Positions 1 to 43,453 of a DNA stretch of 43,453 bases are shown here, piece by piece; the stretch's first letter is position 1; each line of letters opens with the position of its first letter. Position numbers and translations under genes: made by a program. Source of the DNA: a virus; IMG/VR virus record IMGVR_UViG_3300009419_000001, positions 1 to 43,453 of that record; one strand, 5' to 3'. A model generated the notes under the pieces. The model was not told the origin of the DNA. It did no database searches and saw nothing but the letters and a program-made list of their open reading frames with translations.

Positions 1-96
1 ACTTGCGGCTGTAAACGATGCCCGAAGGCAAACCACCACGACAACCAATGCACAGGCAGCAATGAAAGAGGGCAAGTTGGCAGTGCGTACCCGTAG
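1..96 (+). CDS. 3' end of last cassette gene (wrapped copy)
   Basis: This is the wrapped duplicate of the C-terminal 31 codons of the gene at 43244-43444, ending in TAG at 94-96. It should be merged with that gene once the contig is closed. It is not a separate gene. Confidence 0.9.
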   Translation, partial: TCGCKRCPKANHHDNQCTGSNERGQVGSAYP

Positions 97-97
97 C

Positions 98-104
98 GTC
101 TAAC
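98..104 (+). repeat. Truncated attC (left R'' core only), right edge of cassette array
   Basis: GTCTAAC matches the attC inverse-core consensus RYYYAAC and lies two bases after the stop codon of the last cassette gene, as in the other cassettes. No matching right arm ending in GTTRRRY follows. GTTATAC at 149-155 comes closest, but its flank does not pair with the left arm. The array therefore appears to end in a broken attC where phage backbone begins. Confidence 0.6.
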
Positions 105-123
105 TCGTATTTAGACCCCAATT

Positions 124-159
124 TGACGTATAACACGCATTATCCGTAGTTATACGTCA
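124..159. terminator. Perfect inverted repeat after the cassette array
   Basis: TGACGTATAAC (124-134) and GTTATACGTCA (149-159) form a perfect 11-bp stem with a 14-nt loop, followed on the plus strand by ATTTTAC. It sits just past the end of the plus-strand array and before convergent minus-strand genes. A terminator is plausible, but the U-tract is poor; an operator or recombination site is possible. Confidence 0.4.
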
Positions 160-229
160 TTTTACATTGCACAATGTCAATGTTTGCATTGCATGTCTTT
201 TGGATTATCAATGCAATACTGAGTCCAAC

Positions 230-298
230 CAAATGGGGGTTTTTGTTGTTCGCCCCATGTCGGGCTGTCATGTGATGCACAACCCGACAACATTATAA
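230..298. other. Intergenic hairpins between convergent genes
   Basis: Two nested or adjacent inverted repeats are visible here: ATGGGG/CCCCAT around a T-rich loop (about 231-258), and TGTCGGGCTGT (258-268) with ACAACCCGACA (279-289), which has one mismatch. They lie downstream of the minus-strand BTLCP gene. They may serve as a transcription end, although no clean U-tract is seen. The rest of 105-298 shows no gene. Confidence 0.35.
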
Positions 299-667
299 CT
301 AAAACGATATAGCGTACCATTTGCCGTCCTCTCTCAAAGCCTTATCCCATGTATAACCTAGCGATTTGGGCTTCATTGGCCATTCGTGGCGATTGTCTAG
401 CACATACCACCCTTTATCAGTATCAACTAATAAAACACAGTGATACTCGCCTGTTTCAGTCCAACAACACGCCAAATGGATTTTGTCAGCGTCCCAACCC
501 TGCTCTAACAGATAAGCGCGTTTTAATAGCGCGTAGTCCTCACAATCACCATAACGACCTGCATTTATCCAAAATTCAGGCGTTTTGTACTGCTCTAAAT
601 CGGTCTTATAAGTGACTGAATTATTGACGTGAGAATTAACGCGCTCTGCTATCGTGTATTTATTCAT
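299..667 (-). CDS. Transglutaminase-like cysteine peptidase (BTLCP family)
   Basis: This 122-aa protein resembles the bacterial transglutaminase-like cysteine proteinases (BTLCP, papain fold). The visible triad is Cys42 in GDCEDYALLK, His76 in EYHCVLLV and Asp91 in YVLDNRH, in the family order C-H-D. No signal peptide is seen, so it would act in the cytoplasm or as a virion or lysis-stage factor; the substrate is unknown. It is the last gene of the tail-fibre transcription unit and overlaps the preceding small gene by 8 nt (ATGAATAA), which implies translational coupling. BTLCP genes do occur in phages beside tail or lysis genes. The family call is firm; the role is inferred. Confidence 0.8.
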   Translation of the reverse strand: MNKYTIAERVNSHVNNSVTYKTDLEQYKTPEFWINAGRYGDCEDYALLKRAYLLEQGWDADKIHLACCWTETGEYHCVLLVDTDKGWYVLDNRHEWPMKPKSLGYTWDKALREDGKWYAISF

Positions 668-797
668 CTAGCAAGTCATCTCCGTCCTCATAAACGACAT
701 ACTGTTCACCATCAAAAACAATTTTTACCGCGTCCGTGGGTAATGGCTCAACAGGGGTTAAAACATCTTCAATTAAAACCGCGTTAATTGTTTTCAT
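660..797 (-). CDS. Small acidic protein of unknown function
   Basis: A 45-codon gene starts at ATG 797-795, overlapping the stop of the upstream tail gene as TAATG, and ends at TAA 662-660, overlapping the start of the BTLCP gene. The product is acidic, with a C-terminal run of Asp and Glu. It has no transmembrane segment and no motif I recognise. The double overlap is the best evidence that it is translated; it could be a tail-fibre accessory or a partner of the peptidase. Confidence 0.6.
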   Translation of the reverse strand: MKTINAVLIEDVLTPVEPLPTDAVKIVFDGEQYVVYEDGDDLLDE

Positions 798-1372
798 TAT
801 GCAATCTCCACAAAAAAGCCTTCTAATGTCATTGTATCTGTGCCATTTGCTAATTGACCTGTGATTGTTAAATCCTGAGCTATTGCTGTGTTTACGGTAG
901 TGTTTGAGATTGTCGCAGTCGTAGCTCCAAGCCCTGCGCTTAGTCCCGTTGATGTTTTTTGGGCTGATACGCTGTTAAAATTTCTAACAAGCAAAAGCGA
1001 AGCAGAATGTGCAGATGTTGTTAAACTTACTTGATAGCACGTTTGTCCACCGAGTTTTAGTTTAAAACTCTTTTGGCCTGCACTGTTGGTCATTGTCCAC
1101 AAGGGATATACAATTATTTTACCGTTGCTGCCCAAGAGTCCTGCGGGAATTGTCACTGTTGCTAACGTGGTTTCGGTTGTTGTGCCTGTGAGCGACACAT
1201 TTGCAGGTAAGCTATAAAAAACAATTGTGTGCAATCGTACCCACTTTGTACCATCACCACGCCATAACGAACCATTCTCACCAATATCGGTAATGCAGAT
1301 AATTTGCCCTTGCGGAGCAATAGCGGGTTTATTTGCCCATGTATAACTGATAATTTCAGGATTAAGCAACAT
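797..1372 (-). CDS. Putative tail fibre or receptor-binding protein
   Basis: This 191-aa product is rich in Thr, Ser, Gly and short beta-prone segments, as in the distal domains of phage tail fibres. The ATG at 1372-1370 overlaps the stop of the preceding gene as TAATG, which decides the start. No catalytic motif is visible. Position at the end of a series of beta-rich tail genes suggests a host-contact tip or fibre-associated protein. The role rests on context and composition only. Confidence 0.5.
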   Translation of the reverse strand: MLLNPEIISYTWANKPAIAPQGQIICITDIGENGSLWRGDGTKWVRLHTIVFYSLPANVSLTGTTTETTLATVTIPAGLLGSNGKIIVYPLWTMTNSAGQKSFKLKLGGQTCYQVSLTTSAHSASLLLVRNFNSVSAQKTSTGLSAGLGATTATISNTTVNTAIAQDLTITGQLANGTDTMTLEGFFVEIA

Positions 1373-2004
1373 TACGCATACTCCCAACAAGTGAATGCTT
1401 GACCTGTTGTTGCACCGATGACACTAATAGCAGTCACTGGACAAACACTAGGCGACCAATAACCACCACTTCGCACTTCGATAGAACCACCGCCCGCAGT
1501 AGCAGTACCAACAACATTAAGCCATAAGCTACCGACTGAGTTATTATAAAACTCAATGCCTTTGCGCCCACTATTAGCAGCCATTAACACTTGAGCCGTA
1601 CCGCCTGTCGTGATAGTGCCGCTTTTGTTGGTGGGTGTAGCGACTGATTTGGTCGGGATAGGGTTTGAATCGCTTATCGGGTCACTACCAATAGAAATAT
1701 CAATCGGTGCAACTAGCGATAAAGTACCATCACCGCTCGCTGTTTTTGCGTATAGCTGTAACCCTGTGTTTAATGTCGCATCAACTAAACCGTCAACTCG
1801 AATATAAATCCCGTTTAAAATGGTCTCGACTAAATCGCCCACTTCAATTTCAAAACTGCCAACATCATCGGACGGCAAAGAGTCTGCAATTTTACAGGTG
1901 ATTGTATTACCGCCCACTGACTGCATATAGCCCGAAAAATCCCCACTGACAGCAGGATTATAAATTAACTGATAGGAATCAGTGACCGCGTATAAATTTG
2001 ACAT
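1372..2004 (-). CDS. Putative tail fibre component
   Basis: A 210-aa Gly/Thr/Ser-rich protein with no transmembrane segment. The C-terminal half (from about residue 125) has the look of a compact beta-sandwich module found in phage structural proteins (TITTGGTAQVLMAANSGRKG followed by a Gly-rich strand region). It is coupled by TAATG to the next gene. It lies among the tail-fibre genes downstream of the baseplate block, so a fibre or fibre-tip role is inferred. No residue-level function can be assigned. Confidence 0.5.
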   Translation of the reverse strand: MSNLYAVTDSYQLIYNPAVSGDFSGYMQSVGGNTITCKIADSLPSDDVGSFEIEVGDLVETILNGIYIRVDGLVDATLNTGLQLYAKTASGDGTLSLVAPIDISIGSDPISDSNPIPTKSVATPTNKSGTITTGGTAQVLMAANSGRKGIEFYNNSVGSLWLNVVGTATAGGGSIEVRSGGYWSPSVCPVTAISVIGATTGQAFTCWEYA

Positions 2005-2032
2005 AAAAACCTCTTTAAATATAAAACTAGCG

Positions 2033-2635
2033 TCAGAATTTGCGTTTTACCACAAAATCGTCAATCAACCCTGTCATGCCCACTGAACCAGGAAAAGAGC
2101 CGATAATAAAACCATTGCTACCAATTGCAAAACCACTACTAGAAACAGTCGCCACTTGTATATCATCAACTTTTAACGAGTATGTTGTACCTGTAAGCGA
2201 CACTTTGATTTTGGCTTGTCTGCCAATAAATGTAGTCGGGGCTGTGTATTGCATCATAAGTGTATTGGTTGCTGAGCGCACATGAATTGTTGTAGCACTA
2301 TCAAAACGCAATAATAAACCAAGCGCAGCATCACTTGCAGTATGTACCCAAACGTATTGACCGCTTGTATAAGTGACTTTACATTCAACCTCAAAATCTG
2401 AGCTAGAAAAATCAAAGTCACTACTTGCCGTATTTGCAGCGTCTGCCCTGATAAACCCATTACCCGCTAAATTGAGTTGATTGTTTAGTATTGCGCGAGT
2501 ACCTGACACTGATAACGAAGGTGTGTGTCTACCTGTGCTGTCGATAATTGCTGAACCATCTGCACCATTAAATTCTAAATTTAATACTGTGGTTAGCACC
2601 GCCCCCGATGGATTAAGCAAAGCTAATGGAAACAT
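2033..2635 (-). CDS. LamG/concanavalin-like tail protein
   Basis: A 200-aa protein with the strand pattern of the LamG or concanavalin A-like jelly roll: an LEFNG..GS..D.TG opening near residue 20, an FEVECKV core strand and a terminal GLIDDFVVKR strand. Such domains bind carbohydrate, and in phages they sit on tail fibres. It lies between two other beta-rich tail genes with almost no spacing. Host-surface glycan binding is a reasonable inference, not shown. Confidence 0.6.
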   Translation of the reverse strand: MFPLALLNPSGAVLTTVLNLEFNGADGSAIIDSTGRHTPSLSVSGTRAILNNQLNLAGNGFIRADAANTASSDFDFSSSDFEVECKVTYTSGQYVWVHTASDAALGLLLRFDSATTIHVRSATNTLMMQYTAPTTFIGRQAKIKVSLTGTTYSLKVDDIQVATVSSSGFAIGSNGFIIGSFPGSVGMTGLIDDFVVKRKF

Positions 2636-2636
2636 A

Positions 2637-3347
2637 TTAACCCCCTAATACCGTCCATGTGTTGCTACCGCGATAAATTAGCGTCTTGATTTTAACAGAG
2701 TTACTAAACGCTAAATTGCCGTTAATTGTCACACCATCGGCAACGAGAGTTTGTGCGCCGTAAGTACCTGTTATGCTCAACGTCACGCTATCGCCAGCCG
2801 TTTTGCCTGTGCCTGTCGATGTGTTGACAATAATGCTAGTCAGTGAGTTATTAGAAAATTCAATAATAGTATTGCCGTTTGGTGTAACCGCGCTTTGTGA
2901 TATTAAATACGAGGTAGCACCACTGCTAATAAACTGATAACGTGAGTTAGCAATCGTCAAATAATCACTTAAGTCAGGATTACCGCTATAAATAACCCAA
3001 AGCCCCGCAAAATCACTGGCAATTGGCGATGCAATCGGCGATGTCGTTTGTTTGATAGCAATATAATGTTTTGTATCATCAAACGTTAATGTAAAGCCTG
3101 TACCACTAGCATCATCTGCATAAGCGACATACAAATACGCATTGTCGCCGCGAATATCAACCGCATCTTCTATGTCAGTCACATAACCGATTGCGCCTAA
3201 ATATAAATCATAAGGTGGTACATTGCCCGTCCCACCTGTCCACCCGACCAACTTTAAAACACTACGCGCACCATCAGTGATAACCGCTAAACGTGGTGAC
3301 CATCCATTAAAACCTTGCGTTACTCGCAATACACGAACATCTGTCAT
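2637..3347 (-). CDS. Putative tail fibre or appendage protein
   Basis: A 236-aa beta-rich protein without membrane segments. The N-terminal half carries a YDLYLGAIGYVTDIEDAVDI segment of the type seen in phage tail appendage proteins; the C-terminal half is a run of Thr/Ser/Asn-rich strands. It follows the large tail fibre and precedes the LamG-like gene. No enzymatic motif is seen. The assignment rests on position and composition. Confidence 0.5.
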   Translation of the reverse strand: MTDVRVLRVTQGFNGWSPRLAVITDGARSVLKLVGWTGGTGNVPPYDLYLGAIGYVTDIEDAVDIRGDNAYLYVAYADDASGTGFTLTFDDTKHYIAIKQTTSPIASPIASDFAGLWVIYSGNPDLSDYLTIANSRYQFISSGATSYLISQSAVTPNGNTIIEFSNNSLTSIIVNTSTGTGKTAGDSVTLSITGTYGAQTLVADGVTINGNLAFSNSVKIKTLIYRGSNTWTVLGG

Positions 3348-3369
3348 AAATCACCACCACGAAAAAAAT

Positions 3370-4647
3370 TTATTTACCGATTGCAATCCAAACATAAGAC
3401 GCATCGAATTGGTCACCACTGCCTGCCAACTCTACCATATCAACGGATATACCATCATCTGCCCACGACCTCATTGTGCAAATAAACGACATTTGACCTG
3501 ATAAATTAGGGTTATACGGACTAGCGAGTGCAAATAAACAATCAGATGGAAATTGATTTGTAAAAGTAGTAGGTACTGTCACAACTCCCGCTGGCAATTC
3601 GCCATACTCTGTGTACCCCATTTTTATAATATAGCCGTTAGGCAGTCCTATTGATAATTGTAATGTTGTATCACTAGCAGGAAACGCACTGCTTAAATTG
3701 TCGGGTGATATAAACACACCCGCTAACGTACCCGCCAAAACTTCGGCTGCCGTTGCCTCACGGCTTATTCCAACAATAGCGTCAGTAGCTTGTGCAGGTA
3801 GTTGTGATTTTCTTACAGCATCATCTGCATCAACAGCAGCAGCCACTTTAAAGCGATTGCTTGCATTGCCGTTTTTATCAGCCTTGTCTGCTAACAATTG
3901 CGAATCTTTAAACGTCTTAGGCGTTACAAATGTAATTGTATCTGTACCAGCATCAACCTGTGCTTGACTAGCAATCAATGGATTAACGCCGTAAACATTA
4001 GTACCATCGCCATAAAATACACGGCTTGTGCTTTGTGTGACTAGGCCACCTGTGCCACTTGCTGTCTTAACTGTTACCGTAAATGCACCGCTTGTGTTAT
4101 TGGCAACAATCCACTGTTTAACAAAAACAGGCATAATCAAATTGACATTAGCAGTTAATGTACCCGATAAAACAATAATGTCTTTTGAGGCTTCGGCATT
4201 GGTTAGTGTTACATCGCTGCTCGTTAATGTTTTAGATGTTATGCCAACATTGTTAATCGGTTGCCAATTCGCGCCGCCTGTATCTGGATTTGTTGTGTTG
4301 TTATCAACACGGTTTAACCAAAAACCATCACCATCGGAACGCAACAAAATCGCGCCTTTAGGATAGCCGCCCACATCGCTATCGTTTGCAAAAGTAGAAT
4401 CGTAAACAAAACTACCGCCCGCCGACTGCCATTTATTGAGCGATGACAAATAGTATAAAATACCATTCATATCTAAGCCCTGTGGGGGTATGCCACCACT
4501 ACCAACAGGCTGTCTAGTCAATGGCGGGAATCCATCATTCATTGAAGCAAAACCTGCCGATGGACTAGAACCCTCTGGGATAGTATTTTTCTCGCCATTT
4601 TCAGCAAAGGGCAGTGCTACTTTTCTTGGGGCATTGCTTAATAACAT
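3370..4647 (-). CDS. Tail fibre protein
   Basis: At 425 aa this is the largest fibre gene. The N-terminus (about residues 1-135) has the phage fibre pattern: PFAENGEKNTIP, then a Pro/Gly-rich QPVGSGGIPPQG stretch and a GGYPKGAIL segment. This part would dock to the baseplate. The middle is Thr/Ala-rich repeat-like shaft. The last 100 residues, starting LPNGYIIKMG, resemble a gp53-like C-terminal fibre domain that trimerises and contacts the host. The gene begins 2 nt after the frame-shifted end of the DUF2612 reading frame. Confidence 0.8.
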   Translation of the reverse strand: MLLSNAPRKVALPFAENGEKNTIPEGSSPSAGFASMNDGFPPLTRQPVGSGGIPPQGLDMNGILYYLSSLNKWQSAGGSFVYDSTFANDSDVGGYPKGAILLRSDGDGFWLNRVDNNTTNPDTGGANWQPINNVGITSKTLTSSDVTLTNAEASKDIIVLSGTLTANVNLIMPVFVKQWIVANNTSGAFTVTVKTASGTGGLVTQSTSRVFYGDGTNVYGVNPLIASQAQVDAGTDTITFVTPKTFKDSQLLADKADKNGNASNRFKVAAAVDADDAVRKSQLPAQATDAIVGISREATAAEVLAGTLAGVFISPDNLSSAFPASDTTLQLSIGLPNGYIIKMGYTEYGELPAGVVTVPTTFTNQFPSDCLFALASPYNPNLSGQMSFICTMRSWADDGISVDMVELAGSGDQFDASYVWIAIGK

Positions 4648-4649
4648 AA

Positions 4650-4797
4650 CTAAATCTCGCTTATTGCAGTTTCAACACCTGCAATCGTGGGCATTAAATC
4701 GCGTAAAATGGCTTTATCCAATAACGACAAAACAAACTCAAACGTATAAGTTACGGTCATATCTTGATTGTCGATAACGTAGCATTTACCGCGCCCT
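4650..4797 (-). other. Out-of-frame C-terminal continuation of the DUF2612 baseplate gene
   Basis: Reading the minus strand in the +1 frame from about 4793 gives GRGKCYVIDNQDMTVTYTFE, followed by about 30 more residues to TAG at 4652-4650. This matches the usual DUF2612 end (GRGNCYV..D.DM..TYTFEF). The upstream frame stops early at 4788-4786. The two frames meet at a T5 run (A5 at 4798-4802 on the plus strand). The restored gene would end 2 nt before the tail-fibre start. The cause is either a one-base sequencing or assembly error or mutation, or a +1 shift in translation. Confidence 0.75.
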
Positions 4798-5211
4798 AAA
4801 AATTAACATGGTTAATGCTTGGTTAATGGTTAGCGCGTTAATCGGATTGATGTTTAAAAATGCTTTGGTTAATAACACCATACGATAATTATCATCATCT
4901 AAAATAACTGAGTCCGAATCATTAGAACCATTATAAAAAGGGGCTTGATTGAATGGTTGATAATCGCTTGAGTTTTCATCAAAGCCAAAATAGGTATCAG
5001 GTTGAATCACAAAAAAACGTCTTGTGATGCCTAAGATGCGGCCTAAAATATCCAAACCAAAACCACGCGCCGTGTCGATATTCCATATCCAATTGGTAAA
5101 ATTGTAAAAATCAACATCGGGACTAATCCACTGATTAACATTATCAATCAACTGTACAATCGTGGGCGATTGTGCGTACTGACTGATAATTGTCTGTTGA
5201 TAACCAATCAT
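4786..5211 (-). CDS. DUF2612 baseplate wedge protein (apparently frameshifted)
   Basis: A 141-aa reading frame with the N-terminal features of DUF2612 phage baseplate proteins: YAQSPTIVQLIDNVNQWISP near the start, then FYNFTNWIWNIDTARGFGLD and ILGRILGITR. These proteins join the baseplate J-type wedge to the fibre. The frame ends at MLIFRAR, short of the family length. The missing C-terminal part of about 45 residues is present in another frame (4650-4797). The gene overlaps baseplate J by 4 nt (ATGA). Confidence 0.8.
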   Translation of the reverse strand: MIGYQQTIISQYAQSPTIVQLIDNVNQWISPDVDFYNFTNWIWNIDTARGFGLDILGRILGITRRFFVIQPDTYFGFDENSSDYQPFNQAPFYNGSNDSDSVILDDDNYRMVLLTKAFLNINPINALTINQALTMLIFRAR

Positions 5212-6422
5212 ACCAAACTCACTAGAATATCGGATTCATCTAATGTCGGATTTTCATCAATACCAAAAGCAATCGAATTAAAAATAACAGGCTGTGTGCT
5301 TTTTGACACAAGCACCGACAAAATAAAAACATTTTGGCCAACGGTAGCTATATTGTAGTAAAAATTACTTGCTAACACCGTACCACCAATACGCGCCTTT
5401 TGACCGCCCACGCCGTTAAACGCATTAACAATTGCAGTCTTTACGCTTTGCACAATACCACTTGGTAACAATGGCGTGTTTTGAATTTGTACCGTTATTT
5501 TGAATCGGGTATCAGTCGGGCGATTGAATGTAATATCGTATGTGGGCTGTGGTGAGCTGTAGCTAGTATCAGGCACACTCACTGTCGTGTCGCCATTCAT
5601 GCCGCAACCTAAATTTAACTTTTGTAAAATAGCCCTGCCAATTAAATCATCATCGCCACCAACCACGCCGACATACACGGAATTAGGCGCAAGGACATAA
5701 TTAGTTGAACCATAACTTAATGACGTGCTTCTTGGGTTATTGATAACAATCGCATCGGACACATTAGCAACGGCTAGCACGTTTGAGAATATAGCACCGA
5801 CTGACCCGTTAGCATTTTGGAATACGCTTAACTTGCGTCTGTACTCAAAAGCCTGTGGCGTTTCAGCATCTCGACCAAGCGTACCCGCCGCGACATTTTC
5901 AACACGGTCAAGCCCTGCTACTGCCTGATATATTTTAACGCTGTTAATTGCACAGGGTATCGCGCCGTTTTCAAAATTGGCAAACTCTAGCGTAACATTG
6001 CCACCGCTACCAATCACCCCACCATCGACAGCATAATAAAAATTGCCGTCAATGTCGGTTATTTGTGAGTTTGCAGGGATAACAGTACCTGACACGCCAA
6101 TACAATTAACATTAACAATTGTTGGTAAAGGTGGTAAGCGTTCTAAAAAATAAAGTTTAGCGATAGCATCTTGCATAATGCCGCTAGATGTTGCTGGGTC
6201 AACGAGTGAGACAAACTGAGCAAAACTATCATTTTTATCTGCAATGATAGCTGTCCAACTCGATGCAAGTTGGCCTTGTGGCGTTTCTAAGTTTTCGCTT
6301 AATTGATTGCCAAAAGCGGCGTTAATGTCTGCTGAGCAGCCTGTTAAAATATCGCTCTCTTGAGGCAATACTAGGCCGCTGTCTGTAAATTCAATTTTAG
6401 GTACGCTGCTAAAACCCGACAT
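5208..6422 (-). CDS. Baseplate J-like wedge protein
   Basis: This 404-aa protein has the length and layout of baseplate J-like (gp47/gpJ) wedge proteins: N-terminal FTDSGLVLPQESDIL, a GQLASSWTAIIADKND segment, the central PANSQITDIDGNFYYA strand region, and a RDAETPQAFEYRRKL segment before the C-terminal domain. It assembles with the gp25-like and DUF2612 proteins into wedges around the hub. It overlaps both neighbours by a few bases in a tightly coupled baseplate operon. Confidence 0.85.
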   Translation of the reverse strand: MSGFSSVPKIEFTDSGLVLPQESDILTGCSADINAAFGNQLSENLETPQGQLASSWTAIIADKNDSFAQFVSLVDPATSSGIMQDAIAKLYFLERLPPLPTIVNVNCIGVSGTVIPANSQITDIDGNFYYAVDGGVIGSGGNVTLEFANFENGAIPCAINSVKIYQAVAGLDRVENVAAGTLGRDAETPQAFEYRRKLSVFQNANGSVGAIFSNVLAVANVSDAIVINNPRSTSLSYGSTNYVLAPNSVYVGVVGGDDDLIGRAILQKLNLGCGMNGDTTVSVPDTSYSSPQPTYDITFNRPTDTRFKITVQIQNTPLLPSGIVQSVKTAIVNAFNGVGGQKARIGGTVLASNFYYNIATVGQNVFILSVLVSKSTQPVIFNSIAFGIDENPTLDESDILVSLV

Positions 6423-6759
6423 TAAATGTACCGCCTAAACTATCTGTGAATGTTAATATACCCGATAATGACCGACCATCAAAACTATTTATTTCTACAT
6501 CGGCACTTACCACATTTTGCACCGACAAAGCCGCATCAATCAGGTATTGTCTTAAAGCATCTTCGGTGGGTAATTTGCCTAAAATTTCTTCGTTGTATGG
6601 TACGCCCTTATTTGTGTTGTACCACAATTCACCCAAAAACAAACGACACGCACTAGCCACATCTTGAGCGAGTGAGTAAGGCGAATCAGCGAGAGCAATG
6701 TTACCCGATGAGTCTACCACTAAATCCCATGTGTTTTGGTCTAGTAATAATGTGGTCAT
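6409..6759 (-). CDS. Baseplate wedge protein, gp25/gpW-like
   Basis: A 116-aa protein of the gp25-like lysozyme-fold baseplate group (also seen in Mu-like and GPW phages). Visible family features are the early WDLVVDSSGNIALADSPYSL strand-turn, AQDVASACRLFLGELWYNTN, then GVPYNEEILGK and a C-terminal LTFTDSLGG strand. It initiates sheath polymerisation on the baseplate. Its 3' end overlaps the baseplate J start by 14 nt, and its 5' end overlaps the upstream gene by 4 nt. Confidence 0.75.
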   Translation of the reverse strand: MTTLLLDQNTWDLVVDSSGNIALADSPYSLAQDVASACRLFLGELWYNTNKGVPYNEEILGKLPTEDALRQYLIDAALSVQNVVSADVEINSFDGRSLSGILTFTDSLGGTFNVGF

Positions 6760-7118
6760 GGTGCAATCTCACAATTAGCAAATTGATTAGCCTTGTCTTT
6801 GATTTTATCAATCGTTAATCCAATTTGTATAACTAAAAAAGCGGTTTGTGACTGATAAGTCAAAGCAGGAGCGGCCAATGGTTTAATGACATTTTCAATC
6901 AATCCGCCAATCCATTCTATCACCTCATCGGGCGTTGTTGGTGCGCTAAGCAATTCTAAAATAGGATTAACTTTAGCTAACTGTTCTTGAATAATGGCCA
7001 ATTGGTCTTGCATGGTTTTAATAACAATGTTTGATGTCGCCTGTAATTCAGCGCATGACGTGACATTGTCAATCTGAGTTAATAAATTATCGTAGTACTC
7101 TTGGTTAATAATACTCAT
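6756..7118 (-). CDS. Conserved baseplate-region protein, unknown function
   Basis: A 120-aa mostly helical protein with a Gln/Glu/Leu-rich segment (about residues 25-55) that could form a short coiled coil, and a second hydrophobic helix near residues 90-105. It sits between the spike gene and the gp25-like gene and overlaps both by 4 nt. A structural or chaperone role in baseplate assembly is suggested by position only. Confidence 0.55.
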   Translation of the reverse strand: MSIINQEYYDNLLTQIDNVTSCAELQATSNIVIKTMQDQLAIIQEQLAKVNPILELLSAPTTPDEVIEWIGGLIENVIKPLAAPALTYQSQTAFLVIQIGLTIDKIKDKANQFANCEIAP

Positions 7119-7696
7119 AATATATTTGTGATTACCCCATTATTGACATTGATAACTTGGCCAGTGCTTGAACTAAATACACCTGTCGCACCTGTGCCGA
7201 CTGATAGATTGCCACTGATTTTGACTAACGCGCTAACCAATTCGACAAAACCGCCGTTATTAAAATTTAGGTATTGTGTTGGTTCAGGATTAAGCACACC
7301 CGACAAATAAATGCCATCACTCATACTCATAACGCGATATGAGTTAGGATTAGATTGTTCTTTTGTTTCTATAACGTTTGTAATATCTCTATCTGCAAAA
7401 ATGGCCAGGCCAATATCGCCTATTTTGGGGTCACATAATACGCCTGTGTTACCGCCCTGCAACCTAACAAAAGGCAAAGAAAAAAGCACACCATAAGGCA
7501 CGGCATTACCTTTTGAATCTAGCATATTAACAAGCGGCTGCACGTTGACTGTATTGTCATCATTAACTTGCCTAACCTGTACTAACGTCATTGTGTGTTT
7601 CTTATTTATCATTTGAGTAAAAAAGAACACAAGCGCGTTATAGTCACTAGATGCCGAAAACTTAGTCTGATTACCTTGCCTAATGTCTAAACTCAT
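7115..7696 (-). CDS. Baseplate spike protein, Gp138 N-terminal domain type
   Basis: This 193-aa protein starts at ATG 7696-7694, which forms an ATGA overlap with the stop of the hub gene. Residues about 30-110 match the OB-fold pattern of Gp138-type membrane-puncturing spikes (MTLVQVRQVN, then VLFSLPFVRLQGG and GDIGLAIFADRDI). The C-terminus is a Gly/Val/Asn-rich strand region likely to form a short beta-helix tip. It would trimerise on the hub and pierce the outer membrane. Confidence 0.75.
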   Translation of the reverse strand: MSLDIRQGNQTKFSASSDYNALVFFFTQMINKKHTMTLVQVRQVNDDNTVNVQPLVNMLDSKGNAVPYGVLFSLPFVRLQGGNTGVLCDPKIGDIGLAIFADRDITNVIETKEQSNPNSYRVMSMSDGIYLSGVLNPEPTQYLNFNNGGFVELVSALVKISGNLSVGTGATGVFSSSTGQVINVNNGVITNIL

Positions 7697-8571
7697 CGTG
7701 GTACTAGCCCCGAAAATAAACAAGTGATTGTACTAAACCATTGACCATCGGGCTTTTCAGATTCTAAATAGTGATTGATAGAAAATGTTTGCCATAGACC
7801 ATTGGCTTGTTTTATATCAGATTCGACTGTAATTTGACCACCAAAAACAATAGCAGGATTAAACAACGTCCTGAATATAATCCCTACCGTGTTAAACGTA
7901 GGATAACCAATCATACCTGTTTTGTCTGATACTATTGGTATCACGTTTTGGCCAACGGTTCGCGGTGTGTTTCTTGGGCAAATGGCTAATACATTATTAT
8001 CAAGATAGAAGTCTGTTTGCGTGTCTTGACCAAGCTGTCTTAATTGGTCAATCAAAGAGCCGTTATATTTTGGATTGTTAATCGTTTTGGTCACGTTATT
8101 ATTCTCAAACGCTACACCTAATCTATTTGCAATAATCCCCATTAAATCGCCTACTTGCCACACGCCTTGATATTCTAACGTTTTATCAATGGATAACTGC
8201 TCATAATGTCCGACTTGCGTTTCAATATACAAAAACACATCGGGCATAGATGAATAATCCGCCCACGCATTTAGGATTGAACCCGTATAAACTGTTGTCA
8301 CCGTATCGCCGTCTATAGCCTCAATTTTTATCGTGTTTTTTGCATAGGTAAAAGCAAAGTAGGCAAGCGTAGTTAATCGACTTATAACGTCTTGAGATAA
8401 TCCCCATATCTTAGCTGTGGCTGTTACCATCATTGACCCGCCCGCTTTTTGAATATCAACGGCTGACCTAAAACCCTCGATAATTACCTGATTGCTGCCA
8501 TCTTCAAAAGAGCCGATTGCAAGCGTAAATGTAAAGCGTATTTTTTTAGGGTTCACAAATGAGCTAGACAT
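7693..8571 (-). CDS. Putative baseplate hub protein
   Basis: A 292-aa protein between the plug and spike genes, the usual place of the hub (gp27/gpD-like). It contains alternating strands (GSFEDGSNQVIIEGFRSAVD, SMPDVFLYIETQVGHY) and a central YNGSLIDQLRQLGQDTQTDF helix-strand unit typical of hub beta-barrel proteins. The start at ATG 8571-8569 is chosen because it overlaps the upstream stop by 8 nt. It should bind the spike below and the tail tube above. Confidence 0.65.
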   Translation of the reverse strand: MSSSFVNPKKIRFTFTLAIGSFEDGSNQVIIEGFRSAVDIQKAGGSMMVTATAKIWGLSQDVISRLTTLAYFAFTYAKNTIKIEAIDGDTVTTVYTGSILNAWADYSSMPDVFLYIETQVGHYEQLSIDKTLEYQGVWQVGDLMGIIANRLGVAFENNNVTKTINNPKYNGSLIDQLRQLGQDTQTDFYLDNNVLAICPRNTPRTVGQNVIPIVSDKTGMIGYPTFNTVGIIFRTLFNPAIVFGGQITVESDIKQANGLWQTFSINHYLESEKPDGQWFSTITCLFSGLVPR

Positions 8572-8851
8572 AATACAACCTAAAATTAGTACCAAGCCCT
8601 AAATAGTCTGGGTTTTGATTGCCCGAACCATCAACAAAATATAATTCCCCGACAAAACCGCTTGAACGATTGCGAATAATAGGTATGCGGTCAACGCATA
8701 AACGAGTGCGAATGATTACATCATTGTCTTTAAATAAATCTAAATATAAGCCTGTGCTTTTTTGATAGATGTTAATTTGGCAATTTTGGTTATTAAGCAA
8801 AATCGTAATCGTTTGGCTTTCTGTCGCCTGTAGTGGCACTTCAAACATCAT
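8564..8851 (-). CDS. Baseplate plug-family protein
   Basis: A 95-aa all-beta protein with the pattern of the small phage baseplate plug family: an LQATESQTITILLNNQNCQI opening, LYLDLFKDND, a GFVGELYFVDGSGN turn and a terminal YLGLGTNFRLYYV strand. Length and position next to the hub fit the family. It overlaps both neighbours. It is probably a monomeric or hexameric insert in the hub channel. Confidence 0.65.
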   Translation of the reverse strand: MMFEVPLQATESQTITILLNNQNCQINIYQKSTGLYLDLFKDNDVIIRTRLCVDRIPIIRNRSSGFVGELYFVDGSGNQNPDYLGLGTNFRLYYV

Positions 8852-9516
8852 AAGCCCCCAAAAATAGACGTTAAAATTGATTGTTGTTTAGCAGGTGGCA
8901 CAGGTTGTAATTGTACCACGCCGCTAGACTTTGGGCTTGGTGCTGTCGGTGCTTTAGCATCTTCTAGCTTTACTGTAGAAAATGCAGGGCTAACTTGTCG
9001 AATCTCTTTGAATGTAATATCAACAATCAGCATAGATACGCCGTCTTGCGCTGTGCGCTTGTAAGCATAGTCTTCAATGTTGATATTAAAATACGTTCTT
9101 TCGGGCGTGACAATATAATACAAGTCGGTGCTTTTTTTGGCGTTATCAATCTCGGTTAAAAACTGATTGCGCTCTAAATCACTACCTGTTTTTATCAATC
9201 GCAATAATTGAAAATTAGGCAACTGTACTTTGTTGTACGCTGCAAATGAGCCATTTTGTAATGGCACTTCGGATATTTTAGACGCGCCTTTAAAATCCAA
9301 TGAAAAAACAGAATCAGCGCGTGAGACTTTACCATTTTTATCGTAAAGCCCCCATACGCCCGTCCGCGTAAATCGACTTAGCAGAATGCGCGATAAAATA
9401 CGGCTAACTATAAGGCGTGTGACTTGACGTGTAGTAAACTCCCTACGCAATGCGGGAACACCCAAAACATTAGGCACATCGGGAAACAATGGTTTAGTAA
9501 TAGGCGTAATAGGCAT
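8848..9516 (-). CDS. Tail/baseplate protein, unknown function
   Basis: A 222-aa protein with a basic N-terminal third (TTRQVTRLIVSRILSRILLS) and a Pro/Ala/Ser-rich C-terminal tail after about residue 185. The middle (RTYFNINIEDYAYKRTAQDG onward) is beta-rich, ending in VDITFKEI, and looks like a tail-tube-proximal domain (DUF6046-like pattern). It directly follows the tape measure, where baseplate initiator proteins usually map. The family call is tentative. Confidence 0.5.
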   Translation of the reverse strand: MPITPITKPLFPDVPNVLGVPALRREFTTRQVTRLIVSRILSRILLSRFTRTGVWGLYDKNGKVSRADSVFSLDFKGASKISEVPLQNGSFAAYNKVQLPNFQLLRLIKTGSDLERNQFLTEIDNAKKSTDLYYIVTPERTYFNINIEDYAYKRTAQDGVSMLIVDITFKEIRQVSPAFSTVKLEDAKAPTAPSPKSSGVVQLQPVPPAKQQSILTSIFGGL

Positions 9517-11159
9517 TAAAACCCCCCCGATTCTGCTTGATTGACCAATACACGATTCACAAACTCATTATAAACCCCACGCGCATCACTTGCTTGAGTA
9601 TTGATAATCACTTGACCAACGTTTGTACTGTTTGTCGTAGTACTGCTTGATTGTGTATTGTTATAGCCGCTTGGATTCGCGGCTAGTTTTGCGGCATTGG
9701 TTTGAAGCTGCAAAACTTGCTCTTGTGATAAATTTGAGGACGCACTAAATTTTGGCATATTTGTTTTTGCGTTAATATATCCATATTTTGAAAGCCCAAC
9801 ATCTTTTACTATTTTGTCTATTTCTGCTTGAGCTTCTTTTTCAGGCCAGCCTTTAGACAATAAATCTGCTTTTAATTGACTAGGTGTCATATTTGGAATT
9901 AAACGAGCGGACACTAAATTGCCATGTTTATCCCTTTTTTTGCTACTTGAGCTATTTTCACCATATGTGACTTTTGATTTTGTGCTACCGCCATAAATAA
10001 TATGGTTTATATTATTTAACGCTCTTTTCCAAAAGTCCTGATGTTTTATATCTAAAGCCAACTTTGATTTTTCATCAAATGCACCGTTAAACGTGTACCA
10101 AAACTGCTTGGCGGCTGCAACCAATCGGCCTATTTGTGATTCGCCTTTATTTGCCCAAGTTACCCAATCATCTGCAACTAACAATCCTGCAACACTTGCA
10201 AGAATAGCGCGAACAGGCGAAAACTTTAATAAAAAAGCACCTGCCAAAACACCCACAGCCGCCACCGCTTTAGGGTTTTCTTCAACTAATTTCTCTAGTC
10301 CTTTGATAAAATCAAAAATCTTAGGCGTGACTTTTTCTTCAATAGTCTGGCCTAATGCCTCGCCTTTCTGTTTTAAAATAACCCATTGTTGCGCTAATTT
10401 GGCTGAGTTTTCTGCGCCCTTTTGGTCTAGTTTGTTGATTTTTTCAACACTGGCAAGAAACGCATCTAATTCTTTAGGGTCTTTAACTAAAAGATTTGCC
10501 ATGTCGTAATCAGGAATAACCATCTTGACGATGTTAAACGCTTCTCTAATGCCCTTTTTTTCTTTTATGTTTTGAGCTTCTGCGTTAATCATTTTCAGGA
10601 CTTCAACAAGCGGCTCTGCTGAGTTGTACGCTTTGTTTAAGTCAACTTTCAACATACTAAAGACGGCGGCATTTTGAGGCATGATGCCAAGTTGCAGTCC
10701 TGTTAAAGTATCGCTAATCATCTGCATTGTGCTAACTGCCGATTTAGCATCACCGCCCGTTTGCTCAATGGCCATGCCCCACTTTTTTAAAGACCCAACA
10801 CCCATGCCTAAGTTATTTGACACGCGGTAAAGTTGACTGTTAGCTTGGGTAATACCACCAATCCATGATGCCATGCCGCCAAAAGTCGTAGCAAAGCCAA
10901 AAAAAGAGACGGCTTGCTTAGTCATCTCTTTAAAGTTATCTATGCTTTCTTTTTGCTGTTTACGCTGTTCGATGTGGTCACGATTGCGAGCCTTGCGTGT
11001 GCGCTCTTGCTGCTTTTCGCGCTTATCCTCTTCTTTGGTCACGTCCTTTGTGTTTTGGCGTGTGCGGTCTAGTGATTGATTCGCCTCACGATTGCCCTGT
11101 GTAAAGTTTTGAGCATTTAAACCAAGCGTTACGACTAGCGCATCAATCACTGTTGCCAT
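9516..11159 (-). CDS. Tail tape measure protein
   Basis: At 547 aa this is the longest tail gene. It follows the frameshifted chaperone pair, the universal position of tape measures. The N-terminus is strongly charged and helical (KDVTKEEDKREKQQERTRKA, residues about 36-55). A hydrophobic region near residues 295-330 (VAAVGVLAGAFLLKF) would be membrane-active on ejection. The C-terminus is Ser/Thr/Asn-rich. It sets tail length. ATG 11159 follows immediately after the TAA of the frameshift product. Confidence 0.85.
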   Translation of the reverse strand: MATVIDALVVTLGLNAQNFTQGNREANQSLDRTRQNTKDVTKEEDKREKQQERTRKARNRDHIEQRKQQKESIDNFKEMTKQAVSFFGFATTFGGMASWIGGITQANSQLYRVSNNLGMGVGSLKKWGMAIEQTGGDAKSAVSTMQMISDTLTGLQLGIMPQNAAVFSMLKVDLNKAYNSAEPLVEVLKMINAEAQNIKEKKGIREAFNIVKMVIPDYDMANLLVKDPKELDAFLASVEKINKLDQKGAENSAKLAQQWVILKQKGEALGQTIEEKVTPKIFDFIKGLEKLVEENPKAVAAVGVLAGAFLLKFSPVRAILASVAGLLVADDWVTWANKGESQIGRLVAAAKQFWYTFNGAFDEKSKLALDIKHQDFWKRALNNINHIIYGGSTKSKVTYGENSSSSKKRDKHGNLVSARLIPNMTPSQLKADLLSKGWPEKEAQAEIDKIVKDVGLSKYGYINAKTNMPKFSASSNLSQEQVLQLQTNAAKLAANPSGYNNTQSSSTTTNSTNVGQVIINTQASDARGVYNEFVNRVLVNQAESGGF

Positions 11160-11776
11160 TTATTTCTTACTCGCTAAATAGTTATTGTACGCATCGACTG
11201 AGATAATCTCGACTAAATCATAAGCCTCTGCCATACCAATAACTGTTTTTAAATCGTGCAATGTTGCATACCGTTTAGACACTATCAAACCGATGATGCG
11301 TGGTATATTAGCATAACCGATTTGAGGCACGTTTGACGGCTCTATGTAGCCGTATTTTGGGTATCTTCGGTATCTAAAAAATTTACATGAAGCCCTATCA
11401 CCATTTTACGCAAAGTTATAATGGTTTTAACTTCTTCAATATCTTCATTAACCAATTCACGTCTAATACCAGACTTCTTATCAACAATGATTTGTACGCA
11501 CATCATTAAATCATCAAGCACAGGTTTGATTGCATCGTAATTTAAGCCTTGCAACAATCTAAAACCATAATGAGCAATATCTTGCATTGATAATTCATTG
11601 CCCTGTATTTTCTGAGTTAAATCGCTTGGCAATTCGGGATTGTTTGAGAGCAAAAGCAATCCCAATTTAATTGCAAATGATTCAGCATCAAAGGCCGACA
11701 TTTCGGTAATAACAAAGGTTTTGTTAAAATCTCGGTTATTGCCTGATACTGTGTAAAATTCTTCACGTCTAGCCAT
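11160..11776 (-). CDS. Tail assembly chaperone, -1 frameshift product (gpGT-like)
   Basis: The reading frame after the chaperone continues in the -1 frame to TAA 11162-11160 and has no start codon of its own. A slippery heptamer T TTT TTA lies in the right phase near the end of the upstream gene. Slipping there joins 134 residues of the first frame to 71 residues of the second (including KYGYIEPSNVPQIGYANIPR), giving about 205 aa. This is the lambda G/GT arrangement known in most long-tailed phages: the short form coats the tape measure and the long form recruits tube subunits. Confidence 0.75.
11342..11776 (-). CDS. Tail assembly chaperone, unshifted product (gpG-like)
   Basis: This 144-aa helical protein lies between the tail tube and tape measure genes. 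It has no membrane segment and reads as an all-helical chaperone (SAFDAESFAIKLGLLLLSNN, ALNYD-type helices, IRRELVNEDIEEVKTIITLR). It ends at TAG 11344-11342. The start has a clear GGGGA ribosome site about 9 nt upstream. It binds the tape measure during tail assembly. The 36-nt leader follows an RNA three-way-junction element (11812-11860). Confidence 0.75.
   Translation of the reverse strand: MARREEFYTVSGNNRDFNKTFVITEMSAFDAESFAIKLGLLLLSNNPELPSDLTQKIQGNELSMQDIAHYGFRLLQGLNYDAIKPVLDDLMMCVQIIVDKKSGIRRELVNEDIEEVKTIITLRKMVIGLHVNFLDTEDTQNTAT
11375..11381 (-). promoter_or_regulatory. Programmed -1 frameshift site UUUUUUA
   Basis: The heptamer reads T TTT TTA in the frame of the chaperone, which is the canonical X XXY YYZ form. 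An overlapping A AAT TTT heptamer lies just before it. The -1 frame is open from here to 11160. Confidence 0.7.
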
Positions 11777-11811
11777 ATCATTATCCCCACGATAATATCC
11801 CCCACGGTAAT

Positions 11812-11860
11812 AACTAGACAGGCCATGTGGGGCTGACTTTTCGCTTTCGCTAGTCTAGTT
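11812..11860 (-). ncRNA. Three-way-junction RNA motif, copy C
   Basis: On the minus strand P1 is AACTAGAC paired with GTCTAGTT (8 bp). Then come UA, hairpin P2 GC-GAAA-GC, a GAAAA linker, and hairpin P3 (CAGCC with GGC-UG, one bulge). It lies in the gap between the tail tube and chaperone genes. The constant parts CUAG and CGAAAAGU, and the same order of stems, recur at 24741-24788 and 29937-29989 with different stem sequences. The function is unknown: possibly mRNA processing, a self-cleaving motif or a protein-binding leader. Confidence 0.55.
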
Positions 11861-11867
11861 AATTCGA

Positions 11868-12296
11868 TTAGATTGCGCCGACTTCAATTGTCTGCCATGT
11901 GATTTTATAAGTCACAGGCTGCAACAATTTCTTAGCATCGGGTAACGGTTTGTACTCGGTCAAAACACCTTTAACACAAGCATAAGAACGTCCGATTGCA
12001 GGTAATGCAATTGTCGCTGATAGCTCAAAAATATCACGCGCTTGGCGCATCGCTGCTATTAAAAACTCAAACTTTTCAATTGAGGGGCTGTCGGGTTGAA
12101 AAGTGATGGTCATAACTGTTGGATTAGGCACATAACCCGCAGACAATTTACCATCAACACCCATCACGGTTTGAGCAATCTCGACCACATCGGCCATGAA
12201 GCTGTCGTCTGCTGCATAGCCCTCTAATTTTTGAGGGATAGGAAACAAAGAGCCAAACGAGAGCATAAAAACACTATTAGCACTGGTAATATTCAT
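11868..12296 (-). CDS. Tail tube protein (DUF3277-like)
   Basis: A 142-aa protein immediately after the sheath gene. It carries the DUF3277 tube pattern: ITSANSVFMLSFGSLFPIPQ at the start, an AQTVMGVDGKLSAGYVPNPT segment, FQPDSPSIEKFEFL, and a terminal YKITWQTIEVG strand. It polymerises into the inner tube through which DNA leaves. The length fits the family, and the sheath-tube order is standard for myoviruses. Confidence 0.85.
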   Translation of the reverse strand: MNITSANSVFMLSFGSLFPIPQKLEGYAADDSFMADVVEIAQTVMGVDGKLSAGYVPNPTVMTITFQPDSPSIEKFEFLIAAMRQARDIFELSATIALPAIGRSYACVKGVLTEYKPLPDAKKLLQPVTYKITWQTIEVGAI

Positions 12297-12307
12297 AAAT
12301 CACCGCC

Positions 12308-13834
12308 TTATAACACGTTGTAAGAATTTAAGACGATTTGTTGAACTGCACCACCGTCTGTGTACCAAAAATTGATTATTGGCGATTTGCGTAAGCCTCT
12401 ATCCTGTGCGCTTGGCTGCTTAATCTGCAAATAATAACCGTCTGTTTGCAAAAAGTTATCAATACGCAATCCCGCTTGAGTATTAACTTGTGTTGCTTGT
12501 GCGCTAGACAATGTAATACCTGTACGAATGATACCGCTATTTAACGCCTCCTGAATAACAGGCTTTAACGATTCGCGCAATTGAGTTTGTCCAACTGTGC
12601 CGTAATCCACCGCGTTTGCAGAATCAAGCAAAGTTGCACCTGCTAAACGGAATTGGCTATTGAGATAGATTTGATTAACATACGAATCTAACCACACCCA
12701 ACGCCCTGCAATGTTACCATTATAGAACCAGTTAAAATCATTGCTACCCTCTGTATAAGCAGCATAGAAGTTGTAACCATTGCCTATCAAGTTAGCTGCA
12801 ATTTGTTCGTCATTAACGTTAATTGCCAAGCCTGATTGATGTTTGAATGCAAAAGTGATTCGACCATTAGTTGCGCTAAAATCAACGCTTGCAATCGTAC
12901 CCGCTAAAAACGCGGCAATGTCACGCGCCATAGCGACAACACTTGAACCCGCATCTGTAGCAACACTTGGTTGACCACTAATACAGACAGTACCATCAAA
13001 TTTGCCGTCTATTAAATAACGCCCCATTGTTGCGCTAGAGTTGGCCACAATTGCGTTACTGTCGCTATCGTAACAAATGTATAAATAACGTTGATTAGTG
13101 TTGTTTGACCATGCAGCATAGAGTTTTTTCTCTGCAAGTAAAGGTTCGTAATCTGTTGTAAATGTTGACCAATTCTGACTGACACTCAAAACGCGGTCTA
13201 ATACATCGCTTGGCGTTTCTGCATCAATACCTTGACTTAAAATTGCACCTGTTGCCTGTGTCAATTTAAGGCTTGCTGCGATTGTACCCGTGGCATAAAT
13301 TACAGTCTCATCAACACCCGCGCTTGTCGATGTCACCACAAAACGTTGACGCTGTGAATCATAGGTCACGGCAAAATCGGGCGAAGTAAACGCGGCTGTG
13401 ATGATGGTAGCGGCATTGCTAAAACTTGTCGCTGCACTTAGGCTAATAGAGCTAGATGTATTGGCTACACCTGCAATCGTAACTATTAAAGTCCCTGTAT
13501 AGGTTTTAAGCGTGTCTAAATCAACATTGGCCAAAGAGCCGCCAAAGATACGCCCGTTGTCGTCCGTGTCGGCATAGTGTGCAATGTATAAGGTACTCGG
13601 TAACTGTGTTGCACCGTCATAGCCTTTGAAATAAATATCGGCCATTTGTGCAATCGTATCACTAGAGCCAAAATAATCGCTCACCGCATTGGCTGAGTTA
13701 AACTGTAGTAAGTTTTGAGCGGGTACAGCATCGTTTTTAGTAATCAATACTAAATTTAAGGCTAAAGGATTGCCACCCGTCCCGACCACATCGGGATTCA
13801 CTTGAACAATGGTACTAATAGGGATAGAAGTCAT
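12308..13834 (-). CDS. Tail sheath protein (DUF3383)
   Basis: A 508-aa contractile tail sheath. It opens with IPISTIVQVNPDVVGTGGNP, as in DUF3383 sheaths. It has FGSSDTIAQMADIYFKGYDG near residue 60, a variable beta insert, and the conserved C-terminal core with FNWFYNGNIAGRWVWLDSYV and a SPIINFWYTDGGAVQQIVLN end. Length and position next to the tube fit. It overlaps the preceding neck gene by 4 nt. Its presence makes this a contractile-tailed phage. Confidence 0.9.
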   Translation of the reverse strand: MTSIPISTIVQVNPDVVGTGGNPLALNLVLITKNDAVPAQNLLQFNSANAVSDYFGSSDTIAQMADIYFKGYDGATQLPSTLYIAHYADTDDNGRIFGGSLANVDLDTLKTYTGTLIVTIAGVANTSSSISLSAATSFSNAATIITAAFTSPDFAVTYDSQRQRFVVTSTSAGVDETVIYATGTIAASLKLTQATGAILSQGIDAETPSDVLDRVLSVSQNWSTFTTDYEPLLAEKKLYAAWSNNTNQRYLYICYDSDSNAIVANSSATMGRYLIDGKFDGTVCISGQPSVATDAGSSVVAMARDIAAFLAGTIASVDFSATNGRITFAFKHQSGLAINVNDEQIAANLIGNGYNFYAAYTEGSNDFNWFYNGNIAGRWVWLDSYVNQIYLNSQFRLAGATLLDSANAVDYGTVGQTQLRESLKPVIQEALNSGIIRTGITLSSAQATQVNTQAGLRIDNFLQTDGYYLQIKQPSAQDRGLRKSPIINFWYTDGGAVQQIVLNSYNVL

Positions 13835-14352
13835 AAAACACCCTCAATTACTGGATAAATGGTAGGAGCGTTTAACTCTACCGCTAATTGTGTACTGACC
13901 GTGACTGTCGGGTCATACTGCAAATAAAGCATAATCATAAACCTTTTTTCGTATTGCATCGCATCATTGACAAAAACAATTTGCTTTGGGTCGTCACAAT
14001 ATAAAGGTTTTATGTTTTCAGGAAAAGAATTATACGCATAAGCATCTCGGAATAGGGTACTTATAACACTTGCCTGATTTGATGCGGTTTCGCTATAAAT
14101 ATCAACCTGTATCGATATTTCTGTTTTTTGGGTAATTTGTGAGTAATCGCCGTCTATCAGGTCTAGCGTGTCTGTTTGTATGTTTGTGGCTAATCGTGAT
14201 TGTGTGACTATTTGCATAGCCGCGTAATTAGTAACAGGCGGTGCAACTAAATTATCTAATGCCTGAATAACAGAAAATCCACTCGGCAAAACAGTTACCA
14301 AAAAATCGCCAACGGCTTTCAAAACATCTGATTGCGTAATGCTAGGTATCAT
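13831..14352 (-). CDS. Neck/tail terminator protein (LIC_12616-like)
   Basis: This 173-aa protein sits just before the sheath. It has the pattern of phage neck terminator proteins: VGDFLVTVLPSGFSVIQALD near the N-terminus, VTNYAAMQIVTQSRLATNIQ, and a C-terminal EKRFMIMLYLQYDPTVTV strand. It caps the tail and fixes the head-tail joint. The start overlaps the previous gene by 4 nt. Confidence 0.7.
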   Translation of the reverse strand: MIPSITQSDVLKAVGDFLVTVLPSGFSVIQALDNLVAPPVTNYAAMQIVTQSRLATNIQTDTLDLIDGDYSQITQKTEISIQVDIYSETASNQASVISTLFRDAYAYNSFPENIKPLYCDDPKQIVFVNDAMQYEKRFMIMLYLQYDPTVTVSTQLAVELNAPTIYPVIEGVL

Positions 14353-14720
14353 GTGCGCCCCTGATTATAACAAATAGCAATTTTACACCAGTCTGGCCAT
14401 TGCTCTAAAACCTGAACGACTAACCATGTTTTACCGTTAAATGTGACTTTATCGCCACCTTTGCCTAATCCGCGTACAACCCCATCAAATTCGCCGTTTA
14501 CATAAATTGCGCCTAAGTCACCCTCAAGATTCAAGCCATTTAATTGTTCTAATTCTTTCGCGCTTAGATTTTGGAATTGACCGCTTTTTGTTACGGTTGT
14601 AAATGTCGGGACTCGTTTATAATCCGCGCTCTGTGTAAAACCTGAGCTAATAGAAAAAACCATATCAACAAAGGGATTGACTGCACTGATTGCGCCACTA
14701 GCGATTTGGTGTAGGTTCAT
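14349..14720 (-). CDS. Head-tail connector region protein
   Basis: A 123-aa protein between the gp10-like and neck terminator genes, overlapping each by 4 nt. It contains SISSGFTQSADYKRVPTFTT and a beta-rich end (KTWLVVQVLEQWPDWCKIAI), which resembles small phage joining proteins. The specific family was not recognised. A place in the neck is inferred from synteny with related myoviruses. Confidence 0.55.
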   Translation of the reverse strand: MNLHQIASGAISAVNPFVDMVFSISSGFTQSADYKRVPTFTTVTKSGQFQNLSAKELEQLNGLNLEGDLGAIYVNGEFDGVVRGLGKGGDKVTFNGKTWLVVQVLEQWPDWCKIAICYNQGRT

Positions 14721-15163
14721 TCTTTTTTACCATAATCATAATCGACACTGTTTAGCATATGGCTTGTATGAATCAAAGGCTTATTAAAGCCTTTTTTAGC
14801 AATCGTATCGGGTGAATTTGGCGGCGTAGTCCAGTCTCTAATTGATTGCTGTAACTGCCCTCTGATTCCCTCACCCATCAATTGCCATGTTTTATCAATA
14901 TCATAATTATTATTAGCCAAAACTTGGCCAATACTTACTGCCCAATTAGGCTTTTTATTCTTAATCATCGTCCGAAAATATGGCCGCATCGGTACGCCTT
15001 TCGCGCCATACTCATTTTTAGCTGCAACTTCGGGTACGCTTGTACCATCGGGATATGTTGCGCCCTCCAAAAAACCAACTCTTAAAATACCTGCGTCTTG
15101 TATCTTCTTAGCAATGCTTTGCAAGTAACTTTGCATATCACCGCCACCCGATAAAGAAGCCAT
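14717..15163 (-). CDS. Neck/tail completion protein, HK97 gp10-like
   Basis: This 148-aa protein matches the gp10-like pattern: a helix near residues 12-24, RVGFLEGATYPDGTSVPEVA, NEYGAKGVPMRPYFRTMIKN (the E-G...P.RPF motif of the family), and a C-terminal SPDTIAKKGFNKPLIHTSHM that closes the fold. It acts at the head-tail joint. It is followed directly by the connector protein with a 4-nt overlap. Confidence 0.75.
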   Translation of the reverse strand: MASLSGGGDMQSYLQSIAKKIQDAGILRVGFLEGATYPDGTSVPEVAAKNEYGAKGVPMRPYFRTMIKNKKPNWAVSIGQVLANNNYDIDKTWQLMGEGIRGQLQQSIRDWTTPPNSPDTIAKKGFNKPLIHTSHMLNSVDYDYGKKE

Positions 15164-15601
15164 TTAACCACCTATCAAATATGGATTGACGGTTGACGGG
15201 GCTGAATAGGATTGCCCCCTACGATAAATCATTTGACGATAGGGTGCTGTAGCATTCCAATAAGCCGCGCCGTATTTTGTCTGTAAATACCACGCTTGAT
15301 TGTTGTTCGTTTGTCCATAATCTGTACCTACACTGACACTTCCCTCTGTCGCTGAGTTGATACGCCCAACAAGTCCATTGGGTTGTTGTCCGTTTGCACC
15401 AACATTTAAAAATGCGATATGAGCAACTAACATATTTAACAATACGCTTCGCTGCCCAACATCTACAACGCGAGATGACTCGGTATTATTTAAGAGCATT
15501 GTCGATTCATCAAAAAACATTTGCAAAACATCGTCCTGAACCGTTGAAAATTCAGGATAACGGACTTTAAATGTTGTTGGATTGAATGTGACAATGCCCA
15601 T
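15164..15601 (-). CDS. Head completion protein (DUF4054-like)
   Basis: A 145-aa helical adaptor of the DUF4054 type. FNPTTFKVRYPEFSTVQDDV opens the protein, then a QRSVLLNMLVAHIAFLNVGA helix. The end carries TKYGAAYWNATAPYRQMIYR and a short Gly tail, all characteristic of head completion adaptors that bind the portal. It lies between the capsid and gp10-like genes, as expected. Confidence 0.75.
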   Translation of the reverse strand: MGIVTFNPTTFKVRYPEFSTVQDDVLQMFFDESTMLLNNTESSRVVDVGQRSVLLNMLVAHIAFLNVGANGQQPNGLVGRINSATEGSVSVGTDYGQTNNNQAWYLQTKYGAAYWNATAPYRQMIYRRGQSYSAPSTVNPYLIGG

Positions 15602-15603
15602 AA

Positions 15604-15954
15604 CTAATCAGCCTTAAATGGTTCAACGCTTTCTTGCTTTGCTTTTGGGTCTAAGAACTCAAAACCTGTCTTTTCAGATTTGCGCTCTTTAGCAATCGCA
15701 TCGACATTTTTAACGACCTTATCAGCAAACACCATGCCGTTTTTAACAAACGCAAAGTCAGCATGAGCTTTTACCCAAGCGTCCCAAAATTCTTCGGGGA
15801 CATTGTGAGTTAGCGCATAGTGATTGAATAAAATCAATGTCTCGCCATCACCATGCTGCGTACTGTTCAAGCCTTTAAACGTGATAGTTTGGTCACCCAC
15901 TTGAGCAACCAAACCATGCGGCAATTTACACCCCACTGTAACTACTGCACCCAT
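15604..15954 (-). CDS. Conserved head-region protein
   Basis: A 116-aa protein after the major capsid gene. It starts GAVVTVGCKLPHGLVAQVGD, which resembles small phage proteins that bind capsid or connector and often carry the K-LP-HGL motif. The C-terminal half is charged and helical (VVKNVDAIAKERKSEK). The function is not known. Synteny suggests a head decoration or head-tail adaptor role. Confidence 0.6.
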   Translation of the reverse strand: MGAVVTVGCKLPHGLVAQVGDQTITFKGLNSTQHGDGETLILFNHYALTHNVPEEFWDAWVKAHADFAFVKNGMVFADKVVKNVDAIAKERKSEKTGFEFLDPKAKQESVEPFKAD

Positions 15955-15957
15955 TTT

Positions 15958-16995
15958 TTACACTCCGAGCATCTGTGCGATGCCAATAGGATAACGAATA
16001 ATAGCACCCCAAGTGCCACAAGATTTTTTCTGCTTGTAACTTGACGAACCAACAACAACGGCATGAGCGCGCATTTTTTCATTAAATGCAACTTCTGCCA
16101 CTTTCTTACCGTCTAAACTGTCAACAATCAACTGCACCAACTCACCACTACCTGTACTGTATTCAGGAGCAGTTTCAAAGCGCATATTTTTGAAGTTTGT
16201 ATTTAACAAAACTTTGACGTTATTGTTAAATTGGTTTGTTTTGTTCAACGCAAGCGCGGCAGTTGGCGACATGGCCAAAACCATCGGCGTATCAGCATCA
16301 ACAATGCCCTGAGTCTGTGTGATGACTTTAGCAACAATGCGTACAATGTCATCATAAACAGTTTGAGCAGTTGTACCGACTAACGACCATTGGGCTGTCG
16401 GCGTTAATGGTGCTGACAAATTAGGGTCATTTAATAAACCATAATTGCGTAAGCCACTTACGCCATAAAAATAAGACTTGTTTAACGCTTTGGCTAAAAC
16501 AAACGCACTGGCAATCTGCTTTTCAGAACCTAAACCAATTTGAGCATCGCCCGCAACTTCTAGCTCTAATTCGCCCCATTGGGTAAAGGTTTGGAAATTG
16601 TAGGAATCACGATAAATCCAATTCAAATTGGCTTCGCTCATGCCGTTTTCGCTGTAATCACCATAACTTGACACTTGGCCGATAGATTCAACTTGGCCAA
16701 ATTGCATTGTCTTAGTTGAAAACGAACCTTTTTTAATCTCACCACCAACAATCTGAGCGGCTTTCATTGGCGAAAACAATACGCGAATGACTTCGGGGTC
16801 AACGTATTGTGTCATCCATGCGGGAATACCCGCGTTTTGAGATTGGAACATTGCAGGCTGAGCATCTTGCGCCAATTTCATCGAAAAAGATGAATTGGTA
16901 TCAATAAAACCTTTAATGTTTGGAATAACCACGCCGCGAGCGACTAACTCGTCAGAACTGAACTTTTTGCCGTCTAAGGCCAACATTACGCCCAT
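15958..16995 (-). CDS. Major capsid protein (DUF2184)
   Basis: The product is about 345 aa. The start is taken at ATG 16995-16993, which has a GGGGTG ribosome site and lies 1 nt after the preceding stop. The family pattern is visible in SQNAGIPAWMTQYVDPEVIR, QVESIGQVSSYGDYSENGMS, NFQTFTQWGELELEVAGDAQ and the C-terminal GTWGAIIRYPIGIAQMLGV. It has the HK97-like fold of DUF2184 capsids and forms the head shell together with the cement protein encoded just upstream. Confidence 0.9.
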   Translation of the reverse strand: MGVMLALDGKKFSSDELVARGVVIPNIKGFIDTNSSFSMKLAQDAQPAMFQSQNAGIPAWMTQYVDPEVIRVLFSPMKAAQIVGGEIKKGSFSTKTMQFGQVESIGQVSSYGDYSENGMSEANLNWIYRDSYNFQTFTQWGELELEVAGDAQIGLGSEKQIASAFVLAKALNKSYFYGVSGLRNYGLLNDPNLSAPLTPTAQWSLVGTTAQTVYDDIVRIVAKVITQTQGIVDADTPMVLAMSPTAALALNKTNQFNNNVKVLLNTNFKNMRFETAPEYSTGSGELVQLIVDSLDGKKVAEVAFNEKMRAHAVVVGSSSYKQKKSCGTWGAIIRYPIGIAQMLGV

Positions 16996-16996
16996 A

Positions 16997-17692
16997 TTAA
17001 GCACCCCATGAAGAAATTTTAACTAATTCGCCTGCTAAAACAGGTTCGACCACTGACCATTTAGTCTCGACTGAGGCAATGGCGGTAATAGTGGTACTAG
17101 AGACGGTTTGGCTATTGTTGACAGTGTAAGTACCTGTACTGCCCGAACCTGTACCAAGCGCGATAATATAAGTACCTGCTGCAACGCCTGTACCTGTAAT
17201 TTGTTGGCCAACAACTAATGTACCGCTAAATACTCCGCTAACAGTTAATGTAGTGCCTGCAATTGCACCTGTCACACTAGCGGCTGCAATTGTTGCTCCT
17301 GCGGCGGCTGTTGAAATTCGACCATCTAACAAAGAAGCAAATACTTTTTGACCTTTGGTCGTGGCATTTGTTGCACGTACCCAAAAATCACCTTGATTAA
17401 ACAATGTCATTGGGCGGCTTGCAGGGATAACCATGCTTTGACCATCGCCGAATGTGGTAATACTGGCTTGCAATTCGTTAGCAACAAAGCCGCTCGGTGC
17501 GCCTGTACCTGTATTTAAAACAGTAGTATTAGTTGCATCTACCCACGCAAACCGGCCAACTGTCACGCCGCCTGTACCTGCAATCAATGCACCTTCACCC
17601 GCTAAAGTTGATGCGCGAGGATTTGTTGAAGCAAAACCACCTTCACGACCAGGTGCTTGATAAACATTAACCGAAGTTTGAAAATTACTCAT
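16997..17692 (-). CDS. Structural cement/decoration protein (Gp24-like)
   Basis: This 231-aa protein precedes the capsid gene. The N-terminus ([20 protein letters not shown], then [13 protein letters not shown]) is typical of capsid cement proteins of this phage group. Residues about 135-205 are a Gly/Thr/Ser repeat ([20 protein letters not shown], ending SSTTITA) that occurs as an inserted domain in many phage structural proteins. It probably decorates and stabilises the capsid. Confidence 0.75.
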
Positions 17693-17694
17693 TA

Positions 17695-18987
17695 TTAACC
17701 TCTCACTTTAACTTTAGCTGCCATTGGGAATGATTCAGCGAAAGCACCCGAAGATACAGCCGAATCCTGAGCCAACTTAGGCTTGTTTGTTTCACCAACT
17801 GTACACATAGCCTTAAACAATGCGCGATATGCTGATTTGTCAACGCCTGTTAAATCTACTTCTTTAGCATCTAACGCTAATTTATAAACGGCTTCGGCAG
17901 AATCTTGTGCAACAATATCACCAACCACATGATGCACGTCTTTTTCGGCTTGACGAATAGCTAATTGACGTTGACGCTCAGCATTAACTGCTGCACCGAT
18001 AGCCGAATCCATCGCGGTTTTACTCACTTTGTCATCGTCTTTGTCGTCATCTTTATCTTCGTCCTTAGCCATACGCGCCTTATATTCTTCGTCCGTTTCG
18101 TCATCGCGTTTGTCGCTGTCTTTAGCAACTGGCTCTTTTTCGTCCATTTCTTTGTCAGACTCAGCATCTGCCGCCAAAAGAATTACTTTTTTAAGCAAAA
18201 CAGGGTCAATAGCTGCATCTTTTGCCAATTTGTCTTTTGTTGCCAACACGATTGCATTGGCAATACGGTCTGCATCGGATTCAATTGTTTTTGCTTTTGG
18301 CAAACCAACAATCTTTTTTAAATCAATACTAGCGTCTGCGGCTAATACTGGCATGAGAAACGCACTCAAACCAGCTTTTACCGCCACCGCTTTGCGTGAC
18401 GTTTTACTCATATCAAAAGCCTCTAAAAAAGGGTTTTTATCACCCACAACAACGTCCGAACCTGCCCGACCAGATTCAACAATAGCGATATGATTACCGA
18501 CAATGTCAGTCATCACACCATCATAACTCATACCGTCATAACTGCCACTTTTCATAATTGGCACATAACGATACCCGCAACTAATCTCTTTTTGTGCGCT
18601 TTGTTCAATCGCTGCAATAGCCACGCTGTCATAAATCACTAAACTATTATCAACGTAAGGCGCGTTATATACCGCATCATCTCCGCTAAACCCGATTAAA
18701 TACGGCTTGAAGTCTTTGTCTGTTAAACCAACAAATACAGGTTCGTGTTTGGATAAAATAGGAAGTTTGTTAAAGGTATGCGCGGATTTTTCTAGTTCTT
18801 GTGGGTCACGCAATAAGTTATAAACTGTGTTTGCGTCTAACCCTAATTCTTTATAATTCGGGATTTCGTGGCCAAAATAAGGACATACCATCGCTTTAGT
18901 AATGTGACTAATAGCGACATGGAGCTTGCCGTCTTGGTCAACTTTTCGGACTGTTGCCTTATCAAAAGCTAAAACGTCTTTTTTCAT
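17695..18987 (-). CDS. DUF2213 head maturation/scaffold protein
   Basis: The product is about 430 aa. The start is ATG 18987, which gives the family-like opening [18 protein letters not shown]. The N-terminal domain (through about residue 190) has [12 protein letters not shown] and [20 protein letters not shown], typical of DUF2213, a probable prohead protease. The second half is very acidic and helical ([20 protein letters not shown]), like a scaffold. Position before the capsid genes fits a protease-scaffold fusion. Confidence 0.8.
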
Positions 18988-19043
18988 AATTAAAAACTTC
19001 AATCAATTACTGATAATATATAGCTAAAAACTATTAAGCGCAA

Positions 19044-19850
19044 CTAATCAATAAAACCTGAAATGACTGGACGCGCAAAACAGCGGCAATTTATCTCGAC
19101 ACTGGGAAACGTCCACTTATTATCTAAAAACATTCCTTTGTCTAAATCGTATATTTTGCCATCAGCTTTAACATGGCTTGGTCTTGGCACTTTGCCCGCG
19201 TGTGAATGCTTCCACACGGCTTGTGTGATACCTAAGTCCTGCTGTCTTTGACGTGTGATAAGTTGAGTCGCTTTGTTATTTTGGTCTCTTGCAATCAGCT
19301 TTGCCCTACGCTCGGTCATGCCGAACCGTGTTTTTAATTCATCGGTTAGGGTGGCTAGGTCACGTCCTGTTTGCACGAAATTAGTAACGAGTGTTTCAAT
19401 TTGCGCCAAATTGTTTACGGTCATATTGGTTATTAAATTAACCTGCTCTGACACATGAGCATCAAAAACTGTTTGCATGGATTGCGTCATTTTAAAAGGC
19501 ACGGTAAAACCCGCATCTTTTAGCGACTGCTTTAATTGTTGGTCTGTCATGTTTAGCGTTTGGCTTGTGTGCCATTCTGCTAATTTTTGCGCTCCGACTT
19601 TTAAATTACTTAACCATCGCTTCGATAGCTCTTTCATCATCTGTTGCAGTTTTTTAAATGGATTAGCGTCTTGAGCTATCTCATTATCAAACTGCTTATA
19701 TGACGATGACAGCCAATATAAAATACTGTCATTCATTTCATTAACGAGTTTAAGCAATCGTTTGCGATAAATAGCTTCTATCCGCGCATTTGAGCGAATA
19801 GGGCGCAATACAATCGGCTTGCCTGTGGGTGATACGAGTTTATTCATCAT
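19044..19850 (-). CDS. Head morphogenesis (minor head) protein, SPP1 gp7/Mu gpF-like
   Basis: A 268-aa mostly helical protein downstream of the portal. The family signature is the C-terminal SHAGKVPRPSHVKADGKIYD, followed by FPSVEINCRCFARPVI with the conserved CRC, which binds metal in some members. The N-terminal part is long helices with QNNKATQLITRQRQQDLGIT. It acts in procapsid assembly. It overlaps the portal gene by 11 nt. Confidence 0.8.
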   Translation of the reverse strand: MMNKLVSPTGKPIVLRPIRSNARIEAIYRKRLLKLVNEMNDSILYWLSSSYKQFDNEIAQDANPFKKLQQMMKELSKRWLSNLKVGAQKLAEWHTSQTLNMTDQQLKQSLKDAGFTVPFKMTQSMQTVFDAHVSEQVNLITNMTVNNLAQIETLVTNFVQTGRDLATLTDELKTRFGMTERRAKLIARDQNNKATQLITRQRQQDLGITQAVWKHSHAGKVPRPSHVKADGKIYDLDKGMFLDNKWTFPSVEINCRCFARPVISGFID

Positions 19851-21291
19851 CTTCTAAATCCGTATCATCGTTAAATTCTAAACCATGATAGGGGCTTTTT
19901 TTGTCAGATGCGATACGGGTCAAAGCATCATTGGGTGTAATGATGCCTTGACCTATCAACACCGCGTCCGTGTTTGCGTCCATTTGTCTAATTTCTGCCT
20001 GTTCTTTTTCGTTCATCTCACGCAATGGCACAAACTCAAAAGTAATCTCGTTATCAATCTCACCAAAAAGGGACAATTGCATAACATCTAAGACTTTCTT
20101 TAGGTTTGGCTTAAATAATAACTCTTGCAATGAGTGAATTGTTGTTTCAAAAACAAGAATTTCACCCTCACTCGATGCGTTCAAGCCTTGTGGTGTAATG
20201 CCCAAAAAGAAAACTAAAGGAATAGAGGACACACTCGACATATGCTCTTGCGCTTGAGCTTGTAAAGAGTCAAGCGTTGATAATGGCGTGTTAATTTGCG
20301 CTAATTCTTCGGTCTCTTTATCAATTGCAAAACAGCCGCGATTGTCACGGACTCGATTCATTAAGTCGATGCGATTGAATAAATCCGCGCCTGAATCACC
20401 CGACAAAGTATCCTGCATATTAGTCTTTAAGACTGACAGGCTAAACGAGTGAATTAAATCGCCTACACTATTTCGCGTCCTAATCCAATTATCAACGTAA
20501 GGCTCGGCCATTTGTGACAATGCCAATCCACCGAAATTATAAGCAGCTTTCAGAATATCGGGAACTTCACGGCTTACAAATGTCATTAAACGCGATTCAT
20601 GTACGGTTGTACCCATGACATACCACTTATGAGGCTTGTAATAATCAGCGCGTAACGGTCTATCGGAATTGTAGGCTGCGGGATAAGTCCATATCGGCTC
20701 AATGACATTGAAGCCGACTAAGCTGTCTTTTTTAATCTTGGCAGGACTCATAAGTAAGATTGTTTCTAGCTCTGCTGAATCCTCGCTTGCTAACTGACCA
20801 TCGGGTTTTTTGATGTCGATATAGATTTGACCGCGACCATAAAGGCCGTCCATCTCTGCCGCTTCTCTAAAGCGTTCGCGTACTTCTAAACGTTCTAGCT
20901 CGGCCTCAATTTGTTTAATTTTGTCGGACTTGTCAGTATTACCCGTACAAATAACGCGAATCCATTTGCGGGTCATCTCACGCGCAATGACTTCGGACAT
21001 TTTTCTAAATTCAGGACGTTGAGCTAACTGCGATAAATACGGATAGCCTTTAAACGTGGTGTCTGACCACCCCATAAACGATGTGTTTAGATAGTTATAA
21101 TCGGTGCTATCCATGGCTAAGACGGCCTTTTCTTTGTCTTTAGGAATAACGCCGCTTGGTGGTATGTATTGCTCAAACTGATTAACAGGCTCATTGCTAT
21201 CATTTGCTAATAACACACGATTCACCTTTAACCCTGCTTTTGGTGGTGGCGATGGTTGCACTCTCACTTGTTTACGTTGTCTCTTGTTCAT
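19840..21291 (-). CDS. Portal protein (DUF1073)
   Basis: A 483-aa portal of the DUF1073 type. Family features are DYNYLNTSFMGWSDTTFKGY near residue 65, then a PEFRKMSEVIAREMTRKWIR helix, MSPAKIKKDSLVGFNVIEPI, PLVFFLGITPQGLNASSEGE and the C-terminal EIRQMDANTDAVLIGQGIIT. It forms the dodecameric DNA channel. It is 4-nt coupled to the large terminase gene upstream. The Pro-rich basic N-terminus probably contacts terminase. Confidence 0.85.
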   Translation of the reverse strand: MNKRQRKQVRVQPSPPPKAGLKVNRVLLANDSNEPVNQFEQYIPPSGVIPKDKEKAVLAMDSTDYNYLNTSFMGWSDTTFKGYPYLSQLAQRPEFRKMSEVIAREMTRKWIRVICTGNTDKSDKIKQIEAELERLEVRERFREAAEMDGLYGRGQIYIDIKKPDGQLASEDSAELETILLMSPAKIKKDSLVGFNVIEPIWTYPAAYNSDRPLRADYYKPHKWYVMGTTVHESRLMTFVSREVPDILKAAYNFGGLALSQMAEPYVDNWIRTRNSVGDLIHSFSLSVLKTNMQDTLSGDSGADLFNRIDLMNRVRDNRGCFAIDKETEELAQINTPLSTLDSLQAQAQEHMSSVSSIPLVFFLGITPQGLNASSEGEILVFETTIHSLQELLFKPNLKKVLDVMQLSLFGEIDNEITFEFVPLREMNEKEQAEIRQMDANTDAVLIGQGIITPNDALTRIASDKKSPYHGLEFNDDTDLEDDE

Positions 21292-22508
21292 GCTCGCCTC
21301 AATAATTCGGGGTTAATTCGTAACGGTTGTTTGCGCGTAACGTGTGGTTCAATCGCGTATCGTAACGCATCGGCATAATGATTGTTTTTGTCTTCAATGT
21401 CGGTTGTCGGTTCATCATTATCATCTGTTTTGTAGCTATACGCTGCCAATTCTGCAAAACAACATTCAGCGTCTGGGTGAATGATAATACTCTTAAATGT
21501 TTGCAAAAACACGATACCATCTTCTACGCTCCCTTTCCACTTTGTACACCCTTTAATCAATGGTATCTGTTTTTTAACCTTTGATATAGTCTCAGGACGC
21601 GCACAATCAGCCCTTGACGTATATTTAAGCACATTTGGCACATGGTTTAATAGCCATTGCGCGGTATCATCTAATTCTAGTCCGACTTTTGATGCAGCAT
21701 TGCGAATATACAAGCACTCGTTAAAAATATACGCCTCAATAATGGCTGTAGGGTCAACACTAAATCCCCAGTCTATGCCGATGTATGGGGTGCTAAACGT
21801 GTTATTAACTTCAAAATGTTCTATTTTCAGCTTTTTGGCCAAGATAGAGTTATCACTGATTTTTAGGAATTGCCCGCCCCATATCCACGCATATCTACCC
21901 GCATCGCCGCGCATATCGCGTAAACGTTGATTGTTTAGCGACTCAGGAAACCACGGGTTATCCTGCCAGTTGATTGTAATATGTAATGTGCGCTCGTCTT
22001 TTTGAGCAACAAACTGTTGCCATGTTGCATCTGCCTCGAATCGTGGGTTAAACACAACATAAAAACGGACTTTACCATAACGTGGCGTAGGTTTTAGATA
22101 TGACCATGAGTTGTCTGTGATGTTTTCGGCTTCGTCTGTCAATACGCATCTTAATTTATTGATTGACTTGATAGACGTGATGTTTGATTTTAACCCTGCA
22201 AAGATGAAACGCGAACCTGTGCATAAATTGGTTATTTCGTTATTGAGAATCTTAAAATACTTGTCTAGTTTGTATTTGGTGATAGTGCTAACGATGGTTG
22301 CATATAATGAATCGCTAATCGACTTTTGAATCTCACGACAGCATAGAATCACACCGTCATCAATAAAAGACTCGGCTATACCAATACAGGCCAAAGCCTC
22401 AGACTTTGCACCACCTCGCCCACCCTCCCAAACAATCACGTCATATTGGTTAGTTGTTAGGTTCACAAATGATGGGTGTAACTTTTCGGGATAACTAAAG
22501 TTAATCAT
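21288..22508 (-). CDS. terL: Terminase large subunit
   Basis: This 406-aa packaging motor has a Walker A-like site EGGRGGAKS (residues 28-36) and Walker B LTDEAE (Asp125, Glu126). The C-terminal RNase H-like nuclease begins at IGIDWGF (Asp246) and has a late acidic site in HYADALRYAIEPH. It belongs to the PBSX/Terminase_3-like group by pattern. It cuts the concatemer and pumps DNA into the procapsid. It overlaps the small subunit gene by 8 nt. Confidence 0.92.
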   Translation of the reverse strand: MINFSYPEKLHPSFVNLTTNQYDVIVWEGGRGGAKSEALACIGIAESFIDDGVILCCREIQKSISDSLYATIVSTITKYKLDKYFKILNNEITNLCTGSRFIFAGLKSNITSIKSINKLRCVLTDEAENITDNSWSYLKPTPRYGKVRFYVVFNPRFEADATWQQFVAQKDERTLHITINWQDNPWFPESLNNQRLRDMRGDAGRYAWIWGGQFLKISDNSILAKKLKIEHFEVNNTFSTPYIGIDWGFSVDPTAIIEAYIFNECLYIRNAASKVGLELDDTAQWLLNHVPNVLKYTSRADCARPETISKVKKQIPLIKGCTKWKGSVEDGIVFLQTFKSIIIHPDAECCFAELAAYSYKTDDNDEPTTDIEDKNNHYADALRYAIEPHVTRKQPLRINPELLRRA

Positions 22509-22977
22509 CTTTAGGTTTGACGGGATTAAAGTTGAAAACAGGCGGCTGTAGTGCTGTGCCGTCTTTGCCTGTGTGTTCGTTTTGTACTTTATCAGATAAC
22601 CCTAACTCTCTAGCGATGATATTAGCGTTTAGTAGGTCAGCCGCCGCGCCTGTGAATTTTTGATTATAGATTATTTCTTCAACTTCTTTTGTGATACGGA
22701 AAAAATCGGGATTATTTCTATAGTTTTCCCAAGTTGTTCTATCAATATCAAGAAAAACACAAAGGCCGCCAATAGTCATAGCTCGCATTTTTGCTATGGT
22801 GTCTTTGGTGATAACGCCTTGACTGTGAAATATCTTTTCTTCATACAGTGGATTATTTTCAACCCATTGAAAATACTCGTAGCAAGCCTCGCGCAATTGT
22901 TCAGCGTCTTTAAAAATCGGATTTCGGCCATGAGATGACCTTGCAAGCCAAAACTTATTACCCGCTTGAAACTGCAT
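22501..22977 (-). CDS. terS: Terminase small subunit
   Basis: This 159-aa protein precedes terL. It resembles the gp3-like small terminases: LREACYEYFQWVENNPLYEE, AMTIGGLCVFLDIDRTTWEN (the helix-turn-helix DNA-recognition part), and TGAAADLLNANIIARELGLS before a short tail. It recognises the packaging start and loads the large subunit. The start is ATG 22977; an earlier GTG at 22983 is possible. It follows the lysis-type membrane genes. Confidence 0.85.
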   Translation of the reverse strand: MQFQAGNKFWLARSSHGRNPIFKDAEQLREACYEYFQWVENNPLYEEKIFHSQGVITKDTIAKMRAMTIGGLCVFLDIDRTTWENYRNNPDFFRITKEVEEIIYNQKFTGAAADLLNANIIARELGLSDKVQNEHTGKDGTALQPPVFNFNPVKPKDD

Positions 22978-22979
22978 AA

Positions 22980-23072
22980 TCACCCCAAACCTTTAACAAA
23001 AACCCACATCAATAAAAACGGAAAGCTGACCATTGCCCAAAGCATATAAATCACAAAATAATTAGGCTTCAT
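22980..23072 (-). CDS. Small membrane protein (30 aa)
   Basis: A 30-codon gene with ATG 23072-23070 in an ATGA overlap with the stop of the holin-like gene, ending TGA 22982-22980. Nearly the whole product is one hydrophobic helix (YFVIYMLWAMVSFPFLLMWV) with a short charged end. Position after the holin-like gene suggests a lysis accessory, but the size gives no family evidence. Confidence 0.5.
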   Translation of the reverse strand: MKPNYFVIYMLWAMVSFPFLLMWVFVKGLG

Positions 23073-23284
23073 TTTTTTCGCCATTCACTAAAAGAATGTT
23101 TCAGCTTTGGCAATAATATAATAATCTGTATCAATGTATAAAGAATCGTTGCCATAATTAGCCAATCCTGCAACTGTACCCCCGCTAGTGTTAGCCCACT
23201 AACAAGCACAGGTGGTGATGTTTTTGCAACTGCCATACTTAAACCACTTTCTAGGTGTTGAGATGAATCGGCGACATTACTCAT
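23069..23284 (-). CDS. Holin-like protein
   Basis: A 71-aa protein starting at ATG 23284, with a GAGAG ribosome site about 10 nt upstream; ATG 23293 is an alternative. It has a hydrophilic N-terminus, the segment VSGLTLAGVQLQDWLIMATI leading into one strong membrane helix, and a basic tail ending WRKK. This resembles the HP1-type phage holin pattern. Together with the neighbouring small membrane proteins it may form the lysis pore for the M15 endolysin encoded upstream in the same strand. Confidence 0.6.
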   Translation of the reverse strand: MSNVADSSQHLESGLSMAVAKTSPPVLVSGLTLAGVQLQDWLIMATILYTLIQIIILLPKLKHSFSEWRKK

Positions 23285-23444
23285 TGTTACCATTCTCTCT
23301 CATTAAAATACCAATAGCAGCAAACACGGCACTGGCTGTCAACGCATGAGCAGTAAACGCGGGTACACTCGCCAAAGCTGCACTAGCCGCGCTCAGGCTT
23401 GCCCACGTTGAGGCTTCTTTTAGTCTTGCAATCATGTACTTCAT
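23277..23444 (-). CDS. Small hydrophobic protein, putative holin partner
   Basis: A 55-codon gene (ATG 23444-23442, TAA 23279-23277) overlapping the holin-like start as ATGAGTAA. The product has a short basic N-terminus, an Ala/Ser-rich hydrophobic helix (WASLSAASAALASVPAF), a second helix (ALTASAVFAAIGILM) and a charged tail. Two short helices and the location suggest a holin or antiholin. No family was identified with certainty. Confidence 0.5.
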   Translation of the reverse strand: MKYMIARLKEASTWASLSAASAALASVPAFTAHALTASAVFAAIGILMRENGNNE

Positions 23445-23501
23445 GTTATACCCCTAATCGGTTTTGTCTAACAATATACCACACGATAAATTTTAGGCAA
23501 T

Positions 23502-23521
23502 AAAAAAGCCGCGTGTGCGGC
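23502..23521 (-). terminator. Rho-independent terminator
   Basis: On the minus strand GCCGC-ACAC-GCGGC is followed directly by TTTTTT. It lies 30 nt after the end of the Rha-like gene and closes the 23.5-25.5 kb minus-strand unit. Confidence 0.85.
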
Positions 23522-23551
23522 ATAAAAGGGGCTTCCTGCCCTAGCGATATT

Positions 23552-24067
23552 CTAAGATAACTTTAACTGTATCAAAATATCAGTGACTCGGTCTTTGCAC
23601 AATCTGTAAATATCTTTGTAGTGTAACTCGGCTTTTAACCCGTCACGGATAGCAATCTCAACGATAGTTTCAGCTAATTTTAAAAGCTGTAATTGTCTAG
23701 CGTCCATTTTGTCGCGCTGACCTGCCTCAATACCTAATGCATTATTTGTCATCTTTGTAATGTTTGAATAATACATTTCAGGTTTTGAGCTTCCACTGGC
23801 TTTTGCATACTCAATTAAATGCTTGATTGCGTCTGTCTCTAATCGCCTTACTTGTTTACCATCTAACCGCGCTATATCTCGCTCGGCTAATTGTTTACGC
23901 GCATCACGAAAAGCCTTAACAAGTTTTAGTTTGGACTGAACCGCTTTGTTATTATTTTGCATTAAGGTAAGCAAAAAATAACACTGGTCTTCATTGAGCA
24001 AAAAATAACGGGTAGCACCACCGCCATGTTGCCCCTCTAATCTTGCTTCCGTAAATTCGGGGAGCAA
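23552..24067 (-). pseudogene. 5'-truncated Rha-like phage regulator
   Basis: The frame encodes about 170 residues that look like the C-terminal two thirds of Rha-type phage regulatory proteins: TRYFLLNEDQCYFLLTLMQN, then VQSKLKLVKAFRDARKQLAE and a long helical tail. The usual N-terminal DNA-binding part (IA..TGKRH..) is missing. The first in-frame ATG is well inside the conserved region. Upstream the frame stays open only to the stop codon of the GIY-YIG gene. A TTG start at 24067 is possible but has no ribosome site. The GIY-YIG gene seems to have replaced the 5' half. Confidence 0.65.
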
Positions 24068-24100
24068 GCCTAAAGACTTCCTTGTCGGTGATGTTCTTTT

Positions 24101-24706
24101 CTAAAACTCTAAAGCTGGAAATTTCTTAAATGTCCCATCTAAGTTTCTTTCTCTTAATTTTGCCCTTTCAGAAGGTGAATCTCTTTTTTCAAATGTACTG
24201 TTACTTTGCAGTATATACCCCCTACAACTGTATTGTTGTTTAGTGATAGTCCTTCGTATATCACAAGGATTTACTAATAAATCTTTTGAGCATTCTTTTA
24301 TTGAATCCCAAGACAAACACAACTCGCCATTTAAATTAAAAGCATACACTTTCTTCTTGTTCTTTTCCTGTGATTTTCTTTGTTTTTCTATGACCTCTTT
24401 TGTTCCTTTTCCACCTTGTCCACCGCTCATTATGTTATATCCATTGTTATCATTTGTTGTTTTGTAAAATTCAATCCAATACTTTTCTTTTTCGTCCAAA
24501 TGTCCTAAATCACATTTTTCAATAATATCGAAAACAAAAGAATCAATCCCGTTTTTATTAAACGATGATTGCAAATGCCTGTTGTGATGTCGTTTAGCTT
24601 TTAATTTTCGTATGTGTTCTTTTTTTCTTATTTCAAAGTCAGTTGTTTTACCAATGTAAATTTTATTAGTTACATTGTTTTTTATAGCATAAATACCGAT
24701 AATCAT
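24101..24706 (-). CDS. GIY-YIG homing endonuclease
   Basis: A 201-aa enzyme with the nuclease motif at its N-terminus: GIYAI (4-8) and YIGKT (17-21), then an Arg at 27 and a KEHIRKLKAKRHHNRHLQSS helix. The C-terminal half (GGQGGKGTKEVIEKQRKSQE and a basic SERAKLRERN segment) looks like NUMOD-type DNA-binding modules. The start ATG 24706 has AAAAGG upstream. The gene is visibly more AT-rich than its flanks. It is a selfish element that cuts cognate DNA to spread. It abuts the broken Rha-like gene. Confidence 0.85.
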   Translation of the reverse strand: MIIGIYAIKNNVTNKIYIGKTTDFEIRKKEHIRKLKAKRHHNRHLQSSFNKNGIDSFVFDIIEKCDLGHLDEKEKYWIEFYKTTNDNNGYNIMSGGQGGKGTKEVIEKQRKSQEKNKKKVYAFNLNGELCLSWDSIKECSKDLLVNPCDIRRTITKQQYSCRGYILQSNSTFEKRDSPSERAKLRERNLDGTFKKFPALEF

Positions 24707-24740
24707 AAAATGGCCTTTTGGTGAAAAAGTGGTTGAAATG

Positions 24741-24788
24741 AAGCAACAGGTGAGAACCACTCACTTTTCGACCGCCGTCTAGTTGCCT
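24741..24788 (-). ncRNA. Three-way-junction RNA motif, copy A
   Basis: On the minus strand P1 is AGGCAAC/GUUGCUU (5 Watson-Crick pairs plus a wobble). Then come UA, P2 GAC-GGCG-GUC, GAAAA, P3 GUGAG-UGGUU-CUCAC, and CU before the P1 return. It lies between the endolysin and the GIY-YIG gene, 35 nt before the latter's start. The order and constant nucleotides match copies B and C. Confidence 0.55.
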
Positions 24789-24814
24789 GATAATTATAAC
24801 ATATAATCAGTTTT

Positions 24815-25234
24815 TTAAATTGATTTTAGTTGAAAGTGCATGCCATCGGGTTTAGAAAACAACCCGCCCCAATCAAAACCCGCATCTGTAAAACACTTAA
24901 CAAACTTTGTGCTTAATGTCGGCTTTTTACCATATCCATTAGTCGCAGCATTAACATCAATTGCAACGCCCCATGAGTGCAGCGAGTACGATTCAGGATT
25001 GCTTCTTTTGCCGCGAATATTAAAACACCCGTCCCATGTTTTTAACTCGCTTGCCGCGCCTGTATTGATTAGATTTTGAAATGCTAACGTCAAAGGCTTG
25101 ACCATGTCTTTATTGCAATAAATACGCTTCGGGATTGCGCCCACTTCTAACTCTTTTGGAACGTCCCACAAAACCATACTTTTCTCAGCTTTAGGGTCGC
25201 CGTATTTTTTAAAACATTTAGCTGCTGTTAGCAT
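24815..25234 (-). CDS. Endolysin, M15-type peptidase (D-Ala-D-Ala carboxypeptidase/L-Ala-D-Glu peptidase fold)
   Basis: A 139-aa peptidoglycan peptidase. The zinc ligands of the M15 family are visible: His86 and Asp93 in SLHSWGVAIDVN, and His133 in PDGMHFQ. The start is ATG 25234, preceded by an AAGGCGG ribosome site 8 nt away. The product is soluble, with no signal, so it would need the holin to reach the wall. It lies upstream of the holin-like cluster in the same direction. Confidence 0.85.
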   Translation of the reverse strand: MLTAAKCFKKYGDPKAEKSMVLWDVPKELEVGAIPKRIYCNKDMVKPLTLAFQNLINTGAASELKTWDGCFNIRGKRSNPESYSLHSWGVAIDVNAATNGYGKKPTLSTKFVKCFTDAGFDWGGLFSKPDGMHFQLKSI

Positions 25235-25247
25235 AATCAAAACCGCC

Positions 25248-25463
25248 TTAAATCGTATTATTAACAAAATCGCGTAACTGGCTTTCGTGGCATCCACAAA
25301 ACCATTTGCGCTCAGATAAGCCACGAATCAACAAAACAAACTTATCATCATTTGAGCTTCTAACATCATTGAGATTACGGCTTGTGATGACATGGCCAGT
25401 TAGATTGCTAGTAAAAATCGCCACGCCCTGAATTATATCTAAACTCACACCCTCGCTAACCAT
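25248..25463 (-). CDS. Hypothetical protein
   Basis: A 71-aa product starting at ATG 25463, with GGGG about 9 nt upstream, and ending 13 nt before the endolysin start. The C-terminal half has KWFCGCHESQLRDFV with a CxC pair; no other motif is visible. It is the first gene after a candidate minus-strand promoter (25488-25515) and is probably co-transcribed with the endolysin. The function is unknown. Confidence 0.55.
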   Translation of the reverse strand: MVSEGVSLDIIQGVAIFTSNLTGHVITSRNLNDVRSSNDDKFVLLIRGLSERKWFCGCHESQLRDFVNNTI

Positions 25464-25487
25464 GATTTTAGCCCCGTGTTTTTTACT

Positions 25488-25515
25488 AGCATAGACTAAA
25501 AAAAGGATTAGTAAA
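25488..25515 (-). promoter_or_regulatory. Candidate sigma70-type promoter for the endolysin unit
   Basis: On the minus strand TTTACT (25515-25510), a 16-nt spacer and TATGCT (25493-25488) precede the 71-aa gene by about 25 nt. This is a reasonable match to -35/-10 elements. It was not tested. Confidence 0.4.
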
Positions 25516-25553
25516 ATTATTTTAAATTATTTTCATGTTGGCCTAAATTGATA

Positions 25554-25582
25554 TGTACGCTATCGGCTATCCGATATATAAT
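25554..25582 (+). promoter_or_regulatory. Promoter with operator-like palindrome
   Basis: A perfect TATAAT lies at 25577-25582, about 40 nt before the first gene of the plus-strand operon. Between the -35 area and the -10 sits the inverted repeat TATCGG-CTAT-CCGATA (25561-25576), placed so that a bound repressor would block RNA polymerase. The -35 box itself is weak (TGTACG at 17 bp spacing), so activation or an alternative contact is possible. Confidence 0.55.
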
Positions 25583-25620
25583 GAACACATCAAGACGATA
25601 ACCACACAGCGAGAAACAAC

Positions 25621-25818
25621 ATGAACACAATCACAACCGCACAATTAAACCAAGTAGCCGAGTTAATTGGCACAACAGACAAAAATGCAGTATTTGCAGC
25701 AGTATTAACAACATTAACAAATGCAGGAATTGCGGCAAATGTTGCTTTTGATATGTTGTTTGGTGCAGGCTCATTTAAAAAGTTTGCAGGCGATTTACAC
25801 GCCGCTTTAAATGCCTAA
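25621..25818 (+). CDS. Small helical protein, unknown function
   Basis: A 65-aa Ala/Thr-rich helical protein (first gene of a three-gene plus-strand unit). The leader has the recurrent sequence AGCGAGA before the start, seen again at 25860 and 37221, which may serve as an unusual ribosome site. No membrane segment or known motif is seen. The small size, tight repression-type promoter and location point to an early takeover protein, which is speculative. Confidence 0.6.
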   Translation: MNTITTAQLNQVAELIGTTDKNAVFAAVLTTLTNAGIAANVAFDMLFGAGSFKKFAGDLHAALNA

Positions 25819-25825
25819 ACCACCC

Positions 25826-25844
25826 CCGCACCTAAGACGTGCGG
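25826..25844 (+). other. Intercistronic RNA hairpin
   Basis: CCGCAC (25826-25831) and GTGCGG (25839-25844) form a 6-bp GC-rich stem with a 7-nt loop between the first and second genes of the operon. There is no U-tract, so mRNA stabilisation or processing is more likely than termination. Confidence 0.45.
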
Positions 25845-25874
25845 CATCAAACCAAACCTAGCGAGATAATCAAA

Positions 25875-26021
25875 ATGAACTACTTTACTCAAGACAACAC
25901 TGAAGGCTACACAAACCAAGAATTAGCAACAATGAACAAAGAAGTTGTTGAGTTGTTAAACGGCTCAACAGATGAGCAAGACATTAAAAACGCTTGCGAT
26001 AAAGTTGCAAACAACCACTAA
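25875..26021 (+). CDS. Small acidic protein, unknown function
   Basis: A 48-aa acidic, Asn/Asp/Glu-rich product. The start is ATG 25875, preceded by AGCGAGATAATCAAA. Its stop TAA overlaps the next start as TAATG. No motif is recognised. It is the second gene of the repressible operon and its translation is coupled to the third. Confidence 0.55.
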   Translation: MNYFTQDNTEGYTNQELATMNKEVVELLNGSTDEQDIKNACDKVANNH

Positions 26022-26200
26022 TGACCACCCGCACCACAGCCCACCGCGTAGCTGACACGCGGTACGGTGCTAAACTTAGTCAGAAAGTGATTAAGTTTAA
26101 CACTCAAAAGGCGGAGGATTTAGAACGCCTCCGCAAACTTCAAAACATACCCGATTTTGCAAATTGGGTAAAAAGCAAGATTGACGAATTGCCCGCTTAG
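26021..26200 (+). CDS. Small basic protein, unknown function
   Basis: A 59-aa basic protein (start ATG 26021 in a TAATG overlap, stop TAG 26198-26200). The N-terminus is Thr/Arg-rich, the middle helix (KAEDLERLRKLQNIPDFANW) is amphipathic, and the form resembles small phage DNA- or RNA-binding proteins of the ribbon/helix kind. The stop codon lies inside the terminator stem-loop. The function is unknown. Confidence 0.6.
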   Translation: MTTRTTAHRVADTRYGAKLSQKVIKFNTQKAEDLERLRKLQNIPDFANWVKSKIDELPA

Positions 26201-26212
26201 TGCGGGCTTTTT
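26191..26212 (+). terminator. Rho-independent terminator
   Basis: GCCCGC-TTAGT-GCGGGC followed by TTTTT. The stem starts within the last codons of the preceding gene and ends the plus-strand operon. Confidence 0.9.
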
Positions 26213-26213
26213 G

Positions 26214-26291
26214 CTACTTAAAGCAATCATAAGCCAATCTTAACCCGACAAATAACAAACAAAACCAAGCACCAACAAACATTAGCTCCAT
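26214..26291 (-). CDS. Tiny membrane peptide (25 aa)
   Basis: A 26-codon frame with ATG 26291-26289 overlapping the stop of the upstream gene as TAATG, ending TAG 26216-26214. The product is one hydrophobic helix (LMFVGAWFCLLFVGLRLAY). Only the coupling argues that it is real. Confidence 0.35.
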   Translation of the reverse strand: MELMFVGAWFCLLFVGLRLAYDCFK

Positions 26292-26806
26292 TATCGACTC
26301 TCTAACCACGTTAAGTATTTATCCATAAACGCTTGGTATTGCTCAGGCTTGCCATGCGTAAAATGCCCACCCGCCATGCTGACCTTGAAATTAACCTCAT
26401 TAGGCTCGCTAATATCCTGCACATATTTTAGCTGTACGATACTAGCTAACATAAAAACGTCTTGTATGCCGTCTATTCTCGCTTGTATTGACGTGTTTTT
26501 GTTTTGGCTAGGGTTTGTACCATCTTGCACTAATTCAGCGATATACTCAGCCTGTAACGCACATTGGCGTTCACGCTCTGCACATTCGCGGTGTTTACGG
26601 TCTAAATCCTTTTTTAATTCTTGAATATGCTCATCTCGTGGGTCGGGTCTATCATCAAAAAAACGTGCAACTTCGCTTTCAAGCCAAACATCAAACGCTA
26701 AATTTAGCGCATTTACGTTTTTTCGCGCATCGGTTTTGATAACGCCGACAAACTCTAAAAACTCGTTATAACGTGGGTGCATTTGCACAGGTAAAGACTG
26801 CATCAT
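26291..26806 (-). CDS. Hypothetical protein with central coiled coil
   Basis: A 171-aa protein with a strongly charged helical middle (EHIQELKKDLDRKHRECAER, about residues 60-80), probably a short coiled coil. It is flanked by an N-terminal hydrophobic segment (YNEFLEFVGVIKTDARKNVN) and a C-terminal helix ending YLTWLESR. No family is recognised. It overlaps the DUF3310 gene by 4 nt in the early minus-strand operon. Confidence 0.6.
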   Translation of the reverse strand: MMQSLPVQMHPRYNEFLEFVGVIKTDARKNVNALNLAFDVWLESEVARFFDDRPDPRDEHIQELKKDLDRKHRECAERERQCALQAEYIAELVQDGTNPSQNKNTSIQARIDGIQDVFMLASIVQLKYVQDISEPNEVNFKVSMAGGHFTHGKPEQYQAFMDKYLTWLESR

Positions 26807-27162
26807 TCCATCATCCCCAAAACCATATCTAAGGCCATAGTCAACCCGATGCGATTGCCAAACACAATATAATTAAAAAGCTGGCGCGTGTTGTCGTCTT
26901 GATATAAAGCGAGTGTGTCTAGTAAGTGATTAAGTTTTGCATAATCATTATTAGAATAATCGCGCATCGGATAGTTATTTAACTCGTCACGAATATACCA
27001 AGCTGCTTTTTTTAACTCTTGCCGTGAGTCATCTTTTTGACCTAATCGCCACAGGTATTTGATAGCATCGCCCCTGCTTGACGACACAATACGTTTAATC
27101 TGTATGCACTCGATTTTGCTTGGGTGCTGTGTGTAGTGTTTTGGGTTTATTGCATCGCTCAT
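26803..27162 (-). CDS. DUF3310 protein (phage nucleotide kinase-like annotation)
   Basis: This 119-aa protein has the DUF3310 signature at its N-terminus: INPKHYTQHPSKIECIQI, then GDAIKYLWRLGQKDDSRQEL and KKAAWYIRDELNN. Members are common in phage replication clusters and are often labelled nucleotide kinase, without firm enzymology. The extra C-terminal part (about 50 residues) is helical and specific to this protein. It overlaps both neighbours by 4 nt. Confidence 0.8.
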   Translation of the reverse strand: MSDAINPKHYTQHPSKIECIQIKRIVSSSRGDAIKYLWRLGQKDDSRQELKKAAWYIRDELNNYPMRDYSNNDYAKLNHLLDTLALYQDDNTRQLFNYIVFGNRIGLTMALDMVLGMME

Positions 27163-27560
27163 TGTTTTGCCCCTGTTTTATTTCTGTACGCTATCATTCG
27201 CAAGGCAGCTTGTTCAAACGTTATTTCGTTACGCTCTGCATTTTGTTGCAATGAGCGCGGATTAAGACCATTTTTTAATGCAATCGCCTTGCATGACCCT
27301 AAAACCACAAAGCCGCGTTTTGGGAAAAATCCCTCGCTGTGCCAGTGGATTTTATGATTCTTGCAAAACCTCCAAAGCGTAGGAGTCGCCACGCCAAAGA
27401 GTGTAGCGGCTCTGTTTAGTGATAACATTTGTGTCGATAATTTTTTCACATCTTCAACATTAAGTTTTTTCTGCCACGTTGTCGGTGTGGTTCGCGCCTT
27501 TTCAGCGTCCCACCCTAGTTCATTGATGCGGTAATGTATTGTGCGCTTTGATGGTCTCAT
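27159..27560 (-). CDS. HTH-like protein, paralogue of the next gene
   Basis: A 133-aa basic protein with a helix-turn-helix-like core LSLNRAATLFGVATPTLWRF (about residues 46-65), then KIHWHSEGFFPKRGF and LNPRSLQQNAERNEITFEQA. The same order (LS.NR.A...GV....L..F...H.I.W...G..FKRG...LNP....) is seen in the neighbouring 27557-28042 gene, so the two are diverged tandem duplicates. DNA binding is likely. No catalytic residues are obvious. Confidence 0.6.
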   Translation of the reverse strand: MRPSKRTIHYRINELGWDAEKARTTPTTWQKKLNVEDVKKLSTQMLSLNRAATLFGVATPTLWRFCKNHKIHWHSEGFFPKRGFVVLGSCKAIALKNGLNPRSLQQNAERNEITFEQAALRMIAYRNKTGAKQ

Positions 27561-28042
27561 TTTACTGCCCCCATCGCTAACGCTTCATCAAACGAGATAC
27601 CACGTCTTAACATTCTGTACATAACGGTATTTGGCTTTAATCCTGCTGCTAACGCGCGCTGTCTGTCGCTATTTGGATTAGTTTCACCACGTTTAAAACA
27701 ATAGCCTTTGCCGCGCCATTCAATACCGTGCTGATTGATAAAATAATATAATTTGTCAGGCGTTACACCCAAAACTATGGCACTACGATTGATTGATAAT
27801 CCTAACTTTTCAACGTCCATGACTTTATCCATGTCAAGAGTTGGATTGGTCTTTTTTTGCACCATGTCGCTTTTGATACGCTCATAATGCTGGCTTGACG
27901 ATAACGCCACGACTTTAGATTCATTTGCTAAAAAATGCACCAACTCAACCAACGCGCATATAGTGTCCTGCTGTGGCTTGTCTGACTTTTCGGCAACTTG
28001 CAAAGCGCGGTCTAGGATTTCTAATACTTTTGGGTTAATCAT
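27557..28042 (-). CDS. HTH-like protein, paralogue of the preceding gene
   Basis: A 161-aa protein. The C-terminal two thirds carry LSINRSAIVLGVTPDKLYYF, GIEWRGKGYCFKRGETNPNS and LRRGISFDEALAMGAVK, matching the adjacent gene. An N-terminal helical region of about 75 residues is unique to it. It probably binds DNA through the HTH-like core. It follows a 120-nt structured gap (28043-28163). Confidence 0.6.
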   Translation of the reverse strand: MINPKVLEILDRALQVAEKSDKPQQDTICALVELVHFLANESKVVALSSSQHYERIKSDMVQKKTNPTLDMDKVMDVEKLGLSINRSAIVLGVTPDKLYYFINQHGIEWRGKGYCFKRGETNPNSDRQRALAAGLKPNTVMYRMLRRGISFDEALAMGAVK

Positions 28043-28081
28043 TTTTGATACGCCTTGTTATACGCCTTAGAAAAAAAGATT

Positions 28082-28137
28082 GCCGCAACGTCTAAGGCGT
28101 AAGACTCACACTGGGTAATTAGTCCAATGCTTGCGGC
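28082..28137. other. Structured intergenic element
   Basis: GCCGCAA (28082-28088) and TTGCGGC (28131-28137) are perfect 7-bp arms enclosing 42 nt, with an inner GACT/AGTC stem (28103-28106 and 28121-28124). It fills the gap between the VRR-NUC gene and the paralogue gene. It lacks the constant CUAG and GAAAA segments of the three-way-junction motif. It may be a leader structure. Confidence 0.4.
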
Positions 28138-28163
28138 GAAACCATTTTAGCAAATTTAGCTTG

Positions 28164-28607
28164 TTAGTTTGGGACAATGTAGTAGTTTTCGATTGTTTTG
28201 ATAGCCTCATTTGCTGAATAACAAACGGCTGTTTTATAGCCTAATAACTCGACTTTGTTTAAAAACCAATGCTGATTTTCAGACAATCGGCCTTTGTCGC
28301 TTTTCATCTCAATAAATAAACCGTGATAACCACCCATTGGCACAGGCAAAAACAAATCAGGGATGCCGCTTAACATTCCTTGTTGTTTGGCTTTTATCGC
28401 TTGTAATGCCGATAATTTAACGCCGTTAAGCGAACAGTGAAGCAAGTCTAGATTCGGGTATTTACCCGTTTTATATGCCCACTTTGCCCACTCTACAACC
28501 TGTTGCTGATAGTTTGCCTCAGTGTGTTTTGTGGTTTTTTTAGTGCGTGATGGTTTAATGAGCGGCTGCTTTGATATGGCTTTATCAATCATTGTTTTTA
28601 GTGTCAT
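28164..28607 (-). CDS. VRR-NUC domain nuclease
   Basis: A 147-aa protein starting at ATG 28607, close behind the helicase stop. The VRR-NUC fold is indicated by the N-terminal TEANYQQQVVEWAKWAYKTG with its conserved Glu, the central GIPDLFLPVPMGGYHGLFIE leading to the catalytic MK of the D...ExK motif, and SENQHWFLNKVELLGYKTAV. Such phage nucleases are thought to resolve branched replication or recombination intermediates. It sits in the replication operon. Confidence 0.85.
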   Translation of the reverse strand: MTLKTMIDKAISKQPLIKPSRTKKTTKHTEANYQQQVVEWAKWAYKTGKYPNLDLLHCSLNGVKLSALQAIKAKQQGMLSGIPDLFLPVPMGGYHGLFIEMKSDKGRLSENQHWFLNKVELLGYKTAVCYSANEAIKTIENYYIVPN

Positions 28608-28608
28608 G

Positions 28609-29898
28609 TTATACAACCAAAATTAGATAAGTTTTAGGACGTGTTACTGCAACATACAAACACTGCAAAGCCTCGCTACGATTACGCATTGTGAGTATGT
28701 CTGCAACATCAACGATAGCAACATCAAACGTGCTTCCCTGTGCCTTGTGTACTGTTGACGCGACACATGGCCTAAGCTCGGCTATTTCATCGCGTATTTT
28801 ATAGCCGTGTGCGCTTGCCTCTAGTGATTTTTCAAGGGCATCGGCTTTTGTTTTAAAATCGGTTGTTAGTCCTGCTTGTGCTTTAAACTTTTCAAACAGT
28901 CTAAAAAATCCGATTTCTCGGTTTTGCTTTTCTTTGATGTCAATCGCGGCAAAAACTGTCAACTCATCATCTAGGGTAACAGGACAACAGGTAATCCCGT
29001 GTAATTTTGTGACTTCGCCGATGTGGGTTATATTGCCCTCGTGATTGTTGTTAATTACGCCTTGTATGCCTGTTAATGATGTCACTGGCTCACCAACAAC
29101 AAAGCCTTGTACGTCTCGCCCGTGTAACTGCTGCCTAATCTCAGTCATGTGTTTGTCGATTGTGTCATTACGATACGCAAGATACCGACAATCTAAACCG
29201 TTTTTAATTGCATCGGCGCAATAGTCGGCAATCTCGCTTTTTGCAATCATGCCAATTTTTTCGGCGTTTTTGTCGTACTCATTAACCATCTCAACAACAT
29301 CTCCCACGGTAATATGCACACAGGCCTCCATAACGCGCCGTAATGCTTCGCTAAGGTCAATTATGGGATTACCTACACCCTGCCTAATAACCTCGCTTAA
29401 ATGCGCTCTATGCGCGATTGACGCAAAGACGGGACTTAGTGCGCCGTTACCGCTTGCAGGTGGTAACTGTGCAGGGTCGCCAACATAAACAATACTGGCT
29501 GTTGGTGCTGCTTGGTTAATATCATCAAACAATTCCCCATCAATCATCGAACATTCATCAATAATCAAAATCCCGTATATTTCTTTAGTGGGTCGGCTAA
29601 ACGTCATTGTACCGCCACCTTGACGCTGTGGACGCTTGCCTAATGCTTTGTGAATTGTCGTGACTCTCACGTTTTCGCTAACAATACCGTTTGTCTCAAG
29701 CATGGCAGATAACACGGCAGCCGCTTTGTGTGTTGGCGTAGCTATGGTGATAAGTTTGTGAGACAGCGATTTTATAACGGTGGCGATGGTTGTACTTTTG
29801 CCTGTACCTGCAAAGCCAGTTAATAACACGGGTTGTTTGTTGGCTATACATTCGCAAATAGTATTAAAAGCAATTTGCTGCTTTGGAGTAAGTTTCAT
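28609..29898 (-). CDS. RecD/Dda-like SF1 DNA helicase
   Basis: About 429 aa starting at ATG 29898, chosen because AAGG lies 8 nt upstream. SF1 motifs run in order: Walker A GFAGTGKST (28-36), motif Ia ATPTHKAA, Walker B IIDECSM, motif III GDPAQLPP, and late motifs ASTVHKAQGSTFD and LYVAVTRPK. It is a 5'-3' helicase of the phage Dda/RecD2 kind, acting in replication or recombination. A three-way-junction RNA element lies 39 nt before its start. Confidence 0.88.
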   Translation of the reverse strand: MKLTPKQQIAFNTICECIANKQPVLLTGFAGTGKSTTIATVIKSLSHKLITIATPTHKAAAVLSAMLETNGIVSENVRVTTIHKALGKRPQRQGGGTMTFSRPTKEIYGILIIDECSMIDGELFDDINQAAPTASIVYVGDPAQLPPASGNGALSPVFASIAHRAHLSEVIRQGVGNPIIDLSEALRRVMEACVHITVGDVVEMVNEYDKNAEKIGMIAKSEIADYCADAIKNGLDCRYLAYRNDTIDKHMTEIRQQLHGRDVQGFVVGEPVTSLTGIQGVINNNHEGNITHIGEVTKLHGITCCPVTLDDELTVFAAIDIKEKQNREIGFFRLFEKFKAQAGLTTDFKTKADALEKSLEASAHGYKIRDEIAELRPCVASTVHKAQGSTFDVAIVDVADILTMRNRSEALQCLYVAVTRPKTYLILVV

Positions 29899-29936
29899 AT
29901 TGTTGGCCTTCATTACTGGCAATCATTCAAGAATTG

Positions 29937-29989
29937 AAGCGGCTGTGAGTGAATGACTCTCACTTTTCGGGAGCTACCCTAGCCGCCTT
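29937..29989 (-). ncRNA. Three-way-junction RNA motif, copy B
   Basis: On the minus strand P1 is AAGGCGGC/GCCGCUU (5 Watson-Crick pairs plus a wobble). Then come UA, P2 GGG-UAGCU-CCC, GAAAA, P3 GUGAG-AGUCAUUCA-CUCAC, and A before the P1 return. It lies in the leader of the RecD-like helicase gene. P1 and P2 differ from copies A and C but keep pairing, while CUAG and CGAAAAGU are kept. Confidence 0.55.
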
Positions 29990-30098
29990 GTTATTATCGC
30001 GTTTTTAGTGTGTGTTTTATAATAACTTTTACTTATAAAGAATCATTTTTATATAAGTTTTATAGAATCGTCCCGCTTTTTATGTTTATGTCAATTAG

Positions 30099-30148
30099 TG
30101 GGACGGCTGCAAGCCTTGCGGCTGTAAGGCTAGAGTCGAATCGTCCCA
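30099..30148. repeat. 50-nt TGGGACG...CGTCCCA structured repeat, copy 1
   Basis: 7-bp inverted arms (30099-30105 and 30142-30148) enclose an inner hairpin that on the minus strand reads AGCC-GCAA-GGCT, with a GNRA loop. It lies in the 487-nt gap between the primase and helicase genes. Copy 2 starts 183 bp further on and shares the arms and the inner TTACAGCCGCAAGG. The gap also has an (AT)n run at about 30165-30181. It may belong to the replication origin or to an mRNA structure. Confidence 0.5.
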
Positions 30149-30281
30149 ACGTAATGTCCCGCGTTATATATATATATATATTACTTACAGAGAGAGAGCA
30201 TTGTATTAAGGTTTTTAGTGGATTTTGTTAAAAGACGACAAATTTTTCTAAATTTGTTTTTGTAGTGGGTCACGTTGACGT

Positions 30282-30332
30282 TGGGACGTTTCTCTTGCAG
30301 CCCTTGCGGCTGTAAGCGTGAGTCCCGTCCCA
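30282..30332. repeat. 51-nt TGGGACG...CGTCCCA structured repeat, copy 2
   Basis: The same arms (30282-30288 and 30326-30332) and the same inner TTACAGCCGCAAGG on the minus strand as copy 1, with different connecting bases. It lies about 80 nt downstream of the primase stop. The stretch between the copies and up to 30409 holds no convincing gene. Confidence 0.5.
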
Positions 30333-30409
30333 GTGCTGTCCCAATTTATAGAAACGGCACAGGGTGCAAAAAGATAGGGCTAGAATCATTCCAGCCCTTC
30401 AACATTAAC

Positions 30410-32710
30410 TTATTTAGACGCGTTATTGCAATCACTTTTAAAGAAAACAGGCATAAAATAACGAACAGCCTTGCCCTCCTTTTTTTCGATGATTTTCTCT
30501 TGACCTTGCAGCTTGGCCAATAGTTCTAGTTTTTGCACCGCGTCCATGTTTCTAAATGCTCTGTGTTTTCTGCCAATGTCACGGCTTGATGCGCCTTTTT
30601 TGCCAAAATCATATACAACGTTTAGAACTTCCTCTTCAATTCCTATCTCCTCATCTAGTCCGTTAATCTCTAATCGTGAGAGTAACTTCTCTAAATGAAA
30701 CACAATCCAATTGCTACACCATTGCACAATGGACTCGTTGATAGTTGGCTGGCTTGGTTTATTAAACGCACCCAATGCCACGCATAAACGCTTAAAACTA
30801 CCGCACCACCCTAAAGCCACGCCTACCAAGTCCTTACGCTCATCGCTGCTACAAGTGGCCTTAATGCGGTTTAGCGCATGAGTAAACAAGGTGGCGGTGT
30901 TGTCGCAATCAAAGACGGCGATTTTTTGGGTCGGATTCATCGATGCAATATCAATAAAATCGCCGCCTGTGTTTTTGATTGCAGCAACAACAACCTTAAC
31001 ATTTGTTGGAAATGGTGCATCAAAGTCTCGCTCACACGTTACGCTGTCGCCACCATCTGCAATCATTAAACGCTGTAGGCTACCGATGCTGTATTGGTCA
31101 CGCTGTGCGACAAAATCAATGTGTTTGTAACTCATTAAACTGAGCATAGTTAAAGAAGGGCGATAGATATTATATTCCGAGATATGTTTATCACCGTCCC
31201 CATCCTTTTTGCCAAAATTCGCGCCTATGCTGTCTTTATCTAAATACAGTGTGTTGTTTAGATAAACCTCATTGATAGCACTTAACGCGCCTTGTATTGC
31301 GCCTGATTGCTGTTTTTTACCAAAGTTAATCATGGTTGCGTAGTCATCTGTCGCCCAAAACATACGCGGCATCATAAGCAATTGTTTGTGCAAACAGGTC
31401 GAACCGCTAATTTTAGTCCCACGGATAATCTGTCTATCACCACACGCATCAATTGCACTGTTTAAAATGCCCTTGAGCGGCTGTATCTGCCCTGCCGAGT
31501 CTGCTGCAATGGCCAAAAACGCGCTTGAGCTTGTACCGTCTTTTAAACGTACACAACGGCTCGCCATTGCACAGGCAAATGATAAAGTCGCTTGCACAAT
31601 AGAATACTTCGGGGCTGTGCCTATTTGCCCTTTAATCCATGCCGCCACCTCGTTTAATACTTCAACTGGCAAGCTGCAATCAATCTTTACATTGTCAACT
31701 TGCACAGGTTTTAACTCGACAACATTGGCACTTAAAAACGCATCACCGATTACCTTGCCCTGTTCCAGTAACGTTTCATCTTCGGGCGGTTTTTTGTAAT
31801 CCATATCTAACAACAAAGCCGCCTCTTTTACTGCTGCTTTTAAATCGTTGTTGTGTTGATAATACAAATACACACCAAATGCCGTATGTGCGTAACCATC
31901 GCCTAACGGGTCGCTTGCATGGTGAATATAAACCTTATCTACACCCTCACCTGTCAACAAAATACAACCTGCCAATTTACTTTTAGAGTGTGGACTCAAT
32001 AGCCGTGTTTTGGTGATACGTTTATAGCCATAATTGCCTAAAATGCTCGCTAGTGGCATTCTTTTATTAAACGTACCAATCACATCATTATCACTATTAA
32101 ACACGCGCACAGGTGCGGATTGTGCTTTATAGTCCTCTTTTTCAATATGCCACGGACACGCACTTTTAAGCACATCTTTGGCAATATCCCATTGCGTCCA
32201 AATATTCAATAATTCAGGCGGCAATGTTGGCAAGTTTGACCAATCACCCACCCACAAATAAGGATTGCCAGTATCTGGGTGAATAGATGGCGGTAAAACG
32301 TCCTGTGTTAAACCGCCGCGCAACTCAAAAACAACGTCCGATTCTTTTGGGTTGTGTTCGCTTGGCCAGTTAAGAGCATGGCGTTTCAACTCGATACCTG
32401 CGGGTGCTTTAAAAATCAATTTAGAGCGATTCTCGCGGCCTGATTCAATTCGCACACCATCGCGCATCAATTGCGCCAAATCAACGCCTACGGACCCAAG
32501 TGCAATTTGTGAGTGTTCGATGTTGTCAATGTCTAGCGTACAAGTACCGCTCAAACCGTGAATTAAACCAATGCCGTTATGGTCAAACAAGTTTAAATCA
32601 GTAACTGGATTTTGTTCCCACTTATCTTGAAACGGTTTTTTGCCACGCACTAAGCACAATTTAAAACCATGAGCGACATAACTTGACGCTGCTTCTTTAT
32701 TGTTTTGCAT
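30410..32710 (-). CDS. Primase-polymerase/DUF3987-like replication protein
   Basis: This 766-aa protein has an N-terminal prim-pol (archaeo-eukaryotic primase) domain: KKPFQDKWEQNPVTDLNLFD, the acidic motif in GTCTLDIDNIEHSQ, then GLTQDVLPPSIHPDTGNPYL around residues 130-155. The remainder resembles the DUF3987-type helicase portion, with IAADSAGQIQPLKG in the place of Walker A; the site lacks the normal Gly-Lys-Ser/Thr, so ATPase activity is doubtful. A C-terminal helical domain (about 690-750) resembles a winged helix. It is the main replication initiator candidate. Confidence 0.75.
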   Translation of the reverse strand: MQNNKEAASSYVAHGFKLCLVRGKKPFQDKWEQNPVTDLNLFDHNGIGLIHGLSGTCTLDIDNIEHSQIALGSVGVDLAQLMRDGVRIESGRENRSKLIFKAPAGIELKRHALNWPSEHNPKESDVVFELRGGLTQDVLPPSIHPDTGNPYLWVGDWSNLPTLPPELLNIWTQWDIAKDVLKSACPWHIEKEDYKAQSAPVRVFNSDNDVIGTFNKRMPLASILGNYGYKRITKTRLLSPHSKSKLAGCILLTGEGVDKVYIHHASDPLGDGYAHTAFGVYLYYQHNNDLKAAVKEAALLLDMDYKKPPEDETLLEQGKVIGDAFLSANVVELKPVQVDNVKIDCSLPVEVLNEVAAWIKGQIGTAPKYSIVQATLSFACAMASRCVRLKDGTSSSAFLAIAADSAGQIQPLKGILNSAIDACGDRQIIRGTKISGSTCLHKQLLMMPRMFWATDDYATMINFGKKQQSGAIQGALSAINEVYLNNTLYLDKDSIGANFGKKDGDGDKHISEYNIYRPSLTMLSLMSYKHIDFVAQRDQYSIGSLQRLMIADGGDSVTCERDFDAPFPTNVKVVVAAIKNTGGDFIDIASMNPTQKIAVFDCDNTATLFTHALNRIKATCSSDERKDLVGVALGWCGSFKRLCVALGAFNKPSQPTINESIVQWCSNWIVFHLEKLLSRLEINGLDEEIGIEEEVLNVVYDFGKKGASSRDIGRKHRAFRNMDAVQKLELLAKLQGQEKIIEKKEGKAVRYFMPVFFKSDCNNASK

Positions 32711-32879
32711 TTTCTAATTGTCCTTCTAAATAGTCAGAGAGTTTTTTAACAGTAGGATAAGCAACATTTTTACCTTTAGCCAATCGGAAAATTGTCGCCT
32801 CGCCTATTCCTGCTTTTTTAGCAACAACAGACAAATGTCTGTCTTCTAATAGTTTTTTAATTTGTTCAACAGTTAGCAT
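32697..32879 (-). CDS. XRE-family HTH repressor
   Basis: A 60-aa single-domain regulator. The helix-turn-helix is VVAKKAGIGEATIFRLAKGK (residues 18-37). ATG 32879 has AAGGTG 6 nt upstream, which decides the start. It overlaps the primase start by 14 nt and is first in that operon. It likely binds the GTGATTGAC palindrome halves at 32902-32943 that overlap both divergent promoters, and so switches between the two early units. Confidence 0.8.
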   Translation of the reverse strand: MLTVEQIKKLLEDRHLSVVAKKAGIGEATIFRLAKGKNVAYPTVKKLSDYLEGQLENAKQ

Positions 32880-32905
32880 TTTTTCACCTTTTAAACAGTT
32901 TGTGA

Positions 32906-32934
32906 TTGACACAATAAAACTTTATGACTAATAT
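32906..32934 (+). promoter_or_regulatory. Early rightward promoter
   Basis: TTGACA (32906-32911), a 17-bp spacer and TAATAT (32929-32934): a near-consensus sigma70 promoter for DUF669, the recombinase and the helicase. Confidence 0.8.
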
Positions 32935-32939
32935 GTCAA
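32911..32939 (-). promoter_or_regulatory. Early leftward promoter
   Basis: On the minus strand TTGACA (32939-32934), a 17-bp spacer and TATTGT (32916-32911) lead into the XRE repressor and primase. It shares almost every base with the rightward promoter, so both cannot be occupied at once. Confidence 0.7.
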
Positions 32940-32998
32940 TCACTGGAACACGAAACAATGAAGCCCAGTGAATCCAATTAACCAAGTGAGACAAAACC

Positions 32999-33478
32999 AT
33001 GAGCAACTTATCAAGCTACAATTTCAACGCCGAAGAAATCGAACCATCATCATCTTTTGACCCAATCCCTGCGGGTTGGTATAAGGCTATTATCAGCAAT
33101 AGCGAGATGAAGCCTACCCGTGACGGCTACGGTGAGTACCTTTCTTTAACTTTACAAATTATTGAAGGTCAATACGAAAACCGCCTTGTATTTGCCCGTC
33201 TTAACTTAAAAAACGCAAATGACAAAGCTGTTGATATTGCGCGTAAAGACCTTGCCGCTATCTGCCGCGCCGTAGGTGTTATGTCGCCAAAATCTAGCGA
33301 AGAACTCCACGATAAGCCCTTAATGATTAAAGTCAAGATTCGCCCTGCCAGTGGTGAGTATGACGCTAGTAATGATGTTGGCGGATATAAAGCCGATGAA
33401 GGCACAGACTTCACACCGCCACCACCGCCAAAGGTTGCTACCCCTGCCGCCCCTGCCAAAAAACCTTGGCAAAAATAA
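32999..33478 (+). CDS. DUF669 protein (putative ssDNA-binding)
   Basis: A 159-aa protein of the DUF669 family: FDPIPAGWYKAIISNSEMKP, then GEYLSLTLQIIEGQYENRLV and DIARKDLAAICRAVGVMSPK. The Pro/Ala-rich tail (TPPPPPKVATPAAPAKK) resembles the flexible acidic or proline tails of ssDNA-binding proteins. It precedes the Sak4-like recombinase, as in many phages, and is probably its ssDNA partner. It is the first gene after the rightward promoter. Confidence 0.82.
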   Translation: MSNLSSYNFNAEEIEPSSSFDPIPAGWYKAIISNSEMKPTRDGYGEYLSLTLQIIEGQYENRLVFARLNLKNANDKAVDIARKDLAAICRAVGVMSPKSSEELHDKPLMIKVKIRPASGEYDASNDVGGYKADEGTDFTPPPPPKVATPAAPAKKPWQK

Positions 33479-33487
33479 CAACACGTT

Positions 33488-33512
33488 AGCCGCCCACTGT
33501 GGCGGCTTTTTT
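33488..33512 (+). terminator. Intra-operon Rho-independent terminator
   Basis: AGCCGCC-CACTGT-GGCGGCT followed by T residues, between the DUF669 and recombinase genes. It probably lowers expression of the downstream genes relative to DUF669. Confidence 0.85.
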
Positions 33513-33531
33513 AATTTATGGAGTAGTGATT

Positions 33532-34272
33532 ATGTCATTTTTAAATAGCGTTAAACGCAATAAAGCAAAAACCGAACGTGTGATTGTTTATGGCGAATCA
33601 GGGTTAGGCAAGACTACATTCGCCACGTCTGCACCTAATCCAATCGTTATTCAAACCGAAGACGGCTTAGGTGAGATTGATGTACCATGCTTCCCCCTTG
33701 CCGAGTCTTATCTTGACGTGATGAAAGCATTAGACAGTTTGGCCAATGAAGAACACGATTTTAAAACCGTAGTGATTGACAGCCTAGACTGGCTAGAAAC
33801 GCTTATATGGAAACAGGTTTGCAGTGATAACAAAGTGCCAACCATTGAAAAAATCGGCTATGGTCGAGGCTATAACGAGGCGTTAGTGTTTTGGTCGTAT
33901 TTCTTTGACGAGCTAAACAAGTGCCGTGACAAAGGTATGCTTGTGATTATGACGGCTCATTCACAGGTCAACAAAGTAGAAGACCCCGAATATCTCACAT
34001 TCGACACGCACGACCTAAAACTACATAAAAAAGCTGCTGCTTTATGCCGTGAGTTCGCCGATGTTATTGGTTATGCAAGTCTGAAAAAGATTATCAAAAT
34101 CACCGAAGGCAAAGGCTTTAATGAAGACCGTAACCGCGCAATTAGCACAGGCGAGCGCATTTTAAACCTTAGCTCTAACCCTGCCTACGTTGCAAAGAAT
34201 CGCTACGATATGCCGCCAACAATGCCGTTATTGTGGTCGGAGTTTGCAAAGCATTTGCCAAGCCAAAAATAA
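33532..34272 (+). CDS. Sak4-like RecA-fold ATPase (ssDNA recombinase)
   Basis: A 246-aa ATPase. Walker A is GESGLGKTT (21-29). Walker B lies in TVVIDSLDWLE, with a later MLVIMTAHSQVNK strand, the pattern of phage Sak4/AAA_24 proteins. It promotes single-strand annealing with the SSB-like DUF669 protein encoded upstream. The start ATG 33532 has GGAG 8 nt upstream; the upstream in-frame extension runs through the terminator and is not used. Confidence 0.82.
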   Translation: MSFLNSVKRNKAKTERVIVYGESGLGKTTFATSAPNPIVIQTEDGLGEIDVPCFPLAESYLDVMKALDSLANEEHDFKTVVIDSLDWLETLIWKQVCSDNKVPTIEKIGYGRGYNEALVFWSYFFDELNKCRDKGMLVIMTAHSQVNKVEDPEYLTFDTHDLKLHKKAAALCREFADVIGYASLKKIIKITEGKGFNEDRNRAISTGERILNLSSNPAYVAKNRYDMPPTMPLLWSEFAKHLPSQK

Positions 34273-34285
34273 ACCACTCCCTAAA

Positions 34286-34307
34286 GCGTGAGCATAGCGT
34301 CTCACGC
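34286..34307 (+). other. Intercistronic RNA hairpin
   Basis: GCGTGAG (34286-34292) and CTCACGC (34301-34307) form a 7-bp stem with an 8-nt loop ahead of the helicase gene. No U-tract follows. It is comparable to the hairpin at 25826-25844. Confidence 0.45.
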
Positions 34308-34323
34308 AACCGAGAAGCCAAAC

Positions 34324-35901
34324 ATGATTACATTAAGAGATTATCAGCATGACGCGGTACAAAGTGCTTACGCCTACTGGCAAAATGGCACAAGCTGCAT
34401 TATTGAAGCACCATGCGGAGCAGGTAAAAGTTTAATCATTGGCAGAATATGCCATGACTCAATAACGCATGACGTGCGCGTTTTGGTTGTCACGCATCGC
34501 AAAAAACTATTAGAGCAAAACGAGGCGGAGTTAAAAAACCTGTTACCCGATGCTGATACGGGATTTTATAGTGCAGGGTTAAACCAAAAAACACAGGACG
34601 CGCAAATAGTTTTTGCAGGCATTCAAAGCATTGCCAACGCCACAATTCAGTACTATGAAATACTTATCATTGATGAATGTCACCTTGTTGCACCGAGCGA
34701 GGCAGGACAGTATCACCAACTCATTAACAACCTAAAAAACGTTAATCCTAATCTAAAAATTTTAGGCTTAACCGCCACCCCATACCGCTTAGATAGTGGT
34801 TACTTGACGCAATGGGACACGCCTATTTTTGAGCGTGTCGTTTATAAAATTGATGTTAAGTTACTTATTAAACGCGGCTATCTATGCCCTGTTGTGTCCA
34901 ACAGTGGCGGAGTTAAAGTTGATGTCAGCAAGGTCAAACACAAAGGCGGTGAGTTTTTAGATAGTGCGCTTGAATCGTTATACATGAGTAAAACGACAGA
35001 GATTGTCGCTGATATTGTAAAACATGGTGCTAACCGCAAAGCATGGTTAATTTTTTGCGTATCAATCGAACACGCCGAACAGGTTACAGCCGAGTTAATT
35101 AGACACGGTATCAATGCGGCTTGCTATCACTCGCAAAGCGATAATGAATATATTTTAGATGACTTCACACATGGCCATTTAAAATGCCTTGTTAATGTAA
35201 ACATACTCACGACAGGCTCTAATTTCCCCATTGCTGATATGTGTGTTTTGATTCGCGCTACCGAGTCAACTGCGCTTTATGTGCAGATTGTTGGACGTGT
35301 CATGCGGCTATATCCTAACAAAAAGAATGCCCTGTTATTAGACTATGGCGGTAATGTGTTAAGACACGGCTGCATTGATGATGTGACAGTCAAGGCCAAG
35401 GGCGAAGGCACAGGCGAAGCACCCTCTAAAGAATGCCCGTCATGCGATACAATCCTACACGCTGCCGCCCGTGAGTGTCCCGAATGTGGTTTTGTTTTTG
35501 AGCGTGAGCCTGATAAAAAACTAGACTTAAACGCTTATGATGGTGCGGTATTATCAGACCAACGTAAGGTACAGCGTGTAGATGTTGACCGCGTGAGTTT
35601 TAAGATACACAAGAAAAAAGGCAAGCCTGACAGTATCAAAGTGACTTATCATTGTGGTTTAGCTGAGTATTACGAATGGCTAACTCCGCTTCATAGCGAG
35701 ATTGGGTTAAAAAAGACTAAAGTGTTTTTTAATAAATTAAGCCGCGTAAATTGGAATCGCGCAGAATTAACAGGCGAAAGAATAATGAGTTATTTTTTTA
35801 GTGATTATTCTGCTTCACATTATCAGTATAACATTGAAGCTATCGACATTCTACCGTCAAAATATACCGAAGTTAAAAAACGGTACTGGAGCAAAGTATG
35901 A
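34324..35901 (+). CDS. SF2 DEAD/DEAH-box helicase with zinc ribbon
   Basis: A 525-aa SF2 helicase. Motifs in order: Q-type RDYQHDAVQSA, Walker A PCGAGKS (30-36), motif Ia VVTHRKKLLEQ, DEAH-box variant IIDECH, motif III LTATPYR, and motif VI QIVGRVMR. A CPSCD...CPECGF zinc ribbon follows, then an extra C-terminal domain of about 130 residues. It resembles the phage Res/UvsW-like helicases of recombination. It overlaps the next gene by 4 nt (ATGA). Confidence 0.88.
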   Translation: MITLRDYQHDAVQSAYAYWQNGTSCIIEAPCGAGKSLIIGRICHDSITHDVRVLVVTHRKKLLEQNEAELKNLLPDADTGFYSAGLNQKTQDAQIVFAGIQSIANATIQYYEILIIDECHLVAPSEAGQYHQLINNLKNVNPNLKILGLTATPYRLDSGYLTQWDTPIFERVVYKIDVKLLIKRGYLCPVVSNSGGVKVDVSKVKHKGGEFLDSALESLYMSKTTEIVADIVKHGANRKAWLIFCVSIEHAEQVTAELIRHGINAACYHSQSDNEYILDDFTHGHLKCLVNVNILTTGSNFPIADMCVLIRATESTALYVQIVGRVMRLYPNKKNALLLDYGGNVLRHGCIDDVTVKAKGEGTGEAPSKECPSCDTILHAAARECPECGFVFEREPDKKLDLNAYDGAVLSDQRKVQRVDVDRVSFKIHKKKGKPDSIKVTYHCGLAEYYEWLTPLHSEIGLKKTKVFFNKLSRVNWNRAELTGERIMSYFFSDYSASHYQYNIEAIDILPSKYTEVKKRYWSKV

Positions 35902-36089
35902 ACCATAAAGCAGAATATGACGCTTTAAAAATAAAGCTGATTGAGATTAAAGAAGCATTGAAACATCGGTGCGTAGAGTGTTCAAACTTTAACGCAAAAA
36001 AGAATGAATGTTTTAAGCATGGCTTTGTCCCTGCTGATTTTGTTTATTCAAGAAATGATTGCGAATACTGGGATTATCTGCCGTTTTGA
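35898..36089 (+). CDS. Small Cys-rich protein, probably zinc-binding
   Basis: A 63-aa product. After an N-terminal helix it has CVECSNFNAKKNECFKHG and a further Cys in NDCEYWDYLPF. The CxxC...C...C spacing suggests one zinc site. It is similar to small phage proteins encoded with helicases, but no function is known. It is translationally coupled to the helicase. Confidence 0.65.
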   Translation: MNHKAEYDALKIKLIEIKEALKHRCVECSNFNAKKNECFKHGFVPADFVYSRNDCEYWDYLPF

Positions 36090-36097
36090 TGTAATAA

Positions 36098-36119
36098 AAA
36101 GCCCCTCTTATGGGGCTTT
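36098..36119. terminator. Bidirectional Rho-independent terminator
   Basis: AAAGCCCC-TCTTAT-GGGGCTTT, with A residues before and T residues after. It ends the plus-strand helicase unit. Confidence 0.85.
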
Positions 36120-36176
36120 ACTTTTTGCCATAACTCGGCAATAATCACCTCGCTATGTGTGTTTTGATTTACAAAG

Positions 36177-36202
36177 AACCCTGCCTAAAAACAGGGTTTT
36201 TT
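36177..36202 (+). terminator. Second Rho-independent terminator
   Basis: AACCCTG and CAGGGTT arms around an A-rich loop, followed by TTTTTT. It is tandem with the previous terminator between convergent units. The 36120-36176 stretch between them holds nothing recognisable. Confidence 0.8.
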
Positions 36203-36210
36203 GTTGCCTG

Positions 36211-36282
36211 TTATTTAAGTCCACGAGCAAAGTAAAATGCAAAAGCAAAACTAAAAATAATGATGCTGATTATGGTTGTCAT
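36211..36282 (-). CDS. Tiny membrane peptide (23 aa)
   Basis: A 24-codon frame starting 1 nt after the methyltransferase stop (TAACATG). The product is one hydrophobic helix (IISIIIFSFAFAFYFA) with a basic end. It is too short for any family call; tight coupling is the only support. Confidence 0.4.
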   Translation of the reverse strand: MTTIISIIIFSFAFAFYFARGLK

Positions 36283-36283
36283 G

Positions 36284-36910
36284 TTATAACTCCATTGCAA
36301 TCTGTTTAGTGGCCATATCAAATCTAGCTTTGGCAGCCTCAAAATAGTCTTTGTCCAACTCGCAGCCCACAAAATCAACACCGAAATAGTGGGCGGCTAT
36401 GACACTTGAGCCACTGCCTAAATGCGTGTCTAAAATGCGCTGTCCTTTTTTGGCATAGTTTGTTAAAAGCCATTCGTATAATGCAACTGGCTTTTGAGTC
36501 GGGTGTATTTTATTTGTATATATTTCCACTCCTGTTTGCGCCCTTATTTTAATAATAGAGATTGTGTTTTTTAATGAATTAAAAGCTAGCTCGGCTTTTG
36601 AAAAATCAACAGCACCAGTTATGTCTTTATCCCACACAATCCAGCCATTGTGTGGGGGTAACCATTCAAAATTATTAGCACCCCATACAATTTGATTTTT
36701 TGATTTCTTTTTAAGTAACTCCCAGTATTCTTTGTTTGGCGGAGCGTTGTCCCACGATTTTTTGGCGTGTTTCAATATTTGGCCTTTTCTTCTGCCTTGG
36801 TTCATGTTTATTTTAATCCCATAAGGCGGGTCAACAATCGCAAGGTCAAAATACTTATCAGGCACAGTTGCCATATACTCCATACAATCACAGTTAAGCA
36901 GTTTAATCAT
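36284..36910 (-). CDS. DNA adenine/cytosine-N4 methyltransferase
   Basis: A 208-aa amino-methyltransferase with catalytic DPPY at residues 27-30, HPTQKP at 136-141 and the AdoMet-binding motif DTHLGSGSS at 161-169. The motif order (catalytic first, AdoMet site last) is that of beta-class enzymes. No restriction endonuclease is adjacent, so it is an orphan enzyme, probably protecting phage DNA from host restriction. The recognition sequence cannot be read from the sequence. It overlaps the Cro-like gene by 4 nt. Confidence 0.88.
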   Translation of the reverse strand: MIKLLNCDCMEYMATVPDKYFDLAIVDPPYGIKINMNQGRRKGQILKHAKKSWDNAPPNKEYWELLKKKSKNQIVWGANNFEWLPPHNGWIVWDKDITGAVDFSKAELAFNSLKNTISIIKIRAQTGVEIYTNKIHPTQKPVALYEWLLTNYAKKGQRILDTHLGSGSSVIAAHYFGVDFVGCELDKDYFEAAKARFDMATKQIAMEL

Positions 36911-37092
36911 TTCAAATCCACCACTTTAATACTAAGACCGTTTTGGTTAGCCATTTCGACAAAACGCACCAACTTCCAAGCAGGCACTTTGTTTGCTTTA
37001 AACCAACGATAAACAGCTTGATAGTCCTCATTCATTAAGTCGGCTACCACGCGGCAACCGCCCAATTGTTCAATTACTTCGCTTGTTGTCAT
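36907..37092 (-). CDS. Cro-like DNA-binding regulator
   Basis: A 61-aa protein with the pattern of small Cro/CII-type regulators: EVIEQLGGCRVVADLMNEDY, then QAVYRWFKANKVPAWKLVRF forming the helix-turn-helix. ATG 37092 has GGAG 10 nt upstream. It likely binds the TTGTCTAT direct repeats in the divergent gap 37093-37234 and controls its own operon (with the methyltransferase) and the plus-strand genes. Confidence 0.75.
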   Translation of the reverse strand: MTTSEVIEQLGGCRVVADLMNEDYQAVYRWFKANKVPAWKLVRFVEMANQNGLSIKVVDLK

Positions 37093-37120
37093 GTTTTCAT
37101 ACTCCAGTTAAGACAAGGCT

Positions 37121-37149
37121 ACTTTATCGCCTTTTATATTACTTGTCTA
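37121..37149 (-). promoter_or_regulatory. Promoter for the Cro-like gene
   Basis: On the minus strand TAGACA (37149-37144), a 17-bp spacer and TAAAGT (37126-37121). The -35 overlaps the first TTGTCTAT repeat. Confidence 0.5.
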
Positions 37150-37172
37150 TCATTTATTTATCATTTGTCTAT
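37143..37172. promoter_or_regulatory. Operator-like direct repeats TTGTCTAT
   Basis: TTGTCTAT occurs at 37143-37150 and 37165-37172, spaced 22 bp (two helical turns), each near an ATCATTT. This places the sites on one face of the helix, over the -35 regions of both divergent promoters. Confidence 0.5.
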
Positions 37173-37199
37173 TGTTTTTAGTTTTGAGTGTGATAAGAT
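37172..37199 (+). promoter_or_regulatory. Candidate promoter for the 37.2-38.0 kb genes
   Basis: TTGTTT (37172-37177), a 16-bp spacer and TAAGAT (37194-37199) precede the first gene by about 35 nt. A moderate match. Confidence 0.4.
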
Positions 37200-37234
37200 A
37201 GGCTCATCAAAACACAACATAGCGAGATAAAAAA

Positions 37235-37408
37235 ATGAGCTACAAAACTTATAAAGTGACTTTATCTTATGGTCGTAAAAGCCCTGCTTTTGAATCATCA
37301 CACCAAGCCGCCGATGCTGTAACGGCTGTACGTTTGTCTAAGCACTTGGCTATCAATTGCGGTTTTAATTGCGATATTAAAAAAGTCACTGTAAAAGAGG
37401 TGGCGTAA
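37235..37408 (+). CDS. Small protein, unknown function
   Basis: A 57-aa product starting at ATG 37235 after the recurring AGCGAGATAA leader; its stop directly abuts the next ATG (37409). It alternates strands and helices (SYKTYKVTLSYGRKSPAFES, then QAADAVTAVRLSKHLAI), ending KKVTVKEVA. It looks like a compact alpha/beta early phage protein. No family is recognised. Confidence 0.6.
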   Translation: MSYKTYKVTLSYGRKSPAFESSHQAADAVTAVRLSKHLAINCGFNCDIKKVTVKEVA

Positions 37409-37648
37409 ATGCACCAATTCAACTTCATGCACGGTTGGACTGACGCACAAGCAGAAGCCACACGCAAGGTTTTTGCGTATCGCATTCGCAAGATGCGCGA
37501 AAACTATCCCGAACTGTTGACCTTAGCAGAACGTGAAGCGGAAAATGAAAAAAAACGCGAACAGGCAATAAAAGATTTTGAGAAGTGGCAAGCAAGCCAC
37601 AAAACAACCAATGTTGATGCGAGTCAACACATTAACTATAACGAGTGA
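37409..37648 (+). CDS. Small charged helical protein, unknown function
   Basis: A 79-aa hydrophilic protein, mostly one long charged helix (TLAEREAENEKKREQAIKDF, about residues 35-55). The start abuts the previous stop. The last 20 residues are Asn/Thr-rich. No motif is recognised. It lies in the early four-gene unit under the Cro-controlled region. Confidence 0.6.
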   Translation: MHQFNFMHGWTDAQAEATRKVFAYRIRKMRENYPELLTLAEREAENEKKREQAIKDFEKWQASHKTTNVDASQHINYNE

Positions 37649-37655
37649 GAGCGAG

Positions 37656-37823
37656 ATGGAACTGTTTATTTTGTCGGGTATTTTGGTTATTTCGTTTGGT
37701 GTCGCTATTGAGCGCACCAAGTTTAAGGCGATGTTGTTGGCGCGTGATGCAAAAATAATTGAATTGTTTGCTGAAAATAATGCAGCAGAAAACGCTGCAC
37801 AGGAGTTAATAAATGAGCGATAA
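37656..37823 (+). CDS. Small membrane-anchored protein
   Basis: A 55-aa protein with an N-terminal membrane helix (LFILSGILVISFGVAIE) followed by a basic, then acidic, helical tail. ATG 37656 is preceded by GAGAGCGAG. It overlaps the start of the following lipoprotein gene by 11 nt. The arrangement of a membrane protein overlapping a lipoprotein gene resembles Rz/Rz1 spanin pairs, but the tail is shorter than usual. Confidence 0.55.
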   Translation: MELFILSGILVISFGVAIERTKFKAMLLARDAKIIELFAENNAAENAAQELINER

Positions 37824-37953
37824 CCAAAAGGCGTTTTGCCTGTTTGCTGTGTTTATGATTTTTATGGGCTGCGCAGGTCAAGGCGATTATGAGTACGCCA
37901 AAAGCCAAGAAGCAAAACGCATCAAAACAGATGATGTAATGATGTGTAAATAA
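37813..37953 (+). CDS. Small lipoprotein (possible o-spanin or exclusion protein)
   Basis: A 46-codon gene overlapping the previous one. The N-terminus is a signal (KAFCLFAVFMIFMGC) with a lipobox-like FMGC at residues 17-20, so the mature lipoprotein would be about 27 residues of charged sequence. Small overlapped lipoproteins in phages serve as outer-membrane spanins or superinfection exclusion factors. Here it is away from the endolysin, so neither role is established. Confidence 0.55.
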   Translation: MSDNQKAFCLFAVFMIFMGCAGQGDYEYAKSQEAKRIKTDDVMMCK

Positions 37954-37966
37954 AAAATCACGACTC

Positions 37967-38000
37967 AAAAACACGTTATGTCTAGCTAATGCGTGTTTTT
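37967..38000. terminator. Bidirectional terminator at the left edge of the cassette array
   Basis: AAAAACACG (37967-37975) and CGTGTTTTT (37992-38000) form a 9-bp stem with flanking A and T runs. It separates the early unit from the cassette array, which begins 17 bp later, so array expression needs its own promoter or readthrough. Confidence 0.85.
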
Positions 38001-38016
38001 GTTTGCAGTACCAGTG

Positions 38017-38133
38017 CTAGAACCTGATGACTGTAGCCGCGTGATGCTGTGGCAGATACTTATTGCCGAGTGACTGACGTAAACAGTCAAACATAATAAA
38101 CTAGGTTAGTGTCGGCTTGAATGAGAGTTAGAT
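38017..38133 (+). repeat. attC 1 (degenerate left arm, intact right arm)
   Basis: The right arm GTGTCGGCTTGAATGAGAG ends in GTTAGAT (38127-38133) and is almost identical to the right arm of attC 14. The left side (CTAGAAC at 38017-38023, then TGTAGCCGC) only resembles a normal left arm. It marks the left edge of the array. Confidence 0.6.
38070..38097 (+). promoter_or_regulatory. Weak candidate array promoter in the attC 1 loop
   Basis: GTGACT (38070-38075), a 16-bp spacer and CATAAT (38092-38097), with the inverted repeat TGACTG/CAGTCA (38071-38076 and 38084-38089) between them. It lies between the terminator and the first cassette gene. The match is modest. Confidence 0.3.
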
Positions 38134-38163
38134 GTGTTTTTATTTTGGCGATGGAGTTTAGCA

Positions 38164-38310
38164 ATGAGCAGCATAATTAAACATGAGCATAGTTTTATTG
38201 ATAAATGGAACTGGAAAATGGATTACTGTTTAAAAAACAGATGGCCACCAAGCAATTCTTATTTTTGGGCAAAAGCAGAAGATGCTTATTTTAAACAAAT
38301 AAACATCTAA
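38164..38310 (+). CDS. Cassette 1 product (48 aa), unknown
   Basis: Starts ATG 38164 with GGAG about 8 nt upstream; the stop TAA lies within the ATCTAAC core of attC 2. The product is rich in Trp, Tyr and Phe (WNWKMDYCLKNRWPPSNSYF), soluble and without a known motif. High aromatic content in so small a protein suggests a binding or inhibitory peptide, but that is a guess. Confidence 0.6.
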   Translation: MSSIIKHEHSFIDKWNWKMDYCLKNRWPPSNSYFWAKAEDAYFKQINI

Positions 38311-38426
38311 CTAAGTGCGTAAGGCGCAAATACCCGCGCCTATTTATGCAGAAAACTGTAATCACAAACGTCAAAAGATAAGCCATTGTTGGCTGGGTAT
38401 TTGTCGCACTTGACGTAGAGTTAGAA
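38305..38426 (+). repeat. attC 2
   Basis: ATCTAAC (38305-38311) to GTTAGAA (38420-38426), 122 bp. AAGTGCG and CAAATACCC on the left pair with GGGTATTTG and CGCACTT on the right. The last base deviates from GTTRRRY. Confidence 0.85.
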
Positions 38427-38464
38427 GCGTGGCAGGTATTGCGATAAAGTGCAGGAGATGAAAG

Positions 38465-38662
38465 ATGAGCTTAGACAACAAAAGAATTACAATTGAGGGG
38501 AACGTTTTAAGAGCATTTGAAATTGTTGGTCTTTTTTCGTTGTGCTGGATAATTTATTTGCTTTGGGTTTACGCCCCGAATTGGACTTGGTTTATAACAG
38601 TACCAGCTATTGTTTTAATTTATTTTGGCGCGTTTGCAAGTAGAGACAGAAGCAAGCTCTAA
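38465..38662 (+). CDS. Cassette 2 product, small membrane protein
   Basis: A 65-aa protein with a short charged N-terminus and two membrane helices (AFEIVGLFSLCWIIYLLWVY and FITVPAIVLIYFGAFA) joined by a tight APNWTW turn, ending in a basic tail. The start has AGGAG upstream (38453-38457). Small two-helix membrane proteins are common among cassette products, and some act at the envelope. The function is unknown. Confidence 0.7.
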   Translation: MSLDNKRITIEGNVLRAFEIVGLFSLCWIIYLLWVYAPNWTWFITVPAIVLIYFGAFASRDRSKL

Positions 38663-38747
38663 CTACTGAGCTTAACACGCAAGCACTAACATTTTATGAC
38701 TTACGCTGACGGCTGAGTGCTTGTCGTTGTTGAAGCGTGAGTTAGAT
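38657..38747 (+). repeat. attC 3
   Basis: CTCTAAC (38657-38663) to GTTAGAT (38741-38747), 91 bp. GCTTAACACGCAAGCACT pairs with AGTGCTTGTCGTTGTTGAAGC. It differs from attC 11 at only a few loop positions. Confidence 0.9.
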
Positions 38748-38759
38748 GAGGATATAGCA

Positions 38760-39053
38760 ATGAGTGAAGAAAAAAAAGAAATTAGAGAAAAAATACTAAC
38801 TGTATTAGATTGGTGGAAACATAAACACTATTATGCTTTTACGGGTTGGGATAGTGTTAGTTCGCGTATGACTTATAACGAATTAGCGGCTTTAGATTTG
38901 TCTATAGCAACTTATGAGAACATTACAGAAATTTTATACAATCAATCAGATATAGAAAACTGGAGAATATATGCTCATAATGTAAAAATACCTAAAGTAT
39001 ATGAAGTTGATTTTTATACTTTATGTAACACTATTCCGCGTATGTTTCATTAA
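38760..39053 (+). CDS. Cassette 3 product (97 aa), unknown
   Basis: ATG 38760 follows GAGGA placed just after the attC 3 core. The protein is soluble, starting with a highly charged helix (SEEKKEIREKILTVLDWWKH), then aromatic-rich segments. The frame is also open upstream through attC 3 from a TTG (SLLKRELDEDIA), so a fusion to the attC-encoded peptide is possible. No motif is recognised. Confidence 0.65.
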   Translation: MSEEKKEIREKILTVLDWWKHKHYYAFTGWDSVSSRMTYNELAALDLSIATYENITEILYNQSDIENWRIYAHNVKIPKVYEVDFYTLCNTIPRMFH

Positions 39054-39055
39054 GC

Positions 39056-39179
39056 ATCTAACTACTGAGCTTAACGTGCGCCACCCCACACGTTTATAAG
39101 CCTGTGCTAATGAATCATTTTATTTTTTAATGCTTAGATAGTGGCTGGGGTGGTGTCACTGTTAAAGCGTGAGTTAGAT
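39056..39179 (+). repeat. attC 4
   Basis: ATCTAAC (39056-39062) to GTTAGAT (39173-39179), 124 bp. CTTAACGTGCGCCACCCCA pairs with TGGGGTGGTGTCACTGTTAA, leaving several extrahelical bases. Confidence 0.9.
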
Positions 39180-39191
39180 TGGGGGATTGCG

Positions 39192-39509
39192 ATGAAATTT
39201 ATAGTGCATGAGAGTATTTCTTCTATTCTTGAAGGAGAACAAGAAGAAGAATTGACTTACATTGACAGGCGAACTGTTGCAACATTAGATGAGGCTAAAA
39301 AATACCATTGGTTTGATAGCTGGCATAAAAAAGGAAAAAACCATAGAGAAGAAAACGGCATGATTGCCTGTGATATGATTCAAAAATCAACAGAAAGAGT
39401 TGTTGAAATATCAAGCCTTGACGAGTTATTACAGCTACAAGAAAGGCTTGGGCGATTAGAAATTGTAAACAGCTACTATTTGGAAATTCCCAAACAGATA
39501 GAAATCTAA
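39192..39509 (+). CDS. Cassette 4 product (105 aa), unknown
   Basis: ATG 39192 with GGGGG about 6 nt upstream. A soluble alpha/beta protein, opening KFIVHESISSILEGEQEEEL, with a C-terminal helix SLDELLQLQERLGRLEIVNS that ends in a beta strand. The frame is open back through attC 4 as well. The layout resembles small hypothetical cassette proteins; no motif is known. Confidence 0.65.
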   Translation: MKFIVHESISSILEGEQEEELTYIDRRTVATLDEAKKYHWFDSWHKKGKNHREENGMIACDMIQKSTERVVEISSLDELLQLQERLGRLEIVNSYYLEIPKQIEI

Positions 39510-39599
39510 CTACCCGCATAACGCGCAAGTACCCACAAAGATTATGGTTTTGCATGATAAGTGGCTGGGTACTTGTCGCTGTTGATGCAAGAGTTAGGT
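39504..39599 (+). repeat. attC 5
   Basis: ATCTAAC (39504-39510) to GTTAGGT (39593-39599), 96 bp. GCAAGTACCC pairs with GGGTACTTG, and CGCATAAC with the GTTGATGC side. Confidence 0.9.
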
Positions 39600-39628
39600 T
39601 GTATATTTTTAATAAGAGGATACTGACA

Positions 39629-39994
39629 ATGAACCAACCAATGCAACCATTGGCTTATGACGAAAAAGGTGTTTTACGTTTTAAACCAAACGCTATTGTG
39701 CAATATATTTTAGACAATGGCGGCGTTGACTTAAATAAAATAGCTTGCTTGACCTTTAGCAAAGAAGACCGTCAACAATTTGCACAGCTAATCGGCTATA
39801 GCCTAAGCGGCTATAGCTCTTTGAGTTATGTTGATAATGAAAGTTACGAAACTGCTGAAAAGATATTTAATGAAGGCTTGAGCGAAGATAAGGCAAGAAT
39901 TGCGTATTTAGAGGGTGAGTTAAAAGCCTTGCGCGATGCTTTGCAAGTGCCTATGGCTCGACTATTTGAAAAGCACCCTGACGACTTAAATTAA
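39629..39994 (+). CDS. Cassette 5 product (121 aa), recurrent cassette-type hypothetical protein
   Basis: ATG 39629 with AAGAGGA upstream. The sequence MQPLAYDEKGVLRFKPNAIV, then FSKEDRQQFAQLIGYSLSGY and a C-terminal coiled-coil helix (DKARIAYLEGELKALRDALQ) resembles a hypothetical protein family I associate with mobile elements and integron cassettes. The function is not known. It is soluble; oligomerisation through the last helix is likely. Confidence 0.7.
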   Translation: MNQPMQPLAYDEKGVLRFKPNAIVQYILDNGGVDLNKIACLTFSKEDRQQFAQLIGYSLSGYSSLSYVDNESYETAEKIFNEGLSEDKARIAYLEGELKALRDALQVPMARLFEKHPDDLN

Positions 39995-39995
39995 A

Positions 39996-40119
39996 ACCTA
40001 ACTACCTAGCTTAACGGGAAACGCCCCGACTGTTGTAAAAAGTGGCAATGTTGCCAAAAACTTAATAAATAACTCTGCAATCGGCTGGGGCGTTTTCCCT
40101 GTTGAAGCGCGAGTTAGAT
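39996..40119 (+). repeat. attC 6
   Basis: ACCTAAC (39996-40002) to GTTAGAT (40113-40119), 124 bp. GCTTAACGGGAAACGCCCC pairs with GGGGCGTTTTCCCTGTTGAA. The loop carries the palindrome TGGCAATGTTGCCA, also present in attC 7. Confidence 0.9.
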
Positions 40120-40130
40120 GAGGAATTACG

Positions 40131-40532
40131 ATGAACTTTAACGTTAACACAAAATCAAACCGCATTGATTGGGAATTTGAATACACCGCATCTGTTTTGG
40201 CTGCTGCTGCGACAGAAAAGAAAGCGTACCGCCAAGGCCGCGCTGATTGGTGGGAAGAAAAGCAAAAAGAAGTGATTGCAGAAATTAAAGAGTCTGGACT
40301 TGAGTTTAATGAAAGTCTCGCAGTTTCTTATGCAAGCACGGCAGGCCGCGCACCGCAACTTGCAGTAAAAGCCGATTTGCAAAACAAAATTAAGGAGTGT
40401 CACGAAAAAATCCATGAGCATCTGTCGGCTGTATATGAATATGATGGTTGGGTGCAAGTATTAAGCGCAAACCCTGACTCACGCATGAAGTTGAAACATG
40501 GCGATTGGTTGTTTTTCTTCGGCACTAATTGA
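40131..40532 (+). CDS. Cassette 6 product (133 aa), recurrent cassette-type hypothetical protein
   Basis: ATG 40131 after AGGAA. Features: an opening IDWEFEYTASVLAAAATEKK, an RADWWEEKQKEVIAEIKESG helix, then LQNKIKECHEKIHEHLSAVY and the C-terminal YDGWVQVLSANPDSRMKLKH ending in DWLFFFG. I recognise this as a widespread hypothetical protein type in mobile DNA; the function is unknown. It is soluble, helical and probably dimeric. Confidence 0.7.
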   Translation: MNFNVNTKSNRIDWEFEYTASVLAAAATEKKAYRQGRADWWEEKQKEVIAEIKESGLEFNESLAVSYASTAGRAPQLAVKADLQNKIKECHEKIHEHLSAVYEYDGWVQVLSANPDSRMKLKHGDWLFFFGTN

Positions 40533-40533
40533 A

Positions 40534-40658
40534 ATCTAACTACCGTGCAATAAGGGGACGCACCCTCTTTGACTGTAAAAATGGCAATGTTGCCAACAAA
40601 CTAAACAATGACTCAATAATCGGCTGGGGTGCGTTCCCACTTGATTGCTGAGTTAGAT
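40534..40658 (+). repeat. attC 7
   Basis: ATCTAAC (40534-40540) to GTTAGAT (40652-40658), 125 bp. GTGCAATAAGGGGACGCACCC pairs with GGGTGCGTTCCCACTTGATT. The loop shares TGGCAATGTTGCCA and flanking bases with attC 6. Confidence 0.9.
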
Positions 40659-40670
40659 TGAGGCTTTAAG

Positions 40671-40916
40671 ATGAAAAACGTAGAAAGTTTACCCGATGGA
40701 TTTTATTTAATCACTTCACCCAGAGACCCATATAAGTGTTTGGTTTACTTATATGATAACTATGATTTTAACGGTGTGCGTCATATTGCATTTATGCCGC
40801 AAGATGGGGCTGACTTAATGCCTGTTACAGATTTAACAGAAGACAGCGAACTTATACCAGTCTGTATTTCTCGCACAGACATTGCAATTACGACCAAGCA
40901 ACTGCAAGAAATCTAA
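40671..40916 (+). CDS. Cassette 7 product (81 aa), unknown
   Basis: ATG 40671 with GAGG 7 nt upstream; the stop TAA is within the attC 8 core. A small beta-rich soluble protein (SLPDGFYLITSPRDPYKCLV, then GVRHIAFMPQDGADLMPVTD) ending in an acidic helix. No motif is known. The pattern of short strands suggests a compact barrel. Confidence 0.65.
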   Translation: MKNVESLPDGFYLITSPRDPYKCLVYLYDNYDFNGVRHIAFMPQDGADLMPVTDLTEDSELIPVCISRTDIAITTKQLQEI

Positions 40917-41021
40917 CTATAGCATTAACAGGTAACGCCCACGCTATAAGCCGTGAGATGTTACCACAACTTAAACAAAAACTCAGCATGGGGCGTTATC
41001 CTGTTGAATGCTGAGTTAGGT
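40911..41021 (+). repeat. attC 8
   Basis: ATCTAAC (40911-40917) to GTTAGGT (41015-41021), 111 bp. GCATTAACAGGTAACGCCC pairs with GGGCGTTATCCTGTTGAATGC. Confidence 0.9.
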
Positions 41022-41049
41022 TTGTGATGAAAATTTAGAGGATTTGATT

Positions 41050-41238
41050 ATGGCAACACTTGAGCAAATACAACTAGCAGAAAGAAACTCTATTGAAATA
41101 CTAAGCCAAAGATTACAGCCGATAAAAGACTTAAAAGAGCTTATTCATGTAATAGAGCAATTCAAACAGATTCATAAAATTGACCCATTGCCACACCTAA
41201 AAAATGCAATGGCAAATTATGTAAAGACAAAAACCTAA
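41050..41238 (+). CDS. Cassette 8 product (62 aa), unknown
   Basis: ATG 41050 with AGAGGA upstream. A small, wholly helical soluble protein: ATLEQIQLAERNSIEILSQR, then KDLKELIHVIEQFKQIHKID. Amphipathic helices suggest a bundle or a partner-binding peptide. No motif is known. Confidence 0.65.
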   Translation: MATLEQIQLAERNSIEILSQRLQPIKDLKELIHVIEQFKQIHKIDPLPHLKNAMANYVKTKT

Positions 41239-41325
41239 CTGACAAAGTTAAGCAGTAAAAACCACACCGACATTAAAACCATTGATGATAGGCTAGGTTT
41301 TTATCTGCTTGAACGGGAGTTAGGC
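41233..41325 (+). repeat. attC 9
   Basis: ACCTAAC (41233-41239) to GTTAGGC (41319-41325), 93 bp. AAGTTAAGCAGTAAAAACC pairs with GGTTTTTATCTGCTTGAAC. It belongs to the same subfamily as attC 10 and 12. Confidence 0.9.
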
Positions 41326-41356
41326 ATTTTTAACGATGAATTATAGGTTGAAGTTT

Positions 41357-41584
41357 ATGATACTACCTAGTGAAATTGAACGCATATTGGATGAGACGTT
41401 AGAAAAGATTAACAACGTTTTTCCGACACACAGCAAAAGTAGCTGCAATGATGAGAATTTATATAATTGCGGTGCTATATTTTTGCTACCTCGTTGTGAA
41501 AGATGTGAGGCATTAGAGAGACTGCGATTGTGGCGTGTTGAACATGAGTACAATAAGTTAAAAGCATCACTAGCAAAAGCCTAA
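41357..41584 (+). CDS. Cassette 9 product (75 aa), unknown
   Basis: The start ATG 41357 is preferred. An in-frame ATG at 41336 belongs to a leader that also occurs in cassettes 10 and 12, where it opens only short dead-end frames. The protein is helical, with a C-x4-C pair in LLPRCERCEALERLRLWRVE region (Cys-x2-Cys) and an earlier Cys, so a metal site is possible. No known family. Confidence 0.6.
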   Translation: MILPSEIERILDETLEKINNVFPTHSKSSCNDENLYNCGAIFLLPRCERCEALERLRLWRVEHEYNKLKASLAKA

Positions 41585-41667
41585 CTGACTAAGTTAAGCA
41601 GTAAAGCCCCACAAAAGCAGACTTGCATAGTTAGCTGAGGCTTTATCTGCTTGAACAGGAGTTAGAT
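41579..41667 (+). repeat. attC 10
   Basis: GCCTAAC (41579-41585) to GTTAGAT (41661-41667), 89 bp. AAGTTAAGCAGTAAAGCCC pairs with GGCTTTATCTGCTTGAAC. Confidence 0.9.
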
Positions 41668-41728
41668 ACGCTAACTTTTAACGATGAATTATAGGTTGCC
41701 ACACCTTTTTTAGTGGCGGAGATGCAAA

Positions 41729-41914
41729 ATGTTTGACGAAGTTTTAGGTAAATTAAGAGAGGCGCGTGCATTGTTGTTAATTGAGCGTGATAGCGGCAAG
41801 TCATCGCGTGAATTAGCGGTTGCACTTACTGAAATTGATACAGCTATTTTATGGCGACAAGAAGATTTGCGACTAAAAACGCCGCCAGTCAATTTAGCAG
41901 GTTTTGCGGAGTAG
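41729..41914 (+). CDS. Cassette 10 product (61 aa), unknown
   Basis: ATG 41729 with GGAG (41717-41720) 8 nt upstream. A soluble helical protein (MFDEVLGKLREARALLLIER, then SSRELAVALTEIDTAILWRQ) with a Pro-containing tail. It is preceded by the shared leader in which a 9-codon dead-end frame precedes the true start. The function is unknown. Confidence 0.65.
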   Translation: MFDEVLGKLREARALLLIERDSGKSSRELAVALTEIDTAILWRQEDLRLKTPPVNLAGFAE

Positions 41915-41915
41915 T

Positions 41916-42006
41916 ATCTAACTACTGAGCTTAACACGCAAGCACTAACAATTTAATACTTACGCTGACGGCTGAGTGCTTGTCGTTGTTGAAGCGTGAG
42001 TTAGGT
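41916..42006 (+). repeat. attC 11
   Basis: ATCTAAC (41916-41922) to GTTAGGT (42000-42006), 91 bp. Near-identical to attC 3 along its whole length. Confidence 0.9.
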
Positions 42007-42021
42007 TGCGAGTACAAGGCC

Positions 42022-42402
42022 ATGCCATGCTATACAATGAAAAGCAAACCCACAAGTGTTGAAGATTACAGATTATGGCAAAAAGAGCTTGGATTTTTAG
42101 GTAGTTACGAAAAATACAAGGAGGCAAAGAGCTGGACTGGTGATAGTGTTTTCTTTTTATGTGGTGATTTTGGTGAACATTGTGCTGATTGTGGCGGCGT
42201 AAGTGAGTTTTTGTGTGATTATCCTGTAGGCGATGGCAAAACTTGTGACAGGAATATGTGCGAAGAACACGCAAAAGAAGTAAGTCCTGATATACATTAT
42301 TGCGAGACGCATTACAAAATGTGGCGTGATTTTGTAGAAAAAGGCGGTGTGGATGAGCAACTTAAAAACGTAATTGCTTTTAAGAGTGAAAAGCAAACCT
42401 AA
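42022..42402 (+). CDS. Cassette 11 product, Cys/His-rich probable zinc protein (126 aa)
   Basis: ATG 42022 with AAGG just upstream (an alternative ATG is at 42037). After a helical N-terminus the protein has CGDFGEHCADCGGVSEFLCD, then GKTCDRNMCEEHAKE and HYCETHYKMW. The CxxC, CxxxxC-type and CxxH spacing implies two zinc sites of the treble-clef or RING/zinc-ribbon kind. This is typical of DNA-, RNA- or protein-binding modules. The last 30 residues are helical. The frame is also open back into attC 11. The role is unknown. Confidence 0.7.
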   Translation: MPCYTMKSKPTSVEDYRLWQKELGFLGSYEKYKEAKSWTGDSVFFLCGDFGEHCADCGGVSEFLCDYPVGDGKTCDRNMCEEHAKEVSPDIHYCETHYKMWRDFVEKGGVDEQLKNVIAFKSEKQT

Positions 42403-42490
42403 CTGACTAAGTTAAGCCGCAAACACCTTAGCGGCATTTGTTTTACACCGTAACTGGCTGGGTGTTTGTCGGTTTGAACGGGAGTTAGGC
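42397..42490 (+). repeat. attC 12
   Basis: ACCTAAC (42397-42403) to GTTAGGC (42484-42490), 94 bp. AAGTTAAGCCGCAAACACC pairs with GGTGTTTGTCGGTTTGAAC. Confidence 0.9.
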
Positions 42491-42526
42491 ATTTTTAACG
42501 ATGAATTTTTGACGTAGAGGTGAATG

Positions 42527-42775
42527 ATGAAAATTGACTGGATTGATGCCGAAGAACTGGCAGCTAAACTTTGTGAACTTGGCGACGAATACGATAGTGA
42601 TGCCGTAGAACAGGCATTATTTGACAAGTACGAAATTAGTTTTGATAAGTTCCACAACCTAATTTGTGACTTAGCCCCGATGTGTGAAGTTGGACAAAGC
42701 CCTTTGAGCGGTAAAAAGTCACGCGGTTTTGCAGATATTGAAAATGCGTGCTTTATAGCAAGAGTGGATGCCTAA
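42527..42775 (+). CDS. Cassette 12 product (82 aa), unknown
   Basis: The start ATG 42527 is placed 6 nt after AGAGG; ATG 42524 is equally in frame. An acidic helical protein (DWIDAEELAAKLCELGDEYD, then EQALFDKYEISFDKFHNLIC) with a short C-terminal GKKSRGFADIENACF segment. It resembles small acidic phage proteins of unknown role. Acidic surface mimicry is one possibility and is untested. Confidence 0.65.
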   Translation: MKIDWIDAEELAAKLCELGDEYDSDAVEQALFDKYEISFDKFHNLICDLAPMCEVGQSPLSGKKSRGFADIENACFIARVDA

Positions 42776-42888
42776 CTATGTGCATTAAGCCGTGCAGCCC
42801 CGAAAACTTTTAAAATACAGGTGATACCATGACAGAAAACACTACACAAGCGGCTGAGGCTGCATCGGACTTGAATGCTGAGTTAGAT
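42770..42888 (+). repeat. attC 13 (overlaps the next gene's start)
   Basis: GCCTAAC (42770-42776) to GTTAGAT (42882-42888), 119 bp. GCATTAAGCCGTGCAGCC pairs with GGCTGCATCGGACTTGAATGC. The ribosome site and ATG of the next gene (42829) lie in its loop, and the whole right arm is coding. Confidence 0.85.
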
Positions 42889-43128
42889 TCGCTTTTAGAA
42901 ATGGCAGATGACTATTTAAGCGCGCAAAAAGAAAGTCGCCTTGCGCCTTGTAATCCTGATTTTTTGATTAAGCACTTGGCAAGTGTGGCCAAACAATTCA
43001 GAGATGCAAACATTTCTTATCAAAAAGCAATAACAAATATCGCCTGTGCTGCTGATAGACTTTCAGAAGAGAGTTGTTATGACGTACAAGAAGATATTGT
43101 TGCAGCAATAAAAAAGTTAGAAGACTAA
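42829..43128 (+). CDS. Cassette 13 product (99 aa), start inside attC
   Basis: ATG 42829 is preceded by CAGGTG within the loop of attC 13. The first 20 residues (TENTTQAAEAASDLNAELDS) are therefore encoded by the attC right arm. The core helical protein would begin around Met25 (ADDYLSAQKESRLAPCNPDF), then helices FLIKHLASVAKQFRDANISY and a tail ending AAIKKLED. Recombination at GTTAGAT would cut the gene from its start codon. It is a soluble protein of unknown function. Confidence 0.7.
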   Translation: MTENTTQAAEAASDLNAELDSLLEMADDYLSAQKESRLAPCNPDFLIKHLASVAKQFRDANISYQKAITNIACAADRLSEESCYDVQEDIVAAIKKLED

Positions 43129-43132
43129 AAGA

Positions 43133-43217
43133 ATCTAACTGATTAAATTAAGCCGCACCACCCCTGACTTATTACAAAACTAGGCTAGGGTAGTGTCGGC
43201 TTGAATGAGAGTTAGAA
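43133..43217 (+). repeat. attC 14
   Basis: ATCTAAC (43133-43139) to GTTAGAA (43211-43217), 85 bp. AATTAAGCCGCACCACCC pairs with GGGTAGTGTCGGCTTG. The right arm matches that of attC 1 closely. Confidence 0.9.
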
Positions 43218-43243
43218 AGCGTGGTGAAAATTGAGAGGATTAT

Positions 43244-43444
43244 ATGAGCGATAAACTGTGTGGTTGCCGAACGTGTATAAGATTGCGTGATGCTGACAAA
43301 GAATACATTTTTGACAAGGAAGAACACCAACGCATGATTTTATGCCCAACTTGCGGCTGTAAACGATGCCCGAAGGCAAACCACCACGACAACCAATGCA
43401 CAGGCAGCAATGAAAGAGGGCAAGTTGGCAGTGCGTACCCGTAG
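43244..43444 (+). CDS. Cassette 14 product, Cys-rich zinc-finger-like protein (66 aa)
   Basis: ATG 43244 with GAGAGG 6 nt upstream. The protein has CGCRTC near the N-terminus, a CPTCGCKRCPKANHHDNQC segment and a Gly/Ser tail. The repeated CxC and CxxC with nearby His suggests one or two zinc sites. It is the last gene of the array; its 3' end is duplicated at window start because the contig wraps. It ends at TAG, two bases before a truncated attC. The function is unknown. Confidence 0.7.
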   Translation: MSDKLCGCRTCIRLRDADKEYIFDKEEHQRMILCPTCGCKRCPKANHHDNQCTGSNERGQVGSAYP

Positions 43445-43453
43445 CGTCTAACT
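43349..43453. repeat. Direct terminal repeat, right copy
   Basis: Identical to 1-105. Closing the circle here joins the end of the cassette array to the convergent tail-fibre region. Confidence 0.95.

Follow-up and report, generated by a model that had tools for sequence, protein, structure and literature searches.

A contractile-tailed phage carries an integrase-less array of integron-type cassettes that ends in an attI-like site

The phage genome and its cassette array

The window, the whole 43,453-nt virus record analysed here, encodes a contractile-tailed phage with TerL, portal, tail sheath, primase, helicases and a methyltransferase, and its TerL shares 65% identity with the TerL of Psychrobacter phage vB_PmaS_Y8A. 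Bases 1–105 are exactly equal to bases 43349–43453, a terminal direct repeat that can be read as a circularisation overlap, indicating that a 43,348-bp circle is the simplest view of the record. Searches of the record for IntI (TIGR02249) and Phage_integrase (PF00589) found neither, nor any other tyrosine recombinase, in agreement with the original prediction of an array without an integrase. Given the missing integrase, the phage may be lytic.

From left to right, the array comprises a half attC at 38.0 kb, 14 ORFs with 13 full attC sites between them, and an attI-like site ending at base 116; given the 105-bp terminal repeat, it runs across the record ends to this last site (99–116). All 14 cassette ORFs (48–133 aa, within 38164–43444) lie on the same strand, most are preceded by a ribosome-binding site, and in many the stop codon overlaps the left R-like box. 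The cassettes are laid out head to tail, usually with one small ORF per attC, as in an integron cassette array.

The attC sites were examined with two covariance models: R1, built from the 13 attC sites of the window, and R2, built, to avoid circularity, from 17 chromosomal-integron attC sites of A. lubricus (Moraxellaceae) only. In the 43-kb window R2 recovers exactly 13 sites (43 to 90 bits, E 1e-8 to 1e-20); its only further matches are weak echoes on the opposite strand at two of the 13. A check by covariance model, of the kind that the original prediction had called for, thus bears out its 13 full attC sites among 14 small same-strand genes of a tailed phage, and their host-integron type. 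R boxes, paired arms, extrahelical bases and a variable loop are found at 13/13 sites by this host-trained model, in whose structure single unpaired bases are confined to one arm, matching the expectation for extrahelical bases. In the alignment of the 13 sites the R boxes are invariant and 10 of the 18 consensus pairs show compensatory double changes; a 19-base half-site pattern has six matches in the window and none in 100 shuffles. Conversely, the A. lubricus arrays, from a genome that encodes IntI, contain attC sites recognised by R1. Judged from sequence and predicted fold, the 13 sites are genuine attC sites of functional type. The short attC sites of the class 1 integron of R46 gave no match to R1 at E up to 1, and R46 was hence employed for the comparison of polarity and attI only; it resembles the window in its attI R/L box layout and in attC R boxes with extrahelical bases, and differs from the phage arrays in these short attC sites and in its opposite ORF polarity.

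All features from the left end to c14 lie on the plus strand, and bit scores are those of R2. The left (distal) end is a degenerate half attC (38018–38133) that retains the right arm and right box and has lost the left arm; folding gives no R-box stem there, and neither R1 nor R2 matches it. ORF c1 (38164–38310, 48 aa) is followed by the first full attC, s2 (38305–38427, 89.7 bits), which shares 97% identity with one attC in phage contig G005, and the membrane-like c2 (38465–38662, 65 aa) by s3 (38657–38747, 53.2 bits), whose identity to s11 is 97% while the ORFs beside the two sites are unrelated. Next come c3 (38760–39053, 97 aa) and s4 (39056–39179, 68.6 bits), c4 (39192–39509, 105 aa) and s5 (39504–39599, 76.7 bits), and c5 (39629–39994, 121 aa) and s6 (39996–40119, 88.8 bits). 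The middle of the array is formed by c6 (40131–40532, 133 aa) with s7 (40534–40658, 86.4 bits), c7 (40671–40916, 81 aa) with s8 (40911–41021, 69.5 bits), c8 (41050–41238, 62 aa) with s9 (41233–41325, 45.1 bits), and c9 (41336–41584, 82 aa) with s10 (41579–41667, 43.2 bits). The remaining cassettes are c10 (41729–41914, 61 aa) with s11 (41916–42006, 52.7 bits), c11 (42022–42402, 126 aa) with s12 (42397–42490, 45.4 bits), c12 (42524–42775, 83 aa) with s13 (42770–42888, 74.6 bits), c13 (42901–43128, 75 aa; a longer frame starts within s13 at 42829) with the last full attC, s14 (43133–43217, 47.6 bits), and the Cys-rich c14 (43244–43444, 66 aa).

Most cassette proteins match nothing of known function. 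Relatives in other phages exist for c5 (a reading frame of Vibrio phage Seahorse, 52% identical over 80 aa), c12 (PHROG 10957) and c14 (Pseudomonas phage hypothetical proteins, 55% identical), and c11 matches PHROG 13747, itself of unknown function. Alignment against chromosomal cassettes, another check proposed at the outset, places a homologue of c12 (76% identical) in an A. lubricus chromosomal array. Acb2 and Tad1 are phage anti-CBASS and anti-Thoeris sponges; c10 has a match to their hairpin domain that is too weak (E 0.0019, under the curated cut-off) for us to accept it as an Acb2 homologue, and c10 has no match in the phage collection. By sequence, the cargo fits accessory phage genes, possibly with a role in counter-defence.

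Related arrays in other phages and in Agitococcus-like bacteria

A scan of 2.9 million viral contigs with the half-site pattern returned 10 stretches in nine IMG/VR contigs besides the window. By R1 and R2, each of the nine contains attC sites; the number is lowest in G004 and G008, with one, and highest in G006, with at least 14. The backbones of these contigs are mostly unrelated to one another and to the window, and searches of all 10 phage records for IntI and Phage_integrase found none. Relatives found through the helicase carry no arrays beside that gene. A relaxed search for the boundary element returned seven further contigs (L066–L072) without attC sites, a number about that expected by chance, and these were set aside.

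Among bacteria, the half-site pattern occurs in contigs of Agitococcus, of Moraxellaceae UBA2032 and of a small number of other genomes or MAGs. Within 58 relatives of A. lubricus, this attC type is almost confined to four genomes, with 47, 11, 8 and 3 matches. Full-length IntI is encoded in A. lubricus, an Agitococcus MAG and UBA2032. One array of an Agitococcus MAG whose genome also encodes full-length IntI sits inside a prophage (portal, TerL, TerS) with bacterial genes alongside, one of which we take from its sequence to be leuS. Since half-site matches occur in these bacteria and an array lies in an Agitococcus prophage, we infer that the host of the window phage is probably an Agitococcus-like member of the Moraxellaceae. 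The sedentary chromosomal integron of A. lubricus (G010 contig C6) is like the window in attC type, in similar attI R/L boxes and in the c12 ORF; unlike the window, it has intI and mostly the usual ORF polarity.

Phage arrays of this general kind have a precedent. Qi et al. 2023 (PMC9892861) report, in their main account, 17 CALINs among 10,705 phage genomes, with virulent-phage examples in Tetrasphaera phage TJE1, P12002L and PH101, and recombination by IntI1 of five of the six phage attC sites tested. Like the window, these are attC sites with cassettes in phage genomes lacking an integrase. The CALINs detailed there are small (TJE1: 3 attC, 4 ORFs) compared with the 13 attC sites and 14 ORFs of the window; larger arrays are not described in the main account of PMC9892861, whose supplements could contain some. 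The original view of a 14-cassette array in such a phage as very unusual is incomplete, in that CALINs with working attC sites were already published for phages. As described in that account, the virulent-phage CALINs involve no attI, reversed polarity, recurrent family or inter-phage exchange. A simple box search for the polarity of TJE1 yielded a single candidate site, an improbable one within a coding gene, and hence no polarity; our literature searches beyond PMC9892861 found no report of such a phage group. Phage CALINs are thus already known; what appears to be new is a platform with attI but no integrase, the reversal of polarity, and the repeated occurrence of such arrays within one host group.

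Array ends and cassette polarity

The attI-like site (99–116, minus strand; R box TCTAAC, spacer, L box TTAGAC) lies directly after c14 across the circular junction, and its first 7 nt recur at 43447–43453. In three host-type genomes (A. lubricus, UBA2032 and the Agitococcus MAG), the region upstream of intI contains R and L boxes with a layout like that of class 1 attI1. A matrix trained on four sites, these three host attI sites and attI1 of R46, gives its best score in the window to positions 99–116, right where the array ends; the array end is likewise the top match in G007 and the prophage, and the second-best match in G003. Attachment-like sites of this type also lie at the last stop codon in G001 (both ends), G004 (left), G005, G006 and L025. 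The right-hand end of G004 has the same conserved element by alignment, missed by the matrix search, and a search for an attI-like end in G002 found none.

Consistent with the matrix, host attI sites align to phage array ends. The UBA2032 attI aligns to the ends of G006 (score 59) and L105 (61), with the 99.9% background at 37; that of the Agitococcus MAG matches the array end in the prophage of that MAG (41; uncorrected p about 0.002), G007, L025 and G005 (all 36–41); and that of A. lubricus matches G003 (40) and G009 (37). Taken alone, the window site is moderately above background (9/300 windows; alignment p about 0.007, uncorrected), and the claim for it leans on the whole set of array ends. 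On sequence similarity, most arrays with a visible far end finish in a site resembling the host attI next to intI.

The flank of the attI-like site (117–170), conserved in G001, G003 and G004, contains a perfect 11-bp inverted repeat, TGACGTATAAC/GTTATACGTCA (124–159). Among all viral contigs the exact repeat occurs only in the window and these three, and it was absent from seven bacterial genomes searched. We considered and rejected a terminator: a terminator scan finds none there, and in G001 and G004 the repeat also lies between co-directional genes.

With at least two attC sites and no intI nearby, the array is a CALIN, as the original prediction had labelled it. The label may be incomplete, since CALINs are usually pictured as unanchored at attI and this array ends in an attI-like site that had gone unreported. 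Of the further parts of a complete integron, attI is thus present by similarity only and intI is absent; an attI-like end would make the array an integrase-less platform of attI plus cassettes, more than just a CALIN.

The usual polarity of attC and ORF is a typical rather than strictly defining trait of integron cassette arrays. In class 1 cassettes (R46) the extra unpaired bases lie in the arm adjoining the 3′ end of the ORF, and in A. lubricus arrays 22 clear ORFs have the usual polarity versus three reversed. In the phages, 26 clear ORFs are reversed, that is, read toward attI, versus one of usual polarity (Fisher p = 2e-10 for 26:1 against 3:22, cassettes counted as independent). The window lacks the usual polarity, with 9/9 clear cases reversed and 13/13 intervals reversed by longest ORF. 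The originally proposed capture of cassettes from a host integron, at least as a simple event, fits poorly with this reversal and with the phage relatives of several cassettes. Two of the three A. lubricus exceptions are homologous to cassettes of phage-type arrays, namely c12 of the window and one prophage cassette, which suggests that these two passed from phage to host. Bouvier et al. 2009 (PMC2727003) identify extrahelical bases as the main control on strand choice by IntI and link the canonical arrangement of cassettes to expression of an acquired gene.

Cassette exchange and the origin of the array

Each phage carries different cassettes, and some cassettes have moved. G001 and G007, from different metagenomes and with only one distant backbone match in common, share a 592-bp block, 97% identical, that consists of one cassette and its attC; identity starts at the upstream right box and stops at the cassette's own right box. 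G001 and G002 share a unit of an attC and two ORFs with limits at left boxes, followed on the right by the attI-like site in G001 and by an attC in G002. Left-box boundaries are also seen in the five closest attC pairs of host arrays. In G002 and G003 one attC is 98–100% identical while the ORFs are only 71–75% identical, and several attC sites are 92–97% alike between phages though the ORFs on both sides are unrelated. Canonical cleavage at such inverted sites predicts left-box breakpoints. Cassette exchange, read from these shared blocks, is real, with breakpoints at both left and right boxes and IntI as its putative enzyme; since the G001/G007 exchange ends at right boxes, homologous recombination between the arms of attC sites may be responsible for part of it.

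Starting from the observed sites, the missing integrase, the attI similarity, the polarity and the shared cassettes, we favour, with a probability of roughly 0.7, the reading that a tailed phage of Agitococcus-like Moraxellaceae carries an integrase-less integron, an attI-like dock with 14 cassettes, on which host IntI acts. During infection, host IntI would bind the folded single-stranded attC hairpins and join incoming cassettes to the attI-like site of the phage, or swap cassettes at attC sites. With attC inverted relative to the ORFs, cassettes inserted at attI would read toward attI and could form a single operon with transcription starting on the early side of the phage (left). Phages would thereby pool small accessory genes with one another and with host arrays. 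We infer the action of host IntI, transcription from the left and the benefit.

A piece of a host array, captured once and now passive cargo with an accidental R-box remnant at its end, would explain the absent integrase, the host-type attC sites and the degenerate left end, and the phage CALINs of Qi et al. 2023 (PMC9892861) provide a precedent; we nevertheless regard it as unlikely, because the ORFs are reversed relative to host arrays, attI-like sites close many independent arrays, exchanges have been recent (G001/G007, G001/G002), and each phage has different cassettes. Somewhat less probable still is that attC sites serve as recombination patches or operon spacers, the cassettes being shuffled independently of IntI by homologous recombination, of phage or host, between the arms. 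Such shuffling is favoured by attC sites 97–100% identical beside different or diverged ORFs and by the right-box limits of the G001/G007 block, but the breakpoints lie at the ends of boxes, not within arms, extrahelical bases and pairing are preserved, and the attI-like ends would have no reason to exist.

A chimeric assembly of phage and bacterial array, a concern raised in the original prediction, is very improbable. The contig is metagenomic, its left junction near 38.0 kb has no match in a second genome, and a search of viral contigs for relatives of the left-flank ORF (37409–37648) found none. Against a chimera, the record has its terminal repeat, the right junction recurs in G001 and G003 with the last ORF, the attI-like site and the same late genes, the attI-like site of G004 adjoins the same C93 peptidase gene as in the window, and the prophage array lies within a bacterial contig. 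The right junction, at least, is not chimeric.

Extending the favoured reading of an attI-like dock served by host IntI, we give about even odds to a wider proposal: that phages which infect one bacterial lineage, and are mostly unrelated to each other, keep their own attI docks and a reversed, phage-specific cassette pool, and use host IntI in trans for phage–phage and phage–host exchange. Integrons have been studied as bacterial gene-collecting tools, resistance genes included; these phages seem to have their own sites for docking and recombination and to borrow the enzyme. If so, phages could exchange genes as modules by integron recombination, which would also account for phage genes entering bacterial cassette arrays, and the reversed phage cassettes would offer a natural test of attC strand choice (cf. 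Bouvier et al. 2009, PMC2727003).

Repeat and RNA matches in the window

Two attC sites of the array, s6 (39996..40119) and s7 (40534..40658), contain identical copies of the palindrome TGGCAACATTGCCA in their loops, positioned at 40043-40056 and 40582-40595, respectively. In the phage backbone, positions 29924-29989 on the minus strand match the Rfam int-alpA RNA with a score slightly above the gathering score; this match is flanked by helicase and primase genes, and there is no integrase gene near it.

Arrays in other contigs

The phage contigs G001 and G004, which carry attC sites of the same type, each have early genes at their ends, and from these ends two arrays point outward; each array terminates at a border of the late module in the conserved element, which in the window consists of an attI-like site plus a flank with an 11-bp inverted repeat. 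A single ORF of 5,231 aa spans positions 23229-38924 of G004, a 44-kb contig. In the host-type arrays of Agitococcus lubricus (L059, L082, L083 and L084), several near-identical cassettes of ~214 bp recur, without a clear ORF.

The L025 contig

L025, a 36.9-kb contig binned in a Methylopumilus MAG, has attI-like sites at positions 3162 and 5805, and its array displays phage polarity, with cassette ORFs directed toward attI. L025 may be a phage contig misbinned into this MAG.
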